From Bacteroidota bacterium (lineage in GTDB: Bacteria > Bacteroidota > Ignavibacteria > UBA10030 > UBA8401), in NCBI GenBank assembly GCA_008933835.1, contig WBUG01000001.1, forward strand, positions 1-64,000: 64,000 nt of DNA. Reading direction: 5' to 3'. The position numbers were made by a program, and so were the translations under genes. The notes beneath the pieces were generated by a model. It was not told where the DNA came from. It worked only from the letters and a program-made list of their open reading frames with translations, and did no database searches. This document shows, piece by piece, positions 1 through 64,000 of the stretch (position 1 is its first letter; each line of letters opens with the position of its first letter).

Positions 1-75
1 AAAAGGAACCCTTTCTATAAAGACTCGTGAGCCGATTCACAACTTTCCGTCCCGAATGTAAGGACGATGGAGCCG

Positions 76-116
76 GCTCCACGAAGTTCCGCGTTCTGTG
101 CGGAACGCAGTGGAGC
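76..116 (-). terminator. Long imperfect hairpin at the 3' end of tRNA-Ser(CGA)
   Basis: Two stacked 7-bp arms (GCTCCAC/GTGGAGC outer, GTTCCGC/GCGGAAC inner) are separated by a 3x3 internal loop and closed by a 7-nt loop. The hairpin abuts the discriminator base of the tRNA on the reverse strand. It could be a 3' trailer processing structure or a terminator. No clear T tract follows, so termination is uncertain. Confidence 0.4.
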
Positions 117-203
117 GGAGAGGGAGGGATTCGAACCCTCGATACCCTTGCGGGTATACCAGTTTTCGAGACTGGTGGTTTCAACCACTCACGCCACCTC
201 TCC
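116..203 (-). tRNA. tRNA-Ser(CGA): tRNA-Ser (anticodon CGA)
   Basis: On the reverse strand the sequence starts GGAGAGGTGGC and ends with the matching acceptor arm CCTCTCC plus discriminator G. The anticodon arm is CCAGT-CTCGAAA-ACTGG, giving CGA. The long variable arm TATACCC-GCAA-GGGTATC and the T-arm GGTTCGAATCC are typical of class II serine tRNAs. The CCA end is not encoded. It reads UCG codons. It lies just downstream of a second tRNA-Ser, probably in one transcript. Confidence 0.96.
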
Positions 204-235
204 GTGAGAATGATCTCGGTGCCGGTTCCGGATTG

Positions 236-322
236 CGGAGAGGGTGGGATTCGAACCCACGATACCCTTGCGGGTATACCACCTTTCCAGGGTGGCCAAT
301 TCAACCACTCTTGCACCTCTCC
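236..322 (-). tRNA. tRNA-Ser(GGA): tRNA-Ser (anticodon GGA)
   Basis: On the reverse strand the acceptor arm GGAGAGG pairs with CCTCTCC, followed by discriminator G. The anticodon arm CCACC-CTGGAAA-GGTGG gives GGA, which reads UCC/UCU. The long variable arm is the same as in the neighbouring tRNA-Ser, which suggests tandem duplication followed by anticodon divergence. CCA is not encoded. Confidence 0.96.
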
Positions 323-341
323 AGAGTGGAACCGACCTACA

Positions 342-369
342 AATATACCGATTTCTCCCGTTTCTACAA
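342..369 (-). promoter_or_regulatory. Candidate sigma70-type promoter for the tRNA-Ser pair
   Basis: Reverse strand: -35 TTGTAG (364-369), 16-bp spacer, -10 TATATT (342-347). Predicted initiation near 335 leaves a leader of about 13 nt before the tRNA-Ser(GGA) 5' end at 322. Confidence 0.5.
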
Positions 370-381
370 AATGAAATCTGC

Positions 382-690
382 TCAGTTCGCGTTCCGGAGC
401 ATCACGAGCAGGCATTTCGACGGACGGTCGGCATTCACGGCGTGCGGAACGCCGCCCGGCATGAGCACCATGGCACCGCCGGTGAGGATGTGCGGAGTGC
501 CGCCGACAGTGACCGTGAAACCGCCCTCCAGACAATGGAAGAGCGCGTCGAAGGGTGCGGTGTGTTCGCTGAGCGATTGTCCCTGATCGAACGCGAAGAG
601 CGTGACGGTCCCTCCGCCGTTCTTCACGACGGTTCGGCTGACGACCGAACCGGGCTGGATGGTGAGTTCGGTGCGGGTATCGATGACCAT
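382..690 (-). CDS. Small cupin-domain protein
   Basis: A 102-residue single-domain cupin. The conserved barrel shows in LSEHTAPFDALFHCLEG (metal-site His region of motif 1) and MPGGVPHAV (motif 2). The start at 690 is chosen because GGAGGG sits 5 bases upstream on the reverse strand; a longer in-frame start at 768 has no such site and would extend through a palindrome. Small cupins bind a metal or a small ligand, but the substrate cannot be told from sequence. It is divergent from the peroxiredoxin gene at 863 across an interval containing a perfect palindrome, so the two may be co-regulated. No signal peptide is seen, so it should be cytoplasmic. Confidence 0.8.
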   Translation of the reverse strand: MVIDTRTELTIQPGSVVSRTVVKNGGGTVTLFAFDQGQSLSEHTAPFDALFHCLEGGFTVTVGGTPHILTGGAMVLMPGGVPHAVNADRPSKCLLVMLRNAN

Positions 691-715
691 GGTCCCTCCA
701 GAATGACATCCCAAT

Positions 716-734
716 GTACGGAATTTTTCCGTAC
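716..734. promoter_or_regulatory. Perfect 8-bp inverted repeat, candidate operator
   Basis: GTACGGAA-TTT-TTCCGTAC lies between the divergent cupin and peroxiredoxin genes, 10 bp upstream of the -35 element at 745. It is too far from either gene end to be a terminator. Binding by a dimeric regulator is inferred; the regulator is unknown. Confidence 0.45.
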
Positions 735-744
735 GGCTCCCCGT

Positions 745-773
745 TTGACTCTCGGAAACGATTTCCATAATTT
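745..773 (+). promoter_or_regulatory. Sigma70-type promoter of the peroxiredoxin/pterin genes
   Basis: -35 TTGACT (745-750), 17-bp spacer, -10 TAATTT (768-773). It gives a leader of roughly 80 nt before the ATG at 863. Confidence 0.6.
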
Positions 774-862
774 ACCTTCGACGACGGAGCGTATGGAACA
801 CACTCCGTTCCCGCAGCGTTCAACAATCGTCTTCCCATCACCCACACAATCAGGAGCACCGC

Positions 863-1327
863 ATGCCCGTCACCGTTGGACAGAAAGCCCCGAACTTCAC
901 ACTTCCGGACACCGGAAAGAAGCAGACCTCCCTTTCCGATTTCGCCGGCAAAAAGACCGTACTGGTGTTCTATCCGGGCGCCTTCACCGGTGTATGCGAG
1001 AAGGAGCTTTGCACGTTCCGCGATGCGATGGCGGACTTCAATTCCCTCAACGCCCAGGTCATCGGCATCAGCGTCGATTCCCCCTTCTCCAACAAGGCGT
1101 TCGCCGAGAAGAACGGCGTCACCTTCCCGCTGCTGAGCGATTACACTCGCTATGTCTCCGCACAGTATTGCGGCTTGGTGAACAACTTCGCCGGTCTCGT
1201 CGGTCTCACCGCCGCCAACCGTGCGGTCTTCGTGGTGGACGCCGCCGGAACGGTGACGTACACATGGATCTCGGAGAACCCGGGTGTGGAGCCTCCGTAC
1301 GAAGAGGTGAAGAAGGCCGTCGCGTAA
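863..1327 (+). CDS. Peroxiredoxin (AhpC/TSA family, AhpE/Prx5-like)
   Basis: A 154-residue thioredoxin-fold thiol peroxidase that reduces H2O2 or organic peroxides. The active-site signature PGAFTGVCEKELC gives the peroxidatic Cys45 in the P-x3-T-x2-C context and a second Cys at 50. A short N-terminal region and no extended C-terminal resolving-Cys arm argue against typical 2-Cys AhpC. AGGAG precedes the ATG. It is followed after 14 bases by a second peroxiredoxin of a different subfamily, making a cytoplasmic peroxide-defence pair. Confidence 0.93.
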   Translation: MPVTVGQKAPNFTLPDTGKKQTSLSDFAGKKTVLVFYPGAFTGVCEKELCTFRDAMADFNSLNAQVIGISVDSPFSNKAFAEKNGVTFPLLSDYTRYVSAQYCGLVNNFAGLVGLTAANRAVFVVDAAGTVTYTWISENPGVEPPYEEVKKAVA

Positions 1328-1341
1328 CGGGAGAGAACACC

Positions 1342-1806
1342 ATGGCCATTCCAGCGCCCGGCACCGCCGCACCGGATTTCACCCTCACCGCGCACGACGG
1401 GAAACGATACACACTGAAGGACTTTCGCGGGAAGTCCGTCGTGCTCTATTTCTATCCGAAGGACGATACGTCCGGCTGCACGAAAGAGGCGTGTTCCTTC
1501 CGCGACTCCCTGGCCGCCATCAAACGGAAGGGGGCGGCGGTGCTCGGCGTCAGTCCGGACGGAGAGGCGTCCCATCGAAAGTTCTCCGACAAGTACGACC
1601 TGAACTTCCCGCTGCTGGCGGACGAAGGAAAGGAAGTGCTGCAGAAGTACGGCGTATGGCAGGAGAAGAGCATGTACGGCCGCAAGTACATGGGTGTGGT
1701 ACGGACGACGTTCATCATCGATCCGAAAGGGAAGGTTGCCGCGGTGTTCGAGAAGGTGAAGGTGGAGGGGCACGCGGACGAAGTGCTCAAGGCGCTGTCG
1801 GCATGA
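1342..1806 (+). CDS. bcp: Thioredoxin-dependent thiol peroxidase (Bcp/PrxQ type)
   Basis: A 154-residue PrxQ/Bcp-family peroxiredoxin. The motif YPKDDTSGCTKEACSFRD carries the peroxidatic Cys46 and the resolving Cys51 five residues later, the hallmark of 2-Cys PrxQ enzymes recycled by thioredoxin. The start is the ATG after GGGAGAG; a long upstream in-frame extension runs antisense and through other genes and is rejected. Its stop overlaps the ATG of the next gene (ATGA), so it is co-transcribed with the pterin genes. A link between peroxide defence and oxidation-sensitive tetrahydropterin is an inference from that overlap. Confidence 0.93.
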   Translation: MAIPAPGTAAPDFTLTAHDGKRYTLKDFRGKSVVLYFYPKDDTSGCTKEACSFRDSLAAIKRKGAAVLGVSPDGEASHRKFSDKYDLNFPLLADEGKEVLQKYGVWQEKSMYGRKYMGVVRTTFIIDPKGKVAAVFEKVKVEGHADEVLKALSA

Positions 1807-2219
1807 ACGGTACCGTGTACGTGACGCGCCGCGCGCACTTCAGCGCATCGCACCGCCTCTTCGATCCGTCGTTCTCCGACGAGCGCAATGCCGAGATCTT
1901 CGGCGGCTGCTCCAATCCGAACGGACACGGGCATAACTACACCATCGAGGTGACCGTCGCCGGCCCGCCGGATCCCGCGACGGGTTTCGTCGTTGACCTG
2001 AAGCGCGTCAAACAGGTGCTCCAGGAACGATTCCTGGCATTCGTGGACCACCGCAACCTCAACGTCGACGTCCCGTTCCTGCGCGGCGTCAATCCGACGA
2101 CGGAGAACATCGCCGTCGCCGCGTGGCGGCAGCTCGCCCCGCACATCCCCGCGGGGACCCTCCATTCCGTCCGCATCTTCGAGACCGAGAACAATTTCGT
2201 CGAATACAAAGGAGAGTGA
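1803..2219 (+). CDS. 6-pyruvoyl-tetrahydropterin synthase (PTPS type)
   Basis: A 138-residue T-fold enzyme converting dihydroneopterin triphosphate to 6-pyruvoyl-tetrahydropterin. Zinc ligands are His17 (SASHRL), His42 and His44 (NGHGHNY). The nucleophile is Cys36 in a C-x5-HGH spacing, as in animal PTPS; bacterial QueD has C-x3-HGH. Asp82-His83 and Glu127 complete the site, and the C-terminus [12 protein letters not shown] closely follows the animal enzyme as I recall it. ATG overlaps the bcp stop, and folE starts 2 bases after its own stop. The context (folE plus two SDRs, no queC/queE) favours tetrahydrobiopterin over queuosine synthesis. Confidence 0.88.
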
Positions 2220-2221
2220 GC

Positions 2222-2812
2222 GTGGCGCCGAAGAAACGCACCGACCGCACCACCGCCCGGCTGGAAGCGCTGGTCGCGGAACAACTGAAGCTCATCGGGG
2301 AGAACCCGCGGCGGGAAGGACTGCTCAAGACGCCGCACCGCGTCGCCCGGTCGCTGCAGTTCCTCACCAAGGGGTACCGCGAGAACGTCCGCACGCTGCT
2401 GAACGACGCCATCTTCACCGAGAACACGAACGAGATGGTGATCGTGAAGGACATCGACTACTTCAGCATGTGCGAGCACCATATGCTTCCGTTCTACGGG
2501 AAGATCCATGTGGCGTACATCCCCAACCGGAAGATCGTGGGGCTCAGCAAGATCCCGCGCATCGTGGACATGTTCGCGCGCCGCCTGCAGGTGCAGGAAC
2601 GGATGACCCGACAGATCGCGGACACGCTCTACGAAGTGCTCGAACCGGAGGGGGTCGCGGTCGTCTGTGAAGGGAAGCACATGTGCATGATGATGCGCGG
2701 GGTCGAGAAGCAGCATTCCCTCGCCACAACGAGCGCGATGCTCGGCGTGTTCCAGAACAACATCAAGACCCGAACGGAATTCCTCACGTTGATCACCGGA
2801 AAACTGTCGTGA
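2222..2812 (+). CDS. folE: GTP cyclohydrolase I
   Basis: A 196-residue type I enzyme making 7,8-dihydroneopterin triphosphate from GTP, the first step of pterin or folate synthesis. Zinc ligands fall at Cys84 and His87 (MCEHH) and Cys155 (KHMCMMMRG). The [12 protein letters not shown] region is typical of the family. The GTG start at 2222 is chosen because GGAGAG lies just upstream and the domain begins immediately; a longer ORF from 2123 would overlap PTPS heavily. The last stop codon overlaps the next start as GTGA. It acts directly before PTPS, so the operon order matches pathway logic. Confidence 0.95.
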
Positions 2813-3537
2813 TAGAACTCGAAAAGAACGTCATCCCGGTCGTCTGGGTGACCGGCGCCACCCGCGGCATCGGTCTGGCGGCCGCCAACGCCTTCGCTGC
2901 CATCGGCTGCCGGGTGGTGCTCAGCGGCCGCAGCCGTCAGCAGCTCGAGATCAATGCGGGCCGCATCATCGACCAGGGGGGCTTCGCGCTTCCCATCGTC
3001 TGCGACGTCACCTCCGAGACGAGCGTCCGTGGAGCCCACGCCAACATCGTCAAGAAAGCGGGTGAGGTCGACGTGCTGGTGAACAACGCCGGCGTCACCG
3101 TCTTCGAAACGTTCGAGAAGAGCACGCTCAAGGACTTCGACGCCATCGTCGACACCAACCTCCGCGGATATTTCCTCTGCACCAAAGCGGTGCTCACCTC
3201 CATGCTCAAACGCCGAAAGGGGCACATCATCAACATCCATTCGGTCGCCGCGCGCGACACGTTCTACAATTCGTCGGTCTATTCGGCCGCGAAAGCGGGA
3301 GCGCTCGCGATGTCGCGCTGTCTGCGGCATGAGGTACGCAAGAAAGGAGTCCGGGTGGTGGATGTGCTTCCCGGAGCCGTCGAGACAGATATGTGGAGCC
3401 GTTCCGCCCGAAAGAAGTACCATCAGAAGATGATGCAGCCGGAGGATGTCGCGGACGCCGTCGTGTCGGTCTACTGTCAGCCGCAGCGGATGACGACGGA
3501 TGAGATCGTCCTTCGTCCGGTGGAGGGTGACCTGTGA
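2809..3537 (+). CDS. Short-chain dehydrogenase/reductase, candidate sepiapterin/pterin reductase
   Basis: A 242-residue classical SDR. Cofactor motif TGATRGIG (15-22), structural NNAG (92-95), catalytic Ser145, Tyr158 and Lys162 (YSAAK). GRSR after beta-2 suggests NADPH preference. The GTG start overlaps the folE stop (GTGA), and the gene ends overlapping a second SDR. SDRs reduce many ketones. In this operon the expected job is reducing the side-chain keto groups of 6-pyruvoyl-tetrahydropterin, as sepiapterin reductase does; this is inferred from context, not from a signature. A 3-oxoacyl-ACP reductase role is a weaker alternative. Confidence 0.8.
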
Positions 3538-4247
3538 GCGGGGACCGCAAGGGCATGGTCGCGGCAGTGACCGGCGCGAGCCGGGGCATCGGGCGTGCGG
3601 TGGCGCTGCACCTGGCGAGGGAGGGATGGAGCGTGGCGCTCGCCTCCCGTGATGCGGCGGCGCTCTCGGACCTGGCGGAGGAGATCACGGCGTTCGGGGG
3701 GACGGCGCTGCCGGTCCCGACCGACGTGACCTCCGAGGATTCGGTCGCCGCCATGACCGATGCGGTGACCGCCCGCTTCGGCCGGTTCGATGCTCTGATC
3801 AACAACGCCGGCGTCGGCGTGTTCCGCACCGTCGCCGAGACCGCGACCGGTGAGTACGACCGGATGATGAACGTGAACATGAAAGCGGTCTTCCTCTGCT
3901 GCCGTTCGGTCATCCCGGTGATGTCCGCACAGCGGCGCGGTGATATCGTCACCATCGCGTCGCTGGCGGGGAAGAACTCGTTCGCCGGCGGTGCGGTCTA
4001 CTCCGCCTCCAAATGGGGTATCATCGGATTCTCACGCTCGCTCATGCTCGAGGTCCGCGACCGCAACATCCGTGTCATCACGCTCTGCCCCGGGTCGGTG
4101 AACACCGGTTTCGCCGACAAGGAACGGAACGATCCGACCATCATTCAGCCCTCCGATGTCGCCGAGACGGTGTCGTTCGCGCTCTCCATGCCGGACCGCA
4201 TCAACGTCAGCGAGATCGACATCCGTCCCTCCATCAGACCGCGCTGA
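3534..4247 (+). CDS. Short-chain dehydrogenase/reductase, second pterin-operon SDR
   Basis: A 237-residue classical SDR. TGASRGIG (13-20), NNAG (90-93), Ser143, Tyr156 and Lys160 (YSASK) are all present. GTG start overlapping the previous stop (GTGA). It is a paralogue of the preceding SDR with matching landmarks such as the shared LPxPxDVTSE and NNAGV segments. Two reductases are useful for making tetrahydrobiopterin, because two keto groups must be reduced. That division of labour is an inference. It is the last gene before a terminator. Confidence 0.8.
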   Translation: MSGDRKGMVAAVTGASRGIGRAVALHLAREGWSVALASRDAAALSDLAEEITAFGGTALPVPTDVTSEDSVAAMTDAVTARFGRFDALINNAGVGVFRTVAETATGEYDRMMNVNMKAVFLCCRSVIPVMSAQRRGDIVTIASLAGKNSFAGGAVYSASKWGIIGFSRSLMLEVRDRNIRVITLCPGSVNTGFADKERNDPTIIQPSDVAETVSFALSMPDRINVSEIDIRPSIRPR

Positions 4248-4269
4248 CCTTCCTCCTTCGCTACCAATG

Positions 4270-4295
4270 AAAAAGGGCGGTCGCCCGCCCTTTTC
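4270..4295. terminator. Bidirectional intrinsic terminator
   Basis: AAAAGGGCGG-TCGC-CCGCCCTTTT, flanked by A and T runs, between the convergent SDR gene and the reverse-strand Spy-like gene. It can serve both strands. Confidence 0.85.
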
Positions 4296-4316
4296 CGAAT
4301 CGAACACCGACGTCCG

Positions 4317-4805
4317 TCAGCGTTCTTCGCGCTTGATGATCTCGCGCTCGATGCGTGCCGGCTGCCGCATGCCGGATCCTCGCATGCGCATCTTCATGGC
4401 GCGACCCGCAGCATGACGCATGTCCATGGTCCGCTTGAGCGCCTTCTTCCAGACCTTCTGCTGGTCGGGTGTGAGCACTTTGTTCTTCTCGCTCCAGGCG
4501 TTCAGATGGTTCATCTTCATCGCGGTCTGCAGACCGGCGATCTCGGTGAACTTCTTCTCCACCGCCGCACGGTCGATGGTCTCGGCGTCCATCAGCCGGC
4601 GAAGGTCGAGCCGGGCCGTTTCGGTCTTGGCGCGCAGTTCGATCTGCTTCTTCTGGGTGTCGTACGAGATCTTCTCGAACTGTTCCTGCTGGGCGCCGGT
4701 GAGCTTGAGCTCCTTCATCAGGCGCTGGCGGGCGGGGGCGTCCGGCGGTGTGCCGGCGGCGGCGGTGACCGCGGCGGCGAAGAGGATGAGCAGTGTCCGG
4801 AACAT
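4317..4805 (-). CDS. Spy/CpxP-like periplasmic protein with Met-rich tail
   Basis: A 162-residue exported, mostly helical protein. The signal peptide is about the first 17 residues (MFRTLLILFAAAVTAAAG). The body is charged and helix-forming, with an LTPDQ element (LTPDQQKVWKKAL) like those of LTXXQ/Spy periplasmic chaperones, plus an earlier LTGAQQEQFEKI. The C-terminal 35 residues are rich in Met, Arg and His (TMDMRHAAGRAMKMRMRG), which may bind metal. Start chosen at 4805 because GGAGAC precedes it; a long ORF reading in from 6410 is antisense to the next gene. Envelope-stress or metal-related function is an inference. Confidence 0.72.
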   Translation of the reverse strand: MFRTLLILFAAAVTAAAGTPPDAPARQRLMKELKLTGAQQEQFEKISYDTQKKQIELRAKTETARLDLRRLMDAETIDRAAVEKKFTEIAGLQTAMKMNHLNAWSEKNKVLTPDQQKVWKKALKRTMDMRHAAGRAMKMRMRGSGMRQPARIEREIIKREER

Positions 4806-4852
4806 GGTGTCTCCTTGTGTGTGGATGGTGAAGGCTCGGGGTCGATGGCGTT

Positions 4853-4881
4853 TTGACACGCGGGACGGGGGGAAGTTTAAC
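4853..4881 (+). promoter_or_regulatory. Sigma70-type promoter of the TPR lipoprotein/pyrKD operon
   Basis: -35 TTGACA (4853-4858), 17-bp spacer, -10 TTTAAC (4876-4881). Predicted start near 4888 leaves room for the ribosome site before the ATG at 4923. Confidence 0.6.
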
Positions 4882-4922
4882 GTTGAATTGCAGTGAACCT
4901 TTGAGTATACTTGGAGAGCGAT

Positions 4923-7034
4923 ATGAAAAAGAAGCGAGTTCTTCCGGTCCTCCTCCTGTCGGTCTTCCTCTTTCACGGTTGCTTCGTCTATGACCCTGCG
5001 GCGTCGTTCGTCGCCCAGCGGTACACGAACACCGTCTCCTATTTCAATACGTTCTACAATGCGGAGCGGCTCTTTTCCGAGGCGGAAAGCGAGTATCTCC
5101 GGGCGGAACGGGAATACCGCGAGCAGGCGGACCAAAGCCGTCCGTTCTCGGTGCCGGCCGCCGCACGGACCAAGTTCACCACCTCCATCGAGAAGAACTC
5201 GAAGCTCCTTTCGTTCTATCCCCGGTCGAAGTGGGTGCCCGACGCACTGCTGATGATCGGCAAGGCGTACTATTATATCGGCGATGATGTCCGTGCGGAA
5301 CGGAAGTTCCTGGAGCTCGCGGCGCAGTACCCCGGCAGCGACGAGGCGCTGGAAGGGACCTTCTGGCGGGGACGGAGTCTGCTGCGAATGAAGAAGACCG
5401 ACGCCGCTGTCGAGCTGCTGCTGCAGCTCGAATCCAAAGCGCTCCCGGTGGACGACGACATCGCCGGTCGCGCCGCGTACGAGCTCGCCCGTTCCTACTT
5501 TTCCTCCGCCGACTACGAACGCGCCCTCCGGTACTTCCGGCGAACGCTCGAAACGACGGACGACGATGACATCGCTCCGGAGGCGCAGTACCAGATCGGA
5601 CGGTGTCTCGAACTGCGCGGCGAATTCTCCGATGCACGCTACGCGTACGACGACGTTCAGCGGTACGGCCCCGGATATACGCTCCAGTTCAATGCCGAGC
5701 TCTCCTCCGCGCTCGTCGTCGCCCGGATGGGACAGTACGATGCGGCGTTGGACCGCCTGAACGACATGCTGGACGACATGAAGAACCGTGAGTTCTTCGG
5801 CCGTCTCCATCTGGAGGTCGCCAACATCCTGATGCAGAAGGGGGAGAGAGCGGAAGCGGTCCAGAAGTACGTATACGTCGACACCGCATTCGCACGAAGC
5901 GACGCCGCCGCACGCTCGTACTTCGCGCTCGCACGGTATTTCGAGACCACGGAAGTGAACTACGATTCGGCGCGGAATTACTACGGGCGTGCCAAGACGG
6001 AGTTCCCCGCTTCGGCCGTTACCGCCGAAGCGGCGGCGAAGCACGAGGTCTTCGTCAAGTACTTCGGACTGACGCGGGACCTTGCCCGGTACGATTCGCT
6101 GATTCTGTTCACCGCACGGCAGAAGGCCGCCGGCGATTCCGCCGCTGCGTCGTACCGTGACTCGCTGACGTCGAAGGATTCCGCCGTGGTCCGTCCTCCC
6201 GCTCCGAAGAAGGCGGCCTCGCCGGGACGGAAGGGCGAAATGAAACCGGACACATCGGCGGTGGATTCGACGTTCATCAAGCGCGAAGCGGCGCGGCTGG
6301 CCGCGCACACCGTGCTGACCGATTCCCTCCGGCGTTCCGTGCTGCGGACGAAGTTCGAACTGGGGGGATTGTTCTTCCTCGAAATGCCGATCCCGGACTC
6401 TGCGGTGCACTGGTTCTCAATGGTCGTCGCCACGGGACCGGAGAGCGAGCTCGCGCCGCGGGCGCTCTATTCCATTGCCGAGATCTACCGTTCCATTCTG
6501 CCTCGTCCGCAGGAGGTCCGCGATTCCCTGTACCGCGTGATCATCGAACGGTATCCCGCTTCTCCGTACGCTCAGGAAGCGCGGAAGAGCCTCGGGCTGC
6601 CGCTCCTTCAGCAGGAGAGGGATCCCGCCGAAGAGCTCTATGCATCGGCCGAGGTCCGAGCGGAACTCGGGCAGGTGACGGAAGCGTTGTCCGTCCTGCG
6701 CGACATCGAACGGTCCCACCCGTTGTCGCCGGTACGGCCGAAAGCGATGTACATGAGCGGATGGCTGTACGAACACCGGCTCACGAAGAGCGACAGCGCC
6801 GTTGCCGTGTACCGTCGGCTGCTGGCTCAATATCCCGCCACTCCGTATGCGGCCGAGGCACGGCCGAAGGTGGCGGCGGTGGACGCCGAAGCGAAGCGGA
6901 TCGACGAGGAGCGGAAGGCGCAGGAACTCGAACGGCAACGACTCGAAGAAGAGGAGAAAGCGGCGCGGACGAACGCGGTGAAGCCGGTGTCGGCACCGGC
7001 CGATTCTGCCGCCGCACCGCCGAAAGAACCATGA
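4923..7034 (+). CDS. TPR-repeat lipoprotein (BamD/YbgF-like repeats)
   Basis: A 703-residue envelope protein. Signal with lipobox LFHGC places the lipidated Cys at residue 20. The rest is a solenoid of tetratricopeptide repeats, e.g. PEAQYQIGRCLELRGEFSDARYAYDDV and APRALYSIAEIYRS type units, with a low-complexity Ser/Lys/Pro stretch near residues 400-445 between two repeat blocks and a charged, coiled-coil-like C-terminus (about 660-703). Such proteins scaffold outer membrane or gliding/secretion complexes; the exact partner is unknown. ATG follows GGAGAG. Its stop overlaps pyrK (ATGA), although function and neighbour appear unrelated. Confidence 0.8.
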   Translation: MKKKRVLPVLLLSVFLFHGCFVYDPAASFVAQRYTNTVSYFNTFYNAERLFSEAESEYLRAEREYREQADQSRPFSVPAAARTKFTTSIEKNSKLLSFYPRSKWVPDALLMIGKAYYYIGDDVRAERKFLELAAQYPGSDEALEGTFWRGRSLLRMKKTDAAVELLLQLESKALPVDDDIAGRAAYELARSYFSSADYERALRYFRRTLETTDDDDIAPEAQYQIGRCLELRGEFSDARYAYDDVQRYGPGYTLQFNAELSSALVVARMGQYDAALDRLNDMLDDMKNREFFGRLHLEVANILMQKGERAEAVQKYVYVDTAFARSDAAARSYFALARYFETTEVNYDSARNYYGRAKTEFPASAVTAEAAAKHEVFVKYFGLTRDLARYDSLILFTARQKAAGDSAAASYRDSLTSKDSAVVRPPAPKKAASPGRKGEMKPDTSAVDSTFIKREAARLAAHTVLTDSLRRSVLRTKFELGGLFFLEMPIPDSAVHWFSMVVATGPESELAPRALYSIAEIYRSILPRPQEVRDSLYRVIIERYPASPYAQEARKSLGLPLLQQERDPAEELYASAEVRAELGQVTEALSVLRDIERSHPLSPVRPKAMYMSGWLYEHRLTKSDSAVAVYRRLLAQYPATPYAAEARPKVAAVDAEAKRIDEERKAQELERQRLEEEEKAARTNAVKPVSAPADSAAAPPKEP

Positions 7035-7798
7035 CGCAGAACATCGTACCGATCATCTCCCTCCGCCGGCTGACGGCGGAGGTCCATGAACTGACGATGG
7101 CGGCACCGCACATCGCGCGGGACGCCCGGCCGGGACAGTTCGTGAACATCCGTGTGGACGACCATTATCCGCTCCTGCGGAGACCGTTCAGCATCTTCGC
7201 GGCCGACGGGGAACGCCTTTCCGTCGTGTTCACCGTGATCGGCACCGGCACCCGCGCGCTCGCGGCGAAGAGACCGGGGGAGACGCTGGACGTGGTCGGA
7301 CCGTGCGGGAACGACTTTCTGGCGTTCGAACCCGGCGAGTACGACACCGCGGTGTTCGTGGCGGGGGGCATCGGAGTTGCGCCGTTCCCGTTCCTGACCC
7401 GGAGCTTTCCGGCGAACCGTCCGTTCGTCACGTACGTCGGCGGACGGAACAGCGGGCTCATCGTGACGGAAGGGCTGCACGAGCCGCACATCGCCACGGA
7501 CGACGGATCGCTCGGTTTCCACGGCACGGTGGTGGACCTCATCCGGAACGAGACCGCGGACGGCCGTTTCGGGAAGGTCCGGTACTTCACCTGCGGACCG
7601 ACGCGGATGATGAAAGCGCTCGCTGACCATGCACGGTCCGAAGGCTCCGCGTGCTACGCCTCGCTCGAGACCGACATGGCATGCGGCGTCGGACTCTGCC
7701 AGGGATGCAACGTCGAGCGGAAGGACGGTCCGTCGAAGTACGCGCTCGTCTGCAAAGAGGGGACCATCTTCGACACGGAACAGGTGGTGCTGCGATGA
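7031..7798 (+). CDS. pyrK: Dihydroorotate dehydrogenase B, electron transfer subunit
   Basis: A 255-residue ferredoxin-reductase-like iron-sulfur flavoprotein that passes electrons from PyrD to NAD+. RRPFS (51-54) binds FAD, AGGIGVAP (111-118) binds NAD, and Cys218, 223, 226 and 241 form the [2Fe-2S] site (C-x4-C-x2-C-x14-C). ATG overlaps the lipoprotein stop and its stop overlaps pyrD (ATGA), so translation is coupled. The pair defines class 1B, NAD-dependent dihydroorotate oxidation in pyrimidine synthesis. Confidence 0.95.
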   Translation: MTQNIVPIISLRRLTAEVHELTMAAPHIARDARPGQFVNIRVDDHYPLLRRPFSIFAADGERLSVVFTVIGTGTRALAAKRPGETLDVVGPCGNDFLAFEPGEYDTAVFVAGGIGVAPFPFLTRSFPANRPFVTYVGGRNSGLIVTEGLHEPHIATDDGSLGFHGTVVDLIRNETADGRFGKVRYFTCGPTRMMKALADHARSEGSACYASLETDMACGVGLCQGCNVERKDGPSKYALVCKEGTIFDTEQVVLR

Positions 7799-8736
7799 AC
7801 GAATCATTCTCGCTCCGCGGAGTCACGTTCCGGAACCGGGTCGGCGTCGCCTCCGGGACGTTCGGATACGGCGATGATGTGCAGGACCTGGCGGACGTCT
7901 CGCGTCTCGGCGCGGTGTTCACCAAGTCGCTCTCGCTCAAAGCTCGCGACGGCAATCCGAACCCCCGCATCTGCGAGACGCCGAGCGGCATGCTCAACTC
8001 CATCGGCCTCGCCAACATCGGCGTGCACCGGTTCATCGCCGAACGGCTGCCGGTGCTCCGGTCCCGCGGCGCCGCCGTCATCGCCAACATCGCCGCGAGC
8101 AGCATCGAGGAGTACGCCGCCGTGCTCTCACTGCTCGACGCCGAGCAGGGGGTGCTCGGATATGAGATCAACGTCTCCTGCCCCAATGTGAAGGAGGGGG
8201 GGCTCAACTTCGGCACGGACGTCCGGCTGGTCGGCCGCATCACCGCCGAACTGCGCAAACGGACCGAACGTCCCCTCATCATCAAACTGACGCCGAACGT
8301 GACGCACGTGTCGGAGTTCGCCCGGGCGTGCGAAGCGGAGGGGGCCGACGCGGTCTCCGTGATGAACACGCTCATCGGCATGGCGGTGAACATCCACACC
8401 CGCACGCCGAGGATCGCCACCACCACCGGCGGACTCTCCGGTCCCGCCGTGAAACCGGTGGCGCTGGCCAAAGTGTACGAGACGGTGAACGCGGTGAAGA
8501 TCCCCGTCATCGGCATCGGCGGCATCACCGGGTGGGAGGACGCGGCCGAGTTCCTCATCGTCGGCGCGTCGATGGTGCAGGTCGGCACCGCCAATTTCAT
8601 CCATGCGGCGACCGGCATCACGGTGGCGGACGGGCTCCGCGCGTTCGCCGAGAGGAACGGCCTCGATGACGTTGGGGCGCTCGTCGGGACGCTCAAGACC
8701 GCCAAGAACGTCTCCATTCTCGACAGCTGGCGCTGA
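7795..8736 (+). CDS. pyrD: Dihydroorotate dehydrogenase B, catalytic subunit
   Basis: A 313-residue FMN TIM-barrel enzyme oxidising dihydroorotate to orotate. The catalytic base is Cys129 in NVSCPNV, which marks class 1 enzymes; membrane-type class 2 enzymes use Ser. The phosphate-binding loop GIGGITGWEDAAEFLIVGA is intact. The length fits the family. It overlaps pyrK by 4 bases, supporting a PyrD2K2 heterotetramer. Confidence 0.96.
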   Translation: MNESFSLRGVTFRNRVGVASGTFGYGDDVQDLADVSRLGAVFTKSLSLKARDGNPNPRICETPSGMLNSIGLANIGVHRFIAERLPVLRSRGAAVIANIAASSIEEYAAVLSLLDAEQGVLGYEINVSCPNVKEGGLNFGTDVRLVGRITAELRKRTERPLIIKLTPNVTHVSEFARACEAEGADAVSVMNTLIGMAVNIHTRTPRIATTTGGLSGPAVKPVALAKVYETVNAVKIPVIGIGGITGWEDAAEFLIVGASMVQVGTANFIHAATGITVADGLRAFAERNGLDDVGALVGTLKTAKNVSILDSWR

Positions 8737-8809
8737 ACGGCGCAACCTCCGGCCGCGGCGTCCGTTGAAGGAGAGCCGGGTACCGGACGACCACGAAGGG
8801 ACATCGCTC

Positions 8810-9946
8810 ATGCTCACAGCGGAACATCTGCGGAAACAGTACTCCACCGTCCTCGCGGTGGACGACATCTCGCTCTCGGTGAAACGCGGGGGTATCTTCG
8901 GCCTCATCGGACCGAACGGCGCGGGGAAGAGCACCACCATCCGCATGCTGCTCAACATCACCTCGCCGGACGCCGGTACCATCACGTACGACGGCGCCCC
9001 GTTCTCCGACGCCGTCCGGAACCGCATCGGCTTCCTGCCGGAGGAGCGGGGATTGTACCGGAAGAACGGCCTGCTGGACACCGTCGCCTACTTCGCCGCG
9101 CTCCGCGGACTGCCGGCACCGGAGGCGAAGCGCCGCGGCATGGAATGGCTCGAGCGGTTCGGTCTCACCTCGTATGCGCGCCGGAAAGTGGAGGAACTGT
9201 CCAAAGGGAACCAGCAGAAGGTGCAGTTCATCACCGCCATCCTGCATGATCCGGACCTGGTGGTGCTGGACGAGCCGTTCTCCGGTCTCGATCCCGTGAA
9301 CCAGATCGTGATGAAGGACATCTTCAAGGAACTGAAGGCGAAAGGGAAGGCGGTCATCTTCTCGACCCATCAGATGGATGCGGCCGAGAAGCTGTGCGAC
9401 GAGATCTGTCTCATCAACAAGGGGCGCATCGTGCTCGAAGGGACCGTCAAACAGGTGAAGCAGCGGTTCGGCATGAACGCGGTGCATCTGGCGTACGAAG
9501 GGGACGGTTCGTTCCTTCCGTCGCTTCCCTTCGTCGAGAAGGCGACCGTGTACGAGAACTATGCGGAGCTGTCGATGCGCGCCGGAACATCGGCAGGAGA
9601 GATCCTTCCGGCCATCGCACCGCGGCTCGACGTGCGGAAGTTCGAATTCGTCGAACCGTCGCTCAATAGCATCTTCCTGAACGTCGTGGGGGAGACCGTG
9701 GAACAGGCGGAGAAACGGGAGACGGAAACGGCCGCGGCGACCGTCGTGCGGACTGCGGCGCCGGGCGAACGGAAGCACCAGCTCGGCATCGTCGCCGGCA
9801 TCCTCATCGCGCTCGTCGGCGGCGTGCTGTCGTTCGGGGGGAAGGACCTGTGGGCGCTGACGGTGGTCGGCATCGCGGCGGCGGGTTCCTCGTTCGTCAA
9901 ATTGAGACAATTGCGTCAACGGACGCCGGAGGTGGGCCATGAATAA
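8810..9946 (+). CDS. ABC transporter ATPase (NatA-like) with C-terminal membrane extension
   Basis: 378 residues. Walker A GPNGAGKST (34-42), ABC signature LSKGNQQKVQF, Walker B LVVLDEPFSGLDP and a switch His (STHQMD) are intact. The C-terminal DUF4162-like domain is followed, from about residue 318, by two hydrophobic segments (GIVAGILIALVGGVLSF and ALTVVGIAAAGSSFV) that family members normally lack. ATG at 8810 is chosen at the domain start; upstream in-frame codons overlap pyrD. It overlaps the permease by 8 bases. Together they form an ABC-2 exporter of unknown substrate (Na+ in the NatAB archetype). Confidence 0.9.
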   Translation: MLTAEHLRKQYSTVLAVDDISLSVKRGGIFGLIGPNGAGKSTTIRMLLNITSPDAGTITYDGAPFSDAVRNRIGFLPEERGLYRKNGLLDTVAYFAALRGLPAPEAKRRGMEWLERFGLTSYARRKVEELSKGNQQKVQFITAILHDPDLVVLDEPFSGLDPVNQIVMKDIFKELKAKGKAVIFSTHQMDAAEKLCDEICLINKGRIVLEGTVKQVKQRFGMNAVHLAYEGDGSFLPSLPFVEKATVYENYAELSMRAGTSAGEILPAIAPRLDVRKFEFVEPSLNSIFLNVVGETVEQAEKRETETAAATVVRTAAPGERKHQLGIVAGILIALVGGVLSFGGKDLWALTVVGIAAAGSSFVKLRQLRQRTPEVGHE

Positions 9947-11186
9947 GACGTTCGCCGTCGCCCGATGGGAGTTCGTGGAGAAGGTGCGCACCAAGGCGTT
10001 CATCATCGGTCTGTTCATGACCCCCGCCATCATGGCGGTTTTCATGGTGCTGCCGGGCCTGCTGTCCAAGAGCGAAAAAGAGACCACCAAGGCCATCGGG
10101 GTCATCGACGAGACCCGCATGCTCACCACGGCGGTGAACGCGCGTCTCGAGGAGAAGTACCGGCTTCCGTCCGGTGCGCCGACCTACCGGCTGTCGGAGA
10201 TCGCCGGAGAATCGATGGAACGCGAGCATCTGAAGGTGATCGCCACGGCGCGATTGTCGTCGGGCGAGCTCGAAGGGTACTTCATCATCCCGCTCAACGT
10301 CATGGACAGCGGCAAGGTGGAGTACCGCGCGGAGAACGTGGGGAACGTCCGGGACCAGGAACGGTTCTCACGGACGCTGGAGGACATCATCGTCGAGCGG
10401 CGGCTCACCTCCGCCGGGTACGATCCCAAGACCATCCGGCGGCTCATCACGGACATCGACATCCGGACCATCAAAGTGTCGAAGGGAGGAGAGGAGACCG
10501 AATCGGGGTTCCTGGAGACCTTCTTCTCGGGGTACATCTTCATCATGATGCTGATGTTCCTGGTGATGTCCACCGGACAGATGCTCATCCGTTCGCTGGT
10601 GGAGGAGAAATCGAACCGCATCATCGAGGTGCTCGTCTCGTCCTGTTCGTCCAAAGAGCTGATGTCGGGGAAGATCCTCGGCCTCTCGCTGCTCGGACTC
10701 ACGACCATCGCCTTCTGGCTCCTCATTCTGGTGACGGTCAACGTGTCGATGGCGACGCCGTTCATCACGCTGGACAACATGGCGCTCCTCCTCACGTACT
10801 TCGTGATGGGGTATCTGATGTACGTCGCCATCTTCATCACGTTCGGCGCCACGGTCTCGACCGAACAGGAGGCGCAGCAGATGACGGGGTACGTCACGTT
10901 GCTGCTCGTGACGCCCATCGCGCTGGCGGTGCCCGTGATGATGAACCCCGATTCCGTGCTGGTGAAGGTCCTATCACAGGTCCCGCTGCTCACTCCCACG
11001 ATGATGGCCCTCCGCCTCTCGGTGCGGGTGCCGGACCTGTGGGAGATCGTCCTTTCGCTGGTGCTGCTGACCGCGACCATCGCCGGTCTGATGTGGACCG
11101 CGGCGAAGGTGTTCCGCGTCGGCATCCTTATCACCGGAAAGCGGCCGGACCTGAAAGAGATCCTCCGCTGGCTCCGGACCGAATGA
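9939..11186 (+). CDS. ABC-2 type permease (NatB-like)
   Basis: 415 residues. One N-terminal membrane helix (about 23-42), a large extracytoplasmic domain (about 45-190) and five or six C-terminal helices, the usual NatB/YhaP layout. GGAGGTGGGCC precedes the ATG, which overlaps the ATPase gene. The element LVEEKSNRIIEVLVSSCSS is the coupling-helix region typical of ABC-2 permeases. Exports an unknown substrate; sodium, lipid and antibiotic efflux have all been reported in the family. Confidence 0.9.
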   Translation: MNKTFAVARWEFVEKVRTKAFIIGLFMTPAIMAVFMVLPGLLSKSEKETTKAIGVIDETRMLTTAVNARLEEKYRLPSGAPTYRLSEIAGESMEREHLKVIATARLSSGELEGYFIIPLNVMDSGKVEYRAENVGNVRDQERFSRTLEDIIVERRLTSAGYDPKTIRRLITDIDIRTIKVSKGGEETESGFLETFFSGYIFIMMLMFLVMSTGQMLIRSLVEEKSNRIIEVLVSSCSSKELMSGKILGLSLLGLTTIAFWLLILVTVNVSMATPFITLDNMALLLTYFVMGYLMYVAIFITFGATVSTEQEAQQMTGYVTLLLVTPIALAVPVMMNPDSVLVKVLSQVPLLTPTMMALRLSVRVPDLWEIVLSLVLLTATIAGLMWTAAKVFRVGILITGKRPDLKEILRWLRTE

Positions 11187-11209
11187 CCACTACACTCTGA
11201 GGAGTTCCC

Positions 11210-11707
11210 ATGCGTTTCCGTTCGCTCGCGTTCCTTCTGCTCCTGTCCGCCGCCGTCCCTCCCGCCGATGCGCAGGTCGCCGTCTCCAGCGCCAAAGGGG
11301 AGGCGTTCGGTCAGTCCGTCCACGGACTCGGTTTCTCGCTCGGGTTCGCGAGCGGCGCCGGCATCAGCTACCGGTACCACATGGCGAGCAAATCGTCGGT
11401 GCAGGGGGTGATCGGTGTCTTCAAACCGAAGTCCACCGACACCTTCTATTCGTTCGGTGCCGAGTTCCAGCAGGACCTGACGCGGAGCGGGGCGGCGCGC
11501 TTCTTCTTCGCGGCGGCAACGAGCTACAATTACAACGGGACGACATCGAACAACTATACCGCACCGTTCCGGGCCGGACTGGGACTCGGCGGTGAGTTCC
11601 TGATGCAGGACGCCGTCCATATCTCGCTGGAGGGGATGTTCACCTACTTCTCGGACGGCACCATCCTCCCGCTGCCGCAGATGTCCATTCACTACTACTT
11701 CTATTGA
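11210..11707 (+). CDS. Small exported protein, probable outer membrane beta-barrel
   Basis: 165 residues. A signal peptide of about 21 residues ending PPADAQ is followed by alternating aromatic and small residues with strands such as GISYRYHMASK, SFGAEFQQDL and FRAGLGLGGEF, and it ends in Tyr (IHYYFY). This is the pattern of a small eight-strand outer membrane barrel. GAGGAG precedes the start. It lies 23 bases after the exporter permease and 12 before the GT39-like gene, so it is in the same operon. Function unknown. Confidence 0.6.
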   Translation: MRFRSLAFLLLLSAAVPPADAQVAVSSAKGEAFGQSVHGLGFSLGFASGAGISYRYHMASKSSVQGVIGVFKPKSTDTFYSFGAEFQQDLTRSGAARFFFAAATSYNYNGTTSNNYTAPFRAGLGLGGEFLMQDAVHISLEGMFTYFSDGTILPLPQMSIHYYFY

Positions 11708-11719
11708 CGGAACGGAACG

Positions 11720-13264
11720 ATGCCGTCAACGGAGGATGAAGGGACCCTGAAGCGGAATCGCGGTGCGCTCGTCATCGCCGCGGCGGTCCTTCTTCTCCAC
11801 GCCGTCAACGGCGCGTACACCACGTACGGATACTTCCGGGACGAGCTCTATTACATCGCCTGTTCCGAGCATATCGGATGGGGGTACGTCGACCATCCGC
11901 CTCTCTCCATCGCCCTTCTGTGGCTCGTGCGCGCCGTCGCGGGGGATTCCCTGTTCGTCCTCCGCTTTCTGCCCGGACTCGCGCATGCTCTCACCGTCCT
12001 CTTCACTGCGTCCTTCGCCGGTTCGTTCGGCGGCGGTCAGCGGGCGCGCACGGTGGCGGCGCTCGGCATCGCTGCGGCGCCGGGCATCACCGGCATCAAC
12101 GGCATCTATTCGATGAACGCGTTCGATATCCTGCTCTGGTCGGCGGTCTTCTTCGCCGTGCTGCGCCTGACGGAGACGGACCGGCCGTACTGGTGGCTCG
12201 TCACCGGAGCGGTGCTCGGCCTCGGCATGATGAACAAGATCAGCATGGGGTGGCTGGCTGTCGGTATCGCGGCGGGGACCGCCCTCACGCCGCTGCGCCG
12301 CTGGCTCCGCACACCATGGCCGTGGAGCGCCGCTGCGCTCGCCCTTCTGCTCTTCCTGCCGTACATTATCTGGAATGTCCAGAACGACTGGGCGCACCTC
12401 GAATTCGCCCGCAATGCATCGTCCCACAAGTACGCATCGCAGAATCCGGTGACGTTCCTCCTCGGCCTGCTCACGCTCTGGCATCCGCTCGCCGTGCCGG
12501 TGTGGACCGCCGGAGCCATCTTCCTGTTCCGCTCCGTGAGCGCTGAACGGAAGGTCATCGGCTATGCCGTGGCGACCGTACTGGTCATCCTCCTTGCGAA
12601 CGTGCATTCGAAGGCGGAGTATTTCAATCCGGCCGCTCCGCCGCTCTTCGCCGCCGGTGCCGTCTGGCTGGAACGGGCGACGCAGAAGCGTCCCCGCCTC
12701 ACCGGCGCGTATGCGGTGCTGCTGGCGGTGACCGGCGCGGCGCTGCTCCCGCTCGCACTGGACATCGTTCCCGCCGGATCGCTGCCGGGATATATGCGCA
12801 CCATCGGCGCGCCGGTGCCGAGCACGGAAGGTCACCGCATGGGCGCCCTGCCGCAGCATTTCGCGGACCGTCACGGATGGAAGGAACTGGCGGAGAGGGT
12901 GGCGGAGGTGTACACGCAGTTGCCGGAAGAGGAGCGCCAGCACAGCGCCGTCTACACGCAGAACTACGGCGAGGCGGCCGCCATCGATTTCTTCGGACGC
13001 GGCCGCTCGCTGCCTCCGGCGATGAGCGGACACAACAGCTATTGGCTGTGGAGCCGCGAGCGCATCAGCGACAGCATTCGCGTCCTCATCGCGGTGGGAG
13101 GGAAGGAGGACGACTACCGTGATACGTTCAGCGAGGTGACGCTGGCGGCGGTGCATCGAGCCCCGTTGGCGATGCCGTACGAAGCGGAACTTCCCATCTA
13201 TATCTGCCGCGGACCGCGGGTGCCGCTCCGTTTCGTTTGGCCCGCGACCAAGCATTACATGTGA
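11720..13264 (+). CDS. GT39/ArnT-like glycosyltransferase (GT-C fold)
   Basis: A 514-residue polytopic inner membrane protein with about 10-11 hydrophobic segments. The first periplasmic loop contains FRDELYYIACSEHIGWGYVDHPPL, where the acidic RDE and the DHPP element are the signature of dolichyl-phosphate-mannose/undecaprenyl-phosphate-sugar dependent transferases of the PMT_2 family. The C-terminal 160 residues are soluble and periplasmic. It would transfer a sugar from a polyprenyl phosphate donor to a lipid or protein at the periplasmic face; the acceptor is unknown. It is the last gene of the operon before a strong terminator. Confidence 0.85.
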   Translation: MPSTEDEGTLKRNRGALVIAAAVLLLHAVNGAYTTYGYFRDELYYIACSEHIGWGYVDHPPLSIALLWLVRAVAGDSLFVLRFLPGLAHALTVLFTASFAGSFGGGQRARTVAALGIAAAPGITGINGIYSMNAFDILLWSAVFFAVLRLTETDRPYWWLVTGAVLGLGMMNKISMGWLAVGIAAGTALTPLRRWLRTPWPWSAAALALLLFLPYIIWNVQNDWAHLEFARNASSHKYASQNPVTFLLGLLTLWHPLAVPVWTAGAIFLFRSVSAERKVIGYAVATVLVILLANVHSKAEYFNPAAPPLFAAGAVWLERATQKRPRLTGAYAVLLAVTGAALLPLALDIVPAGSLPGYMRTIGAPVPSTEGHRMGALPQHFADRHGWKELAERVAEVYTQLPEEERQHSAVYTQNYGEAAAIDFFGRGRSLPPAMSGHNSYWLWSRERISDSIRVLIAVGGKEDDYRDTFSEVTLAAVHRAPLAMPYEAELPIYICRGPRVPLRFVWPATKHYM

Positions 13265-13284
13265 ACCAGCTTTCCATCCCGCCA

Positions 13285-13321
13285 AACAAGAACGCCCGGC
13301 CATCGGCCGGGCGTTCTTGTT
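13285..13321. terminator. Strong bidirectional terminator
   Basis: A 17-bp perfect stem (ACAAGAACGCCCGGCC against its complement, extended by one A-T pair) with a 3-nt loop, between the convergent GT39-like gene and the T9SS protein gene. Confidence 0.88.
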
Positions 13322-13338
13322 CTGAATCGGAGGCAGGG

Positions 13339-14871
13339 TCACTTCATCAGCATCATCTTCCTGGTCGTCGAGAAGGAACCGCTGCGGAGCGTATAGAAAT
13401 AGAGTCCGGAGGCGAGGTCCCGCGCGTTGAATCCGGCGGTGTACGTTCCGGCCTCCAATTCGCCGTTCACCAGCGTCGCCACCTCTTTCCCGAGGATGTC
13501 GTACACCGTCACGGAGACCGCCGCTGTCGCGGGAACGGTGAACGTGACGGTCGTGGAGGGATTGAACGGGTTCGGGAAGTTCTGCGCGAGCGAGAATCCG
13601 GCCGGCGCCGCATCGTCCGTCCGGCGGACTGAGAGGACCGGGAAGGTCGGCAAGGTGCCGTTGAAGGACCACTTCTCGACCGTCCAGCTGTACATCGACT
13701 GGATGTAGAGGTCCTTGTTCGCGTCGAAGGCGATGTCATACACGCTCGCATAACCGGAGACGAACTTCTCCGGGAGGAACGACTGCGAGGTGTAGGAACC
13801 GGTGCTGTCGAAGTAGTATTTCGCCACGTCGATGGAGTCGACGCGCGCGCCGGTGTTCGGGTTCAGGATGAAGACCTTGGAATAGGTGTAGCAGCTGCTG
13901 TTGTTTCGTCCGCGGATGGAGTTGCCGAGCCAGCGGGCCGAGGCGACGAAGAGCAGATTGTTGCCGTTCATGTAACCCATGCCGAGCGGATGGCCGGTGT
14001 TCCACGTGGTCGTGCTCAGCGTGTCAAAGTTGGTTCCGGGTACGGTGTCGGCGTCGGTGAGGGAGAACGAGAAACTGGGGGAGATTTGGTAGCCTGTCGT
14101 GGGAGAACCGGAGTAGCGTTTCACGCTGTTGGTGACCATGTCCGACACGAAGAGCCACGACCCGCCGCCGTTCACGGCGATGCCGCGGTACACGCCGGTC
14201 GGCAGGTTCACGGTGGAGACCGGTGCGTCATCATGCGTGGTCGCCCAGGTGTTCCCGGCGGCCTTGATGCCTTTGAAGACCTTGATCTCCGCGGTGTTCG
14301 CGTCGGAGCCCTTCACGGCCGAGACGTACACGTAGCCGTTGTCGTCCACCGCGAGCCCCTGGATGTCCACGTCGCCGGTCTTCATGCGGTAGTCGGTCGT
14401 CTCGATGGTGTCCTTCGTGACGCGGAAGACGAGGATGTTGTGTTCGGGATCGTTGTTGGCGACGTAGATGAGACTGTCGGGCGTGACGACGATCTTGTTC
14501 GCACGGTAGAGGAACACTTCATCGAATCCGGAGAACCACTTCGAGAAGAGTCCGAGCGTTCCCGCCGAGCCGTACGGATAGGCGCCGAGCCGTCCGGTCT
14601 CGATGCCCCAGTTGCTGTAGCCGACCAGATAGGTGGCGGCCGAGCTGTCCTTCACGAGGTTCACATCGTCGAAGGGAGCGGACTGCACGATGCCGACAGG
14701 ACGATTGACCAGCGCCACCATCATCGTATTGCTCACGACGCCGATGCTAGGGGTCTGATGTCCGGTCCCGTTCGGCGTATCGTCGTGTACGCCCGTCGTG
14801 ATCCGCCATTGGCCGGATGCGAGCGAAGCGCAGAGCAACACACACGACACGAATGTAATGGTTCTGTTCAT
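13339..14871 (-). CDS. Secreted beta-propeller-like protein with T9SS sorting domain
   Basis: 510 residues. Signal peptide about 20 residues (MNRTITFVSCVLLCASLASG). The middle resembles an NHL/SMP-30-type propeller, with repeats such as GLAVDDNGYVYVSAV, GIAVNGGGSWLFVSDM and DIAFDANKDLYIQSM. The last 85 residues form a type A C-terminal sorting domain: QNFPNPFNPSTTVTFTVP, VTVYDILGKEVATL and final TTRKMMLMK. Such domains direct passage through the type IX system and surface attachment. GGAGGT sits 3 bases upstream of the chosen ATG, while a longer frame begins 90 bases earlier without a signal. Ligand unknown. Confidence 0.87.
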   Translation of the reverse strand: MNRTITFVSCVLLCASLASGQWRITTGVHDDTPNGTGHQTPSIGVVSNTMMVALVNRPVGIVQSAPFDDVNLVKDSSAATYLVGYSNWGIETGRLGAYPYGSAGTLGLFSKWFSGFDEVFLYRANKIVVTPDSLIYVANNDPEHNILVFRVTKDTIETTDYRMKTGDVDIQGLAVDDNGYVYVSAVKGSDANTAEIKVFKGIKAAGNTWATTHDDAPVSTVNLPTGVYRGIAVNGGGSWLFVSDMVTNSVKRYSGSPTTGYQISPSFSFSLTDADTVPGTNFDTLSTTTWNTGHPLGMGYMNGNNLLFVASARWLGNSIRGRNNSSCYTYSKVFILNPNTGARVDSIDVAKYYFDSTGSYTSQSFLPEKFVSGYASVYDIAFDANKDLYIQSMYSWTVEKWSFNGTLPTFPVLSVRRTDDAAPAGFSLAQNFPNPFNPSTTVTFTVPATAAVSVTVYDILGKEVATLVNGELEAGTYTAGFNARDLASGLYFYTLRSGSFSTTRKMMLMK

Positions 14872-15021
14872 GGGACCTCCCAAGAAAAGTGATGGATGTG
14901 AGGGTGAGTGTTCGGCGAAAGGCACTGCGTGGAATAACTTAAATTTCTTGGAGAGAATCAAGCCGTCTGCTCATCTTCTAATCCCTGCGCCGTCCCCCGC
15001 CTCGCGTTTCCGCAATAAACC

Positions 15022-15050
15022 TTGACATACTTTCGCACTCTCGGTATATT
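15022..15050 (+). promoter_or_regulatory. Consensus sigma70-type promoter of cassette 1
   Basis: -35 TTGACA (15022-15027), exactly 17 bp, -10 TATATT (15045-15050). A leader of about 75 nt precedes the receptor ATG at 15133. Its hexamers are identical to those at 22485 and 60954. Confidence 0.78.
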
Positions 15051-15132
15051 CAATGGTCTCGTCTTCTGCAGCGATTGGCCAACTCCGGGACGCCGCGTCC
15101 CCGTGCATCTCAACCATCATCCGGGTTAACGT

Positions 15133-17802
15133 ATGAGAGTTGTTACCGCCCTGTCCCGACCACTCTGCCTTCTCCTCCTGTTCGCATCCCATATCCTCCT
15201 CGCCGGCACCACCGGCAAGATCGCCGGCCGTGTCTCCGACGAGAAGACCGGTGAACCGGTGGTGGGCGCCAGCGTGCTCATCGTCGGGAAGACCATCGGA
15301 GCCGCGACGGACATCGAAGGGAACTATGTCATCAGCAATCTGACCCCCGGCACGTACGCCGTGTCGTTCTCCGCGGTCGGTTTCCGGAAGAAGCTGGTGC
15401 AGAACGTCACCGTCAATGTGGACCTGACCACGACCATCGACGGCGTTCTCTCCTCGGAATCGGTGGACCTCGAAGCCGTGGTGGTGGTGGCGGAGAAGCC
15501 GCTCGTGCGCCGCGACCTCACCTCGTCGCAGACCAACGTCGACGCGAACCAGATCCGGGCCCTGCCGGTGGAGAGCATCACCGCCATCCTCACCACGCAG
15601 GCGGGCATCATCCAGGGTGCCGACGGCGCGCTCCACTTCCGCGGCGGCCGCTCGGACGAGGTGGCCTACCAGGTGAACGGACTGTCGGTCAACAACCCGT
15701 TCACGAACGGGAACAGTTTCAGCATCGCCACCAACGCCATTCAGGAGCTCTCGGTGGTGCAGGGGACCTTCAACGCCGAGTACGGCAACGCGCTCAGCGG
15801 CGTGGTGGAAGCGGGACTGAAGGAGGGGGGAGAGCACTACACCGCGCAACTGACCGTCTACGCCGGGGACCGGCTCAGCGCCCACAAGGACATCTTCCTC
15901 AACATCGATGACCTCAACCTCAGCAACACCATCGTCGAGGGGACCCTGGGCGGACCGGTGCCGTTCACCGATGACCGTCTCACCTTCTTCACCTCGGCCC
16001 GCTACAATACGGACGAAGGATACCTCTACGGTAAGCGCGAACACAACGTCTCGGACTTCTCCGTGTTCGCCACGAGCGGCACCTGGAACGTCCGCAGCAC
16101 CGGCGACAGTGCGTTCGTCGCGATGGACGAGTCGAAGTCCCTGACGGTCACCAACCGCGTCAGCCTCCGCCTCACCGGCACGATGAAGCTCGGCTACGAC
16201 TTCGTCTTCAATCAGGCGCGCTACCGGAACTACAGCCACGCGTTCCGCTACAATCCCGACGGAACCTATAACAACTATGAGAACGACGTCCTGCACTCCC
16301 TCGAGTTCTCCGATGTCGTCACACCGACCACGTCGTTCCGCCTGAAGGCGTCGTACGCGCGGAACATCTACGAACAGTACCGTCATAAGGACCTGCTGCC
16401 CGAACACTACCAGCCGGAGGAGTACCTGCGCGTGCCGACCTCGTGGTCCTTCTATTATGGCGGGACGCAGAACGGACAGTACGAACGCTCCGCCGAGACC
16501 TACACCGTGAAGTTCGACGGTGTGTCGCAGCTCTCACGGCAGCAGGAGGTGAAGATCGGCGCCGAAGCGAAGTTCCCGCAGATGCGGCTGCTCAGCTACT
16601 CCGTCCTGCGCGACACCGTCAATTTCCTCGCACCGACGCTGCCGAACACGCTCGATTCACGGTACAACAGCTACGCCCGCTTTCCGAAACAGTTCTCCGC
16701 CTTCGCGCAGACCAAGATGGAGTTCGAGAGCATCGTGATGAACCTCGGTCTCCGGTACGATTACTTCGACGCGAACACCCCGACGCCGTCGGACATCAAG
16801 TACCCGCAGGGGAGCAAGCGGACCGTGGAGGCGAAACAGACCGTCAGTCCGCGCCTCGGCATCTCGTACCCCATCACGGACCGCGGCATCATCCACTTCT
16901 CGTACGGTCACTTCTTCCAGATGCCGCAGCTCCAGCGGCTCTACCAGAACCCCGACTTCAAGTTCTCGCCCGGCTCCACGGGCTCCACGTTCGGCAACCC
17001 GGACCTGCAGCCCCAGAAGACCGTCACGTACGAGTTCGGTCTGCAGCAGCAGGTCTCGGACAATCTGGCCTTCAATATCACCGGGTTCTATAAGGACATC
17101 CGCGACCTCTTCGCGCAGCAGACCATCCGTGTCAGCGGCGACACCACCATCAACGTCTTCGTGAACAAGGATTACGGCAACGTGAAGGGACTCACCTTCT
17201 CGCTCACCAAACGGCGCTCACCCGGCGACCTGCTCGCCTTCACGGTGGACTACACCTACCAGGTGGCCGAAGGGAACGACGTGAGCGCGGACGCGTTCTT
17301 CCTCGACACGCAGTCGGGACGCGAAAGCGAGAAGACGGTCGTCTTCCTGGACTGGGACCAGCCGCACACGCTGAACGGCACGCTCTCCCTGGGAGAGTCC
17401 AACGACTGGAACGTCAGTGTCATCGGCAAGGTGGGGACCGGACAGCCGTACACGCCGTACGTCGGAGAGAACCAAGTGGTGCTGAAGCGGAACACCGGCC
17501 GGAAACCGCTCACCACCACGGTGGACCTGATGGCGCAGAAGGAACTGTCGCTGGCCTCGCTCTCGGTCACGCTCTTCCTGAAGGTCTTCAACCTGTTCGA
17601 CGCGCTCAACGAGATCGTGGTGTACGACGACACCGGGACGTCCACCTACACGCTGGCGCCGAACCGCGGCGAAGGGAAGGGGACGCAGCAGCAGTTCGAG
17701 CTCGGCACGCCGGGCGTCCACAGCATCTATGAGTACATCAACAATCCGACCCTCTATTCGGCACCCCGTCATGTGATGGTGGGTGTCAGCGTCGGATTCT
17801 GA
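15133..17802 (+). CDS. TonB-dependent receptor, cassette 1
   Basis: 889 residues. Signal peptide about 24 residues (LLLLFASHILLA), then a carboxypeptidase-regulatory-like beta-sandwich (about 25-105; GKIAGRVSDEKTGEPVVGASV), a plug (about 130-230; LHFRGGRSDEVAYQVNGLSVNNP) and a 22-strand barrel ending in Phe (VMVGVSVGF), the usual BAM recognition end. The domain order is that of SusC/CirA-like receptors, but there is no SusD lipoprotein. Instead it is followed by a giant secreted protein and a PorV-like barrel. Substrate is unknown. No clear Shine-Dalgarno; ATG chosen at the signal peptide. It closely resembles the receptor at 22561. Confidence 0.9.
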   Translation: MRVVTALSRPLCLLLLFASHILLAGTTGKIAGRVSDEKTGEPVVGASVLIVGKTIGAATDIEGNYVISNLTPGTYAVSFSAVGFRKKLVQNVTVNVDLTTTIDGVLSSESVDLEAVVVVAEKPLVRRDLTSSQTNVDANQIRALPVESITAILTTQAGIIQGADGALHFRGGRSDEVAYQVNGLSVNNPFTNGNSFSIATNAIQELSVVQGTFNAEYGNALSGVVEAGLKEGGEHYTAQLTVYAGDRLSAHKDIFLNIDDLNLSNTIVEGTLGGPVPFTDDRLTFFTSARYNTDEGYLYGKREHNVSDFSVFATSGTWNVRSTGDSAFVAMDESKSLTVTNRVSLRLTGTMKLGYDFVFNQARYRNYSHAFRYNPDGTYNNYENDVLHSLEFSDVVTPTTSFRLKASYARNIYEQYRHKDLLPEHYQPEEYLRVPTSWSFYYGGTQNGQYERSAETYTVKFDGVSQLSRQQEVKIGAEAKFPQMRLLSYSVLRDTVNFLAPTLPNTLDSRYNSYARFPKQFSAFAQTKMEFESIVMNLGLRYDYFDANTPTPSDIKYPQGSKRTVEAKQTVSPRLGISYPITDRGIIHFSYGHFFQMPQLQRLYQNPDFKFSPGSTGSTFGNPDLQPQKTVTYEFGLQQQVSDNLAFNITGFYKDIRDLFAQQTIRVSGDTTINVFVNKDYGNVKGLTFSLTKRRSPGDLLAFTVDYTYQVAEGNDVSADAFFLDTQSGRESEKTVVFLDWDQPHTLNGTLSLGESNDWNVSVIGKVGTGQPYTPYVGENQVVLKRNTGRKPLTTTVDLMAQKELSLASLSVTLFLKVFNLFDALNEIVVYDDTGTSTYTLAPNRGEGKGTQQQFELGTPGVHSIYEYINNPTLYSAPRHVMVGVSVGF

Positions 17803-17836
17803 ACCGGTCGCCATCATCCTCCATTCGATGCCCACT

Positions 17837-20800
17837 ATGAAAAAGCTCATCGTCGCCCTGGCCCTCCTCACCGTCGCCGCCCGGGCCCAGTGGTATCCGG
17901 AACAGCAGGCCGAACGCGAACGCACCGCCTCCGCCATCCAGCGCGCCTCCGCTCTCCAGCCGAAGCATCCCTCCCGGCTTCTCGCTCGCGCGAAGGAATC
18001 CGGAAGCGCACCGTTGTGGAAGAGCGGTTCGCAGGCGGACCGGAAGTACTTCCTCATGAACGGCAACCTCATCGTCGGCAACATCTATAACTACGGCGGC
18101 ATCTCGCCCGGCGACGGACTGGTCCGGCATGTCAATAACATGGTCTGGCGCGGACTCGGCGACATCTATCAGTTCGGTCCCATCGTCGCGGCGGAAGTGA
18201 CCGACACCTCCGGCAAGGTCATCCACATCTCGTCGGACGCCATCAACGACACGTACGCGCGTGATTTCAATCCCTCCAACAACACCATCCTCTATGCGTG
18301 GCAGCCGCTTCCGGACTACGCCGATCCGGCGTCGCCGGTGATGGCCTCCAGCGGCGCGTTGGACCTCAGTCCGCGGGACGGAAAACCGGACAGCTGGCCG
18401 CGGCAGTGGTACAATCCCTCCAAGGGACAGTACGTGTGGCCCGGATACCTGCGGCAGGATGTTCCCAATGCCGACCTCGAAGTATTGTGGGGGATGGACG
18501 ACCGTGAGAACGATGAGTTCGCCTATTTCCCGTTCGGTACCGATACCATCGATGCGACGCTCAATAAACCGATCCGCGGCCTCGGCGTGAAGATGGAAGG
18601 TCGCGCGCTGCAATGGAGCAACGCGCTCGCGCAGAACACCATCTTCTTCGTCTACACCGCGCAGAACTACAGTACGCGCGACCTGTCCGACGTGTACTTC
18701 GGCATGTACGGCGATATCGACGTCGGTGGCGGCTCGCCGGAGAATCAGGACGACCTCGGGTTCTTCATCTCGCCGCTGGACACGGTCATCCGCGGCACCA
18801 CCACACCCATTCCGCTCTACTCCCGCAACATCGTCTATCTGTGGGACAACGACTTCAAGGGAGAGCTCGGCCTCCGGACGCACTACACGGCGTGCAAGTT
18901 CCTCGAGAGCCCGGGAAATCCGAACGACGGGAAGGACAATGACGGCGACAACCTGTCCGACGAAAGCCAGACCAACGGTCTGGACGACGACGGCGACTGG
19001 CGTGCGGCGTCGGACGACGTCGGCATCGACGGCGTTCCCGAGACCGGCGACTTCGGCGAGAACGACGGCATCCCGACGCCGGGAGTGAAGCGGGCGGACG
19101 GCACAGTGGACGAACTGCGCCCCGGCGAACCGAACTTCGAACTGACCGACCTCGACGAATCGGACCAGATCGGACTGACCTCGTTCCGGAGCTGGCGCTG
19201 GACGGAGCGGCTCCTGCGCGATGACGAAGCGACGTGGTATCTGCTCGATTCAGGCTTCGTGGACAATTCCATCCCGAACTTCAGCGACGTCATCTTCCAG
19301 TACGGCTCCGGCCGCATCCGCCTGAACAAGCGCGGGACCGACGGTTCCATCAAGCGCTTCTCCATCGCGCTGCTGATGGGTGTGGACCTGAACGACCTGC
19401 TCACCACCGCGCAGACGGTGCAGCTCATCTACAACCAGAACTACCAGTTCTACCGGCCGCCGGACAAACCGACCGTGGTGGCGGTGCCGGGGGACAAGAA
19501 GGTGACGCTGTACTGGGACAACGTCGCCGAGAGCAGCGTCGATCCCATCGCCGGCGAGGACTTCGAGGGATACGTCATCTACCGGAGCACCGATCCGCAG
19601 TTTTCCGACATCAACACCGTCACGGACGGGAAGGGGACTCCTATCCTCTATGCGCCGCTCACGAACAGCATCGGCGTGGAGGCGAAGTTCGACATCGCGA
19701 AGCGGCCCGAACCGTGGACCGACATCAACAACAACAAGAAGTACGACGGCGGCGAACCGTACGTCGACGTGAACCTGAACGGCAAGTGGGACGCCGTGAT
19801 CGAGGACTACTGGAAGGGGTATTCGCCGGTGGCGTACGCGGACCGCGGCGTGAAGTACTACCTCGGCGACAACACGGGTCTCGTGCACATGTACGTCGAC
19901 TCCAACAACGTCATCAACGGGCAGACGTACTACTACGCCGTCGTGGCGTACGACCACGGCGATTCGCTGAAGGTGCCGCCGACCGAGACCACCAAGCGCA
20001 TCAACATCGACCCCATCACGTCGCAGCTCATCTTCGACCATAACACCGTACAGGTGGTCCCCGGTCCGCGGGTGAGCGGATACATCGACGCGACGCTGAC
20101 CGGCACGGGGCCGAACAGACTGTCGCGGGAGTCCGGCACCGGCACCGGCTTCGTCGGCATCAGCATCATCGACGACCTGGCGGTGAAGGACCAGGCGTCC
20201 TACCGGCTCGAGTTCCGCGATTCGCTCAAGACCGGCTCGACGACCGCGGCGCAGCTGAACTACTTCATCCTGAAACTGACGCCGGAGACCTACACCACGA
20301 CGCTCATCGACACGAACTTCGTCAAAATGGGGGTGACGCATCTCTCCGACGATTCCGTGCTCACCGTGGTGAACACCGCCACCGGACAGGTGTACATCAA
20401 GGAGACCGACTTCGTGGTGGACACGCTGCGCGGTCTGTTCCGGAAGACCGCCACCGGTGCGATGTCGTCGCTGGAAGGACCGTTCACCATCACCTACCGG
20501 CGCTATCCGCAGCCCGCCAGCACGTACCTGAACATGGAAGAGGCGAATCCGGTGTTCGACGGAATGAAGCTCTTCGTCCGCAACGAACCCCTCTCCATGG
20601 ACTCCCTCCGGAGCCGCTTCATCATCGACCAGAAGAAGATCGGCTTCGTCGTGAACAAGCCCAGCATCGGCGTCGAGAAGGTGGCACCGCTGGACATCCA
20701 GATCCAGTTCAACCGGCTGGACACCAACGCCTCCGGTGCCTATCTCTTCCCGGGGGACACGATGCTCAACACCTCGGTGCAGAAACGCATCCAGACGCCG

Positions 20801-21424
20801 TTCAAGGTCGTGAACAACACCAACGATCCGGTCCGGGCCGCCATTCCGATCGAGGCCATCGTACGCGAGAACCGGGTGAACAACAAGTGGGAATACGGCG
20901 AGGCCATCGTCTTCCGCACACCGCCGCCGTACCGCACCGTCTCGAACAACACCATGTTCCAGGTGACGTTCACCCTGAAGGACTCATCGTACGTGGCGGG
21001 GGGCGAAGTGTTCCAATTCCTTACACGGCAGCCGTTCAACTCGTCCGACAAGTTCACCTTCACCACGGCGGCCGGGCGCTTCAGTCCGGAACTCGCTTCA
21101 CGGCAGCTGGACCGCATCCGCGTCGTACCGAACCCGTACGTGGCGGTGAACGACATCGAACCGACGGACCGTCTGCCCGGCACCACCCGGGGGAGCCGCC
21201 GCATCTACTTCGAGCATCTGCCGGCACTGTGCACCATCCGCATCTTCACGCTCTCGGGCGAACTCGTGCGCGAACTGCACCATAGCTCGAACGTGGACAA
21301 CGGGCGGGAGTACTGGGACCTGCTGAACCGCGACAACCTCGGCGTGGCGTACGGCGTGTACTTCGCCCACATCGACGCGCCGGGCGTCGGCGAGAAGATC
21401 GTCAAATTCGCTCTGATCAAATAA
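17837..21424 (+). CDS. Giant secreted protein with Asp-rich repeats and T9SS-like C-terminus, cassette 1
   Basis: 1195 residues. Signal MKKLIVALALLTVAARAQ. Residues about 360-415 contain Asp/Asn/Gly-rich segments (NDGKDNDGDNLSDE, DDVGIDGVPETGDFGENDG) like calcium-binding thrombospondin-3 or EF-hand loops. Around 550-590 is an FN3-like strand pair (KKVTLYWDNV, DFEGYVIYRST). The last about 100 residues (VVPNPYVAVND, CTIRIFTLSGELVREL, KIVKFALIK) match a T9SS-type sorting domain variant. ATG at 17837 gives the cleanest signal; 17828 is an alternative. It is paralogous along its length to the product at 25542. Function is unknown; secretion to the surface is inferred from the C-terminus and from the flanking PorV-like gene. 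Confidence 0.83.
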   Translation: MKKLIVALALLTVAARAQWYPEQQAERERTASAIQRASALQPKHPSRLLARAKESGSAPLWKSGSQADRKYFLMNGNLIVGNIYNYGGISPGDGLVRHVNNMVWRGLGDIYQFGPIVAAEVTDTSGKVIHISSDAINDTYARDFNPSNNTILYAWQPLPDYADPASPVMASSGALDLSPRDGKPDSWPRQWYNPSKGQYVWPGYLRQDVPNADLEVLWGMDDRENDEFAYFPFGTDTIDATLNKPIRGLGVKMEGRALQWSNALAQNTIFFVYTAQNYSTRDLSDVYFGMYGDIDVGGGSPENQDDLGFFISPLDTVIRGTTTPIPLYSRNIVYLWDNDFKGELGLRTHYTACKFLESPGNPNDGKDNDGDNLSDESQTNGLDDDGDWRAASDDVGIDGVPETGDFGENDGIPTPGVKRADGTVDELRPGEPNFELTDLDESDQIGLTSFRSWRWTERLLRDDEATWYLLDSGFVDNSIPNFSDVIFQYGSGRIRLNKRGTDGSIKRFSIALLMGVDLNDLLTTAQTVQLIYNQNYQFYRPPDKPTVVAVPGDKKVTLYWDNVAESSVDPIAGEDFEGYVIYRSTDPQFSDINTVTDGKGTPILYAPLTNSIGVEAKFDIAKRPEPWTDINNNKKYDGGEPYVDVNLNGKWDAVIEDYWKGYSPVAYADRGVKYYLGDNTGLVHMYVDSNNVINGQTYYYAVVAYDHGDSLKVPPTETTKRINIDPITSQLIFDHNTVQVVPGPRVSGYIDATLTGTGPNRLSRESGTGTGFVGISIIDDLAVKDQASYRLEFRDSLKTGSTTAAQLNYFILKLTPETYTTTLIDTNFVKMGVTHLSDDSVLTVVNTATGQVYIKETDFVVDTLRGLFRKTATGAMSSLEGPFTITYRRYPQPASTYLNMEEANPVFDGMKLFVRNEPLSMDSLRSRFIIDQKKIGFVVNKPSIGVEKVAPLDIQIQFNRLDTNASGAYLFPGDTMLNTSVQKRIQTPFKVVNNTNDPVRAAIPIEAIVRENRVNNKWEYGEAIVFRTPPPYRTVSNNTMFQVTFTLKDSSYVAGGEVFQFLTRQPFNSSDKFTFTTAAGRFSPELASRQLDRIRVVPNPYVAVNDIEPTDRLPGTTRGSRRIYFEHLPALCTIRIFTLSGELVRELHHSSNVDNGREYWDLLNRDNLGVAYGVYFAHIDAPGVGEKIVKFALIK

Positions 21425-21440
21425 ACGCGAAGGCCTGCGT

Positions 21441-22472
21441 ATGAACGGTTCTATGAACATCCGCTTCGTCCTCACACTGCTGCTGTTGCTCGCGTTCCGC
21501 CAGACCGGCGCGGCGCAGGCGGCGGTGATGACCAAAACAGGGACCACCGCCGCGTCGTTCCTCAAGATCGGCATGGGCGCCCGCGCCCTCGGCATGGGGG
21601 CCGCCTATACCGCCGTCTCCAACGACATCTCCGGCATCTACTGGAACCCCGCCGGCCTCGGTTTCGCGACCGCCGGCGAGGCCGCGTTCAACCATGTGGA
21701 CTGGATCCTCGACACCCGTTACGACTTCGCCGCCGCGACGGTGGTGCTGGACGGCATCGGCACCGTCGGCGTGAGCTTCTCCACGATGGGCGTGGGGGAC
21801 ATGTTCGTCACCACCACCGCGATGCCCGAAGGGACCGGCGAACGCTTCACCGCCGGCGGCACGATGTTCGGGCTGCTGTACTCACGGAACCTCACGGACA
21901 AGTTCTCCATCGGATTCAACGTGAAGTACATCCGCGAGCATGTGTGGAACATGTCCGCACAGAGCGTCGGCATCGACGTCGGTACGCTCTACATCGCCCC
22001 GGTGCTCAACGGACTCCGCATCGGTGCGAGCATGTCCAACTTCGGTCCGAAAATGCGGCTCGAAGGGCGCGACAACCTGGTGCTGGTGAAGACCGGCGCC
22101 GGCGGGAAGAACATCGTGAACGCCGAGTACGAGCTGGACAGTTACGATCTGCCGCTCATCTTCCGCGCAGGCATCGCCACGGACGTGCTGCGGATGGAGA
22201 ACAACCGCATCACCGTGGCGGTGGATGCGGTGCATCCCAACGACAACACCGAGTACGTGAACTCGGGCCTCGAATACAATTTCGGCAACATCATTTCGCT
22301 GCGCGGCGGCTGGAAATCGGCCTTCGAACGGGGCGGGGAGCAGGGGCTGACGCTGGGCGGCGGTCTGCAGTACGTCTTCTCCGAACCGCTCGAACTGCTG
22401 GTGGATTATGCCTATCAGGATTTCGGACGACTGAAGGAAGTGCACTATTTCACGTTCAGCATCCGGTTCTGA
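21441..22472 (+). CDS. PorV/PorQ-family outer membrane protein, cassette 1
   Basis: 343 residues. Signal peptide about 25 residues, then the family hallmark SFLKIGMGARALGMGAAYTAVSNDISGIYWNPAGL, a FadL-like 14-strand barrel and a terminal Phe (YFTFSIRF). PorV shuttles T9SS cargo from the translocon to the attachment complex in Porphyromonas. Placement right after a giant T9SS-type protein suggests a dedicated shuttle; this is inference. The chosen ATG is 16 bases after the previous stop; an alternative in-frame ATG at 21453 would also keep the signal. Confidence 0.85.
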   Translation: MNGSMNIRFVLTLLLLLAFRQTGAAQAAVMTKTGTTAASFLKIGMGARALGMGAAYTAVSNDISGIYWNPAGLGFATAGEAAFNHVDWILDTRYDFAAATVVLDGIGTVGVSFSTMGVGDMFVTTTAMPEGTGERFTAGGTMFGLLYSRNLTDKFSIGFNVKYIREHVWNMSAQSVGIDVGTLYIAPVLNGLRIGASMSNFGPKMRLEGRDNLVLVKTGAGGKNIVNAEYELDSYDLPLIFRAGIATDVLRMENNRITVAVDAVHPNDNTEYVNSGLEYNFGNIISLRGGWKSAFERGGEQGLTLGGGLQYVFSEPLELLVDYAYQDFGRLKEVHYFTFSIRF

Positions 22473-22484
22473 CGTACGGACTCC

Positions 22485-22513
22485 TTGACACGGCACCGAC
22501 CTTTGTCTATATT
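22485..22513 (+). promoter_or_regulatory. Consensus sigma70-type promoter of cassette 2
   Basis: -35 TTGACA (22485-22490), 17-bp spacer, -10 TATATT (22508-22513), the same hexamers and spacing as the cassette 1 promoter. The leader is about 40 nt. Confidence 0.78.
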
Positions 22514-22560
22514 CATTAGATTTTTCAATCCTTTCCTTCACTTTTGAACGGACCGGTTCT

Positions 22561-25509
22561 ATGGTACACCGCGGTGTTGTTCTGTTCCTCGCACTCCTGT
22601 CCCTCCTCACCTCGTCCACCTTCGCCGGCACCACCGGAAAGATCGCCGGCAAAGTGACCGATGCCAAGACGAGGGAAGGAATTCCGTCCGCCATCGTGAC
22701 GGTCGTCGGTACGTCGCTCGGAGCGGCGGCGGACTTCGACGGCAATTACGTCATCGTCAACGTCCCGCCCGGCACCTATTCCGTCTCCGTGTCGTACGTC
22801 GGTTACCAGTCCACCCGCGTGAACAACGTCGGCGTGAACGTGGACTACACCACCACGCTCAACATCCAGATGCGTGAATCATCGGTGGAGCTCGGCGAGG
22901 TGGTGGTGGAAGGGGAGCGGAATCCGCTCATCCGTCAGGACCAGACGAATCCGGTCGTGGCGGTCTCGTCCGAAAGCTTCCAGACGCTTCCGGTGACGAC
23001 CATCAGCGAGGTCATCGGCCTGCAGGCGGGCGTGGTGACGTCGGACGACGGTCTGCTCCACATCCGCGGCGGACGGTCCAACGAGATCGCCTTCACGCTC
23101 AACGGCATCTCGGTGAACAACCCGTACGACAACTACAGCTCGGTCGGCGTGGCGACGAACGCGGTGCAGGAAGTGACCGTCTCCACCGGAACGTTCAGCG
23201 CCGAGTACGGCAACGCGCTCTCCGGCGTCGTGAACTACGTGACCAAGGAGGGGGGACAGAAGTTCTCCGGCAGCCTCCGGGCCCTCACCGGCGACTACTA
23301 CACGACGAATCAGGATGTGTTCCCGCACCTCAATGCCTATCAGCCGTTCAACAACGCGCGGGGCGAGGTCACGCTCGGCGGCCCGCTCCTCTTGGACAAC
23401 CTCTCCTTCTATGTCTCCGGCGTGTTCGACCGGAGCAACGGGTACCTCTACGGCAACCGCATCTACAATCCGACCGATTTCTACGTGACGCGCGACGAGT
23501 TCACGAAACGGATCGTGCTGCTCGATTCGAGCGGCGCCGTCGCGAACGATCCGAACAATGCCGGGTTCCCGCTCTACGGGAACGACCCTCGGCTCGGCTC
23601 CAACAGCGCACCGTACTACTTCAATCCGTTGAACCGGTCGATGGGATACCGTCTCTCGGACGGCTACCTGCGTCCCACCTTCGATCCGCTCGGCCGTCCC
23701 ACCGGTGACAGCGCGCTGGTGCCGCTCAACACCAGTGAATCGTTCAACATCCAGGGGAACGTCTCGTTCAGGCTCACGTCGACCATGAAACTGAAGTACG
23801 AGGCGGTGTACGATCAAGCGGAGAGCAAGGACGCCCTGTACTATTCCTACCGGTACAACCCCGACGGCCGGCCGACGAACTACAGCAACGGCCTGGTGCA
23901 GGCGTTGGACTGGACGCACACGCTGAGCAACGCGGCGTTCTATACGGTGAAGGCCTCCCTGAGCCGGACGGAGGACAAGACCTACACGTACGAGGACATC
24001 AACGATCCGCGCTACCTGCCGGGGTTCTACCAGACGACGCTGCCGAACACGAGCTTCCTCACCGGCGGCACCTCTCTCACGCGCGTCTTCCGCAGCACCG
24101 AGTCCATGGGTGCGAAGTTCGACATGCAGGCGCAGATGTACGACATCCATGAAGTGAAGTTCGGCGCCGAACTCCGGATGCACACGGTGAAGTACGAAGG
24201 GTATGCGCTCCAGTTCTACAACCTCAAGAACGGCCAGGTGCTGGACGACTTCCAGGACCTGTACGACGACAGCGTGCAGTATGCGGCCCGTATCCCGGGC
24301 GTGGACGCCGGATACACCTCCTACAACCGCACCCCGACGCAAGTGTCCGTGTATGTGCAGGACAAGATCGAGCTCGAGAAGTCCTTCATCCTCAACGCCG
24401 GTCTTCGGTACGAGTACTTCGATCCCAGCGCGAACTACAATCCGGAACTGAGCCAGGAGTATTCCGATCTCGGCATCGTCTACGTGACGAAGGGGCTCAA
24501 GTCGGCCGAGAAACAGCATACCATCAGTCCGCGCATCAGCATGGCGTATCCCATCACGGACCAGGGTGTCATCCGGTTCTCGTACGGCCACTTCTATCAG
24601 CTCGGCAACCTCTCGTCGCTCTACACCAATCCCAACTTCCGCGCGGCGGGTACCCGGCCGACCTTCGGCAACGCCAACGTCCGGCCGCAGAAGAGCGTCC
24701 AGTACGAGCTCGGGTTGCAGCAGGGGCTCACGCCGGACCTCCGGTTGGAGATCGTCGGCTTCTATAAGGACGTCCGCGACTACCTCTTCTCGCAGATCAT
24801 CAAGGCGGGGAAGGGGGACATCGAGTACCGCATCCTGACGAACCTCGACTACGCCAACTCGCGCGGCATCACGGTGTCGATGTTCCAGCGCCGTGCGCCG
24901 GGGAGCATCTTCTCGTCGTCCATCGACTATACGTTCGCGGTGGCGGAAGGCAACCGCACCGAACCGCTGGAGGACTTCTTCTACAGCGAGCTCTCGAACA
25001 AGTCCACCGAGACCTTCCTCGTGCCGCTGGACTTCGACCGCACGCATACGCTCAACACCACGCTCACGCTCTCCGAACCGGACGACTACACGGTGAGCAG
25101 CACCGTCCGGATGCAGACCGGTTCTCCGTACACCGCGAGCATCCCGACCAGTCTCACGACGCAGCTGTCGCAGTTCATCCAGAACAGTTCCACCAAGCCG
25201 TTCCAATGGTCCGTGGACCTGAAGGTGGAGAAGTACTTCCTCGCCGGCGGACTGCGGTACTCGGTGTTCGTGCTGGTGGACAATCTGTTCAACACCGAGA
25301 ACGAGATCGCCGTGTACTCCAACAGCGGCAAGGCCATCTATAATGCGGACCAGGTCGCCAATCCGACCCAGTTCCAGGAACTCCGGAACCGCATCAGCCG
25401 CGGCGATGTCGGGCTCATTCCCGTCTCCGCCGTGGACGACTATTTCAAGAACCCGCAGAACCTGAGCCGTCCGCGGCTCATCCGGTTCGGTCTGTCGGTG
25501 CTCTTCTGA
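22561..25509 (+). CDS. TonB-dependent receptor, cassette 2
   Basis: 982 residues, a paralogue of the receptor at 15133. Signal about 22 residues, regulatory-like domain (GTTGKIAGKVTDAKTREGIPSA), plug with LHIRGGRSNEIAFTLNGISVNNP and a barrel ending LIRFGLSVLF. It is longer than its partner mainly because of an extended extracellular loop region around residues 290-400. Shared stretches such as QELSV/QEVTVSTGTF..AEYGNALSGVV and the late barrel RPQKSVQYELGLQQ show common descent. No SusD gene follows. The substrate is unknown. Confidence 0.9.
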   Translation: MVHRGVVLFLALLSLLTSSTFAGTTGKIAGKVTDAKTREGIPSAIVTVVGTSLGAAADFDGNYVIVNVPPGTYSVSVSYVGYQSTRVNNVGVNVDYTTTLNIQMRESSVELGEVVVEGERNPLIRQDQTNPVVAVSSESFQTLPVTTISEVIGLQAGVVTSDDGLLHIRGGRSNEIAFTLNGISVNNPYDNYSSVGVATNAVQEVTVSTGTFSAEYGNALSGVVNYVTKEGGQKFSGSLRALTGDYYTTNQDVFPHLNAYQPFNNARGEVTLGGPLLLDNLSFYVSGVFDRSNGYLYGNRIYNPTDFYVTRDEFTKRIVLLDSSGAVANDPNNAGFPLYGNDPRLGSNSAPYYFNPLNRSMGYRLSDGYLRPTFDPLGRPTGDSALVPLNTSESFNIQGNVSFRLTSTMKLKYEAVYDQAESKDALYYSYRYNPDGRPTNYSNGLVQALDWTHTLSNAAFYTVKASLSRTEDKTYTYEDINDPRYLPGFYQTTLPNTSFLTGGTSLTRVFRSTESMGAKFDMQAQMYDIHEVKFGAELRMHTVKYEGYALQFYNLKNGQVLDDFQDLYDDSVQYAARIPGVDAGYTSYNRTPTQVSVYVQDKIELEKSFILNAGLRYEYFDPSANYNPELSQEYSDLGIVYVTKGLKSAEKQHTISPRISMAYPITDQGVIRFSYGHFYQLGNLSSLYTNPNFRAAGTRPTFGNANVRPQKSVQYELGLQQGLTPDLRLEIVGFYKDVRDYLFSQIIKAGKGDIEYRILTNLDYANSRGITVSMFQRRAPGSIFSSSIDYTFAVAEGNRTEPLEDFFYSELSNKSTETFLVPLDFDRTHTLNTTLTLSEPDDYTVSSTVRMQTGSPYTASIPTSLTTQLSQFIQNSSTKPFQWSVDLKVEKYFLAGGLRYSVFVLVDNLFNTENEIAVYSNSGKAIYNADQVANPTQFQELRNRISRGDVGLIPVSAVDDYFKNPQNLSRPRLIRFGLSVLF

Positions 25510-25541
25510 ACGTGAATGTCATGAACAAAGGACTTCGTCGC

Positions 25542-28500
25542 ATGAAAAACGGCATCCTCGCCTTCCTGCTCTTTCTCACCGTCGCCACTGCGCAGGAGAA
25601 GATCGACTTCCGCACGGTCGATGTGAAGTACCTCAACGCCGCCCAGCTCCGCGAGTTCAAGCGCTGGAGGGACGACCAGTTCCGCCTGATGAAGGCCACG
25701 GGGCTTCAATCCGAGGTCAAAAGTCTCATCATCCAGGGGAACAAGATCCGTTCCATCATCTATAATACCGGTGCCATCAGCAATCCGGGCGTCACGGGCA
25801 ACGTGCTCGATCTCGTATGGAACGGTCTGGGGTACGGCTACGAGTTCGGACCGCTCGCCGGCGCGCGGGTTCCCCGCTCCACCGTGCCGGGCGATTCCGT
25901 GAGCATCGTCATCGACGGATTCGGCGGCGCCAACCGCAGCACGGCGGACGGCGATTTCGCCCCCGACGGCGTCACCAAGTGGGGATGGCTGCCGGTGCCC
26001 GGGTACTCCGCTCCGGGACAGAACGATGTGGCGAGCTGGGGCGCACGCACCTCGGACCTTCGCATCCGCCCGTCCTCCTGGCCGGAATCGTGGTACAATT
26101 CGATCATCGGCGAGTACATCTATCCGTCGTTCCTCGGCGGCAACGCGACCGTACCGGACGAGGAAGTGTACTACGTCGTCGATGATTCGACCGACAAAGA
26201 GTTCGACTACCTTCCCATCGCCTCCATTCCGGCGCATGGCGGTCTCGGGCTCGATCTGGAAGTGCGCACCATGCAGTTCGCCAATCCGCTCGCGGAGGAC
26301 ATCATCTTCCTCGTCTACACGGCGGCGATGGACCAGCGGGCGAAGAAGGTGGACAAGATGTTCTTCGGCATGTTCGGCGATCCGCACATCGGCGGACCGA
26401 ACAACTTCGGCGATGACGCCGCCTCGTTCATCCCCGGCAAGGCAATCGGACTGCCGCAGTTCGACCAGCTGCTCGACATCGACGGGAAGACGGTGACGCA
26501 GCGGGCGCGGAACATGGTGTACAGCTGGGATCCGAACGGCGGCGCCGACATCCCCACGATCCAGCCGGGATACTTCGGATACAAGTTCCTGGAAAGCCCC
26601 AACAACAGCGGCGACGGTCTGGACAACGACGACGACGGCATCACGGATGAAGGTCCGTTCAACGTGAAGGGCGCTTTCATCGACGGCATCACCCTGGCGC
26701 TCTCCACCGGCATCAGCGACACCGCCAAGTACATCGCCCTCTACGGTGCACCGAAACCGCGGTGGTCGGGGGACGAGGACGGCGACTGGAACAAGGAGAA
26801 CGACGATGTCGGCATCGACGGCATCGGCGGGACCGGCGATTACGGGGAAGGGGACGGTTTCCCGTCGCAGGCGTTCTACTCGGACCAGAACGGCAACGGA
26901 CTCTACGACGCCGGTGAACCTCTCGATACGATGCAGGTCCCTGGTTACGGGTGGGCCGGTTCGGAGCCGAACTTCGGTTTCCGCGATGTCAATGAATCGG
27001 ACCAGATCGGTCTCCGCAGTTTCTGGTCCCTCGTGTTCGGCGGCAACAACCGCCCGAAGAACGACAACCTGATGTATTCGTCCATCTCATCGGAGATGGA
27101 CACGGCCGCCTTGGCGCTGCTCTATCCCATCGATCCGGCGAACCTCGGCGACTACATCTTCCTGTACGGCAGCGGACCGTTCCCGATGGAACCGGGGCAC
27201 CGCGAACGTTTCTCCATCGCTCTGCTGATGGGTTCGGACCTGAAGGACCTGCTGTTGAACTCCGAAACGGCGCAGCTGGTGCTGGAAGCGAGCTACCGCT
27301 TCGCGCAGCCGCCGCCGAAGCCGAAGGTGACCGCCGTGGCGGGCGACGGACGGGTGACGCTGTACTGGGACACCAACGCCGAGGGCGCCCGCGATCCGTT
27401 CACCGGCAAGCAGGACTTCGAAGGGTACAAGATCTACCGCAGCCAGGATTATACGTTCAAGGACGTCTTCACCATCACGGACGGGAACGGGTATCCCTTC
27501 CTCGGAAAGGCTCTCTACGACGAGAAGGCCCGTAAATCGGCGCAGTGGCACCGGCCTTGGTCACAGGCGGAGCAGGATAAATACCTCGGCGGGTTCCATC
27601 CCGTGGAGTACCGCGGCCGCTTCATCAAGTACTACATGGGCGAACCGAGCGACCAGAGCGGTCTGCGGCATGAGTACGTCGATTCGACCGTCACGAACGG
27701 CGTCACATACTACTACGCGGTGGTGTCGTTCGACCACGGCGACGACAGTCTCCAGCTGCCTCCGTCCGAATCGCAGGCGGTCATCCAGCGCGATCCCACG
27801 ACGCAGCTCTTCAAGTACGACATCAACACCGTCGCCGCGACCCCGAACGACAAGGCGGCGGGCATCGTCAGTCCCATCCATGAGATCCAGAAGGGGATGA
27901 CGCTCACGCAGACCGCCGGCTCCGGCACCGGGAAGATGACGGTGAAGGTGCTGAACGAGGAACGTCTCGTGAAGAACCAGGTCCGCATCGACTTCGACAC
28001 CGTGCTCGTGAACAGCGTGAAGACCCTCGCCTACAGCGTGCTGCGCGAGGTGCCGGTGGTGGAGCAGTTCACGGGCAACGAGAACCTCTTCGTGAGCCTC
28101 GCGAACCGGAACATCGTTCCGGCGACCGTCCGGGTCTTCAACGGCCCCGATACGCTCGCCGCGCGCATCGCCGATTCGCTCATCCTCGTCGATTCCGCGG
28201 GCGGCCGTCTGCGGGCGCTGTCCGCCGGGGTGCTCCTAAAGACGAGGACGTACACGGCGTCGTACCTGTACTATCCGGTCATCGCCAGCACCGTCTTCGC
28301 GCAGGGTGACGCCAATCCGGTCTTCGACGGTGTGCGGCTCTACATTACCAACGACCCGCTCGCCATCGATTCGGCGAACAGCTTCTTCCTGCCGGCGCGT
28401 CCGAACGGACTGTCGTATTCGGTCGCCAATCCCACGCTGGGAGCGGTGCGGTACGCTCCGCTCGACATCCGAATCGACTTCGTGCAGTCCACCGCCGACA

Positions 28501-29198
28501 CGAACGCGTCGGGCAACTACATCGCGCCGGCGGACAGCTTCGGCACGAACAACCCGAACACGAAGACGGTCCGGACACCGTTCAAGATCGTGAACGCGAC
28601 CGACACCATCCCGCTGCAGGCGCTCATCCGCGACGGGGCGACGACCGGCAAGGCCGGCCGATGGGACATCGGCGAGGAGATCGTCATCCTGACGCCGCCG
28701 CCGTACCGGACCGTGGCGAACAACTCCATGATGGGCATCACCCTGAGGAAGTCCTTCTCCTTCTCGAACCCCACCATCACGGCGGGGACGACCTTCACGG
28801 CGAAGATGAAGAAGCCGTACACGGGGAACGATGCGTTCCGTCTCACCACGACGCCGATCGCCTACGATGCTGCGGCGGCCGATGCGGCGCTGAAGAACGT
28901 CATCGTGGTGCCGAACCCGTACGTGGTGGCCAGCGCGTTCGAACAGCCGTCGTTCCGTCAGGACCTCCGCGGCGAACGGGCGGTGCAGTTCCGCAACCTG
29001 CCCCGGGAGTGCACCATCCGCATCTACACGGTGACCGGCGAGCTGGTGCGCACGCTGCACAAGAACGATAACGCCAACTATCTGAACTGGGACCTCCTCT
29101 CCATGGAGAGCGCCCGGGTCGGATACGGCCTGTACATCTACCATGTCGAAACCCCGACCGGCGCGACGAAGATCGGCCGACTTGGCGTGATCAAATAA
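25542..29198 (+). CDS. Giant secreted protein with Asp-rich repeats and T9SS-like C-terminus, cassette 2
   Basis: 1218 residues, a paralogue of the product at 17837. Signal MKNGILAFLLFLTVATAQ. Asp-rich segments (DGLDNDDDGITDEG, DEDGDWNKENDDVGIDG, GEGDGFP) at about 355-445, FN3-like region near 600-640 (RVTLYWDTNAEGA, DFEGYKIYRSQ) and a C-terminal domain (VVPNPYVVASA, CTIRIYTVTGELVRTL, KIGRLGVIK). Start at 25542 is chosen because AAAGGA lies 9 bases upstream and the signal begins there; GTG at 25512 and ATG at 25521 would add a charged prefix. Function unknown. Confidence 0.83.
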   Translation: MKNGILAFLLFLTVATAQEKIDFRTVDVKYLNAAQLREFKRWRDDQFRLMKATGLQSEVKSLIIQGNKIRSIIYNTGAISNPGVTGNVLDLVWNGLGYGYEFGPLAGARVPRSTVPGDSVSIVIDGFGGANRSTADGDFAPDGVTKWGWLPVPGYSAPGQNDVASWGARTSDLRIRPSSWPESWYNSIIGEYIYPSFLGGNATVPDEEVYYVVDDSTDKEFDYLPIASIPAHGGLGLDLEVRTMQFANPLAEDIIFLVYTAAMDQRAKKVDKMFFGMFGDPHIGGPNNFGDDAASFIPGKAIGLPQFDQLLDIDGKTVTQRARNMVYSWDPNGGADIPTIQPGYFGYKFLESPNNSGDGLDNDDDGITDEGPFNVKGAFIDGITLALSTGISDTAKYIALYGAPKPRWSGDEDGDWNKENDDVGIDGIGGTGDYGEGDGFPSQAFYSDQNGNGLYDAGEPLDTMQVPGYGWAGSEPNFGFRDVNESDQIGLRSFWSLVFGGNNRPKNDNLMYSSISSEMDTAALALLYPIDPANLGDYIFLYGSGPFPMEPGHRERFSIALLMGSDLKDLLLNSETAQLVLEASYRFAQPPPKPKVTAVAGDGRVTLYWDTNAEGARDPFTGKQDFEGYKIYRSQDYTFKDVFTITDGNGYPFLGKALYDEKARKSAQWHRPWSQAEQDKYLGGFHPVEYRGRFIKYYMGEPSDQSGLRHEYVDSTVTNGVTYYYAVVSFDHGDDSLQLPPSESQAVIQRDPTTQLFKYDINTVAATPNDKAAGIVSPIHEIQKGMTLTQTAGSGTGKMTVKVLNEERLVKNQVRIDFDTVLVNSVKTLAYSVLREVPVVEQFTGNENLFVSLANRNIVPATVRVFNGPDTLAARIADSLILVDSAGGRLRALSAGVLLKTRTYTASYLYYPVIASTVFAQGDANPVFDGVRLYITNDPLAIDSANSFFLPARPNGLSYSVANPTLGAVRYAPLDIRIDFVQSTADTNASGNYIAPADSFGTNNPNTKTVRTPFKIVNATDTIPLQALIRDGATTGKAGRWDIGEEIVILTPPPYRTVANNSMMGITLRKSFSFSNPTITAGTTFTAKMKKPYTGNDAFRLTTTPIAYDAAAADAALKNVIVVPNPYVVASAFEQPSFRQDLRGERAVQFRNLPRECTIRIYTVTGELVRTLHKNDNANYLNWDLLSMESARVGYGLYIYHVETPTGATKIGRLGVIK

Positions 29199-29220
29199 TT
29201 CATTGCACGGAGAACTCCCG

Positions 29221-30255
29221 ATGAAGAAACCGTTCACCTATCTACTGCTCATCGTGCTCGCCGCCGGTCTCCAGACGCTCGGCGCACAGCCGAGCCGGAA
29301 GACGACCAAGGTCGGCACCACCGTCGCGCAGTTCCTGAAGATCCCCGCGGGCGCCCGCACCATCGCCATGGGGAGCGCCGGCGCGTCGCTCGAAGGGGAT
29401 GTCTACTCCATCTATTGGAATCCCGGCGCCCTGGCCCGTCTGCGGACCCCCGGCGAAGCGACTTTCAACCACGCCGAATGGCTGGCGGACATCACCCATG
29501 ACTATGCCGCTGCCGCGCTGACCCTCGAAGGACTCGGGACCATCGGCGTGTCGGTCGTGTCGCTCCGCTCCCCGGAAGAGCTGGTGCGCACCGAACAGAA
29601 TCCGGACGGCGACGGCCGGCGCTGGTCCTACTCCACCTTCGCCATGGGTCTTTCGTATGCGCGGTCGCTCACGGACCGCTTCTCCATCGGCTTCACCGCC
29701 AAATACGTTCGCGAATCCATCTGGAACATGTCGTCCCAGGGGATCGCGTTCGATATCGGGACCATCTACACCACCTCGTTCAACGACCTGAAGATCGGCG
29801 CCAGCATCACCAACTTCGGCACCAAGATGCGTCTGGACGGTCACGACATCTCGTTCAACAGCTTCCCGGACGGTGAACTCGGCTCCGGTCCGCAGAACAT
29901 CGAGTCCATCTACAGAACGGAATCGTTCGACATCCCGCTCACGTTCAAGATCGGCGTGTCGATGGACATCTTCCGCGCCGATCAGCTCCGGGCGACCGTT
30001 GCGCTGGACGCGACGCATCCGAACGACAATATGGAGTACATGAACGCCGGAATCGAGGTGGCTTTCGACGAGATGTTCTTCGGTCGCTTCGGCCGCAAGG
30101 CGATCTTCTACGATGATTCGGAGGAGGGATTCACATGGGGCGGCGGCGTCAACTTCGCCCTCAACAACGTCACCGGGATCAAAGTGGACTACGCTTTTGC
30201 GAACTTCGGACGCCTGGAGAACGTTCAGTTCGTCTCCGTCGGCGTGACATTCTGA
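29221..30255 (+). CDS. PorV/PorQ-family outer membrane protein, cassette 2
   Basis: 344 residues, a paralogue of the product at 21441. Signal about 22 residues; family motif QFLKIPAGARTIAMGSAGASLEGDVYSIYWNPGAL; shared barrel strands (SIGFTAKYVRESIWNMSSQGIAFDIGT versus SIGFNVKYIREHVWNMSAQSVGIDVGT-like) and a terminal Phe (VQFVSVGVTF). ATG at 29221 follows GGAGAACTCCC. It ends the second cassette before a terminator. Role as a cargo-specific shuttle or anchor is inferred. Confidence 0.85.
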   Translation: MKKPFTYLLLIVLAAGLQTLGAQPSRKTTKVGTTVAQFLKIPAGARTIAMGSAGASLEGDVYSIYWNPGALARLRTPGEATFNHAEWLADITHDYAAAALTLEGLGTIGVSVVSLRSPEELVRTEQNPDGDGRRWSYSTFAMGLSYARSLTDRFSIGFTAKYVRESIWNMSSQGIAFDIGTIYTTSFNDLKIGASITNFGTKMRLDGHDISFNSFPDGELGSGPQNIESIYRTESFDIPLTFKIGVSMDIFRADQLRATVALDATHPNDNMEYMNAGIEVAFDEMFFGRFGRKAIFYDDSEEGFTWGGGVNFALNNVTGIKVDYAFANFGRLENVQFVSVGVTF

Positions 30256-30294
30256 TCCCGGCCCGGGCGTCGGCACCGGGCATTTCCGAAACGT

Positions 30295-30332
30295 CCCCGG
30301 CATCGTACTGCGATGCCGGGGATCATTGTTTT
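30295..30332 (+). terminator. Intrinsic terminator after cassette 2
   Basis: CCCCGGCATCG-TACTG-CGATGCCGGGG followed by ATCATTGTTTT. An 11-bp perfect stem located 40 bases after the PorV-like stop. Confidence 0.85.
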
Positions 30333-30950
30333 AAACCCCATGCCTGCTCACGGCGGGCTCCGCGGTCCGGGCAGCGCCGCGGCGAATGGCACCGACCGGT
30401 CCGGTGAATGGTACATCTCCCTGCAGAACGGAGGGGGAAATGTCAAAGGAACTACGGCGGCAGTGTGTTGGATGGATGGTGCGGGAGAATGGATGACAGT
30501 GAACGGGAGGAACGATCCCGCTTTCCGGTATGTGCTACGGGAGAGCACCTGCCGAGATCGCTCTGTGGTATCGCACATGGCCGAACCGGCAGAAAGGAAC
30601 ACATGGGCGTAGAGCGCATGCACTCATCGTTATCGTTCTCCAGAGATCTGCTCTGCGGAGTACGAACAACGGTCACATCTTCCTCCGGCTCTGATGACGG
30701 TCTTCGGTCCCCTGACGCGACGGCGCACTGCACCATGGATGCGGACAGGCGGGCGTGTGGTGGACGGAACACCGGCATCGAACGGGACGGATGGACTGTA
30801 CTGCCGTGCTCACCGGTATCGTCCGGTCTGTCGGAGGGAACCGATGCGGTGCTGTCGCCGGGGCAAGCGCTCCTTCGGTTCCGCATGAGAGGGGGGAGAA
30901 GAGGCAGGATCGGCGGGGCGTCCGGAACGACGCGGTGCTGCGGCCGGAGA
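30333..30950. other. About 620 bp with no convincing gene
   Basis: Open frames exist here (for example a 207-codon frame from 30408 forward and a 221-codon frame on the reverse), but their translations are Arg/Ser/Gly-rich, lack domain-like patterns and have no start-site support. I see no tRNA, rRNA, tmRNA or RNase P signature. It lies between two terminators, so it may be a decayed gene or an unrecognised RNA locus. Confidence 0.5.
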
Positions 30951-30981
30951 ATAAAAAACCCCGGGAGTCTTCCTCCCGGGG
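30951..30981 (-). terminator. Intrinsic terminator of the FG-GAP gene
   Basis: Reverse strand: a 9-bp stem CCCCGGGAG/CTCCCGGGG with a 5-nt loop, followed by six T residues. It lies 28 bases after the stop codon at 31009. Confidence 0.88.
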
Positions 30982-31008
30982 TCTGTGATGCTGAAAGCGT
31001 GATGGAAC

Positions 31009-33018
31009 TTACTTCACCATCATCATCTTGATGATCTTCTCGACGTTGCCGGCGTTCATACGGAAGATGTACGAACCGCTGGCGACCTGACGTCCGCGGT
31101 TGTCGCGGCCGTTCCACACCACGGAGTGGGACCCCTTGGCGAGCTCTTCGTTGCTGAGCAGCGTCCGGACCTCTTTCCCGAGCATGTCATACACCTTCAC
31201 CGTGACCTTCTTGGTTAGCGGGAGGGTGAACGAGACGGTGGTGGAGGGGTTGAACGGGTTCGGGAAGTTCTGGTTCAGCACGTAGTCGTCCGGCGTGATG
31301 AACGTATACTTCGATTCGTTGACCGAACCGGCCACGTCGGCTTCGAGCGTTCGGAACGCCCACGTAGCGGGATTGGGGGTGGTCTTCGTCGAATCGGTGA
31401 TGGTCTTCGTCGAATCCAGCACCCACTTGGCGGAATCGGTGCCGGCGTACTTGAAGGAGTTCCAGTACAGCTTCCGCTGGAAGGTCGCGGAGGTCAGATT
31501 CTCCGTGATCGCCTGGTACGGCAGGACCACTTCGATCTTGCCGTCTCCGTCGATGTCGACCGGCTTGGTCATCTTGGAGACGAATCCCTCGCCGTTGACG
31601 AGCGCCGAATCCTTCAGTGCGAACTTCACGGAATCCTTCACGCCGAGCGAATCGCGGTAGATGAGGGAATCGCGCTTGGAGACGTTGTACACGACCGGAT
31701 CCTGTCCTTTGTAGAGCACTTTACGGACGTAGCTGGCCGGGTCCTTGGTGGAACCGGTGCCGTTGTACTCGAGCGCCACGACGTTGGAGGGATAGGAGGA
31801 ACCGACGAGGACCTCCTGTTTGCCGTTGCGGTCCAGATCGGCGATGACACCGGTGAAGCTGGAGATACCGACGCCCGACGCGTTCTGCGAGGTCGCGGGA
31901 CCGACGTTCACGACGTGCGCGGAGTCGATCGTCGTAATGACCTCGTTCTTGGCGTAGTCGACAACGAACACGGAACCGGAGGTCGGAGCGCCGTCGGTGT
32001 AGAGCGGCAGATAGACCTCATCCGTTCCGTCCTTGTCCAGGTCGCCCACGATGCCGCCGAAGAGCGCCACATGGTCCGTCGCCGGATTGGGATAGAAGAA
32101 CTGGTTTCCGTTGGTGGTCGTTCCCGTGGTGTCCGGGATGGTGTAGGTGTCCGCCGCGGTCACCTTCATGATCCAGGTCGCCGCGAAATTCCACATGTGG
32201 CAGACGAGCTCTTTCTTGCCGTCGCCGTTCAGGTCCGCAGGATGGATGGCGTAAGGGGAGGCGCCGCCGAACTTCGTGCTGGCGACCCGTCCCGTCGTTC
32301 CTTCGATCTGGAAGGCCGCGAAGCCCTGATTCTCGTAATCCCACTCACCGGAGGCCGAGATGATGACGAAGTCGTCGTTCACCGTGCCGCTCAGGTTCTT
32401 GGGAAGGAGCAGTTCCTGCTTTCCGTCGCCGTCCACGTCCTCCACCTCGAAATGCTCGATGGTCAGCTGCAGACCGCCTTCGTTGGGGGTGCCGGCGAGC
32501 GGACCGAGGTTCGAGCCGTAGGGAACGTTCGCCGGGATGAAGGCCGACGGGAGGGTGCCGAACTTGTTGCTCCCGGTGACGCCGTCCCACTCGAAGATGA
32601 GGATGCCGCCGCCGACGCCGCCGCGGGAAGTGATGATCTCACCTTTACCGTCGCCGTCCATGTCGCCGGTGCGGATGGTGCGGGGGGTGGAACCGCCGCC
32701 GGCGCCGTTCGGAAGACCGGCCACCTGGTCGAGGCGGGGAGAAGACCAGATCCATTCCACGGTGTCGTTGCCCACCGCTTCGAACGCATGGATGCGGCCC
32801 GTCTTGGTATAGTCGGTCACAAGGATCTCGGGTTTGCCGTCCTTATCCAGGTCCGGCGCGACCCATGCACCACGGATACCGATATCGCCGAAGTACGCAC
32901 TGTCGGGGTTCGTCGTCGTCTTTTTCGGGACGAACTTCGCACCGACGTGCGTCTGGGACCAGGCGAACGCCGTGACCAGCAGCGAGAGGAACAAGACTGT
33001 ACGGGTTAGTTTCATCAT
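31009..33018 (-). CDS. FG-GAP/VCBS repeat secreted protein with T9SS sorting domain
   Basis: 669 residues. Signal about 21 residues (MMKLTRTVLFLSLLVTAFAWS). Repeated Ca-binding-like units DLDKDGKPEILVTDY, DMDGDGKGEIITSR, DVDGDGKQELLLP, DLNGDGKKELVCH, DLDKDGTDEVYLP, DLDRNGKQEVLVGS and DIDGDGKIEVVLP mark FG-GAP/integrin-like propeller blades. The last 80 residues are a type A sorting domain (NFPNPFNPSTTVSFTLP, VKVYDMLGKEVRTL, KIIKMMMVK). AAGGAGCACC precedes the start. It is a monocistronic cell-surface protein, likely adhesive or carbohydrate-binding, which is inference. It is divergent from the GT9 pair. Confidence 0.9.
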   Translation of the reverse strand: MMKLTRTVLFLSLLVTAFAWSQTHVGAKFVPKKTTTNPDSAYFGDIGIRGAWVAPDLDKDGKPEILVTDYTKTGRIHAFEAVGNDTVEWIWSSPRLDQVAGLPNGAGGGSTPRTIRTGDMDGDGKGEIITSRGGVGGGILIFEWDGVTGSNKFGTLPSAFIPANVPYGSNLGPLAGTPNEGGLQLTIEHFEVEDVDGDGKQELLLPKNLSGTVNDDFVIISASGEWDYENQGFAAFQIEGTTGRVASTKFGGASPYAIHPADLNGDGKKELVCHMWNFAATWIMKVTAADTYTIPDTTGTTTNGNQFFYPNPATDHVALFGGIVGDLDKDGTDEVYLPLYTDGAPTSGSVFVVDYAKNEVITTIDSAHVVNVGPATSQNASGVGISSFTGVIADLDRNGKQEVLVGSSYPSNVVALEYNGTGSTKDPASYVRKVLYKGQDPVVYNVSKRDSLIYRDSLGVKDSVKFALKDSALVNGEGFVSKMTKPVDIDGDGKIEVVLPYQAITENLTSATFQRKLYWNSFKYAGTDSAKWVLDSTKTITDSTKTTPNPATWAFRTLEADVAGSVNESKYTFITPDDYVLNQNFPNPFNPSTTVSFTLPLTKKVTVKVYDMLGKEVRTLLSNEELAKGSHSVVWNGRDNRGRQVASGSYIFRMNAGNVEKIIKMMMVK

Positions 33019-33068
33019 GGTGCTCCTTGTGTAGTGGGTGGAAAGTGGACCGGGAAGAGGTGTATCGT

Positions 33069-33097
33069 AAAATAGCCAAATGTTGAAAGTGAGTCAA
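33069..33097 (-). promoter_or_regulatory. Sigma70-type promoter of the FG-GAP gene
   Basis: Reverse strand: -35 TTGACT (33092-33097), 17-bp spacer, -10 TATTTT (33069-33074). It leaves a leader of about 45 nt before the ATG at 33018. Confidence 0.7.
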
Positions 33098-33128
33098 GTT
33101 TCCCGCGCACAATTCCCGGCGCCATTTT

Positions 33129-33156
33129 TTGAATTCAGGCGGAGTTTTGGTATTTT
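33129..33156 (+). promoter_or_regulatory. Sigma70-type promoter of the GT9 gene pair
   Basis: -35 TTGAAT (33129-33134), 16-bp spacer, -10 TATTTT (33151-33156). The start codon at 33175 follows closely, so the leader is only about 12 nt and has little Shine-Dalgarno. Confidence 0.55.
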
Positions 33157-33174
33157 TCGACCCACATCGCTGCA

Positions 33175-34194
33175 GTGACCACCGAACTCATCATACCGCG
33201 GGCGGAACGTGCGCTCATCATCAAGTTGCGCGGCATCGGTGACGTCGTCCTCTCCACGCCGGTCATCGACAATCTGGCAGCGGCCTATCCAGGCATCCGC
33301 ATCGATTATCTGTGCGAACGATTCGCCGCTCCGGCGGTCGAAGGACTGCCGAACATCCGTTCGGTCATCGCGTTCGACCGGAAGCGGGAGTCCGGAATGG
33401 AACTCGTCCGGAAAGTGCGGGCCGCCCGGTACGATCTGGTGATCGACCTGTTCGGGAATCCCAGGACGGCGCTCGTCACGCGGCTGAGCGGTGCACGGCA
33501 CCGGGCGGGTTTTCCGTTCCGCGGAAGGGCGTACGCGTACAATCACCTTGTGACGCCGCGGGGGAGCGAGGTCCACAACGTCGAGTTCAACCTGGACGTC
33601 ATCCGGGCTCTCGGCATCCCCGTCGCCTCGGTCCGGCCGTCCTTTCCCCTTGTCGATGGGGCCGTCGCGGCGGCAGCGGAGTGGCTCACGGCGCAGGGAT
33701 TGGACGGGAGGGAGCTCATCGGCGTCAATCCGAGCGGAGGATGGAGCGCCAAACGGTGGCGGCTGGAGCATTTCGCGGAACTGACGCGCCTCCTCCGCGA
33801 CCGCCGCGGAGCCTCCGTGCTGCTGTTCTGGGGTCCCGGAGAACTGGAGGATGTGACGACGGTGAACGAGCGGTCGGGGAGCGGCGCGCACATCCTCCCC
33901 CGGACCACGGTGAAGGAGATGGGTGCCTTCATCGCACGGTGCTCGTATTTCATCAGCAATGACGCCGGTCCGATGCATATGGCCGCCGCACTGGGCGTTC
34001 CGTCGCTCGGCATCTACGGCCCGACGAATCCGAGACTCCAGGGACCCTTCGGTCCGGGCAATGCCTGGGTTCGAAACGAAGAGGTCGACTGTCTCGAATG
34101 CAACCTCCTGGACTGTCCCATCGGTCATCCCTGTATGACGGACCTCACGCCGGAACGGGTGTTCTCGGCGTTCGAACGAATGACGCATCAATGA
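33175..34194 (+). CDS. Glycosyltransferase family 9 (heptosyltransferase-like)
   Basis: 339 residues, GT-B fold. N-terminal LIIKLRGIGDVVLSTPVI is the family 9 start, and C-terminal FISNDAGPMHMAAALGVPSLGIYGPTNP is the donor-binding region with the usual D/H. The tail holds a Cys cluster, DCLECNLLDCPIGHPCM, seen in many family 9 members. GT9 enzymes add heptose or related sugars to the lipopolysaccharide core. GTG start at 33175; the stop overlaps an ATG of the next gene. Donor and acceptor are not deducible. Confidence 0.87.
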   Translation: MTTELIIPRAERALIIKLRGIGDVVLSTPVIDNLAAAYPGIRIDYLCERFAAPAVEGLPNIRSVIAFDRKRESGMELVRKVRAARYDLVIDLFGNPRTALVTRLSGARHRAGFPFRGRAYAYNHLVTPRGSEVHNVEFNLDVIRALGIPVASVRPSFPLVDGAVAAAAEWLTAQGLDGRELIGVNPSGGWSAKRWRLEHFAELTRLLRDRRGASVLLFWGPGELEDVTTVNERSGSGAHILPRTTVKEMGAFIARCSYFISNDAGPMHMAAALGVPSLGIYGPTNPRLQGPFGPGNAWVRNEEVDCLECNLLDCPIGHPCMTDLTPERVFSAFERMTHQ

Positions 34195-34205
34195 GAGAAG
34201 GTTCC

Positions 34206-35411
34206 ATGGCGAAGAGCACGACGAAGAAACGGAAGGCGGACGGCAGGCGAACGGCGGCAACGAAACGCCGGACCGCGGCGCGCCCGTTCACGGTCCCCGA
34301 GTGCAAGCGGTTCACCGGCTACAAACCTTGCTTCCCCGGCACCGCCTGCTACCGCGAATGCGTCGAGCACCGGCCCATCGGAAAACGGATCCTCATCGTC
34401 AACCTGGACGCGATGGGGGCGGTGGTGCAGACCACCGCGATGCTCCCGGCCATCAAGCGGAAGTACCCTGACAGCCACATCACCTGGATCACCCTCAAGA
34501 ACGCGTACCGGCTGCTGGACAACAATCCGTATCTTGACGCGGTGTACGTGTGGGAACCGGAGAGCTGGCTCATCCTCCAGCAGATGGAGTTCGACATCCT
34601 CTACCAGACCGACAAGACGAAACGCTCCTGCGCGTTCGGGAACACCATCCGCGCCGCCGAAAAGCTCGGCTTCGGCCTGGACGGGAACGGGAAGATCGTT
34701 CCGCTGAACCGAGAAGCGGAGTACAGTTACATCCTCGGGCTGGACGACGAGTTGAAGTTCCGGAAGAACCGGAAGTACGGGACGGAGATCCTGCAGGAGG
34801 CGCTGAAGCTGGAGTTCCGGAGGGACGAATATGTGCTGCAGCTTTCGGACGAAGAGCAGCGGTACGTCGAAGCCTACAAGCGGGACCAGCGCCTCGACGG
34901 CGGCGAGCTCATCGTCGGATTCAACACCGGATGTTCGTACCTCTATCCGAACAAGAAGATGACCATCGACCAGCACGTGGAGCTCATCGAACGGCTGTCG
35001 GGCACGGAAGGGGTCCGGCTGGTGCTCGTCGGCGGTCCGGAGGACACGGAACGGAACGCCGAGATCGTGCGGCGGGTGGGGGAGAAGGTGGTGAGCACAC
35101 CGACGACCGAAGGGGTCCGTCGCGGCATCTGCTACGAAGCGGTCTGTGACGTCGTCATCACCGGCGATTCGTTCGGCATGCATGTCGCCATCGGCCTGAA
35201 GAAACACGTCATCGCATGGTTCGGCCTGAGCTGCTGGAGCGAGATCGACCTGTACGACCGCGGCATGATGCTCGTGCCCGAGGGACTGCACTGCGCACCG
35301 TGCTGGAAACGGAGCTGTCCGTACGGACTGGAGTGCATTTCGATGATCGATCTGGAGAGGATCGCGGGAGAGGTGAAGCGGCTGGCGGCGATACGGGCGA
35401 AGGTGTTCTGA
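34206..35411 (+). CDS. Glycosyltransferase family 9 with extra N-terminal Cys cluster
   Basis: 401 residues. After a basic, low-complexity start (STTKKRKADGRRTAATKRR) comes CKRFTGYKPCFPGTACYREC, four Cys in 20 residues, then the GT9 start RILIVNLDAMGAVVQTTAML. The C-terminus has HCAPCWKRSCPYGLECI, another four Cys, and GDSFGMHVAIGL replaces the usual donor motif. The two Cys clusters could pack together to bind a metal. AGAAGG precedes ATG 34206; ATG 34191, overlapping the previous stop as ATGA, is an alternative start. Probably co-transcribed with 33175. Substrate unknown. Confidence 0.8.
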   Translation: MAKSTTKKRKADGRRTAATKRRTAARPFTVPECKRFTGYKPCFPGTACYRECVEHRPIGKRILIVNLDAMGAVVQTTAMLPAIKRKYPDSHITWITLKNAYRLLDNNPYLDAVYVWEPESWLILQQMEFDILYQTDKTKRSCAFGNTIRAAEKLGFGLDGNGKIVPLNREAEYSYILGLDDELKFRKNRKYGTEILQEALKLEFRRDEYVLQLSDEEQRYVEAYKRDQRLDGGELIVGFNTGCSYLYPNKKMTIDQHVELIERLSGTEGVRLVLVGGPEDTERNAEIVRRVGEKVVSTPTTEGVRRGICYEAVCDVVITGDSFGMHVAIGLKKHVIAWFGLSCWSEIDLYDRGMMLVPEGLHCAPCWKRSCPYGLECISMIDLERIAGEVKRLAAIRAKVF

Positions 35412-35429
35412 CGGGAGGAACGGACCGCT

Positions 35430-35450
35430 CCGGGGCCGATGCGGCCCCGG
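35430..35450. terminator. GC-rich hairpin between convergent genes
   Basis: A 9-bp stem CCGGGGCCG/CGGCCCCGG with a 3-nt loop between the GT9 stop and the reverse-strand thioredoxin stop. No T tract, so termination efficiency is uncertain. Confidence 0.45.
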
Positions 35451-35465
35451 GCGTTCCGCCGAAAC

Positions 35466-35972
35466 CTACCGCTTCACCCCCTTCTCCGCGAGGTACTGGT
35501 CGAACTTCTTCTTTTCGTAGTGGTTCTCCCCGATGAACGTGATGACGTGCAGGAACATCGGCGCTTCGGAGTACCCCGGCAGGAGCGTGATGGGTTCGCC
35601 GGAGCTCTTCAGGAAGAGCGTGGCAGGGTATCCGTTCACCCCCATCCCCTGTGAGAACTCCGCGGCGGAGACCTGCTGTCCGTCGTAGCTCACCGGCGGG
35701 TCCTTCTCCGGATTCAGTTTGATGAGCACGTAGTTCTTCCGCAGATACTCCTGCACCGCTTTGTCCGAATACGTTCCGGCGTCCATCTTCTTGCACCAGC
35801 CGCACCAGTCGGTGTACACGTCGATGAGCACCTTCTTCCCGCTCTGTTTCGCCTCTTTCATCCCCGCATTGAACGATTTCCATTCGATCCCTTTCCCGGA
35901 TCCGGTCTTGCCCTGCGCCGCAGCGGGTTGCACGAGCATGAGCGCCAAAACGAACAGCACGATCTGTTTCAT
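35466..35972 (-). CDS. Periplasmic thioredoxin-fold protein (CGWC)
   Basis: 168 residues. Signal about 20 residues (MKQIVLFVLALMLVQPAAAQ). Thioredoxin fold with active site DWCGWCKKM and the conserved cis-Pro region GYPATLFL. CGWC-type single-domain proteins act as periplasmic thiol reductases or isomerases, or in cytochrome c maturation. GAAGGAGACC precedes the ATG. It is the last gene of a ten-gene reverse-strand operon and is separated from the GT9 gene by 66 bases, so it may also have a promoter of its own, though none is obvious. Confidence 0.85.
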   Translation of the reverse strand: MKQIVLFVLALMLVQPAAAQGKTGSGKGIEWKSFNAGMKEAKQSGKKVLIDVYTDWCGWCKKMDAGTYSDKAVQEYLRKNYVLIKLNPEKDPPVSYDGQQVSAAEFSQGMGVNGYPATLFLKSSGEPITLLPGYSEAPMFLHVITFIGENHYEKKKFDQYLAEKGVKR

Positions 35973-36038
35973 GGTCTCCTTCGGTTGGTGGTGTGATGTT
36001 CCTGTAGGATGCAACGAACGGGCGGAAGGATTCGTTCC

Positions 36039-37058
36039 TCAGCCGCGGGCGAGGCTCCGGTCCACGGAGGAGAGAACGGTCTCCAGCGATGTACCGTCCA
36101 GCGGGCACACTTTCGGGTCGCCCGGGCATTCGTTCTGACAGTACGAAGGGACCGGGAGGATGACGTCGGCGTTCCGGCCGAGCGGGCCCCAGAGTGCGGG
36201 GGAACAGGCGGTCAGGGGGCAGAAGAGCGCCACGGTCGGCACGTCGAGCGCGGCGGCGATGTGCAGAGTGCCGGTGCTCGGTGTGATGAGGAGGGAGAAG
36301 CATGACGTGACGGCGAGGAGCCGACGCAGCGGCGGCGCATCAAGGAGCACGGTGCCGTTGATGCCCTCGAGGGAGGCGGCTTCGGTGCCGCCCGGCATCC
36401 CGGTATTGATATAGAGCTGATACCGTGCGGCAAGACGTTCGGCCAGTTCACGGTACCGTGTGATCGGCCAATTGGGTGCGGAGTTCTTGCTGACGGGATT
36501 CAGTCCGATGAGCGGCTTCGACAGATCGATGCCCCGTTCTTCGAGCCATCGCCGGGCTTCCGCGCGCTCCGCGTCGGTGAGGAAGAGCTCCGGATGGAGG
36601 TTCTTAGTGACGACGCCGATGCGGCGTCCGAGGTCCATCACATAGTCCGCTTCATGCCGGAGCGGGATGTACTTCCGGCGGCTGACGCTCTTCGTGCCGG
36701 TGAGGAGCTGGTAGAGCTTGCCGCCGACGCCGATGCGTGTTCCGATGCCCGCCCAGAACATCATCCACGCGTGCCGTTCCCGCGGCAAAGGCATCAGTCC
36801 GACCGTGTACCGCTCCGAACGGAGCCGACCCACCTGCCTCCAGAAACCGGGCCATCCCGCATCGGCGCCCGACGGATCGTCCACGATGATGGAATCGACG
36901 TGCGGATTGTGCCGGAGCAGCGGTTCCGAGGAGGGACCGACCATCACCCCGAGATGACTGTCGGGAAACGTCCGTTTCACTTCTCGGATGAGCGGCGTCG
37001 TCAGGATGACGTCGCCGATGCGGTCCGGCCGGATGATGAGGATGCGCCGGCGGCTCAT
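36039..37058 (-). CDS. Glycosyltransferase family 9 (heptosyltransferase-like)
   Basis: 339 residues, GT-B. N-terminus RILIIRPDRIGDVILTTPLIREV is diagnostic for family 9. Late motif LLITPSTGTLHIAAALDVPTVALFCP is the donor site, here TPSTG in place of NDxG. A terminal Cys group (CQNECPGDPKVC) is present. It overlaps the GT4 gene upstream by 4 bases (ATGA). Part of the cell-surface glycan operon; donor sugar not deducible. Confidence 0.87.
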   Translation of the reverse strand: MSRRRILIIRPDRIGDVILTTPLIREVKRTFPDSHLGVMVGPSSEPLLRHNPHVDSIIVDDPSGADAGWPGFWRQVGRLRSERYTVGLMPLPRERHAWMMFWAGIGTRIGVGGKLYQLLTGTKSVSRRKYIPLRHEADYVMDLGRRIGVVTKNLHPELFLTDAERAEARRWLEERGIDLSKPLIGLNPVSKNSAPNWPITRYRELAERLAARYQLYINTGMPGGTEAASLEGINGTVLLDAPPLRRLLAVTSCFSLLITPSTGTLHIAAALDVPTVALFCPLTACSPALWGPLGRNADVILPVPSYCQNECPGDPKVCPLDGTSLETVLSSVDRSLARG

Positions 37059-38086
37059 TCGAACGCCTTCCGGTACATCGCCAGCGTCTTCTCGGCCACC
37101 CGGTTCCAGAGATACTCCCTCCCGATGTGCTGCTGCAGAGCGGTGCCTCTTCCGCGTTCGAGCGCCTTCTCGATCCCCCGCCGGATCCCCTCGGGGTCCC
37201 CCGGTTCCACGTACTCCGCCATATCGAGGAAATACTCCTTCGTTCCGCCGTGCGGCGTGATGACGATGTTCGCCCCGGCCAGTCCCGCCTCCAGCGCCGC
37301 GATGCCGGGCGTTTCGAAGAGGGAGGGGAGCGCGAAGACGGAGGCGCCGGCATACGCCGAGGCGAGCATCTCCGAATCGTTCGCCAGGCCGGGGATGATG
37401 AGGATGTGCTTCGCCTCCTTCGCTTCGTCGAGACAGCGCCGGGCGTACGCGGAATCGGTCACCTGTCCGATGATGACGGCGGGATGATCGATCCGCTTCA
37501 GCGCCCGGATGAGGTTCAGGGCGTTCTTGCGTTCCGGACCGATGTGGCCGACGGAAAGGATGTACCGCTCCATGCCGTACGTCTTCCGGAACAGTGCCGG
37601 ATCGCCGTGCCGGAAACGCTCATCGACGCCGTTCGGGACCGTCTCGATGCGTGAACGGGGGATGCCCATGCCGTCGGCGATGAGCCGCGCCTCCGCGTCG
37701 GTGTTCGGCGACACGATGCGGGACCAGTCGCAGATCTGCCGCGTGAACTCGTAGTTCGTCCAGATGCCGGTGCGGAACCGTTTCGCCGCCGCGTTCACCG
37801 CCAGCGTCGCGCGGATGACGAGGGGAGAGTGCCGGGTGAAGAAGATGGAGGAGGTGACGAACGGGATGCGGTACTGATGGAAGACGCTCGCAAGATGGAA
37901 CGTGCCGAGGTTCGCGGAGAAGAGATGGACGGGCCCGGTCTCATCGGCACGGAGCGGTTCCCATGGATTCAGAAGCCGGACGTCGGTACCGAGCGCCTCC
38001 AGCTCCGCTTTCGTCCGCAGCATCTGCACGCGCGGTCCGCCGTGGATGATGGAGAGCGATTCATAACAGGCGAATGTGATCCTCAT
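37055..38086 (-). CDS. Glycosyltransferase family 4
   Basis: 343 residues, GT-B. Start MRITFACYESLSIIHGGPRVQ shows the GT4 nucleotide-binding loop. VPNGVDERFR, YILSVGHIGPERKN and the acidic pair in SLFETPGIAALEAGLAG (E-x7-E) are the family signature for retaining enzymes. ATG at 38086 overlaps the upstream stop (ATGA). The product would add a sugar to a lipid-linked or LPS-like acceptor at the cytoplasmic face. Confidence 0.9.
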   Translation of the reverse strand: MRITFACYESLSIIHGGPRVQMLRTKAELEALGTDVRLLNPWEPLRADETGPVHLFSANLGTFHLASVFHQYRIPFVTSSIFFTRHSPLVIRATLAVNAAAKRFRTGIWTNYEFTRQICDWSRIVSPNTDAEARLIADGMGIPRSRIETVPNGVDERFRHGDPALFRKTYGMERYILSVGHIGPERKNALNLIRALKRIDHPAVIIGQVTDSAYARRCLDEAKEAKHILIIPGLANDSEMLASAYAGASVFALPSLFETPGIAALEAGLAGANIVITPHGGTKEYFLDMAEYVEPGDPEGIRRGIEKALERGRGTALQQHIGREYLWNRVAEKTLAMYRKAFE

Positions 38087-39606
38087 GCCGTTGCCTTGAT
38101 CCACCAGTCGAGAATGTCCTGCAGGTGACGCCGCAGGGAGAATTGACGCGTCCGTTCTGCTCCCGATGCCATCGCCGGTGTGCGCACCGGATTGCGGGTG
38201 AGAACTCGGGTGTCGATGGATTCGCTCGCCGGTACCACCGATTCGGTGCCGTCCGGGAACGAGATCCGGACGTGATGCTGCTCGTCCGCCGGCCCGGTGC
38301 GGAGTACGTTCGCTCCGTCCCAGCGGTACTCCGGAATGGATCCAAGCCGCGCTTTCCACCAGCCGGCGTAATCGCGGTAGGAGAGCATCGGAAGTCCGAG
38401 CGATTGAATATAGGAAAAAACACGTTCAATCACGCCGTTATGCCGGTGCGTGGGATGATGGTAGAGACAGACCGGTTCCGCCGCCGCCACCTTCCGGTCG
38501 ATGACCCCGAGGTAGTAACGGAACATCGCATCATCGTCCATTCGGGCCCGGAGCATGGAACCGATGCAGACGGGGTGGATGGGGAGCTGCAGCACCGCCG
38601 AAGGAGCGCCGGAGATGAGCGGATAGGACGGTAGGGCGTCATAGTCGTACCCGAACTCCGATGAGTACGTGAAGCCGCACTGTTCGACGGCTCTGCCGAT
38701 GTTCTCGTTCCATTCGCCGGTAGGGGCGGTGACGCCGGCAGGAGACATTCCTGCCTGCCGCATCGCTTTGGCGGCCCGTGCAAAGTTCGCGGCGTTCCGT
38801 GCGGCGCCGGGAAAGATCTCATGCTCATAACAATGAACGGCGGTCTCCTGCCGTCCGAACTCCGAGAAATGACGGAGCCAGGGTTCATGACTTTTCACAT
38901 CCAGGAACCAGGTCGCCGGGACACCGTACCGGTCGGAGAGAGTGCGGATCTCCTCCACCTGTTCCTTCGTTCCCCGGTCGGAGTCGACGCGGAAAGTGAA
39001 AAGGGAACGCGCCCCGCCGGGAAAATACCACGCGTGCAGGAACGGCACGCCGCGCCGGTGATGGAGCTCCTCGAGCAGGGAGTGGACGATGCGCCGGACC
39101 GGTTCCTTCGTGGCGCGGGCGACCCGTTCGTTCGGAAGCCGTTCGCCATCCGCGAGGAAGTCGCGGCGAACGATGGAGCGGTCCGCGAACAGCGCCGTGA
39201 CATCGATGCCCAGATATCCGGCGTATCCCCGACCGATCGGGTCGACCGTTGCCGGCGTCCCTTCGTCGAAGAGCATCACGCGCTGATGCAGGTCGAGGAC
39301 AGAATGGAAGCGTGCGTTCGGAACGGAACCGGGGAAGAGGGCATGGACCGCGAGTCGGCGGTTGCAACGCTGGTCGATGGCGATGCCCGAAGCGGTCGTG
39401 TACAGGACCGCGCCTCCGCCGTGCATGTACGCTGTCAGGTCGGCGGACCGTACCGTCCCGTTCGCGATGATGACGCTGAACTCCATTGGATCGAGCGCTG
39501 TATCACTGTCCGGGACGCTCCACGGAACGCCGGTCTGCTGCAGCAGCGTGATCCATGCGGCGTCGTGCCGGAGGAGGGCGGCGTGGATGCGGACCGGGGT
39601 GTTCAT
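38083..39606 (-). CDS. Polysaccharide deacetylase-like (NodB fold) protein, divergent
   Basis: 507 residues. The middle (about 200-330) resembles a NodB domain: FTFRVDSDRG at 203-212 corresponds to motif 1 but keeps D-S-D rather than D-D, and HCYEH (His258, His262) is the H-x3-H metal pair. The first 190 residues look like a GATase-like Rossmann fold (IIANGTVRSADLTAYMHGGGAVLY). The last 150 residues include HHPTHRHNGVIERVFSYI. Both ends overlap neighbours by 4 bases. A deacetylase acting on a surface glycan is likely, but the altered motif could mean a different hydrolase or loss of activity. Confidence 0.7.
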   Translation of the reverse strand: MNTPVRIHAALLRHDAAWITLLQQTGVPWSVPDSDTALDPMEFSVIIANGTVRSADLTAYMHGGGAVLYTTASGIAIDQRCNRRLAVHALFPGSVPNARFHSVLDLHQRVMLFDEGTPATVDPIGRGYAGYLGIDVTALFADRSIVRRDFLADGERLPNERVARATKEPVRRIVHSLLEELHHRRGVPFLHAWYFPGGARSLFTFRVDSDRGTKEQVEEIRTLSDRYGVPATWFLDVKSHEPWLRHFSEFGRQETAVHCYEHEIFPGAARNAANFARAAKAMRQAGMSPAGVTAPTGEWNENIGRAVEQCGFTYSSEFGYDYDALPSYPLISGAPSAVLQLPIHPVCIGSMLRARMDDDAMFRYYLGVIDRKVAAAEPVCLYHHPTHRHNGVIERVFSYIQSLGLPMLSYRDYAGWWKARLGSIPEYRWDGANVLRTGPADEQHHVRISFPDGTESVVPASESIDTRVLTRNPVRTPAMASGAERTRQFSLRRHLQDILDWWIKATA

Positions 39607-40580
39607 CGGTTCAGCCGTCCGATTAGGTCCGTCAACGCGTCCTGACGGCGTTGATGGGGGTAGAGCTCCATGATGCGGTCCCGTCCCGCATCCGAAACCG
39701 GAGCGTCCAGCGCGGCACGGAGCGCGGTGACCGCGCGTTTCGTATTGCCGAAGGGGATGACGGCGCCGGTGCTGCCGACCGCTTCCGGTACGCCGCCGGT
39801 CTCGGTCGCGACCGGCGTGCAGCCGCAGAGCATCGCTTCACAGAGAGCGTTCGGCAGTCCTTCGCGGCGCGACGGCTGCAGGTACACTTTCGCCCGGCAG
39901 TACCGCTCTTTCAGCGCTTCATGCGGGACGGCATCAAGGACCTGAACGTTCGGCGGGAATGTGAAGGAGCCCCGCAGCCTCTCCGAGACCCCCACCAGGA
40001 CGAAACGGATGTCCGGTGCAGCGGCGGCGATCTCGGCGAGGAAATCGAGTCCTTTCACCATACCGCGGTTCACTTCAGAACACTTCGCTACGGTCAGCAC
40101 CAGCCGTTCCTTCTCCGGTCCGGGCGTCCAGGCGCCGGGATCGAATCCGGTCGGTACCACCTCGATGTTGCCGCCGTCATATCGGGCCAGACGGATGGCG
40201 TCCTCTTTCAGTGCCGGAGCGACCGCCAGCACGGCGTCCGCCCGTCGGAGGGCGTAGCGCACGAGCCGGGCGCGCCACGCACTGTTCCAGATACCGTACT
40301 TCCACTGGGGCATCTGGGCGACGTCGACACCGCCGAGGACGATGACGCTCTTCTTCCGCAGCAGCCGCGCGCCGAGCACGAGCAGGGCCGAGTACGTCGA
40401 AGCGAACCATGTGAAGGTGATGTCGCAGCGCGGAAGGAGGATCGCGTAGTGAAGCAATGCCGTGAAACCGGAACGGATGACGGTGGTGACGGGATACCGG
40501 GATGCGAGGAACTCCGCATCGGTGCGGATGAACGGGGTGGAGAAGGTGGCGGTGAACAGTATGTGCGGTCGTGCCGGCAC
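39603..40580 (-). CDS. Glycosyltransferase family 4
   Basis: 325 residues. VVPTGFDPGAWTP, LVLTVAKCSEVNRGMVKGLDFL and the acidic motif RREGLPNALCEAMLCGCTPVATETGGVPE identify a GT4 enzyme. GTG start at 40580, 11 bases after the PorV-like stop; a proper upstream ATG is absent. It overlaps the deacetylase-like gene by 4 bases. Part of the glycan operon. Confidence 0.9.
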   Translation of the reverse strand: MPARPHILFTATFSTPFIRTDAEFLASRYPVTTVIRSGFTALLHYAILLPRCDITFTWFASTYSALLVLGARLLRKKSVIVLGGVDVAQMPQWKYGIWNSAWRARLVRYALRRADAVLAVAPALKEDAIRLARYDGGNIEVVPTGFDPGAWTPGPEKERLVLTVAKCSEVNRGMVKGLDFLAEIAAAAPDIRFVLVGVSERLRGSFTFPPNVQVLDAVPHEALKERYCRAKVYLQPSRREGLPNALCEAMLCGCTPVATETGGVPEAVGSTGAVIPFGNTKRAVTALRAALDAPVSDAGRDRIMELYPHQRRQDALTDLIGRLNR

Positions 40581-40591
40581 CGGTCTCTCCG

Positions 40592-41473
40592 TCAGAGGAG
40601 GAACGAGAGCGACACGGTGTGGGTCGACTGCAGCGCGCCGGTGAACGGGACGAACGCATAGTCCACCGCGAGGCCGGCATACCGGAGACCGATGCCGCCC
40701 GTCAACGAGCGGGATTCATATCCCGTCTGGTACCCTCCGCGCAATGCGACCATGCCGTCATACTCCGCTTCCGCGCCGAAGTTCAGATGCGTCGCATCGT
40801 CGTCGAAGGTCTTCGCGACGTCGAACGCTCCGGTGAGCGCGAACGAGCTCCCCGCGGTCGACCGCCAGGAGGCGCCGAAGCGGAGCGCGGCCGGAAGCGC
40901 GCTGGGCTGGTCGCGCAGGTCGCTCATGGAACCGATGTTCTGCAGGCTGACCCCGGCCGTAAGCGAGCCGTTCAACCGGTAGAGGAGTCCGGCGTCCAGT
41001 CCGTACCCCTGTGCTTCGTCCGTGAAGATCTTCTCGAAGAGGAACCGGGCGCTCATTCCCGCCCATAGGTCGTCCGTAAGGCGGAGCGCGGCCGAGCCGC
41101 CGATGGCGATGTTCCGGGCGCTGAACGTCCCGGCCGCTTCGCCGGGCATCGTCCGCAGTTCGATGTCGTCCACCGACACGGACTGGAGCGAGACGCCGAA
41201 CCGCACGCCGCCGGCGGCGGCCGATGCGGCGAGATGATTGGCGGTGGTGCCGGCGAACCAGGCGCGGTGCATGAGCTGGACTTCGTCGCGGGCGGCGGCG
41301 AGGCCCGCGGGGTTGTAGTAGGAGGCCGCGAGGTCGCCGGAGACCGCCGTGAACGCTTCACCCATGCCGAGGGCGCGTGCGGAGGTGCCGATCTTCAGGA
41401 ACGACATTCCGGTGGAGACCGACTGGGCGGAGAGCGGCGCGGCGATGAGCAGGATGATCAGCAGATGTTTCAT
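40592..41473 (-). CDS. PorV/PorQ-family outer membrane protein
   Basis: 293 residues. Signal about 17 residues (MKHLLIILLIAAPLSAQ), then SFLKIGTSARALGMGEAFTAVSGDLAASYYNPAGLA, the family hallmark, and barrel strands to HTVSLSFLL. It overlaps the preceding barrel gene by ATGA. PorV-type proteins serve T9SS cargo transport and surface attachment. Here the gene sits with a T9SS-type propeller protein upstream and glycosyltransferases downstream, which ties cargo handling to glycan synthesis by location. Confidence 0.83.
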   Translation of the reverse strand: MKHLLIILLIAAPLSAQSVSTGMSFLKIGTSARALGMGEAFTAVSGDLAASYYNPAGLAAARDEVQLMHRAWFAGTTANHLAASAAAGGVRFGVSLQSVSVDDIELRTMPGEAAGTFSARNIAIGGSAALRLTDDLWAGMSARFLFEKIFTDEAQGYGLDAGLLYRLNGSLTAGVSLQNIGSMSDLRDQPSALPAALRFGASWRSTAGSSFALTGAFDVAKTFDDDATHLNFGAEAEYDGMVALRGGYQTGYESRSLTGGIGLRYAGLAVDYAFVPFTGALQSTHTVSLSFLL

Positions 41474-42417
41474 CACGGGTTCACGGTCAGGGTGATGACA
41501 TGGGCGGCGAAGAGGCCGTACGGTTCGACGACGTACGCATAGGTCAATGACGGCCGCCAGGTTTCGGCGAAGTCCGGACGCAGTGTGATGCCGAACGAAG
41601 GATGCGCCTGCGATGCGTCGTCCAGGTCCCACCCGTCCAGGCCGGCGCGTACCGTCACCGCTTCGTGCAGCGTATACTCGGCGCCGAACCGGACGATCTG
41701 CTGACCGCCGACGGTCCGTTCGTACTCGGCGGCAGCGACGCCGCGCCGGTCCGGTAGCGTATAGGAGAGCGCGACGATCTTTCGGAACGGGAAGTCCTGC
41801 GTGGTGGAGTTGCCCGCCGTGCCGTAGATCTTCGATGTCTCCCATTTGTACTTGGAATTGATGTCACGGAACGCCGCCGCGACGGTCCATTCCTCGCCGA
41901 GGGCGTAGGTGATGCCCGCATCGATGCCGAGCGTGGTGCTGGTCACGTCTTCGAAGAGCGAATGATGGAAGATCTTGGCGGAGAGTCCGATGACCAGTGA
42001 GCGGATGCGCAGGGCGAAGGAGAGCGACGCCATGTTCTCGGAGGTCGAATACTGCTCTGTGGGGAATCCGTCGATGTCCCGGCCGTCGATGTCCGAGACC
42101 CCGGCGTTCAGTCCGGCAAGGGAGACGACCGCATTCGTGTCCAGCGGAAGGGTGACGTAGAGCGCATTGTGCGAGCGGTCGAGCGACAGGGCGGTGTAGG
42201 AGAGCGAAGCGACACGCTGACGCTGGTAGAGCAGCACCGAGGGGTTGTAGAAGCCGTTGAGGTCTCCCGTGCGCACGGCGGTCATGGCGTTGCCCATGCC
42301 CATGCCTCGTCCCCCGAACCCCATGCGCATGAACGCGCCCGGCGTGCCGGCGGTCTGCGCCGACGCAGAACAGACGGCGGCGAGCAGCAGGAGAAGATGG
42401 AGTTTATTGGATGACAA
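41473..42417 (-). CDS. PorV/PorQ-like outer membrane protein, Gly/Met-rich N-terminus
   Basis: 314 residues. Signal about 21 residues (HLLLLLAAVCSASAQ), then GAFMRMGFGGRGMGMGNAMTAVRTGDLNGFYNPSVL, a variant of the PorV/PorQ start. Barrel-like alternation follows. The only start giving the signal is TTG at 42417, which overlaps the upstream gene by 14 bases. A separate subfamily from the downstream PorV-like protein. Function inferred as T9SS-related. Confidence 0.72.
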   Translation of the reverse strand: MSSNKLHLLLLLAAVCSASAQTAGTPGAFMRMGFGGRGMGMGNAMTAVRTGDLNGFYNPSVLLYQRQRVASLSYTALSLDRSHNALYVTLPLDTNAVVSLAGLNAGVSDIDGRDIDGFPTEQYSTSENMASLSFALRIRSLVIGLSAKIFHHSLFEDVTSTTLGIDAGITYALGEEWTVAAAFRDINSKYKWETSKIYGTAGNSTTQDFPFRKIVALSYTLPDRRGVAAAEYERTVGGQQIVRFGAEYTLHEAVTVRAGLDGWDLDDASQAHPSFGITLRPDFAETWRPSLTYAYVVEPYGLFAAHVITLTVNP

Positions 42418-43948
42418 GGATCTTCCCCCAGCGAGGTTCGCTGTCGTTCACGGTGACCTGGTAGAAATAGACGCCGTTGGAGGCGATGTCGCCCCGGTCG
42501 TCGCGTCCGTCCCACAGTTCGTCGAACTCCGGTCCGCCGCTGCGGATGGCATTGTGGACGACCGTTCGGACGAGGTGCATGGCGAAATCGAAGATGCGGA
42601 GGGTCACCACGGCCGACGGCGCGCTGCCGATGGAGTAATGGATCCGCACCTGTTCGTCGTCCGGAGCGAACGGATTGGGATAGGCATAGGTGGCGGAAGG
42701 GACCGGGAGCGGCTGTGCGGGATGCAGCACGGACCAGGCGGCGCCGAAATCGTTCCCGTTGTCGTGCGTGCTCACCACGCCGTCGATTCCGCCGAACCAC
42801 GCGGTGCCGTCGAGCGCCGCCGCCGAGTAGAACTTCTTCTGCGTGTACCGCCGGTGCGTGGCGGCGTCATAGATGGTCCCGGCCTTGAGCCACGTTTCGC
42901 CGAGGTCGGCGGAGCGGAAGATGCCGTCGTCCGTCGGAACATAGACGATGCCGCCGTTGAAGCCGAAGTTGTGCGCGAACTGTCCGAGGAGCGATCGTTC
43001 CCAGGTGGCGCCGCCGTCGCGCGTCATGCTGACCCCGCGCACTTCGGTGTTGTCCGTGGCGTTCACCGTCGCCGCCCAGATGAGCGTGCCGGCGGTGGTG
43101 GGATGCTTCGCGAGCGCGACGACGAAGTTGCCGGAGATCGGTTTCGCCTGGTTCTGTTTGGTGAAACGCACCCAGGACCTTCCGCCGTCGGTGCTCTTGT
43201 TTATACCTCCTGCGGTGCCGATCCAGACCGTGGTGTCGTTCTCGGCCAGCACCGAGAAGGCGCGGTGGTTGAGGTTGTTCTGCAGCTGCAGTGCGCCGCC
43301 GGAGGGGGAGAGGTCGAAGACGAGCGAATCGTCCGGCGAGATGGAGTTGAGGTTGTCCGGCGGGATGATGACCCGCTCCCACGTCGCGCCGCTGTCGGTG
43401 CTCTTCCGCACCATTCCGGCGAACGAGGTGATCCAGACGGCGTCATTCGTCAGCGCGATGTCGTACGTGACGTTGTTGATCGCGGTCGTGATACCGAGCG
43501 CACGGATGAAGCTCTTGTCATTGAAATAGAGCGTGTCGACGTTCCGGAGGTCCACCGGCTGCGGCATGCTGCGCCATGTTTCGCCGCCGTCGGAGGAGTG
43601 CCGCAATCCGCTCCCTTCCGGCAGCGAGGATCCGTCCCGTTCCACCGTATGTGCGGTCGCGACCCAGATGTTCCGTCCCCGCACCGCGATGGCCGAAATG
43701 TCCTCCGTGCCGAACTCGGGAGTGTTGTAGTAGTTCTTCCACGTTGCGCCGCCGTCGATGGAGCGGGAGAGTCCCTTGCCCGTGCCGAGCCAGAGCGTGT
43801 CGCCCGCGACCACGATGTCGATGACGCTGTTGCTCAACGGTGCGGCGTCCGTTCCCGAAGCGGAGAGAAGATACCCTTTGGGCAGCCGCGGCTGTCCGAC
43901 CGCGGCCGTCAGAACGGCCAGGAGCAGGATGAGGAGGGTGCGCATCAT
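42404..43948 (-). CDS. BNR/sortilin-like propeller protein with C-terminal sorting domain
   Basis: 514 residues. Signal about 18 residues. Asp-box type repeats SIDGGATWKNYY, SSDGGETWRSM, STDSGATWERV, STDGGRSWVRF, TRDGGATWERS and SADLGETWLK define a BNR/sortilin-like beta-propeller. The last 90 residues (YAYPNPFAPDDEQVRIHYS, LRIFDFAMHLVRTV, DRGDIASNGVYFYQVTV, GKILVIQ) form a FlgD/T9SS-type Ig-like sorting domain. Secreted and probably surface-attached. It overlaps the lipoprotein gene by 4 bases. Ligand unknown. Confidence 0.85.
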   Translation of the reverse strand: MMRTLLILLLAVLTAAVGQPRLPKGYLLSASGTDAAPLSNSVIDIVVAGDTLWLGTGKGLSRSIDGGATWKNYYNTPEFGTEDISAIAVRGRNIWVATAHTVERDGSSLPEGSGLRHSSDGGETWRSMPQPVDLRNVDTLYFNDKSFIRALGITTAINNVTYDIALTNDAVWITSFAGMVRKSTDSGATWERVIIPPDNLNSISPDDSLVFDLSPSGGALQLQNNLNHRAFSVLAENDTTVWIGTAGGINKSTDGGRSWVRFTKQNQAKPISGNFVVALAKHPTTAGTLIWAATVNATDNTEVRGVSMTRDGGATWERSLLGQFAHNFGFNGGIVYVPTDDGIFRSADLGETWLKAGTIYDAATHRRYTQKKFYSAAALDGTAWFGGIDGVVSTHDNGNDFGAAWSVLHPAQPLPVPSATYAYPNPFAPDDEQVRIHYSIGSAPSAVVTLRIFDFAMHLVRTVVHNAIRSGGPEFDELWDGRDDRGDIASNGVYFYQVTVNDSEPRWGKILVIQ

Positions 43949-44781
43949 TGGATGTGGATCCGTTTCCTGAGCGTGTCCGAGACGGCGCCGGAACGGTCGA
44001 CCGCAAAGAACAGGAAATCCCTGTAGGTGTTCTTCTGCGTGGTGTTGAAAATGGGGATGGTCAGCGTGTACCGTCCGTCCGCCGCGATGCTGTCCCCGCT
44101 GACGGTGCCGAAGGTCGGTGTCGGGAGGGCGCTGCCGTCGTCATAGAGCGGGAAGACCCCCGCCACGGAACCGTCCGGCCGGACGGAGCGGAGGAGGACC
44201 GACGTGATGTCGCCCGCCCCTTGAGAGTCCGTCGCAGTCAGTGACACGCGCACGAGGTTGGGAACGTCGCCGGAGGGGACCGCCACCGTGTCCTGCAGCG
44301 AGAGCGCCGTCACCGCGGGGGGATTGTTGGCGGTGTTGACGATGCGGAGCGGTGCCAGAGCCGTCGCGCCGGGCGAACCGTCGCCGCCGCTGCAGGTGAC
44401 GGCGAGGGTGTACCGTCCGACCGTCCCTGCGGGGATGGAGAAACGGGCGCGCGCCGTGAACGTACTGTCGTTCGCCGCCGCGTCCGGAGCGACACCGTCG
44501 TTTCGGAACGAACCGGCGGTGACCGTGGCGCCGTCAACGTCGATGAGCTCATAGTGTACCGACGTACCGCGCGGCGTGGGGAGACCGATCGAGACGAAGA
44601 GGGACACGGAAGTGTCCACGGCTGCGGACGCGGGAAAGCCTGCGGTGTTGATGAGCGACGGAGCGAGCGAGACCGACGTGAGCACGGGGGGGGACGGGCG
44701 GGGATCGACCGTCACGCGCGAATCGATGTCGCACGACATCAACAGCAGCACGGAGAGCGGTATGAGCAGTCGGATGGTCAT
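43945..44781 (-). CDS. Exported lipoprotein with Ig-like domains
   Basis: 278 residues. Lipobox LLMSC gives lipid-modified Cys17. The remainder is Pro/Ser/Thr/Asp-rich beta structure: an FN3/Ig-like pair around 60-150 (GTVGRYTLAVTCSGGD) and 160-270 (DGRYTLTIPIF). No enzyme motif. It is the first gene of the downstream operon. The ATG is preceded directly by the T tract of an intrinsic terminator and has no Shine-Dalgarno, so expression must depend on reading through that terminator. Function unknown. Confidence 0.72.
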   Translation of the reverse strand: MTIRLLIPLSVLLLMSCDIDSRVTVDPRPSPPVLTSVSLAPSLINTAGFPASAAVDTSVSLFVSIGLPTPRGTSVHYELIDVDGATVTAGSFRNDGVAPDAAANDSTFTARARFSIPAGTVGRYTLAVTCSGGDGSPGATALAPLRIVNTANNPPAVTALSLQDTVAVPSGDVPNLVRVSLTATDSQGAGDITSVLLRSVRPDGSVAGVFPLYDDGSALPTPTFGTVSGDSIAADGRYTLTIPIFNTTQKNTYRDFLFFAVDRSGAVSDTLRKRIHIQ

Positions 44782-44785
44782 GAAT

Positions 44786-44812
44786 AAAAAAACCGAGGCT
44801 TTATCCTCGGTT
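44786..44812 (-). terminator. Intrinsic terminator abutting a start codon (candidate attenuator)
   Basis: Reverse strand: AACCGAGG-ATAAAG-CCTCGGTT followed by five more T residues. Its T tract ends 4 bases before the lipoprotein ATG at 44781. No promoter can fit between the terminator and that gene, so the operon must be transcribed through it. Confidence 0.85.
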
Positions 44813-44854
44813 CAGGGTAAAGCGCGTTGCCATAGAATCATTGTGAACGGACAT
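44801..44854 (-). CDS. Possible 17-codon leader peptide
   Basis: A reverse-strand ATG at 44854 opens the frame MSVHNDSMATRFTLNRG and stops at a TAA that lies inside the loop of the terminator at 44786-44812. A ribosome finishing this frame would cover the terminator stem. There is no Shine-Dalgarno, so translation is uncertain. A second frame, MILWQRALP (44812-44841), overlaps it. Confidence 0.25.
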   Translation of the reverse strand: MSVHNDSMATRFTLNRG

Positions 44855-44912
44855 ACAGCGGTGATGCGTCGGTATCGAACGTTCCTATGGCAGAGCGCTT
44901 CGTTGGTGAATG
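44812..44912 (-). ncRNA. Candidate structured leader RNA or small RNA
   Basis: Predicted transcript from the promoter at 44919-44947, starting near 44912 and ending at the terminator. A long closing stem joins 44820-44835 with 44885-44900: AAGCGC/GCGCTT and TGCCATAG/CTATGGCA, with a 2x2 internal mismatch. The enclosed 49 nt would hold the variable or ligand-binding part. No known riboswitch or SRP/6S signature is recognised. Confidence 0.5.
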
Positions 44913-44918
44913 ATGTGC

Positions 44919-44947
44919 ATGATAGCGAAAAATCGCCGGACTGTCAA
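44919..44947 (-). promoter_or_regulatory. Strong sigma70-type promoter of the leader RNA/glycan operon
   Basis: Reverse strand: -35 TTGACA (44942-44947), exactly 17 bp, -10 TATCAT (44919-44924). The -35 starts 3 bases after the site-2 protease stop. Confidence 0.75.
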
Positions 44948-44949
44948 GT

Positions 44950-45885
44950 TCAAAGACCGAAGCCGAACGGCGTCGGCGCGAAACTGACCGCGAGGATGCC
45001 GAAGGTGATCCATCCGGTGAGCATCCGGTTCGGGTCCAGCGGCGTCTCGTCCTCCACCGGCGGATGGTGGAGCTTGATGATGAAGAACAGAATCACCGCC
45101 CAAAAGAACCATCCGAACCAGCCGACGGACGTCTCGATCCCCGCTTCCGGCAGCCAGCCGAGCACTCCTAATGTCAGGATGAGGACGAACGCACCGCGGG
45201 CGATGTGCCGGTGCCGTTCGCCGAACATGGCGTACGCGATGTGACCGCCGTCGAGCTGTCCCACCGGCAGCAGGTTCATCGCGGTGACGAGCAGTCCGAA
45301 CCAGCCGGTGATGAGGTAGGGGTAGTGGTACATCTCGCTCATGGGAGGAACGAAATCGTTCATCGGATCGGCCAGCGTGAGGGAGAGGAAGTCGTACAGC
45401 AGCGTCCGTCCGAACGTCAGCGCGCCGTCGACGGGCTGGGGGGCGGTGAAGTAGTCGGGATGGATGGCGGTGATGAAATCGCGTCCCGGCAGATGGGTGA
45501 AACCGTAGAAGAGCACGAGCAGGGTTGCGGCGAATCCGGCGAGCGGACCCGCGGCTCCGATGTCGAACATGGCGCGCTTGTCCGGGACGGGCGTCGTGGT
45601 GCGGATGACCGCGCCGAACGTTCCGAAGCTGAGGAAACCGGGAATGAACGGCGAGGGGATGTAGTAGGGGAGCGTCGCGTTCACGCCGTGGTACCGCGCG
45701 GCGAAGTAATGGCCGAACTCATGGCACGTGAGGATGAAGAGGAGCGACAATGAATACGGGAGTCCCGCAGCGAAATTGTACAGGTCGAACGGGTCCAGAT
45801 TGAGCCAGGCGACGCCCGCCACCGTCGTGGTGAAGAACGTGGCGGCGAAGAGCCCGCCGTTGATGAGGATGGTCTTGATGGTCAC
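44950..45885 (-). CDS. Site-2 protease family zinc metalloprotease
   Basis: 311 residues, polytopic. Zinc motif CHEFGH (His55, Glu56, His59) and the second-site NLLPVGQLDGG (204-214, Asp212) are both intact, as in S2P-type intramembrane proteases. About six hydrophobic segments. S2P enzymes cut anti-sigma factors or remnant signal peptides within the membrane. Start is GTG at 45885, one base after the upstream stop. It is the last gene of the upstream operon. Its substrate is not known; no anti-sigma factor gene lies nearby. Confidence 0.88.
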   Translation of the reverse strand: MTIKTILINGGLFAATFFTTTVAGVAWLNLDPFDLYNFAAGLPYSLSLLFILTCHEFGHYFAARYHGVNATLPYYIPSPFIPGFLSFGTFGAVIRTTTPVPDKRAMFDIGAAGPLAGFAATLLVLFYGFTHLPGRDFITAIHPDYFTAPQPVDGALTFGRTLLYDFLSLTLADPMNDFVPPMSEMYHYPYLITGWFGLLVTAMNLLPVGQLDGGHIAYAMFGERHRHIARGAFVLILTLGVLGWLPEAGIETSVGWFGWFFWAVILFFIIKLHHPPVEDETPLDPNRMLTGWITFGILAVSFAPTPFGFGL

Positions 45886-45886
45886 G

Positions 45887-46705
45887 TCAGAATCCGATGT
45901 TCATGCCGAAGCCGGAGTACTCCTCCCGGCGGTCGTAGTATTCGCCATGGATGCTGTTGCCGGTGTGGTGGATGAGGAAAAGTTCTGTCCCGCGGCCGTT
46001 CCAGGTGCCGAATTTCACCCCCGCCTGCGCTTCATGACGGGGGCGCAGTCCCGCCGCGCTGAACTGGTACGCGGCGAACGGGTGCAGCCACGGCGTGACG
46101 GAGGCGTGAGCGTCGCCGCCGAGCGAGACACCGAACGCCGGAATGGAGGTCGGGTCCGTATGCCAGAGGTAGAGCGCGCCGACATGGATCCGGTACCGAT
46201 CCGCCGGTTCGATCGCGACGGTGAGGTCGAAGAACTCGCGGCTGTAGATGCGGGGGCTCAGTCCGTCCTTCCACTGCGAGGCGGTATTGTCGAAATGGCC
46301 GTCCACGAAGTGGGCGCTGATGTGGCTGAGACGGAGCCGGGCGGAGAGGATGCCGGCCGCGGTCGTGTCCCGGTACGACGCGTTCAGACCGAACAGATAG
46401 TCCACCGCGTCGACGGGGAAGTGGAAGTTCTTCTCCCCGCGGAGCAGGGTGTAGGTGAAGAAGTCCGCGCCGAAGGTCAGCGGCGGTGCGCCGCCGTCGA
46501 ACCGGTACTGCAGCAGGTCGATGGAGTTGCCGATATCGAGCCGCAGCCGGTTGTCGTTCGCGTGCCAGATGAGTCCCACCCTCGGTTCGAAGGTGTTGGC
46601 GACGAGCGGCCGGAAGACGAGGGGACCGTCGTACAGACCGAGTCCGCTCTCCTGCGCCGGAACGGCGGCGGAGATGAGGAACAGCAAGGCGATGATGCGG
46701 TTCAT
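45887..46705 (-). CDS. Outer membrane beta-barrel protein of unknown function
   Basis: 272 residues. Signal about 17 residues (MNRIIALLFLISAAVPA), then alternating strands (RLRLDIGNSIDLLQYRF, YRIHVGALYLWHT) and a C-terminal Phe (YSGFGMNIGF), typical of BAM substrates. It may belong to the DUF1207-like barrels; I cannot confirm that. It overlaps the PHP phosphoesterase gene by 4 bases, so it is co-transcribed with the glycan enzymes. Confidence 0.65.
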   Translation of the reverse strand: MNRIIALLFLISAAVPAQESGLGLYDGPLVFRPLVANTFEPRVGLIWHANDNRLRLDIGNSIDLLQYRFDGGAPPLTFGADFFTYTLLRGEKNFHFPVDAVDYLFGLNASYRDTTAAGILSARLRLSHISAHFVDGHFDNTASQWKDGLSPRIYSREFFDLTVAIEPADRYRIHVGALYLWHTDPTSIPAFGVSLGGDAHASVTPWLHPFAAYQFSAAGLRPRHEAQAGVKFGTWNGRGTELFLIHHTGNSIHGEYYDRREEYSGFGMNIGF

Positions 46706-48312
46706 TCCGGTGTGATCCAGATTGGGTTGGTGTGACAGAAGCCGTCGCGGTCGGTCCCTTCGCCGTCCGTCGTCTCGGCTTCCGCTCTAATATAGGAAAA
46801 GGCGTCGAGAGAAACCCGCTCGCCGACGGTGTGCACGGAGAACGGATCGGTGAACGACCGCTGTTCGGACAGGACGCGTTCCGTTCCCCCCACCGTGCCG
46901 AGGACGATGCGCAGCGACGTGAAGCGGCCGAACTCCGCCGTCGAACGCGCCACGGTCTTCACCACGATGCTGCGAGCGCGGACGGTGTCGCCGATGCGGC
47001 CGAGTCCGTGCGTCTCCGTCTCGACCTCGATGCCGAGTGCGGGACCGGAGGTGATGACGGAGCGTCCCGAGGCGAGCGCGTCGACGATGTTCCGTTCCGT
47101 GTTGAGGGAACGGACCAGCGTCCGCATCCGACCGAAGAGCTGGTGCGGGCGTTCGGCGATGTACACGAACGGTATGAAGACCTGGATGAACCGGTTGAAG
47201 TTCCCGTGGGCGTCGTTGCCGGCCGCGATGAACGTCCGGCGTCCTTCGAGAAGGAACCGGCGCCACACCGCAAGTCCGTTCCGGAACGGGCGGTTCCGTT
47301 CCCCGTTGAGGATCTGGATGCCGTGCAGACCGGGAACCGCCATGTCGTCGGCGGACCATTCCCCGCGGCCGAGCAGCAGCCGCTGCAGGAACGGCGCCTC
47401 TTCGGTCGGATGCGCGGCGTAGGCGGCCGTGCCGGGTTCCATCCCGGCGATCACCGAGGCGATGGTGTGCTCGCAGTCGAAACGGAACCATTGCTCCGCA
47501 CCGTCGCCGGAGCCGTGGAAGAACTTCCGCGTGCCGAGGAGGAGGAAATGCACCGACCGCCCCGCGCCGTTCTCGCACGAGACCTCCTCGCCCCGGACCA
47601 CCGTGACGTCCTTCGAGCGCCGGTTCACCTCGTCCACCTCGCGCTGGAACGCGTGCCACTTCGGTATCGCCGGATCGTTCTGAAGATAATCGTCCACGCG
47701 GTCGTCAAGATCGTACGAATGGTCCGTGGCGCAGAAGAAGGAGAGTCCCATCGCGGCGGAGAGCTCCGCCGCTGCGGCGATGGGGGAGCCGAACTCCACC
47801 TGGTCCTCGGTGTACGTGGAATGGGTGTGCACGTCACCGGTGATCCATCCGGGCAGGGAGGGGAGCGGCGTTCGGGAACGGTACACACGGAGCGGACGCT
47901 TGGTGGTGGTGCGGAGGTTGTTGTTCCGGACCGCACGCCGTTGTCCGCCGCGCAGCAGCGTGACCGTCACGTCAAGGTCGAACATGCCGAAGCGCTCCGC
48001 CAGCGCTCCGTCGAAACGAAGCGAGTGGATGTGCCACCACCAGTGCGAGCGGACGGGGATGGGGGAGGGCGGGACGAACGATTCCGTGTGCAGTTCCGTG
48101 CCGCCTTGCCGGAGCGTGAACGTCATCTGTTCGATCTCCACGGGATACCGGTCGGCGTCCTTGATGAGCACCATCACCGGGAGCGGCGCTCCGGGATCGA
48201 GCCGGTGCGGAGCGTCCGCAAGCACCTCCGGTTCGTTCATCCGGAGGAGGCTCACGAAGTACTTGAAGCGGTAGTGCACTTCGGCGTAGGCAAGGACGGG
48301 AAGCAGCATCAT
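46702..48312 (-). CDS. PHP-domain phosphoesterase-like protein (CehA-type)
   Basis: 536 residues. PHP metal motif GDVHTHSTYTED at 159-170, CATDHSYDLDDR, the third-cluster GEEVSCENG and IAAGNDAHGNFN are arranged as in CehA/McbA-type PHP hydrolases. Residues 10-150 form an N-terminal beta-rich domain of unknown role. N-terminal hydrophobic residues (MMLLPVLAYAEV) could be a short membrane or export element but not a clear signal peptide. Likely a metal-dependent phosphoesterase or hydrolase. Substrate unknown. It starts 3 bases after the GT gene stop. Confidence 0.75.
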   Translation of the reverse strand: MMLLPVLAYAEVHYRFKYFVSLLRMNEPEVLADAPHRLDPGAPLPVMVLIKDADRYPVEIEQMTFTLRQGGTELHTESFVPPSPIPVRSHWWWHIHSLRFDGALAERFGMFDLDVTVTLLRGGQRRAVRNNNLRTTTKRPLRVYRSRTPLPSLPGWITGDVHTHSTYTEDQVEFGSPIAAAAELSAAMGLSFFCATDHSYDLDDRVDDYLQNDPAIPKWHAFQREVDEVNRRSKDVTVVRGEEVSCENGAGRSVHFLLLGTRKFFHGSGDGAEQWFRFDCEHTIASVIAGMEPGTAAYAAHPTEEAPFLQRLLLGRGEWSADDMAVPGLHGIQILNGERNRPFRNGLAVWRRFLLEGRRTFIAAGNDAHGNFNRFIQVFIPFVYIAERPHQLFGRMRTLVRSLNTERNIVDALASGRSVITSGPALGIEVETETHGLGRIGDTVRARSIVVKTVARSTAEFGRFTSLRIVLGTVGGTERVLSEQRSFTDPFSVHTVGERVSLDAFSYIRAEAETTDGEGTDRDGFCHTNPIWITPE

Positions 48313-48315
48313 GGG

Positions 48316-49392
48316 TCAGACCTTCAGGAGTGCGTCGATGTGGGCGCGCAGCGCCGCCCGGTCATGGTCGCGCGGTGTGAAGCCGGTGAAGGATTCGGAC
48401 GCGGCCAGTGCCCGGACCAGGTCGAAGTCGTTCTGTTCTTCGGAGTACGCGACGTTCTGTCCGCGCAGGGAACGGGCAAGGTGCTCCTGTTCGGTCTGCT
48501 GCGGCGTGGGGATGAAGATGGCGCGGGCGCCGGTGTGCGACAGGTCCATCACCGTACTGTATCCGGGCCGCGAGACGACCATGCGCGCCGAGGCGATGGC
48601 CGCGGAGAGTTCGGCGGCGTTCATGCTGTTCACCATCAGCACGTTCGGTGCCAGACGCATCGTCACGTTCTGCTCCGGTTTCCCCCGGACGATGACGCAT
48701 TGCAGGCCGGTCCGTTTCATCTGCTCCGCGAGCCGTTCCTCCAGCAGGGTCCGCTGCGGTTCCGGTCCGGAGAGCACCGCCAGCACGTCGATCTCCTTCG
48801 CGCGTTCCGTCCGCTGCAGCCGGGACAACGGTCCGATGTAGTGCGCGTTGCGCGGCAGCCGGCGAGAGTGCGAGAGGGGACCGCCGAGCGACGGTTCCTC
48901 CCGGTGGTCCGGAATCCACACTTCATCGTAGCGTTCGCAGATGCGCCGGTTCACCGAGGAGACGAGCGCTTGTCCGAACGCGATGTGCGGCGGGAGGAGG
49001 ATGTTCAATTGATGGACGAGGTACACTGAGCGTGCATGCCGGGAGTACGCCCCGAACCGGTTGTCGGAAATGACCGCATCGATGCGGTGCAGGCGTACGA
49101 GCGTTTCGAGGTACCGATGTTCCCGCCGGAACGCCTGATACAGCGACGGCAGCTGACGGAGCATGGAGCGGAGCATGCTCTCGTTCACCGGGTACTCGAT
49201 GTCGTACCCGGGGAAGGTGACCGCTTGGAGCGACGGGAACTCGCGCCGGAGCAGATTGAGCGGCCGCTTGTCCGCCGCGATGATGACCTCGGCTCCCCGT
49301 TCGAGCAGTTCCGTGATGACGGGGATGCAGCGGGTCGCGTGTCCGAGTCCCCAATCCAGCGGTGCCACCAGGATGCGTTTCGAACGGCTCAT
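48316..49392 (-). CDS. GT-B glycosyltransferase (MurG/GT28-like)
   Basis: 358 residues. The start RILVAPLDWGLGHATRCIPVITEL carries the GHATR element of glycosyltransferases that act on UDP-sugars, and the C-terminal part (SRPGYSTVMDLSHTGARAIFIPTPQQTEQEHLA) has the donor-side GxS plus the Q-x2-QEHLA motif of the GT28/MurG clan. ATG at 49392 overlaps the deacetylase stop (ATGA); an in-frame ATG at 49407 is a weaker alternative. It probably decorates a lipid or surface polymer. Confidence 0.8.
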   Translation of the reverse strand: MSRSKRILVAPLDWGLGHATRCIPVITELLERGAEVIIAADKRPLNLLRREFPSLQAVTFPGYDIEYPVNESMLRSMLRQLPSLYQAFRREHRYLETLVRLHRIDAVISDNRFGAYSRHARSVYLVHQLNILLPPHIAFGQALVSSVNRRICERYDEVWIPDHREEPSLGGPLSHSRRLPRNAHYIGPLSRLQRTERAKEIDVLAVLSGPEPQRTLLEERLAEQMKRTGLQCVIVRGKPEQNVTMRLAPNVLMVNSMNAAELSAAIASARMVVSRPGYSTVMDLSHTGARAIFIPTPQQTEQEHLARSLRGQNVAYSEEQNDFDLVRALAASESFTGFTPRDHDRAALRAHIDALLKV

Positions 49393-50009
49393 CGGATGAC
49401 CCCGCATTCGAATCCCTTCGCCGCGATGCCGGGAATGGTGAGGTCCAGCACTTCGCCGATGCGCGCCGCCGTCAGGTCGTTGTCATGGAAGACGAGGATG
49501 GAACCGCGGCCGAGCCGCGAGAGCGCGGCCGCGGCGGAGACGCGGGGGTCGCGGTTCCGGAAGTCGCCGGTGAGGCAGCTCCACATCACCAGCAGCATAC
49601 CGAGCTCCTTCGCGGCGGCGATGGTGTTCCATGAGAAGAACCCGAACGGCGGACGGAACGTCCGCGGCGCCGTACCGGTGATGCCGCGGATCAGCTCGGC
49701 GGTGCGGAGGATCTCCTCTCTCGTGCGCGCGCGAGAGAACGCGAGCAGGCGGGAATGGTTGAACGCATGGATGCCGATAGCGTGCCCTTCGCGGACGATG
49801 CGCCGCACCAGTTCCTCGTTCCCCGGGATGTTCCGGCCGGTCAGGAAGAAGGTCCCCCGGACACCGTGCCGCTGCAGCGCATCGAGCACCGCGGGCGTGG
49901 CGGAGGGATGCGGTCCGTCGTCGAACGTGAGGAACACCTTCCGTCCGGGCATCCGCCAGAGCAGGGAGGGGAAGAGGAGGCGGTGAAGCGTGCCGGTGTG
50001 CGTGATCAT
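49389..50009 (-). CDS. Polysaccharide deacetylase (NodB family)
   Basis: 206 residues. Motif 1 TFDDGPHP (28-35) supplies the catalytic Asp30 and the metal-binding Asp31; motif 2 HAFNHS gives His81 and His85. RPPFGFFSWNT is motif 3 and LVFHDND is motif 5. Removes N-acetyl or similar groups from an amino sugar. N-terminus may be a weak membrane element. ATG overlaps the GT2 stop by ATGA. Confidence 0.92.
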   Translation of the reverse strand: MITHTGTLHRLLFPSLLWRMPGRKVFLTFDDGPHPSATPAVLDALQRHGVRGTFFLTGRNIPGNEELVRRIVREGHAIGIHAFNHSRLLAFSRARTREEILRTAELIRGITGTAPRTFRPPFGFFSWNTIAAAKELGMLLVMWSCLTGDFRNRDPRVSAAAALSRLGRGSILVFHDNDLTAARIGEVLDLTIPGIAAKGFECGVIR

Positions 50010-51160
50010 CGCGCCGCCTCCTTCGTCATCGTCCGTTCCTTCCATTCGAACGACAGGAAGTATCCCCCGACGGTGGAGACGAGGACGAACGGGATGTGCA
50101 CGAGCGCCGTCGCGGCGAAGTACCGCATCGCCTGCGGGACGCCGATGAGCGCGGTGAGCCGCCGCATCATCAGGAAGTCGACGCCGAACTTCGCGGCGGC
50201 GGTGAGCCATGGGACCGTGCTCCAATGGAGGAACGTCATCGGCACGGAGACGAACAGGAGAATATAGAGGATGAACGTGCTGATCATGAAGAACATCATG
50301 TACGGCGGGTAGTACGCGGTCTGTCCCACCCAACGGAACCGCTGGTGCAGCATCTGCCGGAACGTCGCGGCCGGCGCGGTCTCCACCGTCGCGTCGGCGC
50401 CGTAGAGGAAGCGCGCGGACCAGCGTCCGTCCCGAACGATGGACTGCGCGAGCAGCGAGTCGTCCCCGGTGTTGATGTGCCGGAGCCGCTCGAACCCTCC
50501 CGCAGCGTCGAACGCGCTGCGGAGGAACGCCATGTTGCTGCCGTTGGCCACCAGCACCCTTCCGCGTCCGACGGCACCCGCCGCGATGGAGGTGTAAGAA
50601 AGGAAGTCGAGCAGCTGTACTCCGGCGAAGAGGGGAGAGAGCCGGGGATCGCGGCCGAAGAGCGTCACACCGGTGACGACGCCGACGGTACCGTCGAAGG
50701 CGGACGCGATGGAGCGCAGCCAGCCGCGCGGCACCATGCAGTCCGCGTCGGTCGTCGCGATGACCGGCGCGGAGGATCGCTGGATGCCGTGCATCAGTGC
50801 GCGGACCTTCGGCGAAGCGGTGTCGGTGTAGGAATCCACCGGGACGACGATGATGCGGACGGAGGCGCGTTCCGCGAAGGCTTTCGCTGCGGCCGCGGTG
50901 CGGTCGGTGGAACCGTCGTCCACGACGATGACCGTGATGCGCTCATTCGGGTATTCCTGAGCGTCGAGCGAAGCGAGGCAGCGGACGATGGTTTCCTCCT
51001 CATTGCGAGCCGGCACGACCACGGTGATCTCCGGCGTTGCGTCGGAACGACCGGCCTCGAGACGGGTGAGTCCCGCGTAGAAATAGAGGATGCGGTGAAC
51101 GTAGATCCCGCCGAGGAGCAGGAGCAGCGGAGCGAGGTATGTGAAGGGCGATTCTGTCAT
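50006..51160 (-). CDS. Membrane glycosyltransferase family 2
   Basis: 384 residues. An N-terminal helix (about 10-30), a GT-A domain with VVVPARNEEETI, VVDDGSTDRT, TTDADCMVPRG (DxD) and GDDSLLAQ plus QRFRW (Q-x2-RW) near 270, and several C-terminal helices. This is the processive-type or polyprenyl-acceptor GT2 layout. It is paralogous to the GT2 at 52098. Overlaps both neighbours by 4 bases. Confidence 0.92.
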   Translation of the reverse strand: MTESPFTYLAPLLLLLGGIYVHRILYFYAGLTRLEAGRSDATPEITVVVPARNEEETIVRCLASLDAQEYPNERITVIVVDDGSTDRTAAAAKAFAERASVRIIVVPVDSYTDTASPKVRALMHGIQRSSAPVIATTDADCMVPRGWLRSIASAFDGTVGVVTGVTLFGRDPRLSPLFAGVQLLDFLSYTSIAAGAVGRGRVLVANGSNMAFLRSAFDAAGGFERLRHINTGDDSLLAQSIVRDGRWSARFLYGADATVETAPAATFRQMLHQRFRWVGQTAYYPPYMMFFMISTFILYILLFVSVPMTFLHWSTVPWLTAAAKFGVDFLMMRRLTALIGVPQAMRYFAATALVHIPFVLVSTVGGYFLSFEWKERTMTKEAAR

Positions 51161-52101
51161 CGTCCCCTCAGCCGGAGCACGAGCAGCGCTCCGGCGGCGC
51201 TCGGCAACAGGATGTTCGCGAGGAACATGCAGAGCGAGGCGTTGAAGGCGGCCGCGGCGGAGACGCCGTACTTTGCGAAGAAGAAGACCGACGCGCTCTC
51301 GCGGACCCCCAGATCGCCGATGGAGACCGGCAGGATGACCGCCTTCACGAAGTAGACGGAGAACGAACCGATGACCGATACGTCCGCCGCCACCGGCTCG
51401 AACGCGTTGATGAAGAGGGCGAACTGCAGTGCGATGACGGCGTAGAGCGCCAGTGAATAGAGGAACGTAACGCGGCCGTGGAGGTCACGGAATCCGTCCT
51501 CCATGACGCCGAAGATCGAAAAGAAGCGGTGTGAGCGGACCCGCTCCGGCAGCCGACGCAGGAGCCCGATGCTCCGTTCGGGGAACGATGCGAGAGCGAC
51601 CACCGCGGTCGCGAAGAGGATGATGCCGGCCGAATACGCGCTGTTCCATTGCCCTGGATAGAAGAGGGAGACGAAGAGGGCGAGCGACGGAACGCCCGTG
51701 AGCACCGTCGCCGCGAGCAGGTACGCCTTGTCGATGAGCGTCATGCCGACGATGCGGCTCCGGCGGACGCCCGGACTGCTTGCGATACGGCCGGCGAACT
51801 CTCCCACCTGTGCGGGGGTGAAGAAGCCGGCGGTGAAACCGACGAGGAGGGAGGTCAGCACTTCGGCGTTGCTGACGTCGGGGGAGACGAGGCGAAGCAG
51901 ATACCGCCATCGGAGGAAGTGGACTCCCGTGTTCGCCGCGACCAAAAGGAAACCAGCGGCGAGAAGGGAAGGGTCCGCCGTACGGAGCGAAGCGACGACC
52001 GCCGCGGCATCGATGTACAGCGAAAGTCCGTACAGCAGACCGGCGGCGACGAGCGTCCGCAGCAGGAACGAGAATGAGGGTGACCGCAGCAGTCCTTTCA
52101 C
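51157..52101 (-). CDS. Lysylphosphatidylglycerol synthase/flippase-like membrane protein (UPF0104)
   Basis: 314 residues, about 8 membrane helices. LRWRYLLRLV, the FTAGFFTPAQVGEFAGRI segment and the C-terminal PVSIGDLGVRESASVFFF are typical of the AglD/MprF-TM family. These proteins move glycolipids or aminoacyl-lipids across membranes. The start is GTG at 52101, which overlaps the upstream TGA; AAGGAA lies about 10 bases upstream. No ATG exists in the plausible region. Between two GT2 genes it probably flips their lipid-linked product. Confidence 0.82.
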   Translation of the reverse strand: MKGLLRSPSFSFLLRTLVAAGLLYGLSLYIDAAAVVASLRTADPSLLAAGFLLVAANTGVHFLRWRYLLRLVSPDVSNAEVLTSLLVGFTAGFFTPAQVGEFAGRIASSPGVRRSRIVGMTLIDKAYLLAATVLTGVPSLALFVSLFYPGQWNSAYSAGIILFATAVVALASFPERSIGLLRRLPERVRSHRFFSIFGVMEDGFRDLHGRVTFLYSLALYAVIALQFALFINAFEPVAADVSVIGSFSVYFVKAVILPVSIGDLGVRESASVFFFAKYGVSAAAAFNASLCMFLANILLPSAAGALLVLRLRGR

Positions 52102-53204
52102 CGTGAGGATGTTCCTTTCCACGAGAACCGGGCGAGCAGTCCGGCTGGACCGATGAAGAGCACGTACGCGAAGGAGAGGAGCTCGTTCCGGAAGAACTCG
52201 ACGATGCCGGAACGCCGTCCGAACAGCGCCTCGCCGCGCACGGCCAGCGCCGCGTCCGCATTGATGCGGCCGAGCAGGGAGACGATCCCGTACAGCGGCT
52301 GAACGAAGAGGAGCAGCAGGGTGAACAAGAGATGAAGGTGTCCGGCGGCGAACGCCGCGTTCACCGCGAACGGATAGTGCTTGCTCGCCGAAATATGCCG
52401 GACCCGCTGACCGATGAAGGACGAAAGGGAACGGGGCGGTTCGGTCTCGACGAACGACTCCGGCGCGGTCCAGTACACGATGCGCTGTGTGACGTTCGCC
52501 CGGAGGTGCTGAAGGAACAGGTCGTCGTCCCCGCTGATGCTCTGTGTGACGGCGTCGAACCCTCCGGCCGCATCGTACACGCTGCGGCGGTAAGCGAAGT
52601 TCCGTCCCGTGCACATGAACGCCGTTCCGTTCCCCGCCGCTCCGGCGGCGATCACCGAGTTCATCATCTCTTCGTGGTGCAGATAGGAAGCGAGGAGCGG
52701 CGGCGCGCCCTCACCGTTCGGTGAATATCCTGCGACGACGTCCGCACCGCTGTCGAACGCGGCTGCCAGCGAATCGAGCCAGCCGGGGGGTACGGTGCAG
52801 TCCGCGTCCGTAAAGACGAGCAGGGGATGTGCCGCCGCGGCGATGCCGTGCCGGAGCGCGTTCTTCTTGTGCGGCATGCCGCTCTCGTTCGTCCGGAGAC
52901 GGATGATCTGCAGGGAGGGGATCTCTGTGCGGAACCGTTCCGCCCTCTCCGCGGTGTCGTCCTCCGAGCGGTCGTCCACCACGATGACCTCGAACCGTTC
53001 GCGCGGATAGGTGAGGGCGCCCAGGGAGGTGAGGAGGCGGGGAAGCCGTTCCGCTTCGTTCCGTGCGGCGATGATGACGGAGATGCCGGTTCCGCGCACC
53101 GGTGCGGTGCCGGTGACCGGCCGCGCGCCGCGGTACAGCACGAACACCAGCGACGCGTACGCCGCCAGGAGAAGAAGGACCGCCGGTAGAAGCAGATGTT
53201 CCAT
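52098..53204 (-). CDS. Membrane glycosyltransferase family 2
   Basis: 368 residues. Leading helix, GT-A domain (IIAARNEAERLPRLL, VVDDRSEDDT, FTDADCTVPPG with DxD, GDDDLFLQ, IGQRVRHIS) and C-terminal helices. It is the first gene of the upstream operon and is transcribed from the promoter at 53216-53244. Paralogous to the GT2 at 50006, so the two probably add different sugars. Donor not deducible. Confidence 0.92.
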   Translation of the reverse strand: MEHLLLPAVLLLLAAYASLVFVLYRGARPVTGTAPVRGTGISVIIAARNEAERLPRLLTSLGALTYPRERFEVIVVDDRSEDDTAERAERFRTEIPSLQIIRLRTNESGMPHKKNALRHGIAAAAHPLLVFTDADCTVPPGWLDSLAAAFDSGADVVAGYSPNGEGAPPLLASYLHHEEMMNSVIAAGAAGNGTAFMCTGRNFAYRRSVYDAAGGFDAVTQSISGDDDLFLQHLRANVTQRIVYWTAPESFVETEPPRSLSSFIGQRVRHISASKHYPFAVNAAFAAGHLHLLFTLLLLFVQPLYGIVSLLGRINADAALAVRGEALFGRRSGIVEFFRNELLSFAYVLFIGPAGLLARFSWKGTSSR

Positions 53205-53215
53205 AGAAGTGTCCC

Positions 53216-53244
53216 AAAATAGCGAAACATTCCGTCCCGTTCAA
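53216..53244 (-). promoter_or_regulatory. Sigma70-type promoter of the upstream glycan operon
   Basis: Reverse strand: -35 TTGAAC (53239-53244), 17-bp spacer, -10 TATTTT (53216-53221). It is back-to-back with the forward promoter at 53247, with 2 bp between the two -35 hexamers. Confidence 0.7.
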
Positions 53245-53246
53245 TC

Positions 53247-53275
53247 TTGCTTCTGCGGCGCTCTTCCTCTATATT
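53247..53275 (+). promoter_or_regulatory. Sigma70-type promoter of udk
   Basis: -35 TTGCTT (53247-53252), 17-bp spacer, -10 TATATT (53270-53275). The leader to the ATG at 53299 is about 17 nt and contains AAGGA. Confidence 0.6.
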
Positions 53276-53298
53276 CATCGGACCAACAAGGACTCACC

Positions 53299-53931
53299 AT
53301 GCGTCAACTCGTCATCGGCATCGCCGGAGGGACCGGTTCCGGCAAGACCTCCGTCACCACCAAGGTTCTCGAACGGCTTCATCAGACCGACAACGTCGTC
53401 GTCATCCAGCACGATTCGTACTACCGGGACATCTCCAGTTACGGCGGGATGACCGGAGACCAGATCAACTTCGACCATCCTGATTCCCTCGAAACATCCC
53501 TGCTCGTCCGTCACATCAAGGAACTCCGGAGCTACCGCGCCGTCGAGCAGCCGCTCTATAATTTCGCCACGCACTCCCGGATGAAGGAGACCCGCCGTCT
53601 GGAGCCGAAAGGGATCATCATCGTGGAGGGGATCCTCATCTTCGCGGCGGCGGAACTGCGAGACCTGTTCGACATCAAGATCTTCATCGACACCGACGCG
53701 GACGAACGGCTGCTTCGCCGTCTTAAGCGCGACATCGTGGAGCGGGGCCGCTCCATCGATTCGGTGATGAACCAGTACGTCTCCACCGTGAAACCGATGC
53801 ACCTCGAGTTCGTCGAACCGAGCAAGCGCTACGCGGACGTCATCCTCCCCCGCGGAAGCGAGAACACCGTGGGCATCGATATGGTGGTGGTGAAGATCGA
53901 AGCGCTGCTCAATTCGGTGAAAAACACATGA
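53299..53931 (+). CDS. udk: Uridine kinase
   Basis: 210 residues. Phosphorylates uridine or cytidine in pyrimidine salvage. P-loop GGTGSGKTS (10-18), QHDSYYRD and NFDHPDS are the family sites, and DERLLRRLKRDIVERGRSIDSV is the lid region. AAGGAC precedes the ATG at 53299; an upstream in-frame extension overlaps the divergent gene and promoter. Monocistronic or weakly linked to the next gene. Confidence 0.95.
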   Translation: MRQLVIGIAGGTGSGKTSVTTKVLERLHQTDNVVVIQHDSYYRDISSYGGMTGDQINFDHPDSLETSLLVRHIKELRSYRAVEQPLYNFATHSRMKETRRLEPKGIIIVEGILIFAAAELRDLFDIKIFIDTDADERLLRRLKRDIVERGRSIDSVMNQYVSTVKPMHLEFVEPSKRYADVILPRGSENTVGIDMVVVKIEALLNSVKNT

Positions 53932-54046
53932 ATTCGGGCTTTTCTCCCTTCCGGCGGCGCGGTGTGCGCCTCTGATTTCCCTTTTTACTTTACCGAATTT
54001 CATCTATCTTCTCGCTGAACAAACTCCTCATCAACCACTTCGAGTG

Positions 54047-55330
54047 ATGACCCTGCGGAACCACATCGCACCGAAACCTGCCGCTGCCGCCACAACGTAT
54101 CAGAAGACGACGCTCGACAACGGCATCCGTGTCATCACTGAAGAGATCCCCTCCGTCCGCTCCGCGTCCGTCGGCATCTGGATCGACACCGGCTCCCGCA
54201 ACGAGACCGCCGAGAACAACGGCATCTCGCACTTCATCGAGCATATGATGTTCAAGGGGACGAAGAAGCGTTCGTACCTCGACATCGCCCAGAGTCTGGA
54301 GTCGGTCGGCGGATACATGAACGCCTTCACCACCAAGGAGCACACCTGCTACTACGCGCGGGTGCTGGACGAGCATGTGGAGAACGCGGTGGACGTCCTG
54401 GCGGACATGGTGCAGCATTCGCTCTTTCCGAAGAAGGAGATCGAGAAGGAACGGACGGTGGTGCTGGAGGAGATCAAGCGCTCCGAGGACGATCCGGACG
54501 ACCTCGTGCACGAGTACTTCGACGAACACCTCTTCGGAACCCATCCGTTCGCCCGTCCCATCATCGGTACCGCCGGGAACATCCGCCGCTTCACGCAGGA
54601 TGACCTTTTCGCGTACACCGAACGGTTCTACGTGAGCGGCAACATGGTGCTCACCGTCGCCGGCAACGTGAAGCACGACCGTATCGTCCGTCTCGCTGCC
54701 AAGTATCTCACCGCCAAACCGAAACGGGGGGACCGTAAGGGTTCCTTCCGTGTGCCGAAACAGAAACGGTCGGGACGCGAGTATCCGAAACCGATCCAGC
54801 AGGCGCACCTTCTCACCGGCACGCTCGCGTTCGACGTGCACGACTCGCTGCGGTATCCCGGACTCGTGCTCAACGCCGTGCTGGGGGACGGGATGAGCTC
54901 CCGGCTCTTCCAGCAGATCCGCGAGAAGCACGGACTGGCGTATTCCGTCTATTCGTTCCTCTCGCTCACCAACGAGACCGGCGCGTTCGGCATCTACGCC
55001 GGAACGGACAAAGCGACGGTGGGCGACGCGCTCGAACTCGGCTACCGCGAACTGGAGAAGGTGAAGAAGACGCGCATCCCCCCCCGCGAACTCTCCCGCG
55101 CCAAGGCGCAGCTGAAGGGGAGCATGCTGATGAGCCTGGAGAGCACCTCCAACCGGATGATGCGGCTCGGCAACGGCGAACTCTATTTCGGCGAATACCG
55201 GCCGCTGGACACCATCGTGCGGAACATCGACGCGGTCACCGCGGACGACGTCATCCGCACGGCGCGGCGTCTGTTCGATACCAAGAACTTCACCACCGTG
55301 GTGGTGACACCCGAAGAACAGCCATCATAA
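54047..55330 (+). CDS. M16 family zinc peptidase (processing peptidase-like)
   Basis: 427 residues. Inverted zinc motif HFIEH at 62-66 with the third ligand Glu in VVLEEIKRSEDDP about 75 residues later. The second half (RLFQQIREKHGLAYSVYSF) is the typical non-catalytic M16 domain, with the R/Y pair that binds the substrate C-terminus. Length matches the bacterial PqqL/YmxG-type proteases that resemble mitochondrial processing peptidase beta. ATG at 54047; GTG three bases earlier is possible. No signal peptide, so it should be cytoplasmic. Confidence 0.92.
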   Translation: MTLRNHIAPKPAAAATTYQKTTLDNGIRVITEEIPSVRSASVGIWIDTGSRNETAENNGISHFIEHMMFKGTKKRSYLDIAQSLESVGGYMNAFTTKEHTCYYARVLDEHVENAVDVLADMVQHSLFPKKEIEKERTVVLEEIKRSEDDPDDLVHEYFDEHLFGTHPFARPIIGTAGNIRRFTQDDLFAYTERFYVSGNMVLTVAGNVKHDRIVRLAAKYLTAKPKRGDRKGSFRVPKQKRSGREYPKPIQQAHLLTGTLAFDVHDSLRYPGLVLNAVLGDGMSSRLFQQIREKHGLAYSVYSFLSLTNETGAFGIYAGTDKATVGDALELGYRELEKVKKTRIPPRELSRAKAQLKGSMLMSLESTSNRMMRLGNGELYFGEYRPLDTIVRNIDAVTADDVIRTARRLFDTKNFTTVVVTPEEQPS

Positions 55331-55399
55331 CGATACATACCGGCGGAACGGCCGCGCGGCCGGTACGCCTTCCAATACCACAATCAGCGAGATGATACT

Positions 55400-56515
<1,116 letters not shown>

Positions 56516-56534
56516 CGTTACGCATCTCCGCCGC

Positions 56535-56564
56535 CGTCCCCGGCGCCTCACGGCGCCGGGGACG
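56535..56564 (+). terminator. GC-rich hairpin after ald
   Basis: A 12-bp perfect stem GTCCCCGGCGCC/GGCGCCGGGGAC with a 4-nt loop, 20 bases after the ald stop. No T tract. Confidence 0.6.
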
Positions 56565-56691
56565 CGTCGTGTACAGGGGAGGGAACCGCGGCGGGAACGC
56601 TTTTCCGCTTTTAATCATGGACTTTTTTCCATACATTTCTTCAGTTGGATACAGTCTTTTTTGAATCCCGACACCATTTTCGCAGCGGACC

Positions 56692-58365
56692 ATGCCTAAC
56701 GTAACCATCACCATCGACGGACAGCCGTACCAGGTCGACGGGTCGAAGACCATCATCGAGGCCGCGCGGGCGCACGGCATCAGCATCCCGCACTTCTGCT
56801 GGCACGAGAAACTGTCACCCGCCGGGAACTGCCGTATCTGTCTGGTCGAGGTCGAGAAGATGCCGAAGCTCGCCATCGCGTGCATGACGCAGGTGACGGA
56901 CGGCATGGTGGTGAACACGAAGAACGAGCGGGTCATCAACGCCCGCGAAGCGGTGATGGAGTTCATCCTCATCAATCACCCGCTCGACTGTCCCATCTGC
57001 GACGAAGCGGGCGAGTGCAAGCTGCAGGACTACGCGTACAAGTACAGCCAGGGCTTCAGCCGGTTCGTCGAGGACAAGGTGCACAAACCGAAGCGGGTGG
57101 AGGTCGGTCCGCGGGTGATGCTCGACGCCGAGCGCTGCATCATGTGCTCGCGCTGCGTCCGCTTCTGCGACGAGGTGGCGGGGGAGCACCAGCTGCAGTT
57201 CGTCCAGCGCGGCGACCGCGTCCAGCTCACCACCTTCCCCGGCAAGGAACTGGACAATCCCTACTCGATGAACGTGGTGGACATCTGCCCGGTCGGCGCG
57301 CTCACCAACAAGGACTTCCGCTTCCGTTCCCGCGTGTGGGAGATGTCCTTCACCGATTCGGTCTGCTCCGGCTGCGCCCGCGGCTGCAACATCGAGATCG
57401 GCGTCCGGAACAACGAGATCCTCCGGCTCACTCCCCGGAAGAACGACGACGTGAACAGCGTCTGGATGTGTGACCACGGCCGCGTCGAGACGTTCAAGCA
57501 CGTCAATGCGGAGGACCGCATCAAAGCCCCCAAAGTGCGCAAGGAGGGGACGCTCGCGCCGGTTGGTTGGGACGAAGCGTTCGCCAAAGTGGCCTCGGAA
57601 CTCCGGTCCTTCAACGCCTCGCAGGTCGCCGTGCTCGGTTCGGCCTTCGCTACGAACGAGGACAATTACCTGATGGCACGGTTCGCGCGCGAGGTCATCG
57701 GCACACGCAACATCGACTTCGCCCGCCACCAGCACGGACAGGACGACGCGGTGCTCATCCGGGCGGACAAGACGCCGAACGCCGCCGGGGCCGAAGCGGC
57801 CGGCGTGAAGCCGGGCGACAGCGGTCTCTCCTTCGACCAGATCATCGCCGCCGTGAAGGAAGGGAAGATCAAGGCGCTGTACTGCCTGGAGGACGATATC
57901 GCCGCCATCCCGGGGGTCCGAGAAGCGCTGGAGAAGCTTGAGTTCTTCGCCGTGCACGCCACCAATCACAACGCCACCACCGAGCTGGCGGACGTCGTCT
58001 TCGCCGCCTCCGCGTTCGCGGAGAAGAGCGGCACCTGGACCAACTTCCGGCACCGCGTGCAGCGCATCCGTCCCGCCGTCGCCACCCTGGAGCAGGACCG
58101 CACCATGGACGATTTCGCCATGAGCCGCTGGGACAAGTTCGCGGCGCACAACGACAAGTGGGGGAAAGGCCCGCGGCGTGATGCGCGTCCCTCCTGGAAG
58201 ATCGTCGCCGGACTCGCCGGCGCGATGGGGACCAAATACAAGTTCTCGTCGGCGGACGAGGTCTTCGGAGAGATGTCGCATAAACTGGAACCGTTCCGCT
58301 CGCTCTCCTACCTGAAGGTCGGAACGAAGGGGACGCCCCTGCACACGGCTCCCGTCACCGCGTAA
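56692..58365 (+). CDS. nuoG: NADH-quinone oxidoreductase subunit G, short form
   Basis: 557 residues, shorter than the usual roughly 690-900. Cys36, 47, 50 and 64 bind a [2Fe-2S] cluster; His96, Cys100, 103 and 109 the His-ligated [4Fe-4S]; Cys149, 152, 155 and 199 a further [4Fe-4S]; Cys225, 228, 232 and 260 the N7-like site. The remaining C-terminal molybdopterin-like domain is reduced. It carries electrons in the peripheral arm of complex I. It is followed by nuoH and nuoI, but no other nuo gene is present here. Confidence 0.93.
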   Translation: MPNVTITIDGQPYQVDGSKTIIEAARAHGISIPHFCWHEKLSPAGNCRICLVEVEKMPKLAIACMTQVTDGMVVNTKNERVINAREAVMEFILINHPLDCPICDEAGECKLQDYAYKYSQGFSRFVEDKVHKPKRVEVGPRVMLDAERCIMCSRCVRFCDEVAGEHQLQFVQRGDRVQLTTFPGKELDNPYSMNVVDICPVGALTNKDFRFRSRVWEMSFTDSVCSGCARGCNIEIGVRNNEILRLTPRKNDDVNSVWMCDHGRVETFKHVNAEDRIKAPKVRKEGTLAPVGWDEAFAKVASELRSFNASQVAVLGSAFATNEDNYLMARFAREVIGTRNIDFARHQHGQDDAVLIRADKTPNAAGAEAAGVKPGDSGLSFDQIIAAVKEGKIKALYCLEDDIAAIPGVREALEKLEFFAVHATNHNATTELADVVFAASAFAEKSGTWTNFRHRVQRIRPAVATLEQDRTMDDFAMSRWDKFAAHNDKWGKGPRRDARPSWKIVAGLAGAMGTKYKFSSADEVFGEMSHKLEPFRSLSYLKVGTKGTPLHTAPVTA

Positions 58366-58374
58366 GAAAGTCCT

Positions 58375-59433
58375 ATGGAACCGACACCAATCGCCATCGC
58401 CATCGAAGCGCTCGTCAAGATCGGGCTGGTGCTCATCATCATCCTGACCACCGTCGCCTACCTCGTGCTCGCCGAGCGCAAGGTGAGCGCGTTCATCCAG
58501 AACCGGAAAGGACCGAACCGGGTCGGACCGTGGGGCCTCTTCCAGCCGGTGGCGGACATCGTGAAGCTCTTCCTGAAGGAGGATGTGGTCCCGTCGGCGG
58601 CGAACAATTTCGTCCACACGCTCGCACCGGTCATTTCGCTGTCGGTGGCCCTCTCCACGTTTGCCGTGGTGCCGTTCGGCGATACCATCACCATCCCGTT
58701 CGGCGGCGAAGAGTACACGTTCAACTTGATGATCGCGGATGTCAATGTCGGCATCCTGTACATCCTCGCCCTCACGTCGCTCGGCGTCTACGGTCTCACC
58801 CTGAGCGGATGGTCCTCCAACAACAAATATTCGCTCCTCGGCGGCCTGCGCGCCTCGGCGCAGATGGTCAGTTACGAGCTTTCGATGGGGCTCTCCATCA
58901 TCAGTGTGCTGCTCATCTCCAATTCGCTGCAGCTGGACGACATCGTGCGCGCGCAGGGAGGATACCTGCTCGGCTTCCTGCCGAACTGGAACATGTTCCT
59001 CCAGCCGGTCGCTTTCATCATCTTCGTCGCCGCCTCGTTCGCCGAGACCAACCGTCTGCCGTTCGACCTTCCCGAAGCGGAGCCGGAACTGGTGGCCGGG
59101 TACCACACGGAGTACTCCGGGATGAAGTTCGGCCTCTTCTTCCTGGCCGAGTACGCGAACATGATCACCTCCTCCGCCGTCATCGCGACCCTCTTCCTCG
59201 GCGGATGGCAGGCGCCGTACATCGAACATCTTGGACTCTCGCCGCTCATGACGAGCCTGGCGCAGGTCGGCGCGTTCATGACGAAGGTGGGCGCCGTGCT
59301 GCTGTTCTACATCATCGTGCGGTGGACCATCCCGCGGTTCCGCTATGACCAGCTGATGAACCTGGGATGGAAGGTGATGATCCCGCTGTCGCTCGTGAAC
59401 ATTCTGGTCACCGGCCTTGTTCTCCTTCTATAA
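58375..59433 (+). CDS. nuoH: NADH-quinone oxidoreductase subunit H
   Basis: 352 residues, about 8-9 membrane helices. Signatures AERKVSAFIQNRKGPNRVGP and AETNRLPFDLPEAEPELVAGYHTEYS are diagnostic for NuoH/ND1, the subunit forming the quinone cavity. It starts 9 bases after nuoG and ends 15 before nuoI. Inner membrane. Confidence 0.97.
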   Translation: MEPTPIAIAIEALVKIGLVLIIILTTVAYLVLAERKVSAFIQNRKGPNRVGPWGLFQPVADIVKLFLKEDVVPSAANNFVHTLAPVISLSVALSTFAVVPFGDTITIPFGGEEYTFNLMIADVNVGILYILALTSLGVYGLTLSGWSSNNKYSLLGGLRASAQMVSYELSMGLSIISVLLISNSLQLDDIVRAQGGYLLGFLPNWNMFLQPVAFIIFVAASFAETNRLPFDLPEAEPELVAGYHTEYSGMKFGLFFLAEYANMITSSAVIATLFLGGWQAPYIEHLGLSPLMTSLAQVGAFMTKVGAVLLFYIIVRWTIPRFRYDQLMNLGWKVMIPLSLVNILVTGLVLLL

Positions 59434-59448
59434 CCCAATCCATTCGGC

Positions 59449-59964
59449 ATGAGCAACGATACGTACCTGAAGAAGAGCGAAGAAGTGCGCCGGAAGGACC
59501 TCACCTTCTGGCAGCGCCTCTATTTCCCCGAGATCCTGAAGGGGATGACCGTGACCATCGGCGAGATGTTCAAGCCGCGCGTCACCGTCAATTATCCCGA
59601 AGAGCGATTCACGCCCCCGTCGTCGTTCCGGGGACGTCCCGTCCTCGTCCACGAGAACGGGACCGAGCGCTGCGTGGCATGCGGACTCTGCAGCCGCGTC
59701 TGCCCGGCCCTCGCCATCGAAGTGCAGGCGGCCGAGACGCCGCTGGACAAGGAACGCTTCCCGGAGAAGTTCGAGATCAACATGACGCGTTGCATCTTCT
59801 GCGGATTCTGCGAAGAGGTCTGCCCGGAAGAGGCCATCATCATGAGCAACGAGTACGAACTGGCGTTCTCCAGCCAGCAGGAATCGGTCTTCGGCAAGGA
59901 CAAACTGCTGAAGTCGGTCGAAGAGATGAAACCGCGGCTCGATTTCCTGCGGGCCCACCGCTGA
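59449..59964 (+). CDS. nuoI: NADH-quinone oxidoreductase subunit I
   Basis: 171 residues. Two [4Fe-4S] motifs, CVACGLCSRVCPALAIEV and CIFCGFCEEVCPEEAI, carry electrons (N6a and N6b) towards the quinone. The N-terminal FKPRVTVNYPEERF is the typical lead-in. It is the last of the three linked complex I genes, before a terminator. Confidence 0.96.
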   Translation: MSNDTYLKKSEEVRRKDLTFWQRLYFPEILKGMTVTIGEMFKPRVTVNYPEERFTPPSSFRGRPVLVHENGTERCVACGLCSRVCPALAIEVQAAETPLDKERFPEKFEINMTRCIFCGFCEEVCPEEAIIMSNEYELAFSSQQESVFGKDKLLKSVEEMKPRLDFLRAHR

Positions 59965-59987
59965 GCCGTCGTCATACACGTATCACG

Positions 59988-60018
59988 ATGCGCTGACATG
60001 TCAGCGCATTTTTATTTT
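59988..60018 (+). terminator. Intrinsic terminator after nuoI
   Basis: ATGCGCTGAC-AT-GTCAGCGCAT followed by TTTTATTTTT, 24 bases after the nuoI stop. Confidence 0.92.
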
Positions 60019-60033
60019 TGAAAGGAACGAACG

Positions 60034-60957
60034 ATGAAGGTCGGGATCGTGGGAGCGGGATTCGTCGGTGCGGCGGCCGGATACGCCATGGTGCTGCGGA
60101 ATTCCTGCCGGGAACTGGTGCTGGTGGACGTGAACCGCGCGAAGGCCGAAGCCGAAGCGAGCGACCTGCAGCACGCCACGCCGGTCTCCCATCCCGTCAT
60201 CGTCCGGGCGGGGGAGTACGCCGACCTCGCCGGCGCGTCCGTCGTCGTCATCACCGCCGGCGTCAATCAGCGTCCCGGCGAGACGCGGCTGGACCTCATC
60301 GGACGCAACGTGGCGGTCTTCAGCGCCGTGGTTCCGCGCATCGTCGAAGCGGCGCCGGAGGCGGTCATCCTCGTGGCGACCAATCCGGTGGACATCCTGA
60401 CGACCATCGCGGAACGGCTCGCGGGGGGCCGGAAGGGACAGGTGCTCGGTTCCGGCACCACGCTGGACACGGTGCGCTTCCGCGCGCTCGTGGCGGGTCA
60501 TGTCGGAGTGGACCCGCATCACGTGCACGGCTACGTCGTCGGGGAGCACGGCGACAGCGAAGTGATCGTCTGGAGCAGCGCCACCGTCGCCGGGATGCCG
60601 GTGGCGGACTTCTGCGCCGCCCGCTCCATTCCATGGACGCCGGACCTGCAGGCGTCCATCACCGAGAACGTCCGCCGCGCCGCGTACCATATCATCGGCG
60701 GAAAGGGGGCCACGTACTACGGTATCGGCGCCGTTCTGGCGCACATCACCGAACGCATCCTGCGCGACCAGCGGGCCATCCTCACCGTCAGCGAGACGGT
60801 GGAGGAGTACGGCGTCGCGCTTTCGTACCCTCGCCTGGTGGGCGGGGCCGGCGTGCTCGACTCGGTCGGTCTCTCCATGAACGACGACGAACGTGCGCTG
60901 CTGCATGCCAGCGCGGACATCCTCCGTACTGCCATCGCCTCCGTCCCCGCACGTTGA
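60034..60957 (+). CDS. ldh: L-lactate dehydrogenase
   Basis: 307 residues. NAD motif GAGFVG (7-12) and Asp32. The specificity loop [14 protein letters not shown] has Gln79 at the position where lactate dehydrogenases have Gln (Gln102 in classical numbering) and malate dehydrogenases have Arg. Catalytic His172 lies in GEHGDS, with Arg85 and Arg148-equivalent also present. GAAAGGAACG precedes the ATG. Interconverts pyruvate and L-lactate. MDH is a less likely call. The -35 of the next promoter overlaps its stop. Confidence 0.88.
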
Positions 60958-60982
60958 CACTGAACTCTCGGCTCTCTATATT
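60954..60982 (+). promoter_or_regulatory. Consensus sigma70-type promoter of the ComM-like gene
   Basis: -35 TTGACA (60954-60959), 17-bp spacer, -10 TATATT (60977-60982). The -35 overlaps the ldh stop codon. The leader is about 87 nt. Confidence 0.75.
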
Positions 60983-61075
60983 CTGACACCGTTCCGCTTC
61001 CCCCCGGAAGCGGAACCGTCCCGCGCCCCGCCCGTTCACCGCACCCATCACCGCGCCCGGAATCGAGTCCCATCC

Positions 61076-62614
61076 ATGCTCACCACGGTCCGCTCCGCAG
61101 CGGTCTTCGGCATCAACGCGTACCTCGTCGAGATCGAGACGAACATCGAGAACACCGTTCCCAACTTCTTCCTCGTCGGCCTGCCGGACAACGCGGTGAA
61201 GGAGAGCCGTGAACGGGTCGCCTCGGCCCTCAAGAACGCCGGCTATCTCTACCCCAACAAGCGGGTCACCATCAACATGGCTCCCGCGGACATCAAGAAG
61301 GAGGGGTCGTCGTACGACCTCCCGCTCGCCGTCGGCATGCTCGCGTCGAGCGGACAGGTGGGGTCCGACCTTTTCGCGGACCATGTGATGCTCGGAGAGC
61401 TGGCGCTGGACGGTACGCTGCGTCCGGTGCACGGCGCGCTCCCCATCGCGGTGGAGCTCCGGAAGAAGAAGGTGAAGGGGCTCATCCTGCCGGAACAGAA
61501 CGCCCGCGAAGCGGCGATGGTGGAGGGGATCGACGTGTACGGCGTCTCGACCCTCACGGAGGCGGTGGAGCTGCTCGACGGACGGAGCGGGCTCCGTCCG
61601 CTCCGCATGAACATGCGCGAAGTGTTCGCGGCGGACCACCGCACAGCGGCGGACTTCTCCGAAGTGAAGGGGCAGGAGAACGTGAAGCGCGCGCTCGAAG
61701 TGGCCGCGGCAGGAGGGCATAACATCATCATGATCGGTCCTCCCGGTTCCGGGAAGACGATGCTCGCGCGGCGGCTGCCGGGCATCCTACCGCCGCTGAC
61801 GTTCGAAGAGAGCATCGAAACGACCAAGATCCACTCCGTCTCCGGTACGCTTCCCCCGGGTTCCGCCCTCGTCGTGCACCGGCCGTTCCGTTCCCCGCAC
61901 CATACCATCTCGGACAGCGCACTGGTGGGGGGCGGCACCATTCCCCGTCCCGGCGAGATCTCGCTCGCACATTTCGGCGTTCTCTTCCTCGATGAACTGC
62001 CGGAGTTCGCCCGCAATGTGCTGGAAGTGATGCGCCAGCCTCTCGAGGATGGACGCGTCACCATCAGCCGTTCGAGGATGTCGGTCGACTTTCCCGCGAG
62101 TTTCATGCTCGTCTGCGCGATGAACCCCTGTCCCTGCGGCAACCACGGCAATCCGGGAGCGGAATGCACCTGCACGCCGCTGCAGATCCAGAAGTACATG
62201 GGGAAGATCTCCGGTCCGCTGCTGGACCGCATCGACATCCATGTCGAAGTCCCGGCGGTGAAGGTGGCGGAACTGGCGCAGAAGCGGCCGGGCGAAGCGT
62301 CCGCGGCCATACGGGAGCGGGTCGTCACAGCGCGCGACGTGCAGCTGCGGCGCTTCTCGGAACGGCAGAAGCATCTCTACTCCAACGCGGCGATGCAGTC
62401 CCGCGACATCCGCGAGTTCTGCCGCATCGATGCGGCGGGGGAGGAGCTGCTCAAGATGGCGATGACGAAGCTCGGGCTCTCCGCTCGGGCGTACGACCGC
62501 ATCCTGAAAGTGTCGCGGACCATCGCTGACCTCGCCGGTACGGAGCATATCCGGACCGAGCACCTTAGCGAAGCGATCCAGTACCGCAGTCTCGATCGGA
62601 ATCTCTGGATGTGA
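61076..62614 (+). CDS. comM: YifB/ComM-family Mg chelatase-like AAA ATPase
   Basis: 512 residues. An N-terminal Lon-like/ChlI-type domain (about 1-180), Walker A GPPGSGKT (221-228), Walker [10 protein letters not shown], and a Cys cluster [17 protein letters not shown] typical of the family. C-terminal MCM-like helical domain. ComM is a branch-migration helicase in natural transformation in several proteobacteria; the role here is inferred from the family. ATG at 61076 follows the promoter at 60954 and begins the conserved [12 protein letters not shown]. Confidence 0.92.
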
Positions 62615-62647
62615 CCGTTCAATCGATGAGACCACCTCTGTCGCAAT

Positions 62648-62668
62648 CGATAAAACCCTCTTTTATCG
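62648..62668. repeat. AT-rich inverted repeat downstream of comM
   Basis: CGATAAAA-CCCTC-TTTTATCG, a perfect 8-bp stem. It could be a weak terminator of the ComM-like gene or part of the Rrf2 control region. Confidence 0.5.
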
Positions 62669-62677
62669 TATTTAATA

Positions 62678-62706
62678 TTGAAAAGACAGAATTATCCGCT
62701 TATCGG
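62678..62706 (+). promoter_or_regulatory. Candidate promoter of the Rrf2-cydA operon
   Basis: -35 TTGAAA (62678-62683), 17-bp spacer, -10 TATCGG (62701-62706). The -10 overlaps the inverted repeat at 62704. The -10 is a poor match, so this is tentative. Confidence 0.4.
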
Positions 62707-62734
62707 TTTTGCGGATCGAATATTCGAAAAACCG
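62704..62734. promoter_or_regulatory. Nested inverted repeat, candidate operator
   Basis: CGGTTTT (62704-62710) and AAAACCG (62728-62734) flank a palindromic CGAATATTCG core (62717-62726). It overlaps the candidate -10 element of the Rrf2 gene, which is consistent with repression. Confidence 0.45.
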
Positions 62735-62751
62735 CTGAAATGATGCCGTTT

Positions 62752-62778
62752 CAAATGTGACAAAAGGAGTCACATTTG
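62752..62778. promoter_or_regulatory. 10-bp inverted repeat upstream of Rrf2 (CRP/FNR-like half-sites)
   Basis: CAAATGTGAC-aaaagga-GTCACATTTG, perfect 10-bp arms, 53 bases before the Rrf2 ATG. It contains TGTGA and TCACA half-sites, but separated by 9 bp instead of the 6 bp of a classical CRP site. Confidence 0.55.
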
Positions 62779-62830
62779 GCATTAAGATTGTAATGATGTC
62801 GTCGGTTCTTATGATTGAGAGGGAAATGGA

Positions 62831-63262
62831 ATGACGATGACATTGATGATCGAATACGCCGTCCGGATGCTCATGGCGATGGGAACCGCCGAACCGGGGG
62901 CCATCTTCAACATCCGCGCCATCGCCCAGCTGTACGGAATTCCGGAAAAGTATCTCCGGAAGATCGTTCCGCTGCTGACGAAGCAGGGGATCCTTCTCTC
63001 GAAGAAAGGGAACCGGGGCGGTATTGCGCTGGCACGTCCGGCGGATTCCATATCGCTCCTGGACATCATCATGGCGGTCGACGGCGACATCTTCCTGAAC
63101 CGCTGCACGTTCTCGGAGACCTTCTGCCACCGCACCCCCTGGTGCGCGGTCCATTCCGTCTGGGTGGAAGCGCAGGAACATCTGAAGTCGTTCCTTGCGA
63201 AGAAATCCATTCGGCACCTCGCAGCGCAAACTGCGTACAATAAACTGCACCACACCGCATAA
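62831..63262 (+). CDS. Rrf2-family transcriptional regulator with Fe-S ligands
   Basis: 143 residues. Winged-helix N-terminus (IRAIAQLYGIPEKYLRKIVPLLTKQGIL) with a beta-wing GNRGGIALARP. Cys92, Cys99 and Cys105 plus His108 (C-x6-C-x5-C-x2-H) match the [2Fe-2S] ligand set of IscR (three Cys at 92-104 and His107), except for one extra residue between the first two Cys. GAGAGGGA precedes the ATG. It sits 12 bases upstream of cydA and has its own palindromes upstream, so it is probably an Fe-S/redox-sensing regulator of this operon. Confidence 0.9.
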   Translation: MTMTLMIEYAVRMLMAMGTAEPGAIFNIRAIAQLYGIPEKYLRKIVPLLTKQGILLSKKGNRGGIALARPADSISLLDIIMAVDGDIFLNRCTFSETFCHRTPWCAVHSVWVEAQEHLKSFLAKKSIRHLAAQTAYNKLHHTA

Positions 63263-63274
63263 AGGAGAACATCT

Positions 63275-64000
63275 ATGGATGCATTGCTCTTGGCCAGGAT
63301 CCAGTTCGCCATGACGGTGGGATTCCACTTCATCTTTCCGCCGCTCTCCATCGGACTGGCATGGCTGCTGGTCATCATCGAGGGACTGGGATGGAGGACG
63401 AAGAATCCCGTCTACACCGTCATCGGCAAGTTTTACGGCAGGATCCTCGGCATCATTTTCGCCGTGGGCGTGGCGACGGGCATCGTGATGGAGTTCCAGT
63501 TCGGCACCAACTGGGCCGAATATTCCAAGTTCGTCGGCGATATCTTCGGCGCTCCGCTCGCGGCCGAAGGGCTCTTCGCCTTTTTCCTCGAGTCGACCTT
63601 CCTCGGACTGTACCTGCTCGGCCGCAACCGCGTCTCGGCCGGCGTGCACTGGTTCTCCATTCTGATGGTCGCGGTCGGTTCCACCATCTCCGCCTTCTGG
63701 ATCCTCGTCGCCAATTCGTGGCAGCAGACGCCGGCGGGGTTCACGCTGCGTAACGGCCGGGCGGAGCTCACGGACTTCTGGGCTGCGGTCTTCAATCCCT
63801 CGACCATGGTCCGTTTCTTCCACACCGTCGATGCCGCGCTCATCGCGGGTTCCTTCCTCGTCGCCGGTACGGCGGCCTACCTCATCGTGAAGGGGATCCA
63901 GACCGAGACCGCCAAGAAGGCGCTCACGATCGGCATCGTGACCGGTCTCGCCGTTTCGCTGCTGGAAGTCTTTCCGTTCGGCCACGAACACGGCCGCCAG
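63275..64000 (+). CDS. cydA: Cytochrome bd ubiquinol oxidase subunit I (partial, runs off window)
   Basis: 242 codons are visible. Start ATG after AAAGGAGAAC. The first helix has the heme-ligand His18 in GFHFIFPPLSIGL, and MEFQFGTNWAEYSKFVGDIFGAPLAAEGLFAFFLEST is the near-invariant first half of the CydA family. High-affinity terminal oxidase for microaerobic respiration. The window ends at residue 242, before the Q-loop. The ORF continues; cydB is expected beyond. Confidence 0.95.
   Translation, partial: MDALLLARIQFAMTVGFHFIFPPLSIGLAWLLVIIEGLGWRTKNPVYTVIGKFYGRILGIIFAVGVATGIVMEFQFGTNWAEYSKFVGDIFGAPLAAEGLFAFFLESTFLGLYLLGRNRVSAGVHWFSILMVAVGSTISAFWILVANSWQQTPAGFTLRNGRAELTDFWAAVFNPSTMVRFFHTVDAALIAGSFLVAGTAAYLIVKGIQTETAKKALTIGIVTGLAVSLLEVFPFGHEHGRQ

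Follow-up and report, generated by a model that had tools for sequence, protein, structure and literature searches.

Transcription attenuators, taken as a general class, have a promoter of their own, an upstream hairpin for whose 3' strand part of the terminator is an alternative partner, and a terminator placed immediately before the first gene. We describe here a locus with this layout from the Ignavibacteria (Bacteroidota), a lineage known from metagenome assemblies. Unlike described attenuators, its leader matched no known sensor family, leader peptide, T-box or aptamer, and its candidate antiterminator is moderately supported. Operon-specific autoregulatory leaders, such as those of ribosomal protein operons, offer a second parallel, since they too consist of a hairpin with a conserved loop found at about one locus per genome before the same gene, and since related lineages can use either termination or translation as the output; the operon considered here, however, encodes envelope- and secretion-related proteins rather than known RNA-binding proteins, and its leader has no Rfam counterpart. 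Factors of the RfaH, LoaP and UpxY type typically target long envelope or glycan operons. LoaP is described as one such antitermination factor in PMC12691694. The locus resembles the leaders on which such factors act in its long envelope operon, leader hairpin and early terminator, and differs in that a single NusG-domain gene was found in the genome.

The open-access literature yielded nothing on leader RNAs of this locus, which lies between an M50 protease gene and a lipoprotein gene, or of Ignavibacteria, and little seems to have been written about leader RNAs in the deep-branching Bacteroidota, which are largely uncultured. In its layout the element resembles an attenuator, and we treat it as a new family of leader RNAs. 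Very probably it is a genuine on/off leader of an envelope operon that has not been described before, and we think it likely, on the sequence comparisons set out below, that the segment comprises the promoter and cis-acting 5' leader of a lipoprotein/propeller/PorV operon and works by transcription attenuation. If this is true, the new RNA family marks a regulated envelope operon encoding a lipoprotein, a propeller protein, PorV/PorQ-family proteins and glycosyltransferases.

Promoter, hairpin and terminator before the lipoprotein operon

The leader segment occupies positions 44784-44947 on the reverse strand of the window (the whole 64,000-nt stretch of DNA analysed), where it provides a promoter and a 5' leader upstream of the lipoprotein gene (Table 1). 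The promoter matches the sigma-70 consensus at 11 of 12 positions and is the only sigma-70-like site predicted within 35,000-52,700, for which shuffled sequences lead one to expect 2.3. In the minimum free energy (MFE) fold the closing stem pairs 44901-44895 with 44825-44819 and 44892-44883 with 44837-44828; the 129-nt leader as a whole reaches -45.2 kcal/mol (z = -5.9, with none of 200 shuffles as good), and z is still -4.8 once the terminator is left out. The terminator stem is 9 bp long (44813-44805 with 44798-44790) and is followed by a T run that extends to 44786, so that the U run of the transcript stops 4 nt short of the ATG at 44781.

Table 1. Positions of the leader elements and neighbouring genes in the window.
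Feature	Position	Strand	Remarks
Upstream M50 (site-2-type) membrane metalloprotease gene	44950..45885	-	Pfam PF02163
Sigma-70-type promoter, TTGACA-17-TATCAT	44919..44947	-	RNA start predicted at about 44912; -35 and -10 kept at the same place in family relatives
Unpaired 5' end, CATTCACCAA	44903..44912	-	Corresponds in the alignment to the relatives' (U)CAACAA(C)AA stretch; CAACAAA-like stretch also in other clades
Closing stem P1/P2, 5' strand	44883..44901	-	MFE fold and compensatory changes in 5 pairs
Conserved motif GUUCGAUAC, 5' side of apical loop	44872..44880	-	UYGNUAC across the family; UUG(C/U)UAC in other clades
Closing stem P1/P2, 3' strand	44819..44837	-	MFE fold and compensatory changes
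S, GCUUUA, candidate antiterminator strand	44818..44823	-	Would pair with S' in the terminator loop; moderate support and nascent-RNA energies
S', UAAAGC, candidate partner of S	44798..44803	-	Terminator loop/3' arm
Intrinsic terminator, GAACCGAGG-AUAAAG-CCUCGGUUU plus U run	44786..44813	-	Core ACCGAG..CUCGGU plus U run in nearly all family members
First gene, lipoprotein with choice-of-anchor X domain	43945..44781	-	NCBIfam NF041940; in most family genomes an orthologue follows the M50 gene
Remaining operon genes	35466..43948	-	Domain matches

Downstream of the leader lies a same-strand run of nine genes (35466-44781), on whose far end opposite-strand genes converge. Behind the lipoprotein gene the run encodes a BNR/sortilin-type propeller with a FlgD_ig domain, two PorV/PorQ-family proteins, two GT4 glycosyltransferases, a polysaccharide deacetylase, a GT9 enzyme and a DsbH-like thioredoxin. 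We found no terminator between the M50 gene and the leader promoter, no room for a promoter between the terminator and the ATG, and no predicted promoter within the nine-gene run. A search of the region against Rfam 15 returned no match at the gathering score, its best sub-threshold hits being chance-level small-RNA terminators, and the short open reading frames in the window's leader (for example MATRFTLNRG followed by a stop) are not shared by relatives, a similar frame occurring in G009 only.

An earlier, sequence-only reading of this DNA had already picked out the near-consensus promoter, the long closing stem, the terminator with its T run ending 4 bases before the ATG and the lack of space for a promoter beyond it, and had seen no known riboswitch motif; all of this was borne out, with the stem coordinates agreeing to within 1-2 nt. 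The ten-gene operon that it proposed came down to nine genes.

Conservation in the window's family and a candidate antiterminator

Relatives of the leader were located by BLAST and with a covariance model. Across the 22 genomes of the family, in which the M50 gene is present in 20 and the lipoprotein gene in 19, the order M50-leader-lipoprotein is held in most, and the leader stretch was read in 20. Seventeen of these 20 leaders possess the promoter, the hairpin and an ACCGAG..CUCGGU-type terminator (with variant arms in G006). Across the family all three elements stay in place while the sequence of the stem varies; within the window's own group the terminator is nearly invariant, loop included. 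Hairpin z-scores range from -1.1 to -5.2 in 17 of the 18 members possessing a hairpin. That of G002 (L057) is weak and no better than shuffles, and this genome has no terminator; it sits inside the terminator clade, an apparent case of terminator loss. Two small-genome members, G014 and G008 (L061 and L062), have lost the hairpin and keep promoter-like sequence as well as a terminator of the ACCGAG/CUCGGU type immediately ahead of the ATG.

In the first ten sequences aligned, the stem has 19 pairs with 88% of cells paired, and 5 of these pairs (10 cells) carry changes on both sides. The covariation score and the number of such cells exceed those of all 500 shuffles, which ignore relatedness, and controls with slid strands score lower. 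The covariation check across homologous loci that the sequence-only reading had proposed thus left that reading unrefuted. A covariance model built from ten sequences recovered two unseen relatives at the syntenic site, G007 (E = 1.5e-10) and G004 (7e-4), and matched G010, G012 and G005 weakly (E 0.02-0.4) at the right place. Each family genome has one convincing match to the family model. Away from the leader locus, G021:C1:397-515 gave a weak second match (26 bits, E = 0.05).

The terminator loop contains a sequence (S') complementary to one in the 3' strand of the closing stem (S). The S/S' sequences are GCUUUAU/AUAAAGC for the window's group, GACUGUU/AACAGUC in G007, GACUGCGU/ACGCAGUC in G004, GACUGC/GCAGUC in G010, G012 and G015, GAUUGC/GCAGUC in G006 and GACUGC/GUAGUC in G005; the pairs of G015 and G005 were read directly from the sequence, as the longest-helix search did not report them. 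The resulting S.S' helices are 6-8 bp long in most family members and fall into two main covarying types. Loops of class A (GAUAAAG) form a good helix only with S strands of that class (-6.3 versus -1.9 to -3.5 kcal/mol), and the swap tests tell apart only two or three S/S' types. No compensatory change in S/S' is seen among members of the window's own group, and an A-to-C substitution breaks the pairing in G011, G017 and G021. Against shuffled loops the window's S.S' is no better than chance (p 0.13), and p is at least 0.1 in about half of the 19 leaders. Given the three genomes that break the pairing, the window's p value and the limited reach of the swap tests, an S.S' antiterminator is plausible at most, with moderate support from these sequence comparisons.

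Calculated energies bear on how such a switch might operate. In the nascent RNA the gap between P1 and S.S' is 0.3-2.7 kcal/mol in 7 of 11 leaders, and in the full-length RNA the terminator is favoured by 8-17 kcal/mol, a combination that would suit a kinetic switch. We rejected an H-type pseudoknot of S with the intact terminator on geometric grounds, as no linker separates S' from the 3' arm; with steric constraints making such a pseudoknot unlikely, S.S' and the terminator are expected to be mutually exclusive. On the attenuation reading, the nascent leader would fold into the long hairpin and, with the hairpin closed, the terminator would form and halt most transcription before the ATG. 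Were the lower stem to open, its 3' strand S would become free to pair with S', which would delay or prevent formation of the terminator and let RNA polymerase continue into the operon. Regulation of termination is our inference, as is the role of the conserved loop motif UYGNUAC as the place where a regulator, whether protein, small RNA or ligand, would act; the motif offers a concrete handle for finding a trans factor.

Hairpins without a terminator in other clades

When 84,980 species genomes were scanned with an M50 alignment, 80 named loci came up, almost all of them in Ignavibacteria or other Bacteroidota/Chlorobiota. Many of the non-family loci have, between the M50 gene and the same lipoprotein gene, a hairpin that carries AUAGAnAnnUUGCUAC or GUUGCUAC on its 5' side and lacks a terminator, with an AUG, GUG or UUG start codon usually in or beside its 3' side. 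From the position of these start codons, the hairpin in other Ignavibacteria probably acts on translation. At L104, L114 and L132 the start at the hairpin opens a short frame of about 18-23 codons and the lipoprotein start lies further down, an arrangement in which translational coupling is possible. Within 200 nt of the stop codon of the M50 gene, the motif UUGYUAC is present at 14 of 75 non-family M50 loci (two of these occurrences being in coding sequence), compared with 1.9 in shuffles and 4 in a reversed control. Some of these hairpins are slight: 5 of the 13 non-family hairpins tested (L105, L113, L125, L126 and L132) are weakly better than shuffles or not better at all.

Loci of the terminator type group into a single clade of the M50 tree (support 88/83; 86% of bootstraps), the hairpin without a terminator occurs in three separate clades, and several clades lack any leader, their M50 and lipoprotein genes being nearly contiguous. 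The simplest reading would be an old hairpin that was lost several times and gained a terminator in the window's family. Homology between the family's hairpin and those of the other clades would rest on synteny and a short motif; independent origins are also possible, because the sequences resemble each other in the motif only and a single non-family hairpin is matched, weakly (E = 0.74), by the family model. The comparison suggests that control may be transcriptional in the window's family and translational in the other clades. If this is correct, one conserved hairpin is seemingly coupled to different outputs in sister lineages, and the effect of gaining a terminator could be traced on a tree. 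More tentatively, and with somewhat less than even confidence, we propose that these RNAs form a single Ignavibacteria leader family tied to one envelope/secretion operon, in which a factor reads the UYGNUAC loop and the output was swapped between start-codon occlusion and intrinsic termination during evolution of the class.

Competing explanations

The segment might instead be an independent gene for a small RNA of about 125 nt that acts in trans, with the operon read by ordinary leakage through its terminator. Its transcription unit is complete, with promoter and terminator of its own; the near-invariance of the terminator and its loop within the window's group would fit, as would G020, in which the promoter-RNA-terminator unit persists despite a longer and different spacer behind the M50 gene. 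We nevertheless regard this as unlikely, because within the family the leader always lies directly before the same lipoprotein gene and no convincing second copy was found elsewhere in the family genomes. The best argument for a cis-acting leader is the related hairpin of other clades, which has no terminator and overlaps the start region, the start codon being placed within or next to its 3' strand; a trans-acting RNA would have no need of such an overlap.

Less probable again is an unregulated promoter followed by a leaky terminator, which would set a low fixed level of operon expression or insulate the operon from the one upstream. No regulator has been identified, S.S' pairing is not kept in all genomes and the terminator is gone from G002, as this explanation would allow; a long, compensated hairpin with a loop motif would, however, be superfluous for a terminator of fixed strength, and the hairpin slot is retained in clades without any terminator.

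The sequence-only reading had left a choice between an undescribed attenuator and a riboswitch. Its attenuator part gained support: the leader is conserved and shows compensatory changes, it keeps its place before the same gene, and an alternative pairing is available that would break up the terminator. Its riboswitch part fared poorly. A small-molecule riboswitch would use the hairpin with its UYGNUAC loop as the aptamer, and it would account for a conserved motif adjoining a covarying stem and for two possible output platforms, terminator and start-codon occlusion, as is often the case in riboswitches. The element is essentially single-copy and confined to one envelope operon; since a riboswitch need not strictly occur more widely, this makes the explanation less likely without excluding it. 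It is also a simple hairpin with a short loop motif, it has no multi-branched aptamer core and no aptamer or Rfam match, and the loop beyond the motif is poorly conserved. We consider this explanation doubtful. In a class-wide pattern search, intergenic hairpin matches occurred only at the M50-lipoprotein locus among the contexts read; the pattern matches read away from it look like chance and lie mostly inside genes, and we rejected a regulon-wide riboswitch.

Trp-like peptide-coupled attenuation and processive antitermination by a NusG paralogue, which the operon's glycosyltransferases and its length as a typical envelope/glycan target would invite, are largely refuted and very improbable, as no short open reading frame is conserved among the 20 leaders examined and one PF02357 (NusG-domain) gene was found in the window's genome assembly. 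Single-copy occurrence at one operon, the lack of a conserved leader peptide and the single NusG gene together speak against a riboswitch regulon, against attenuation by a leader peptide and against a factor resembling RfaH or LoaP, all three of which we consider unlikely. The remaining candidates are a factor or RNA specific to this operon that acts at the conserved loop, and a leaky terminator that is not regulated.

6S and 6S-Flavo RNAs (RF00013 and RF01685) resemble the leader in being single long, irregular hairpins of roughly similar size. Unlike them, the leader is tied to one operon, and G007, which has the leader RNA, also has a separate 6S locus found by RF00013, so that we rejected 6S RNA as an identity; RF01685 gave no significant match. 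The 6S match in G007 (L025, G007:C142:59539-59782) is above the cut-off, and 6S RNA went unrecognised in most of the family, where it may be too diverged for the model. Elsewhere in the window, Rfam RF00005 identified two tRNA genes at positions 116-322 on the reverse strand.
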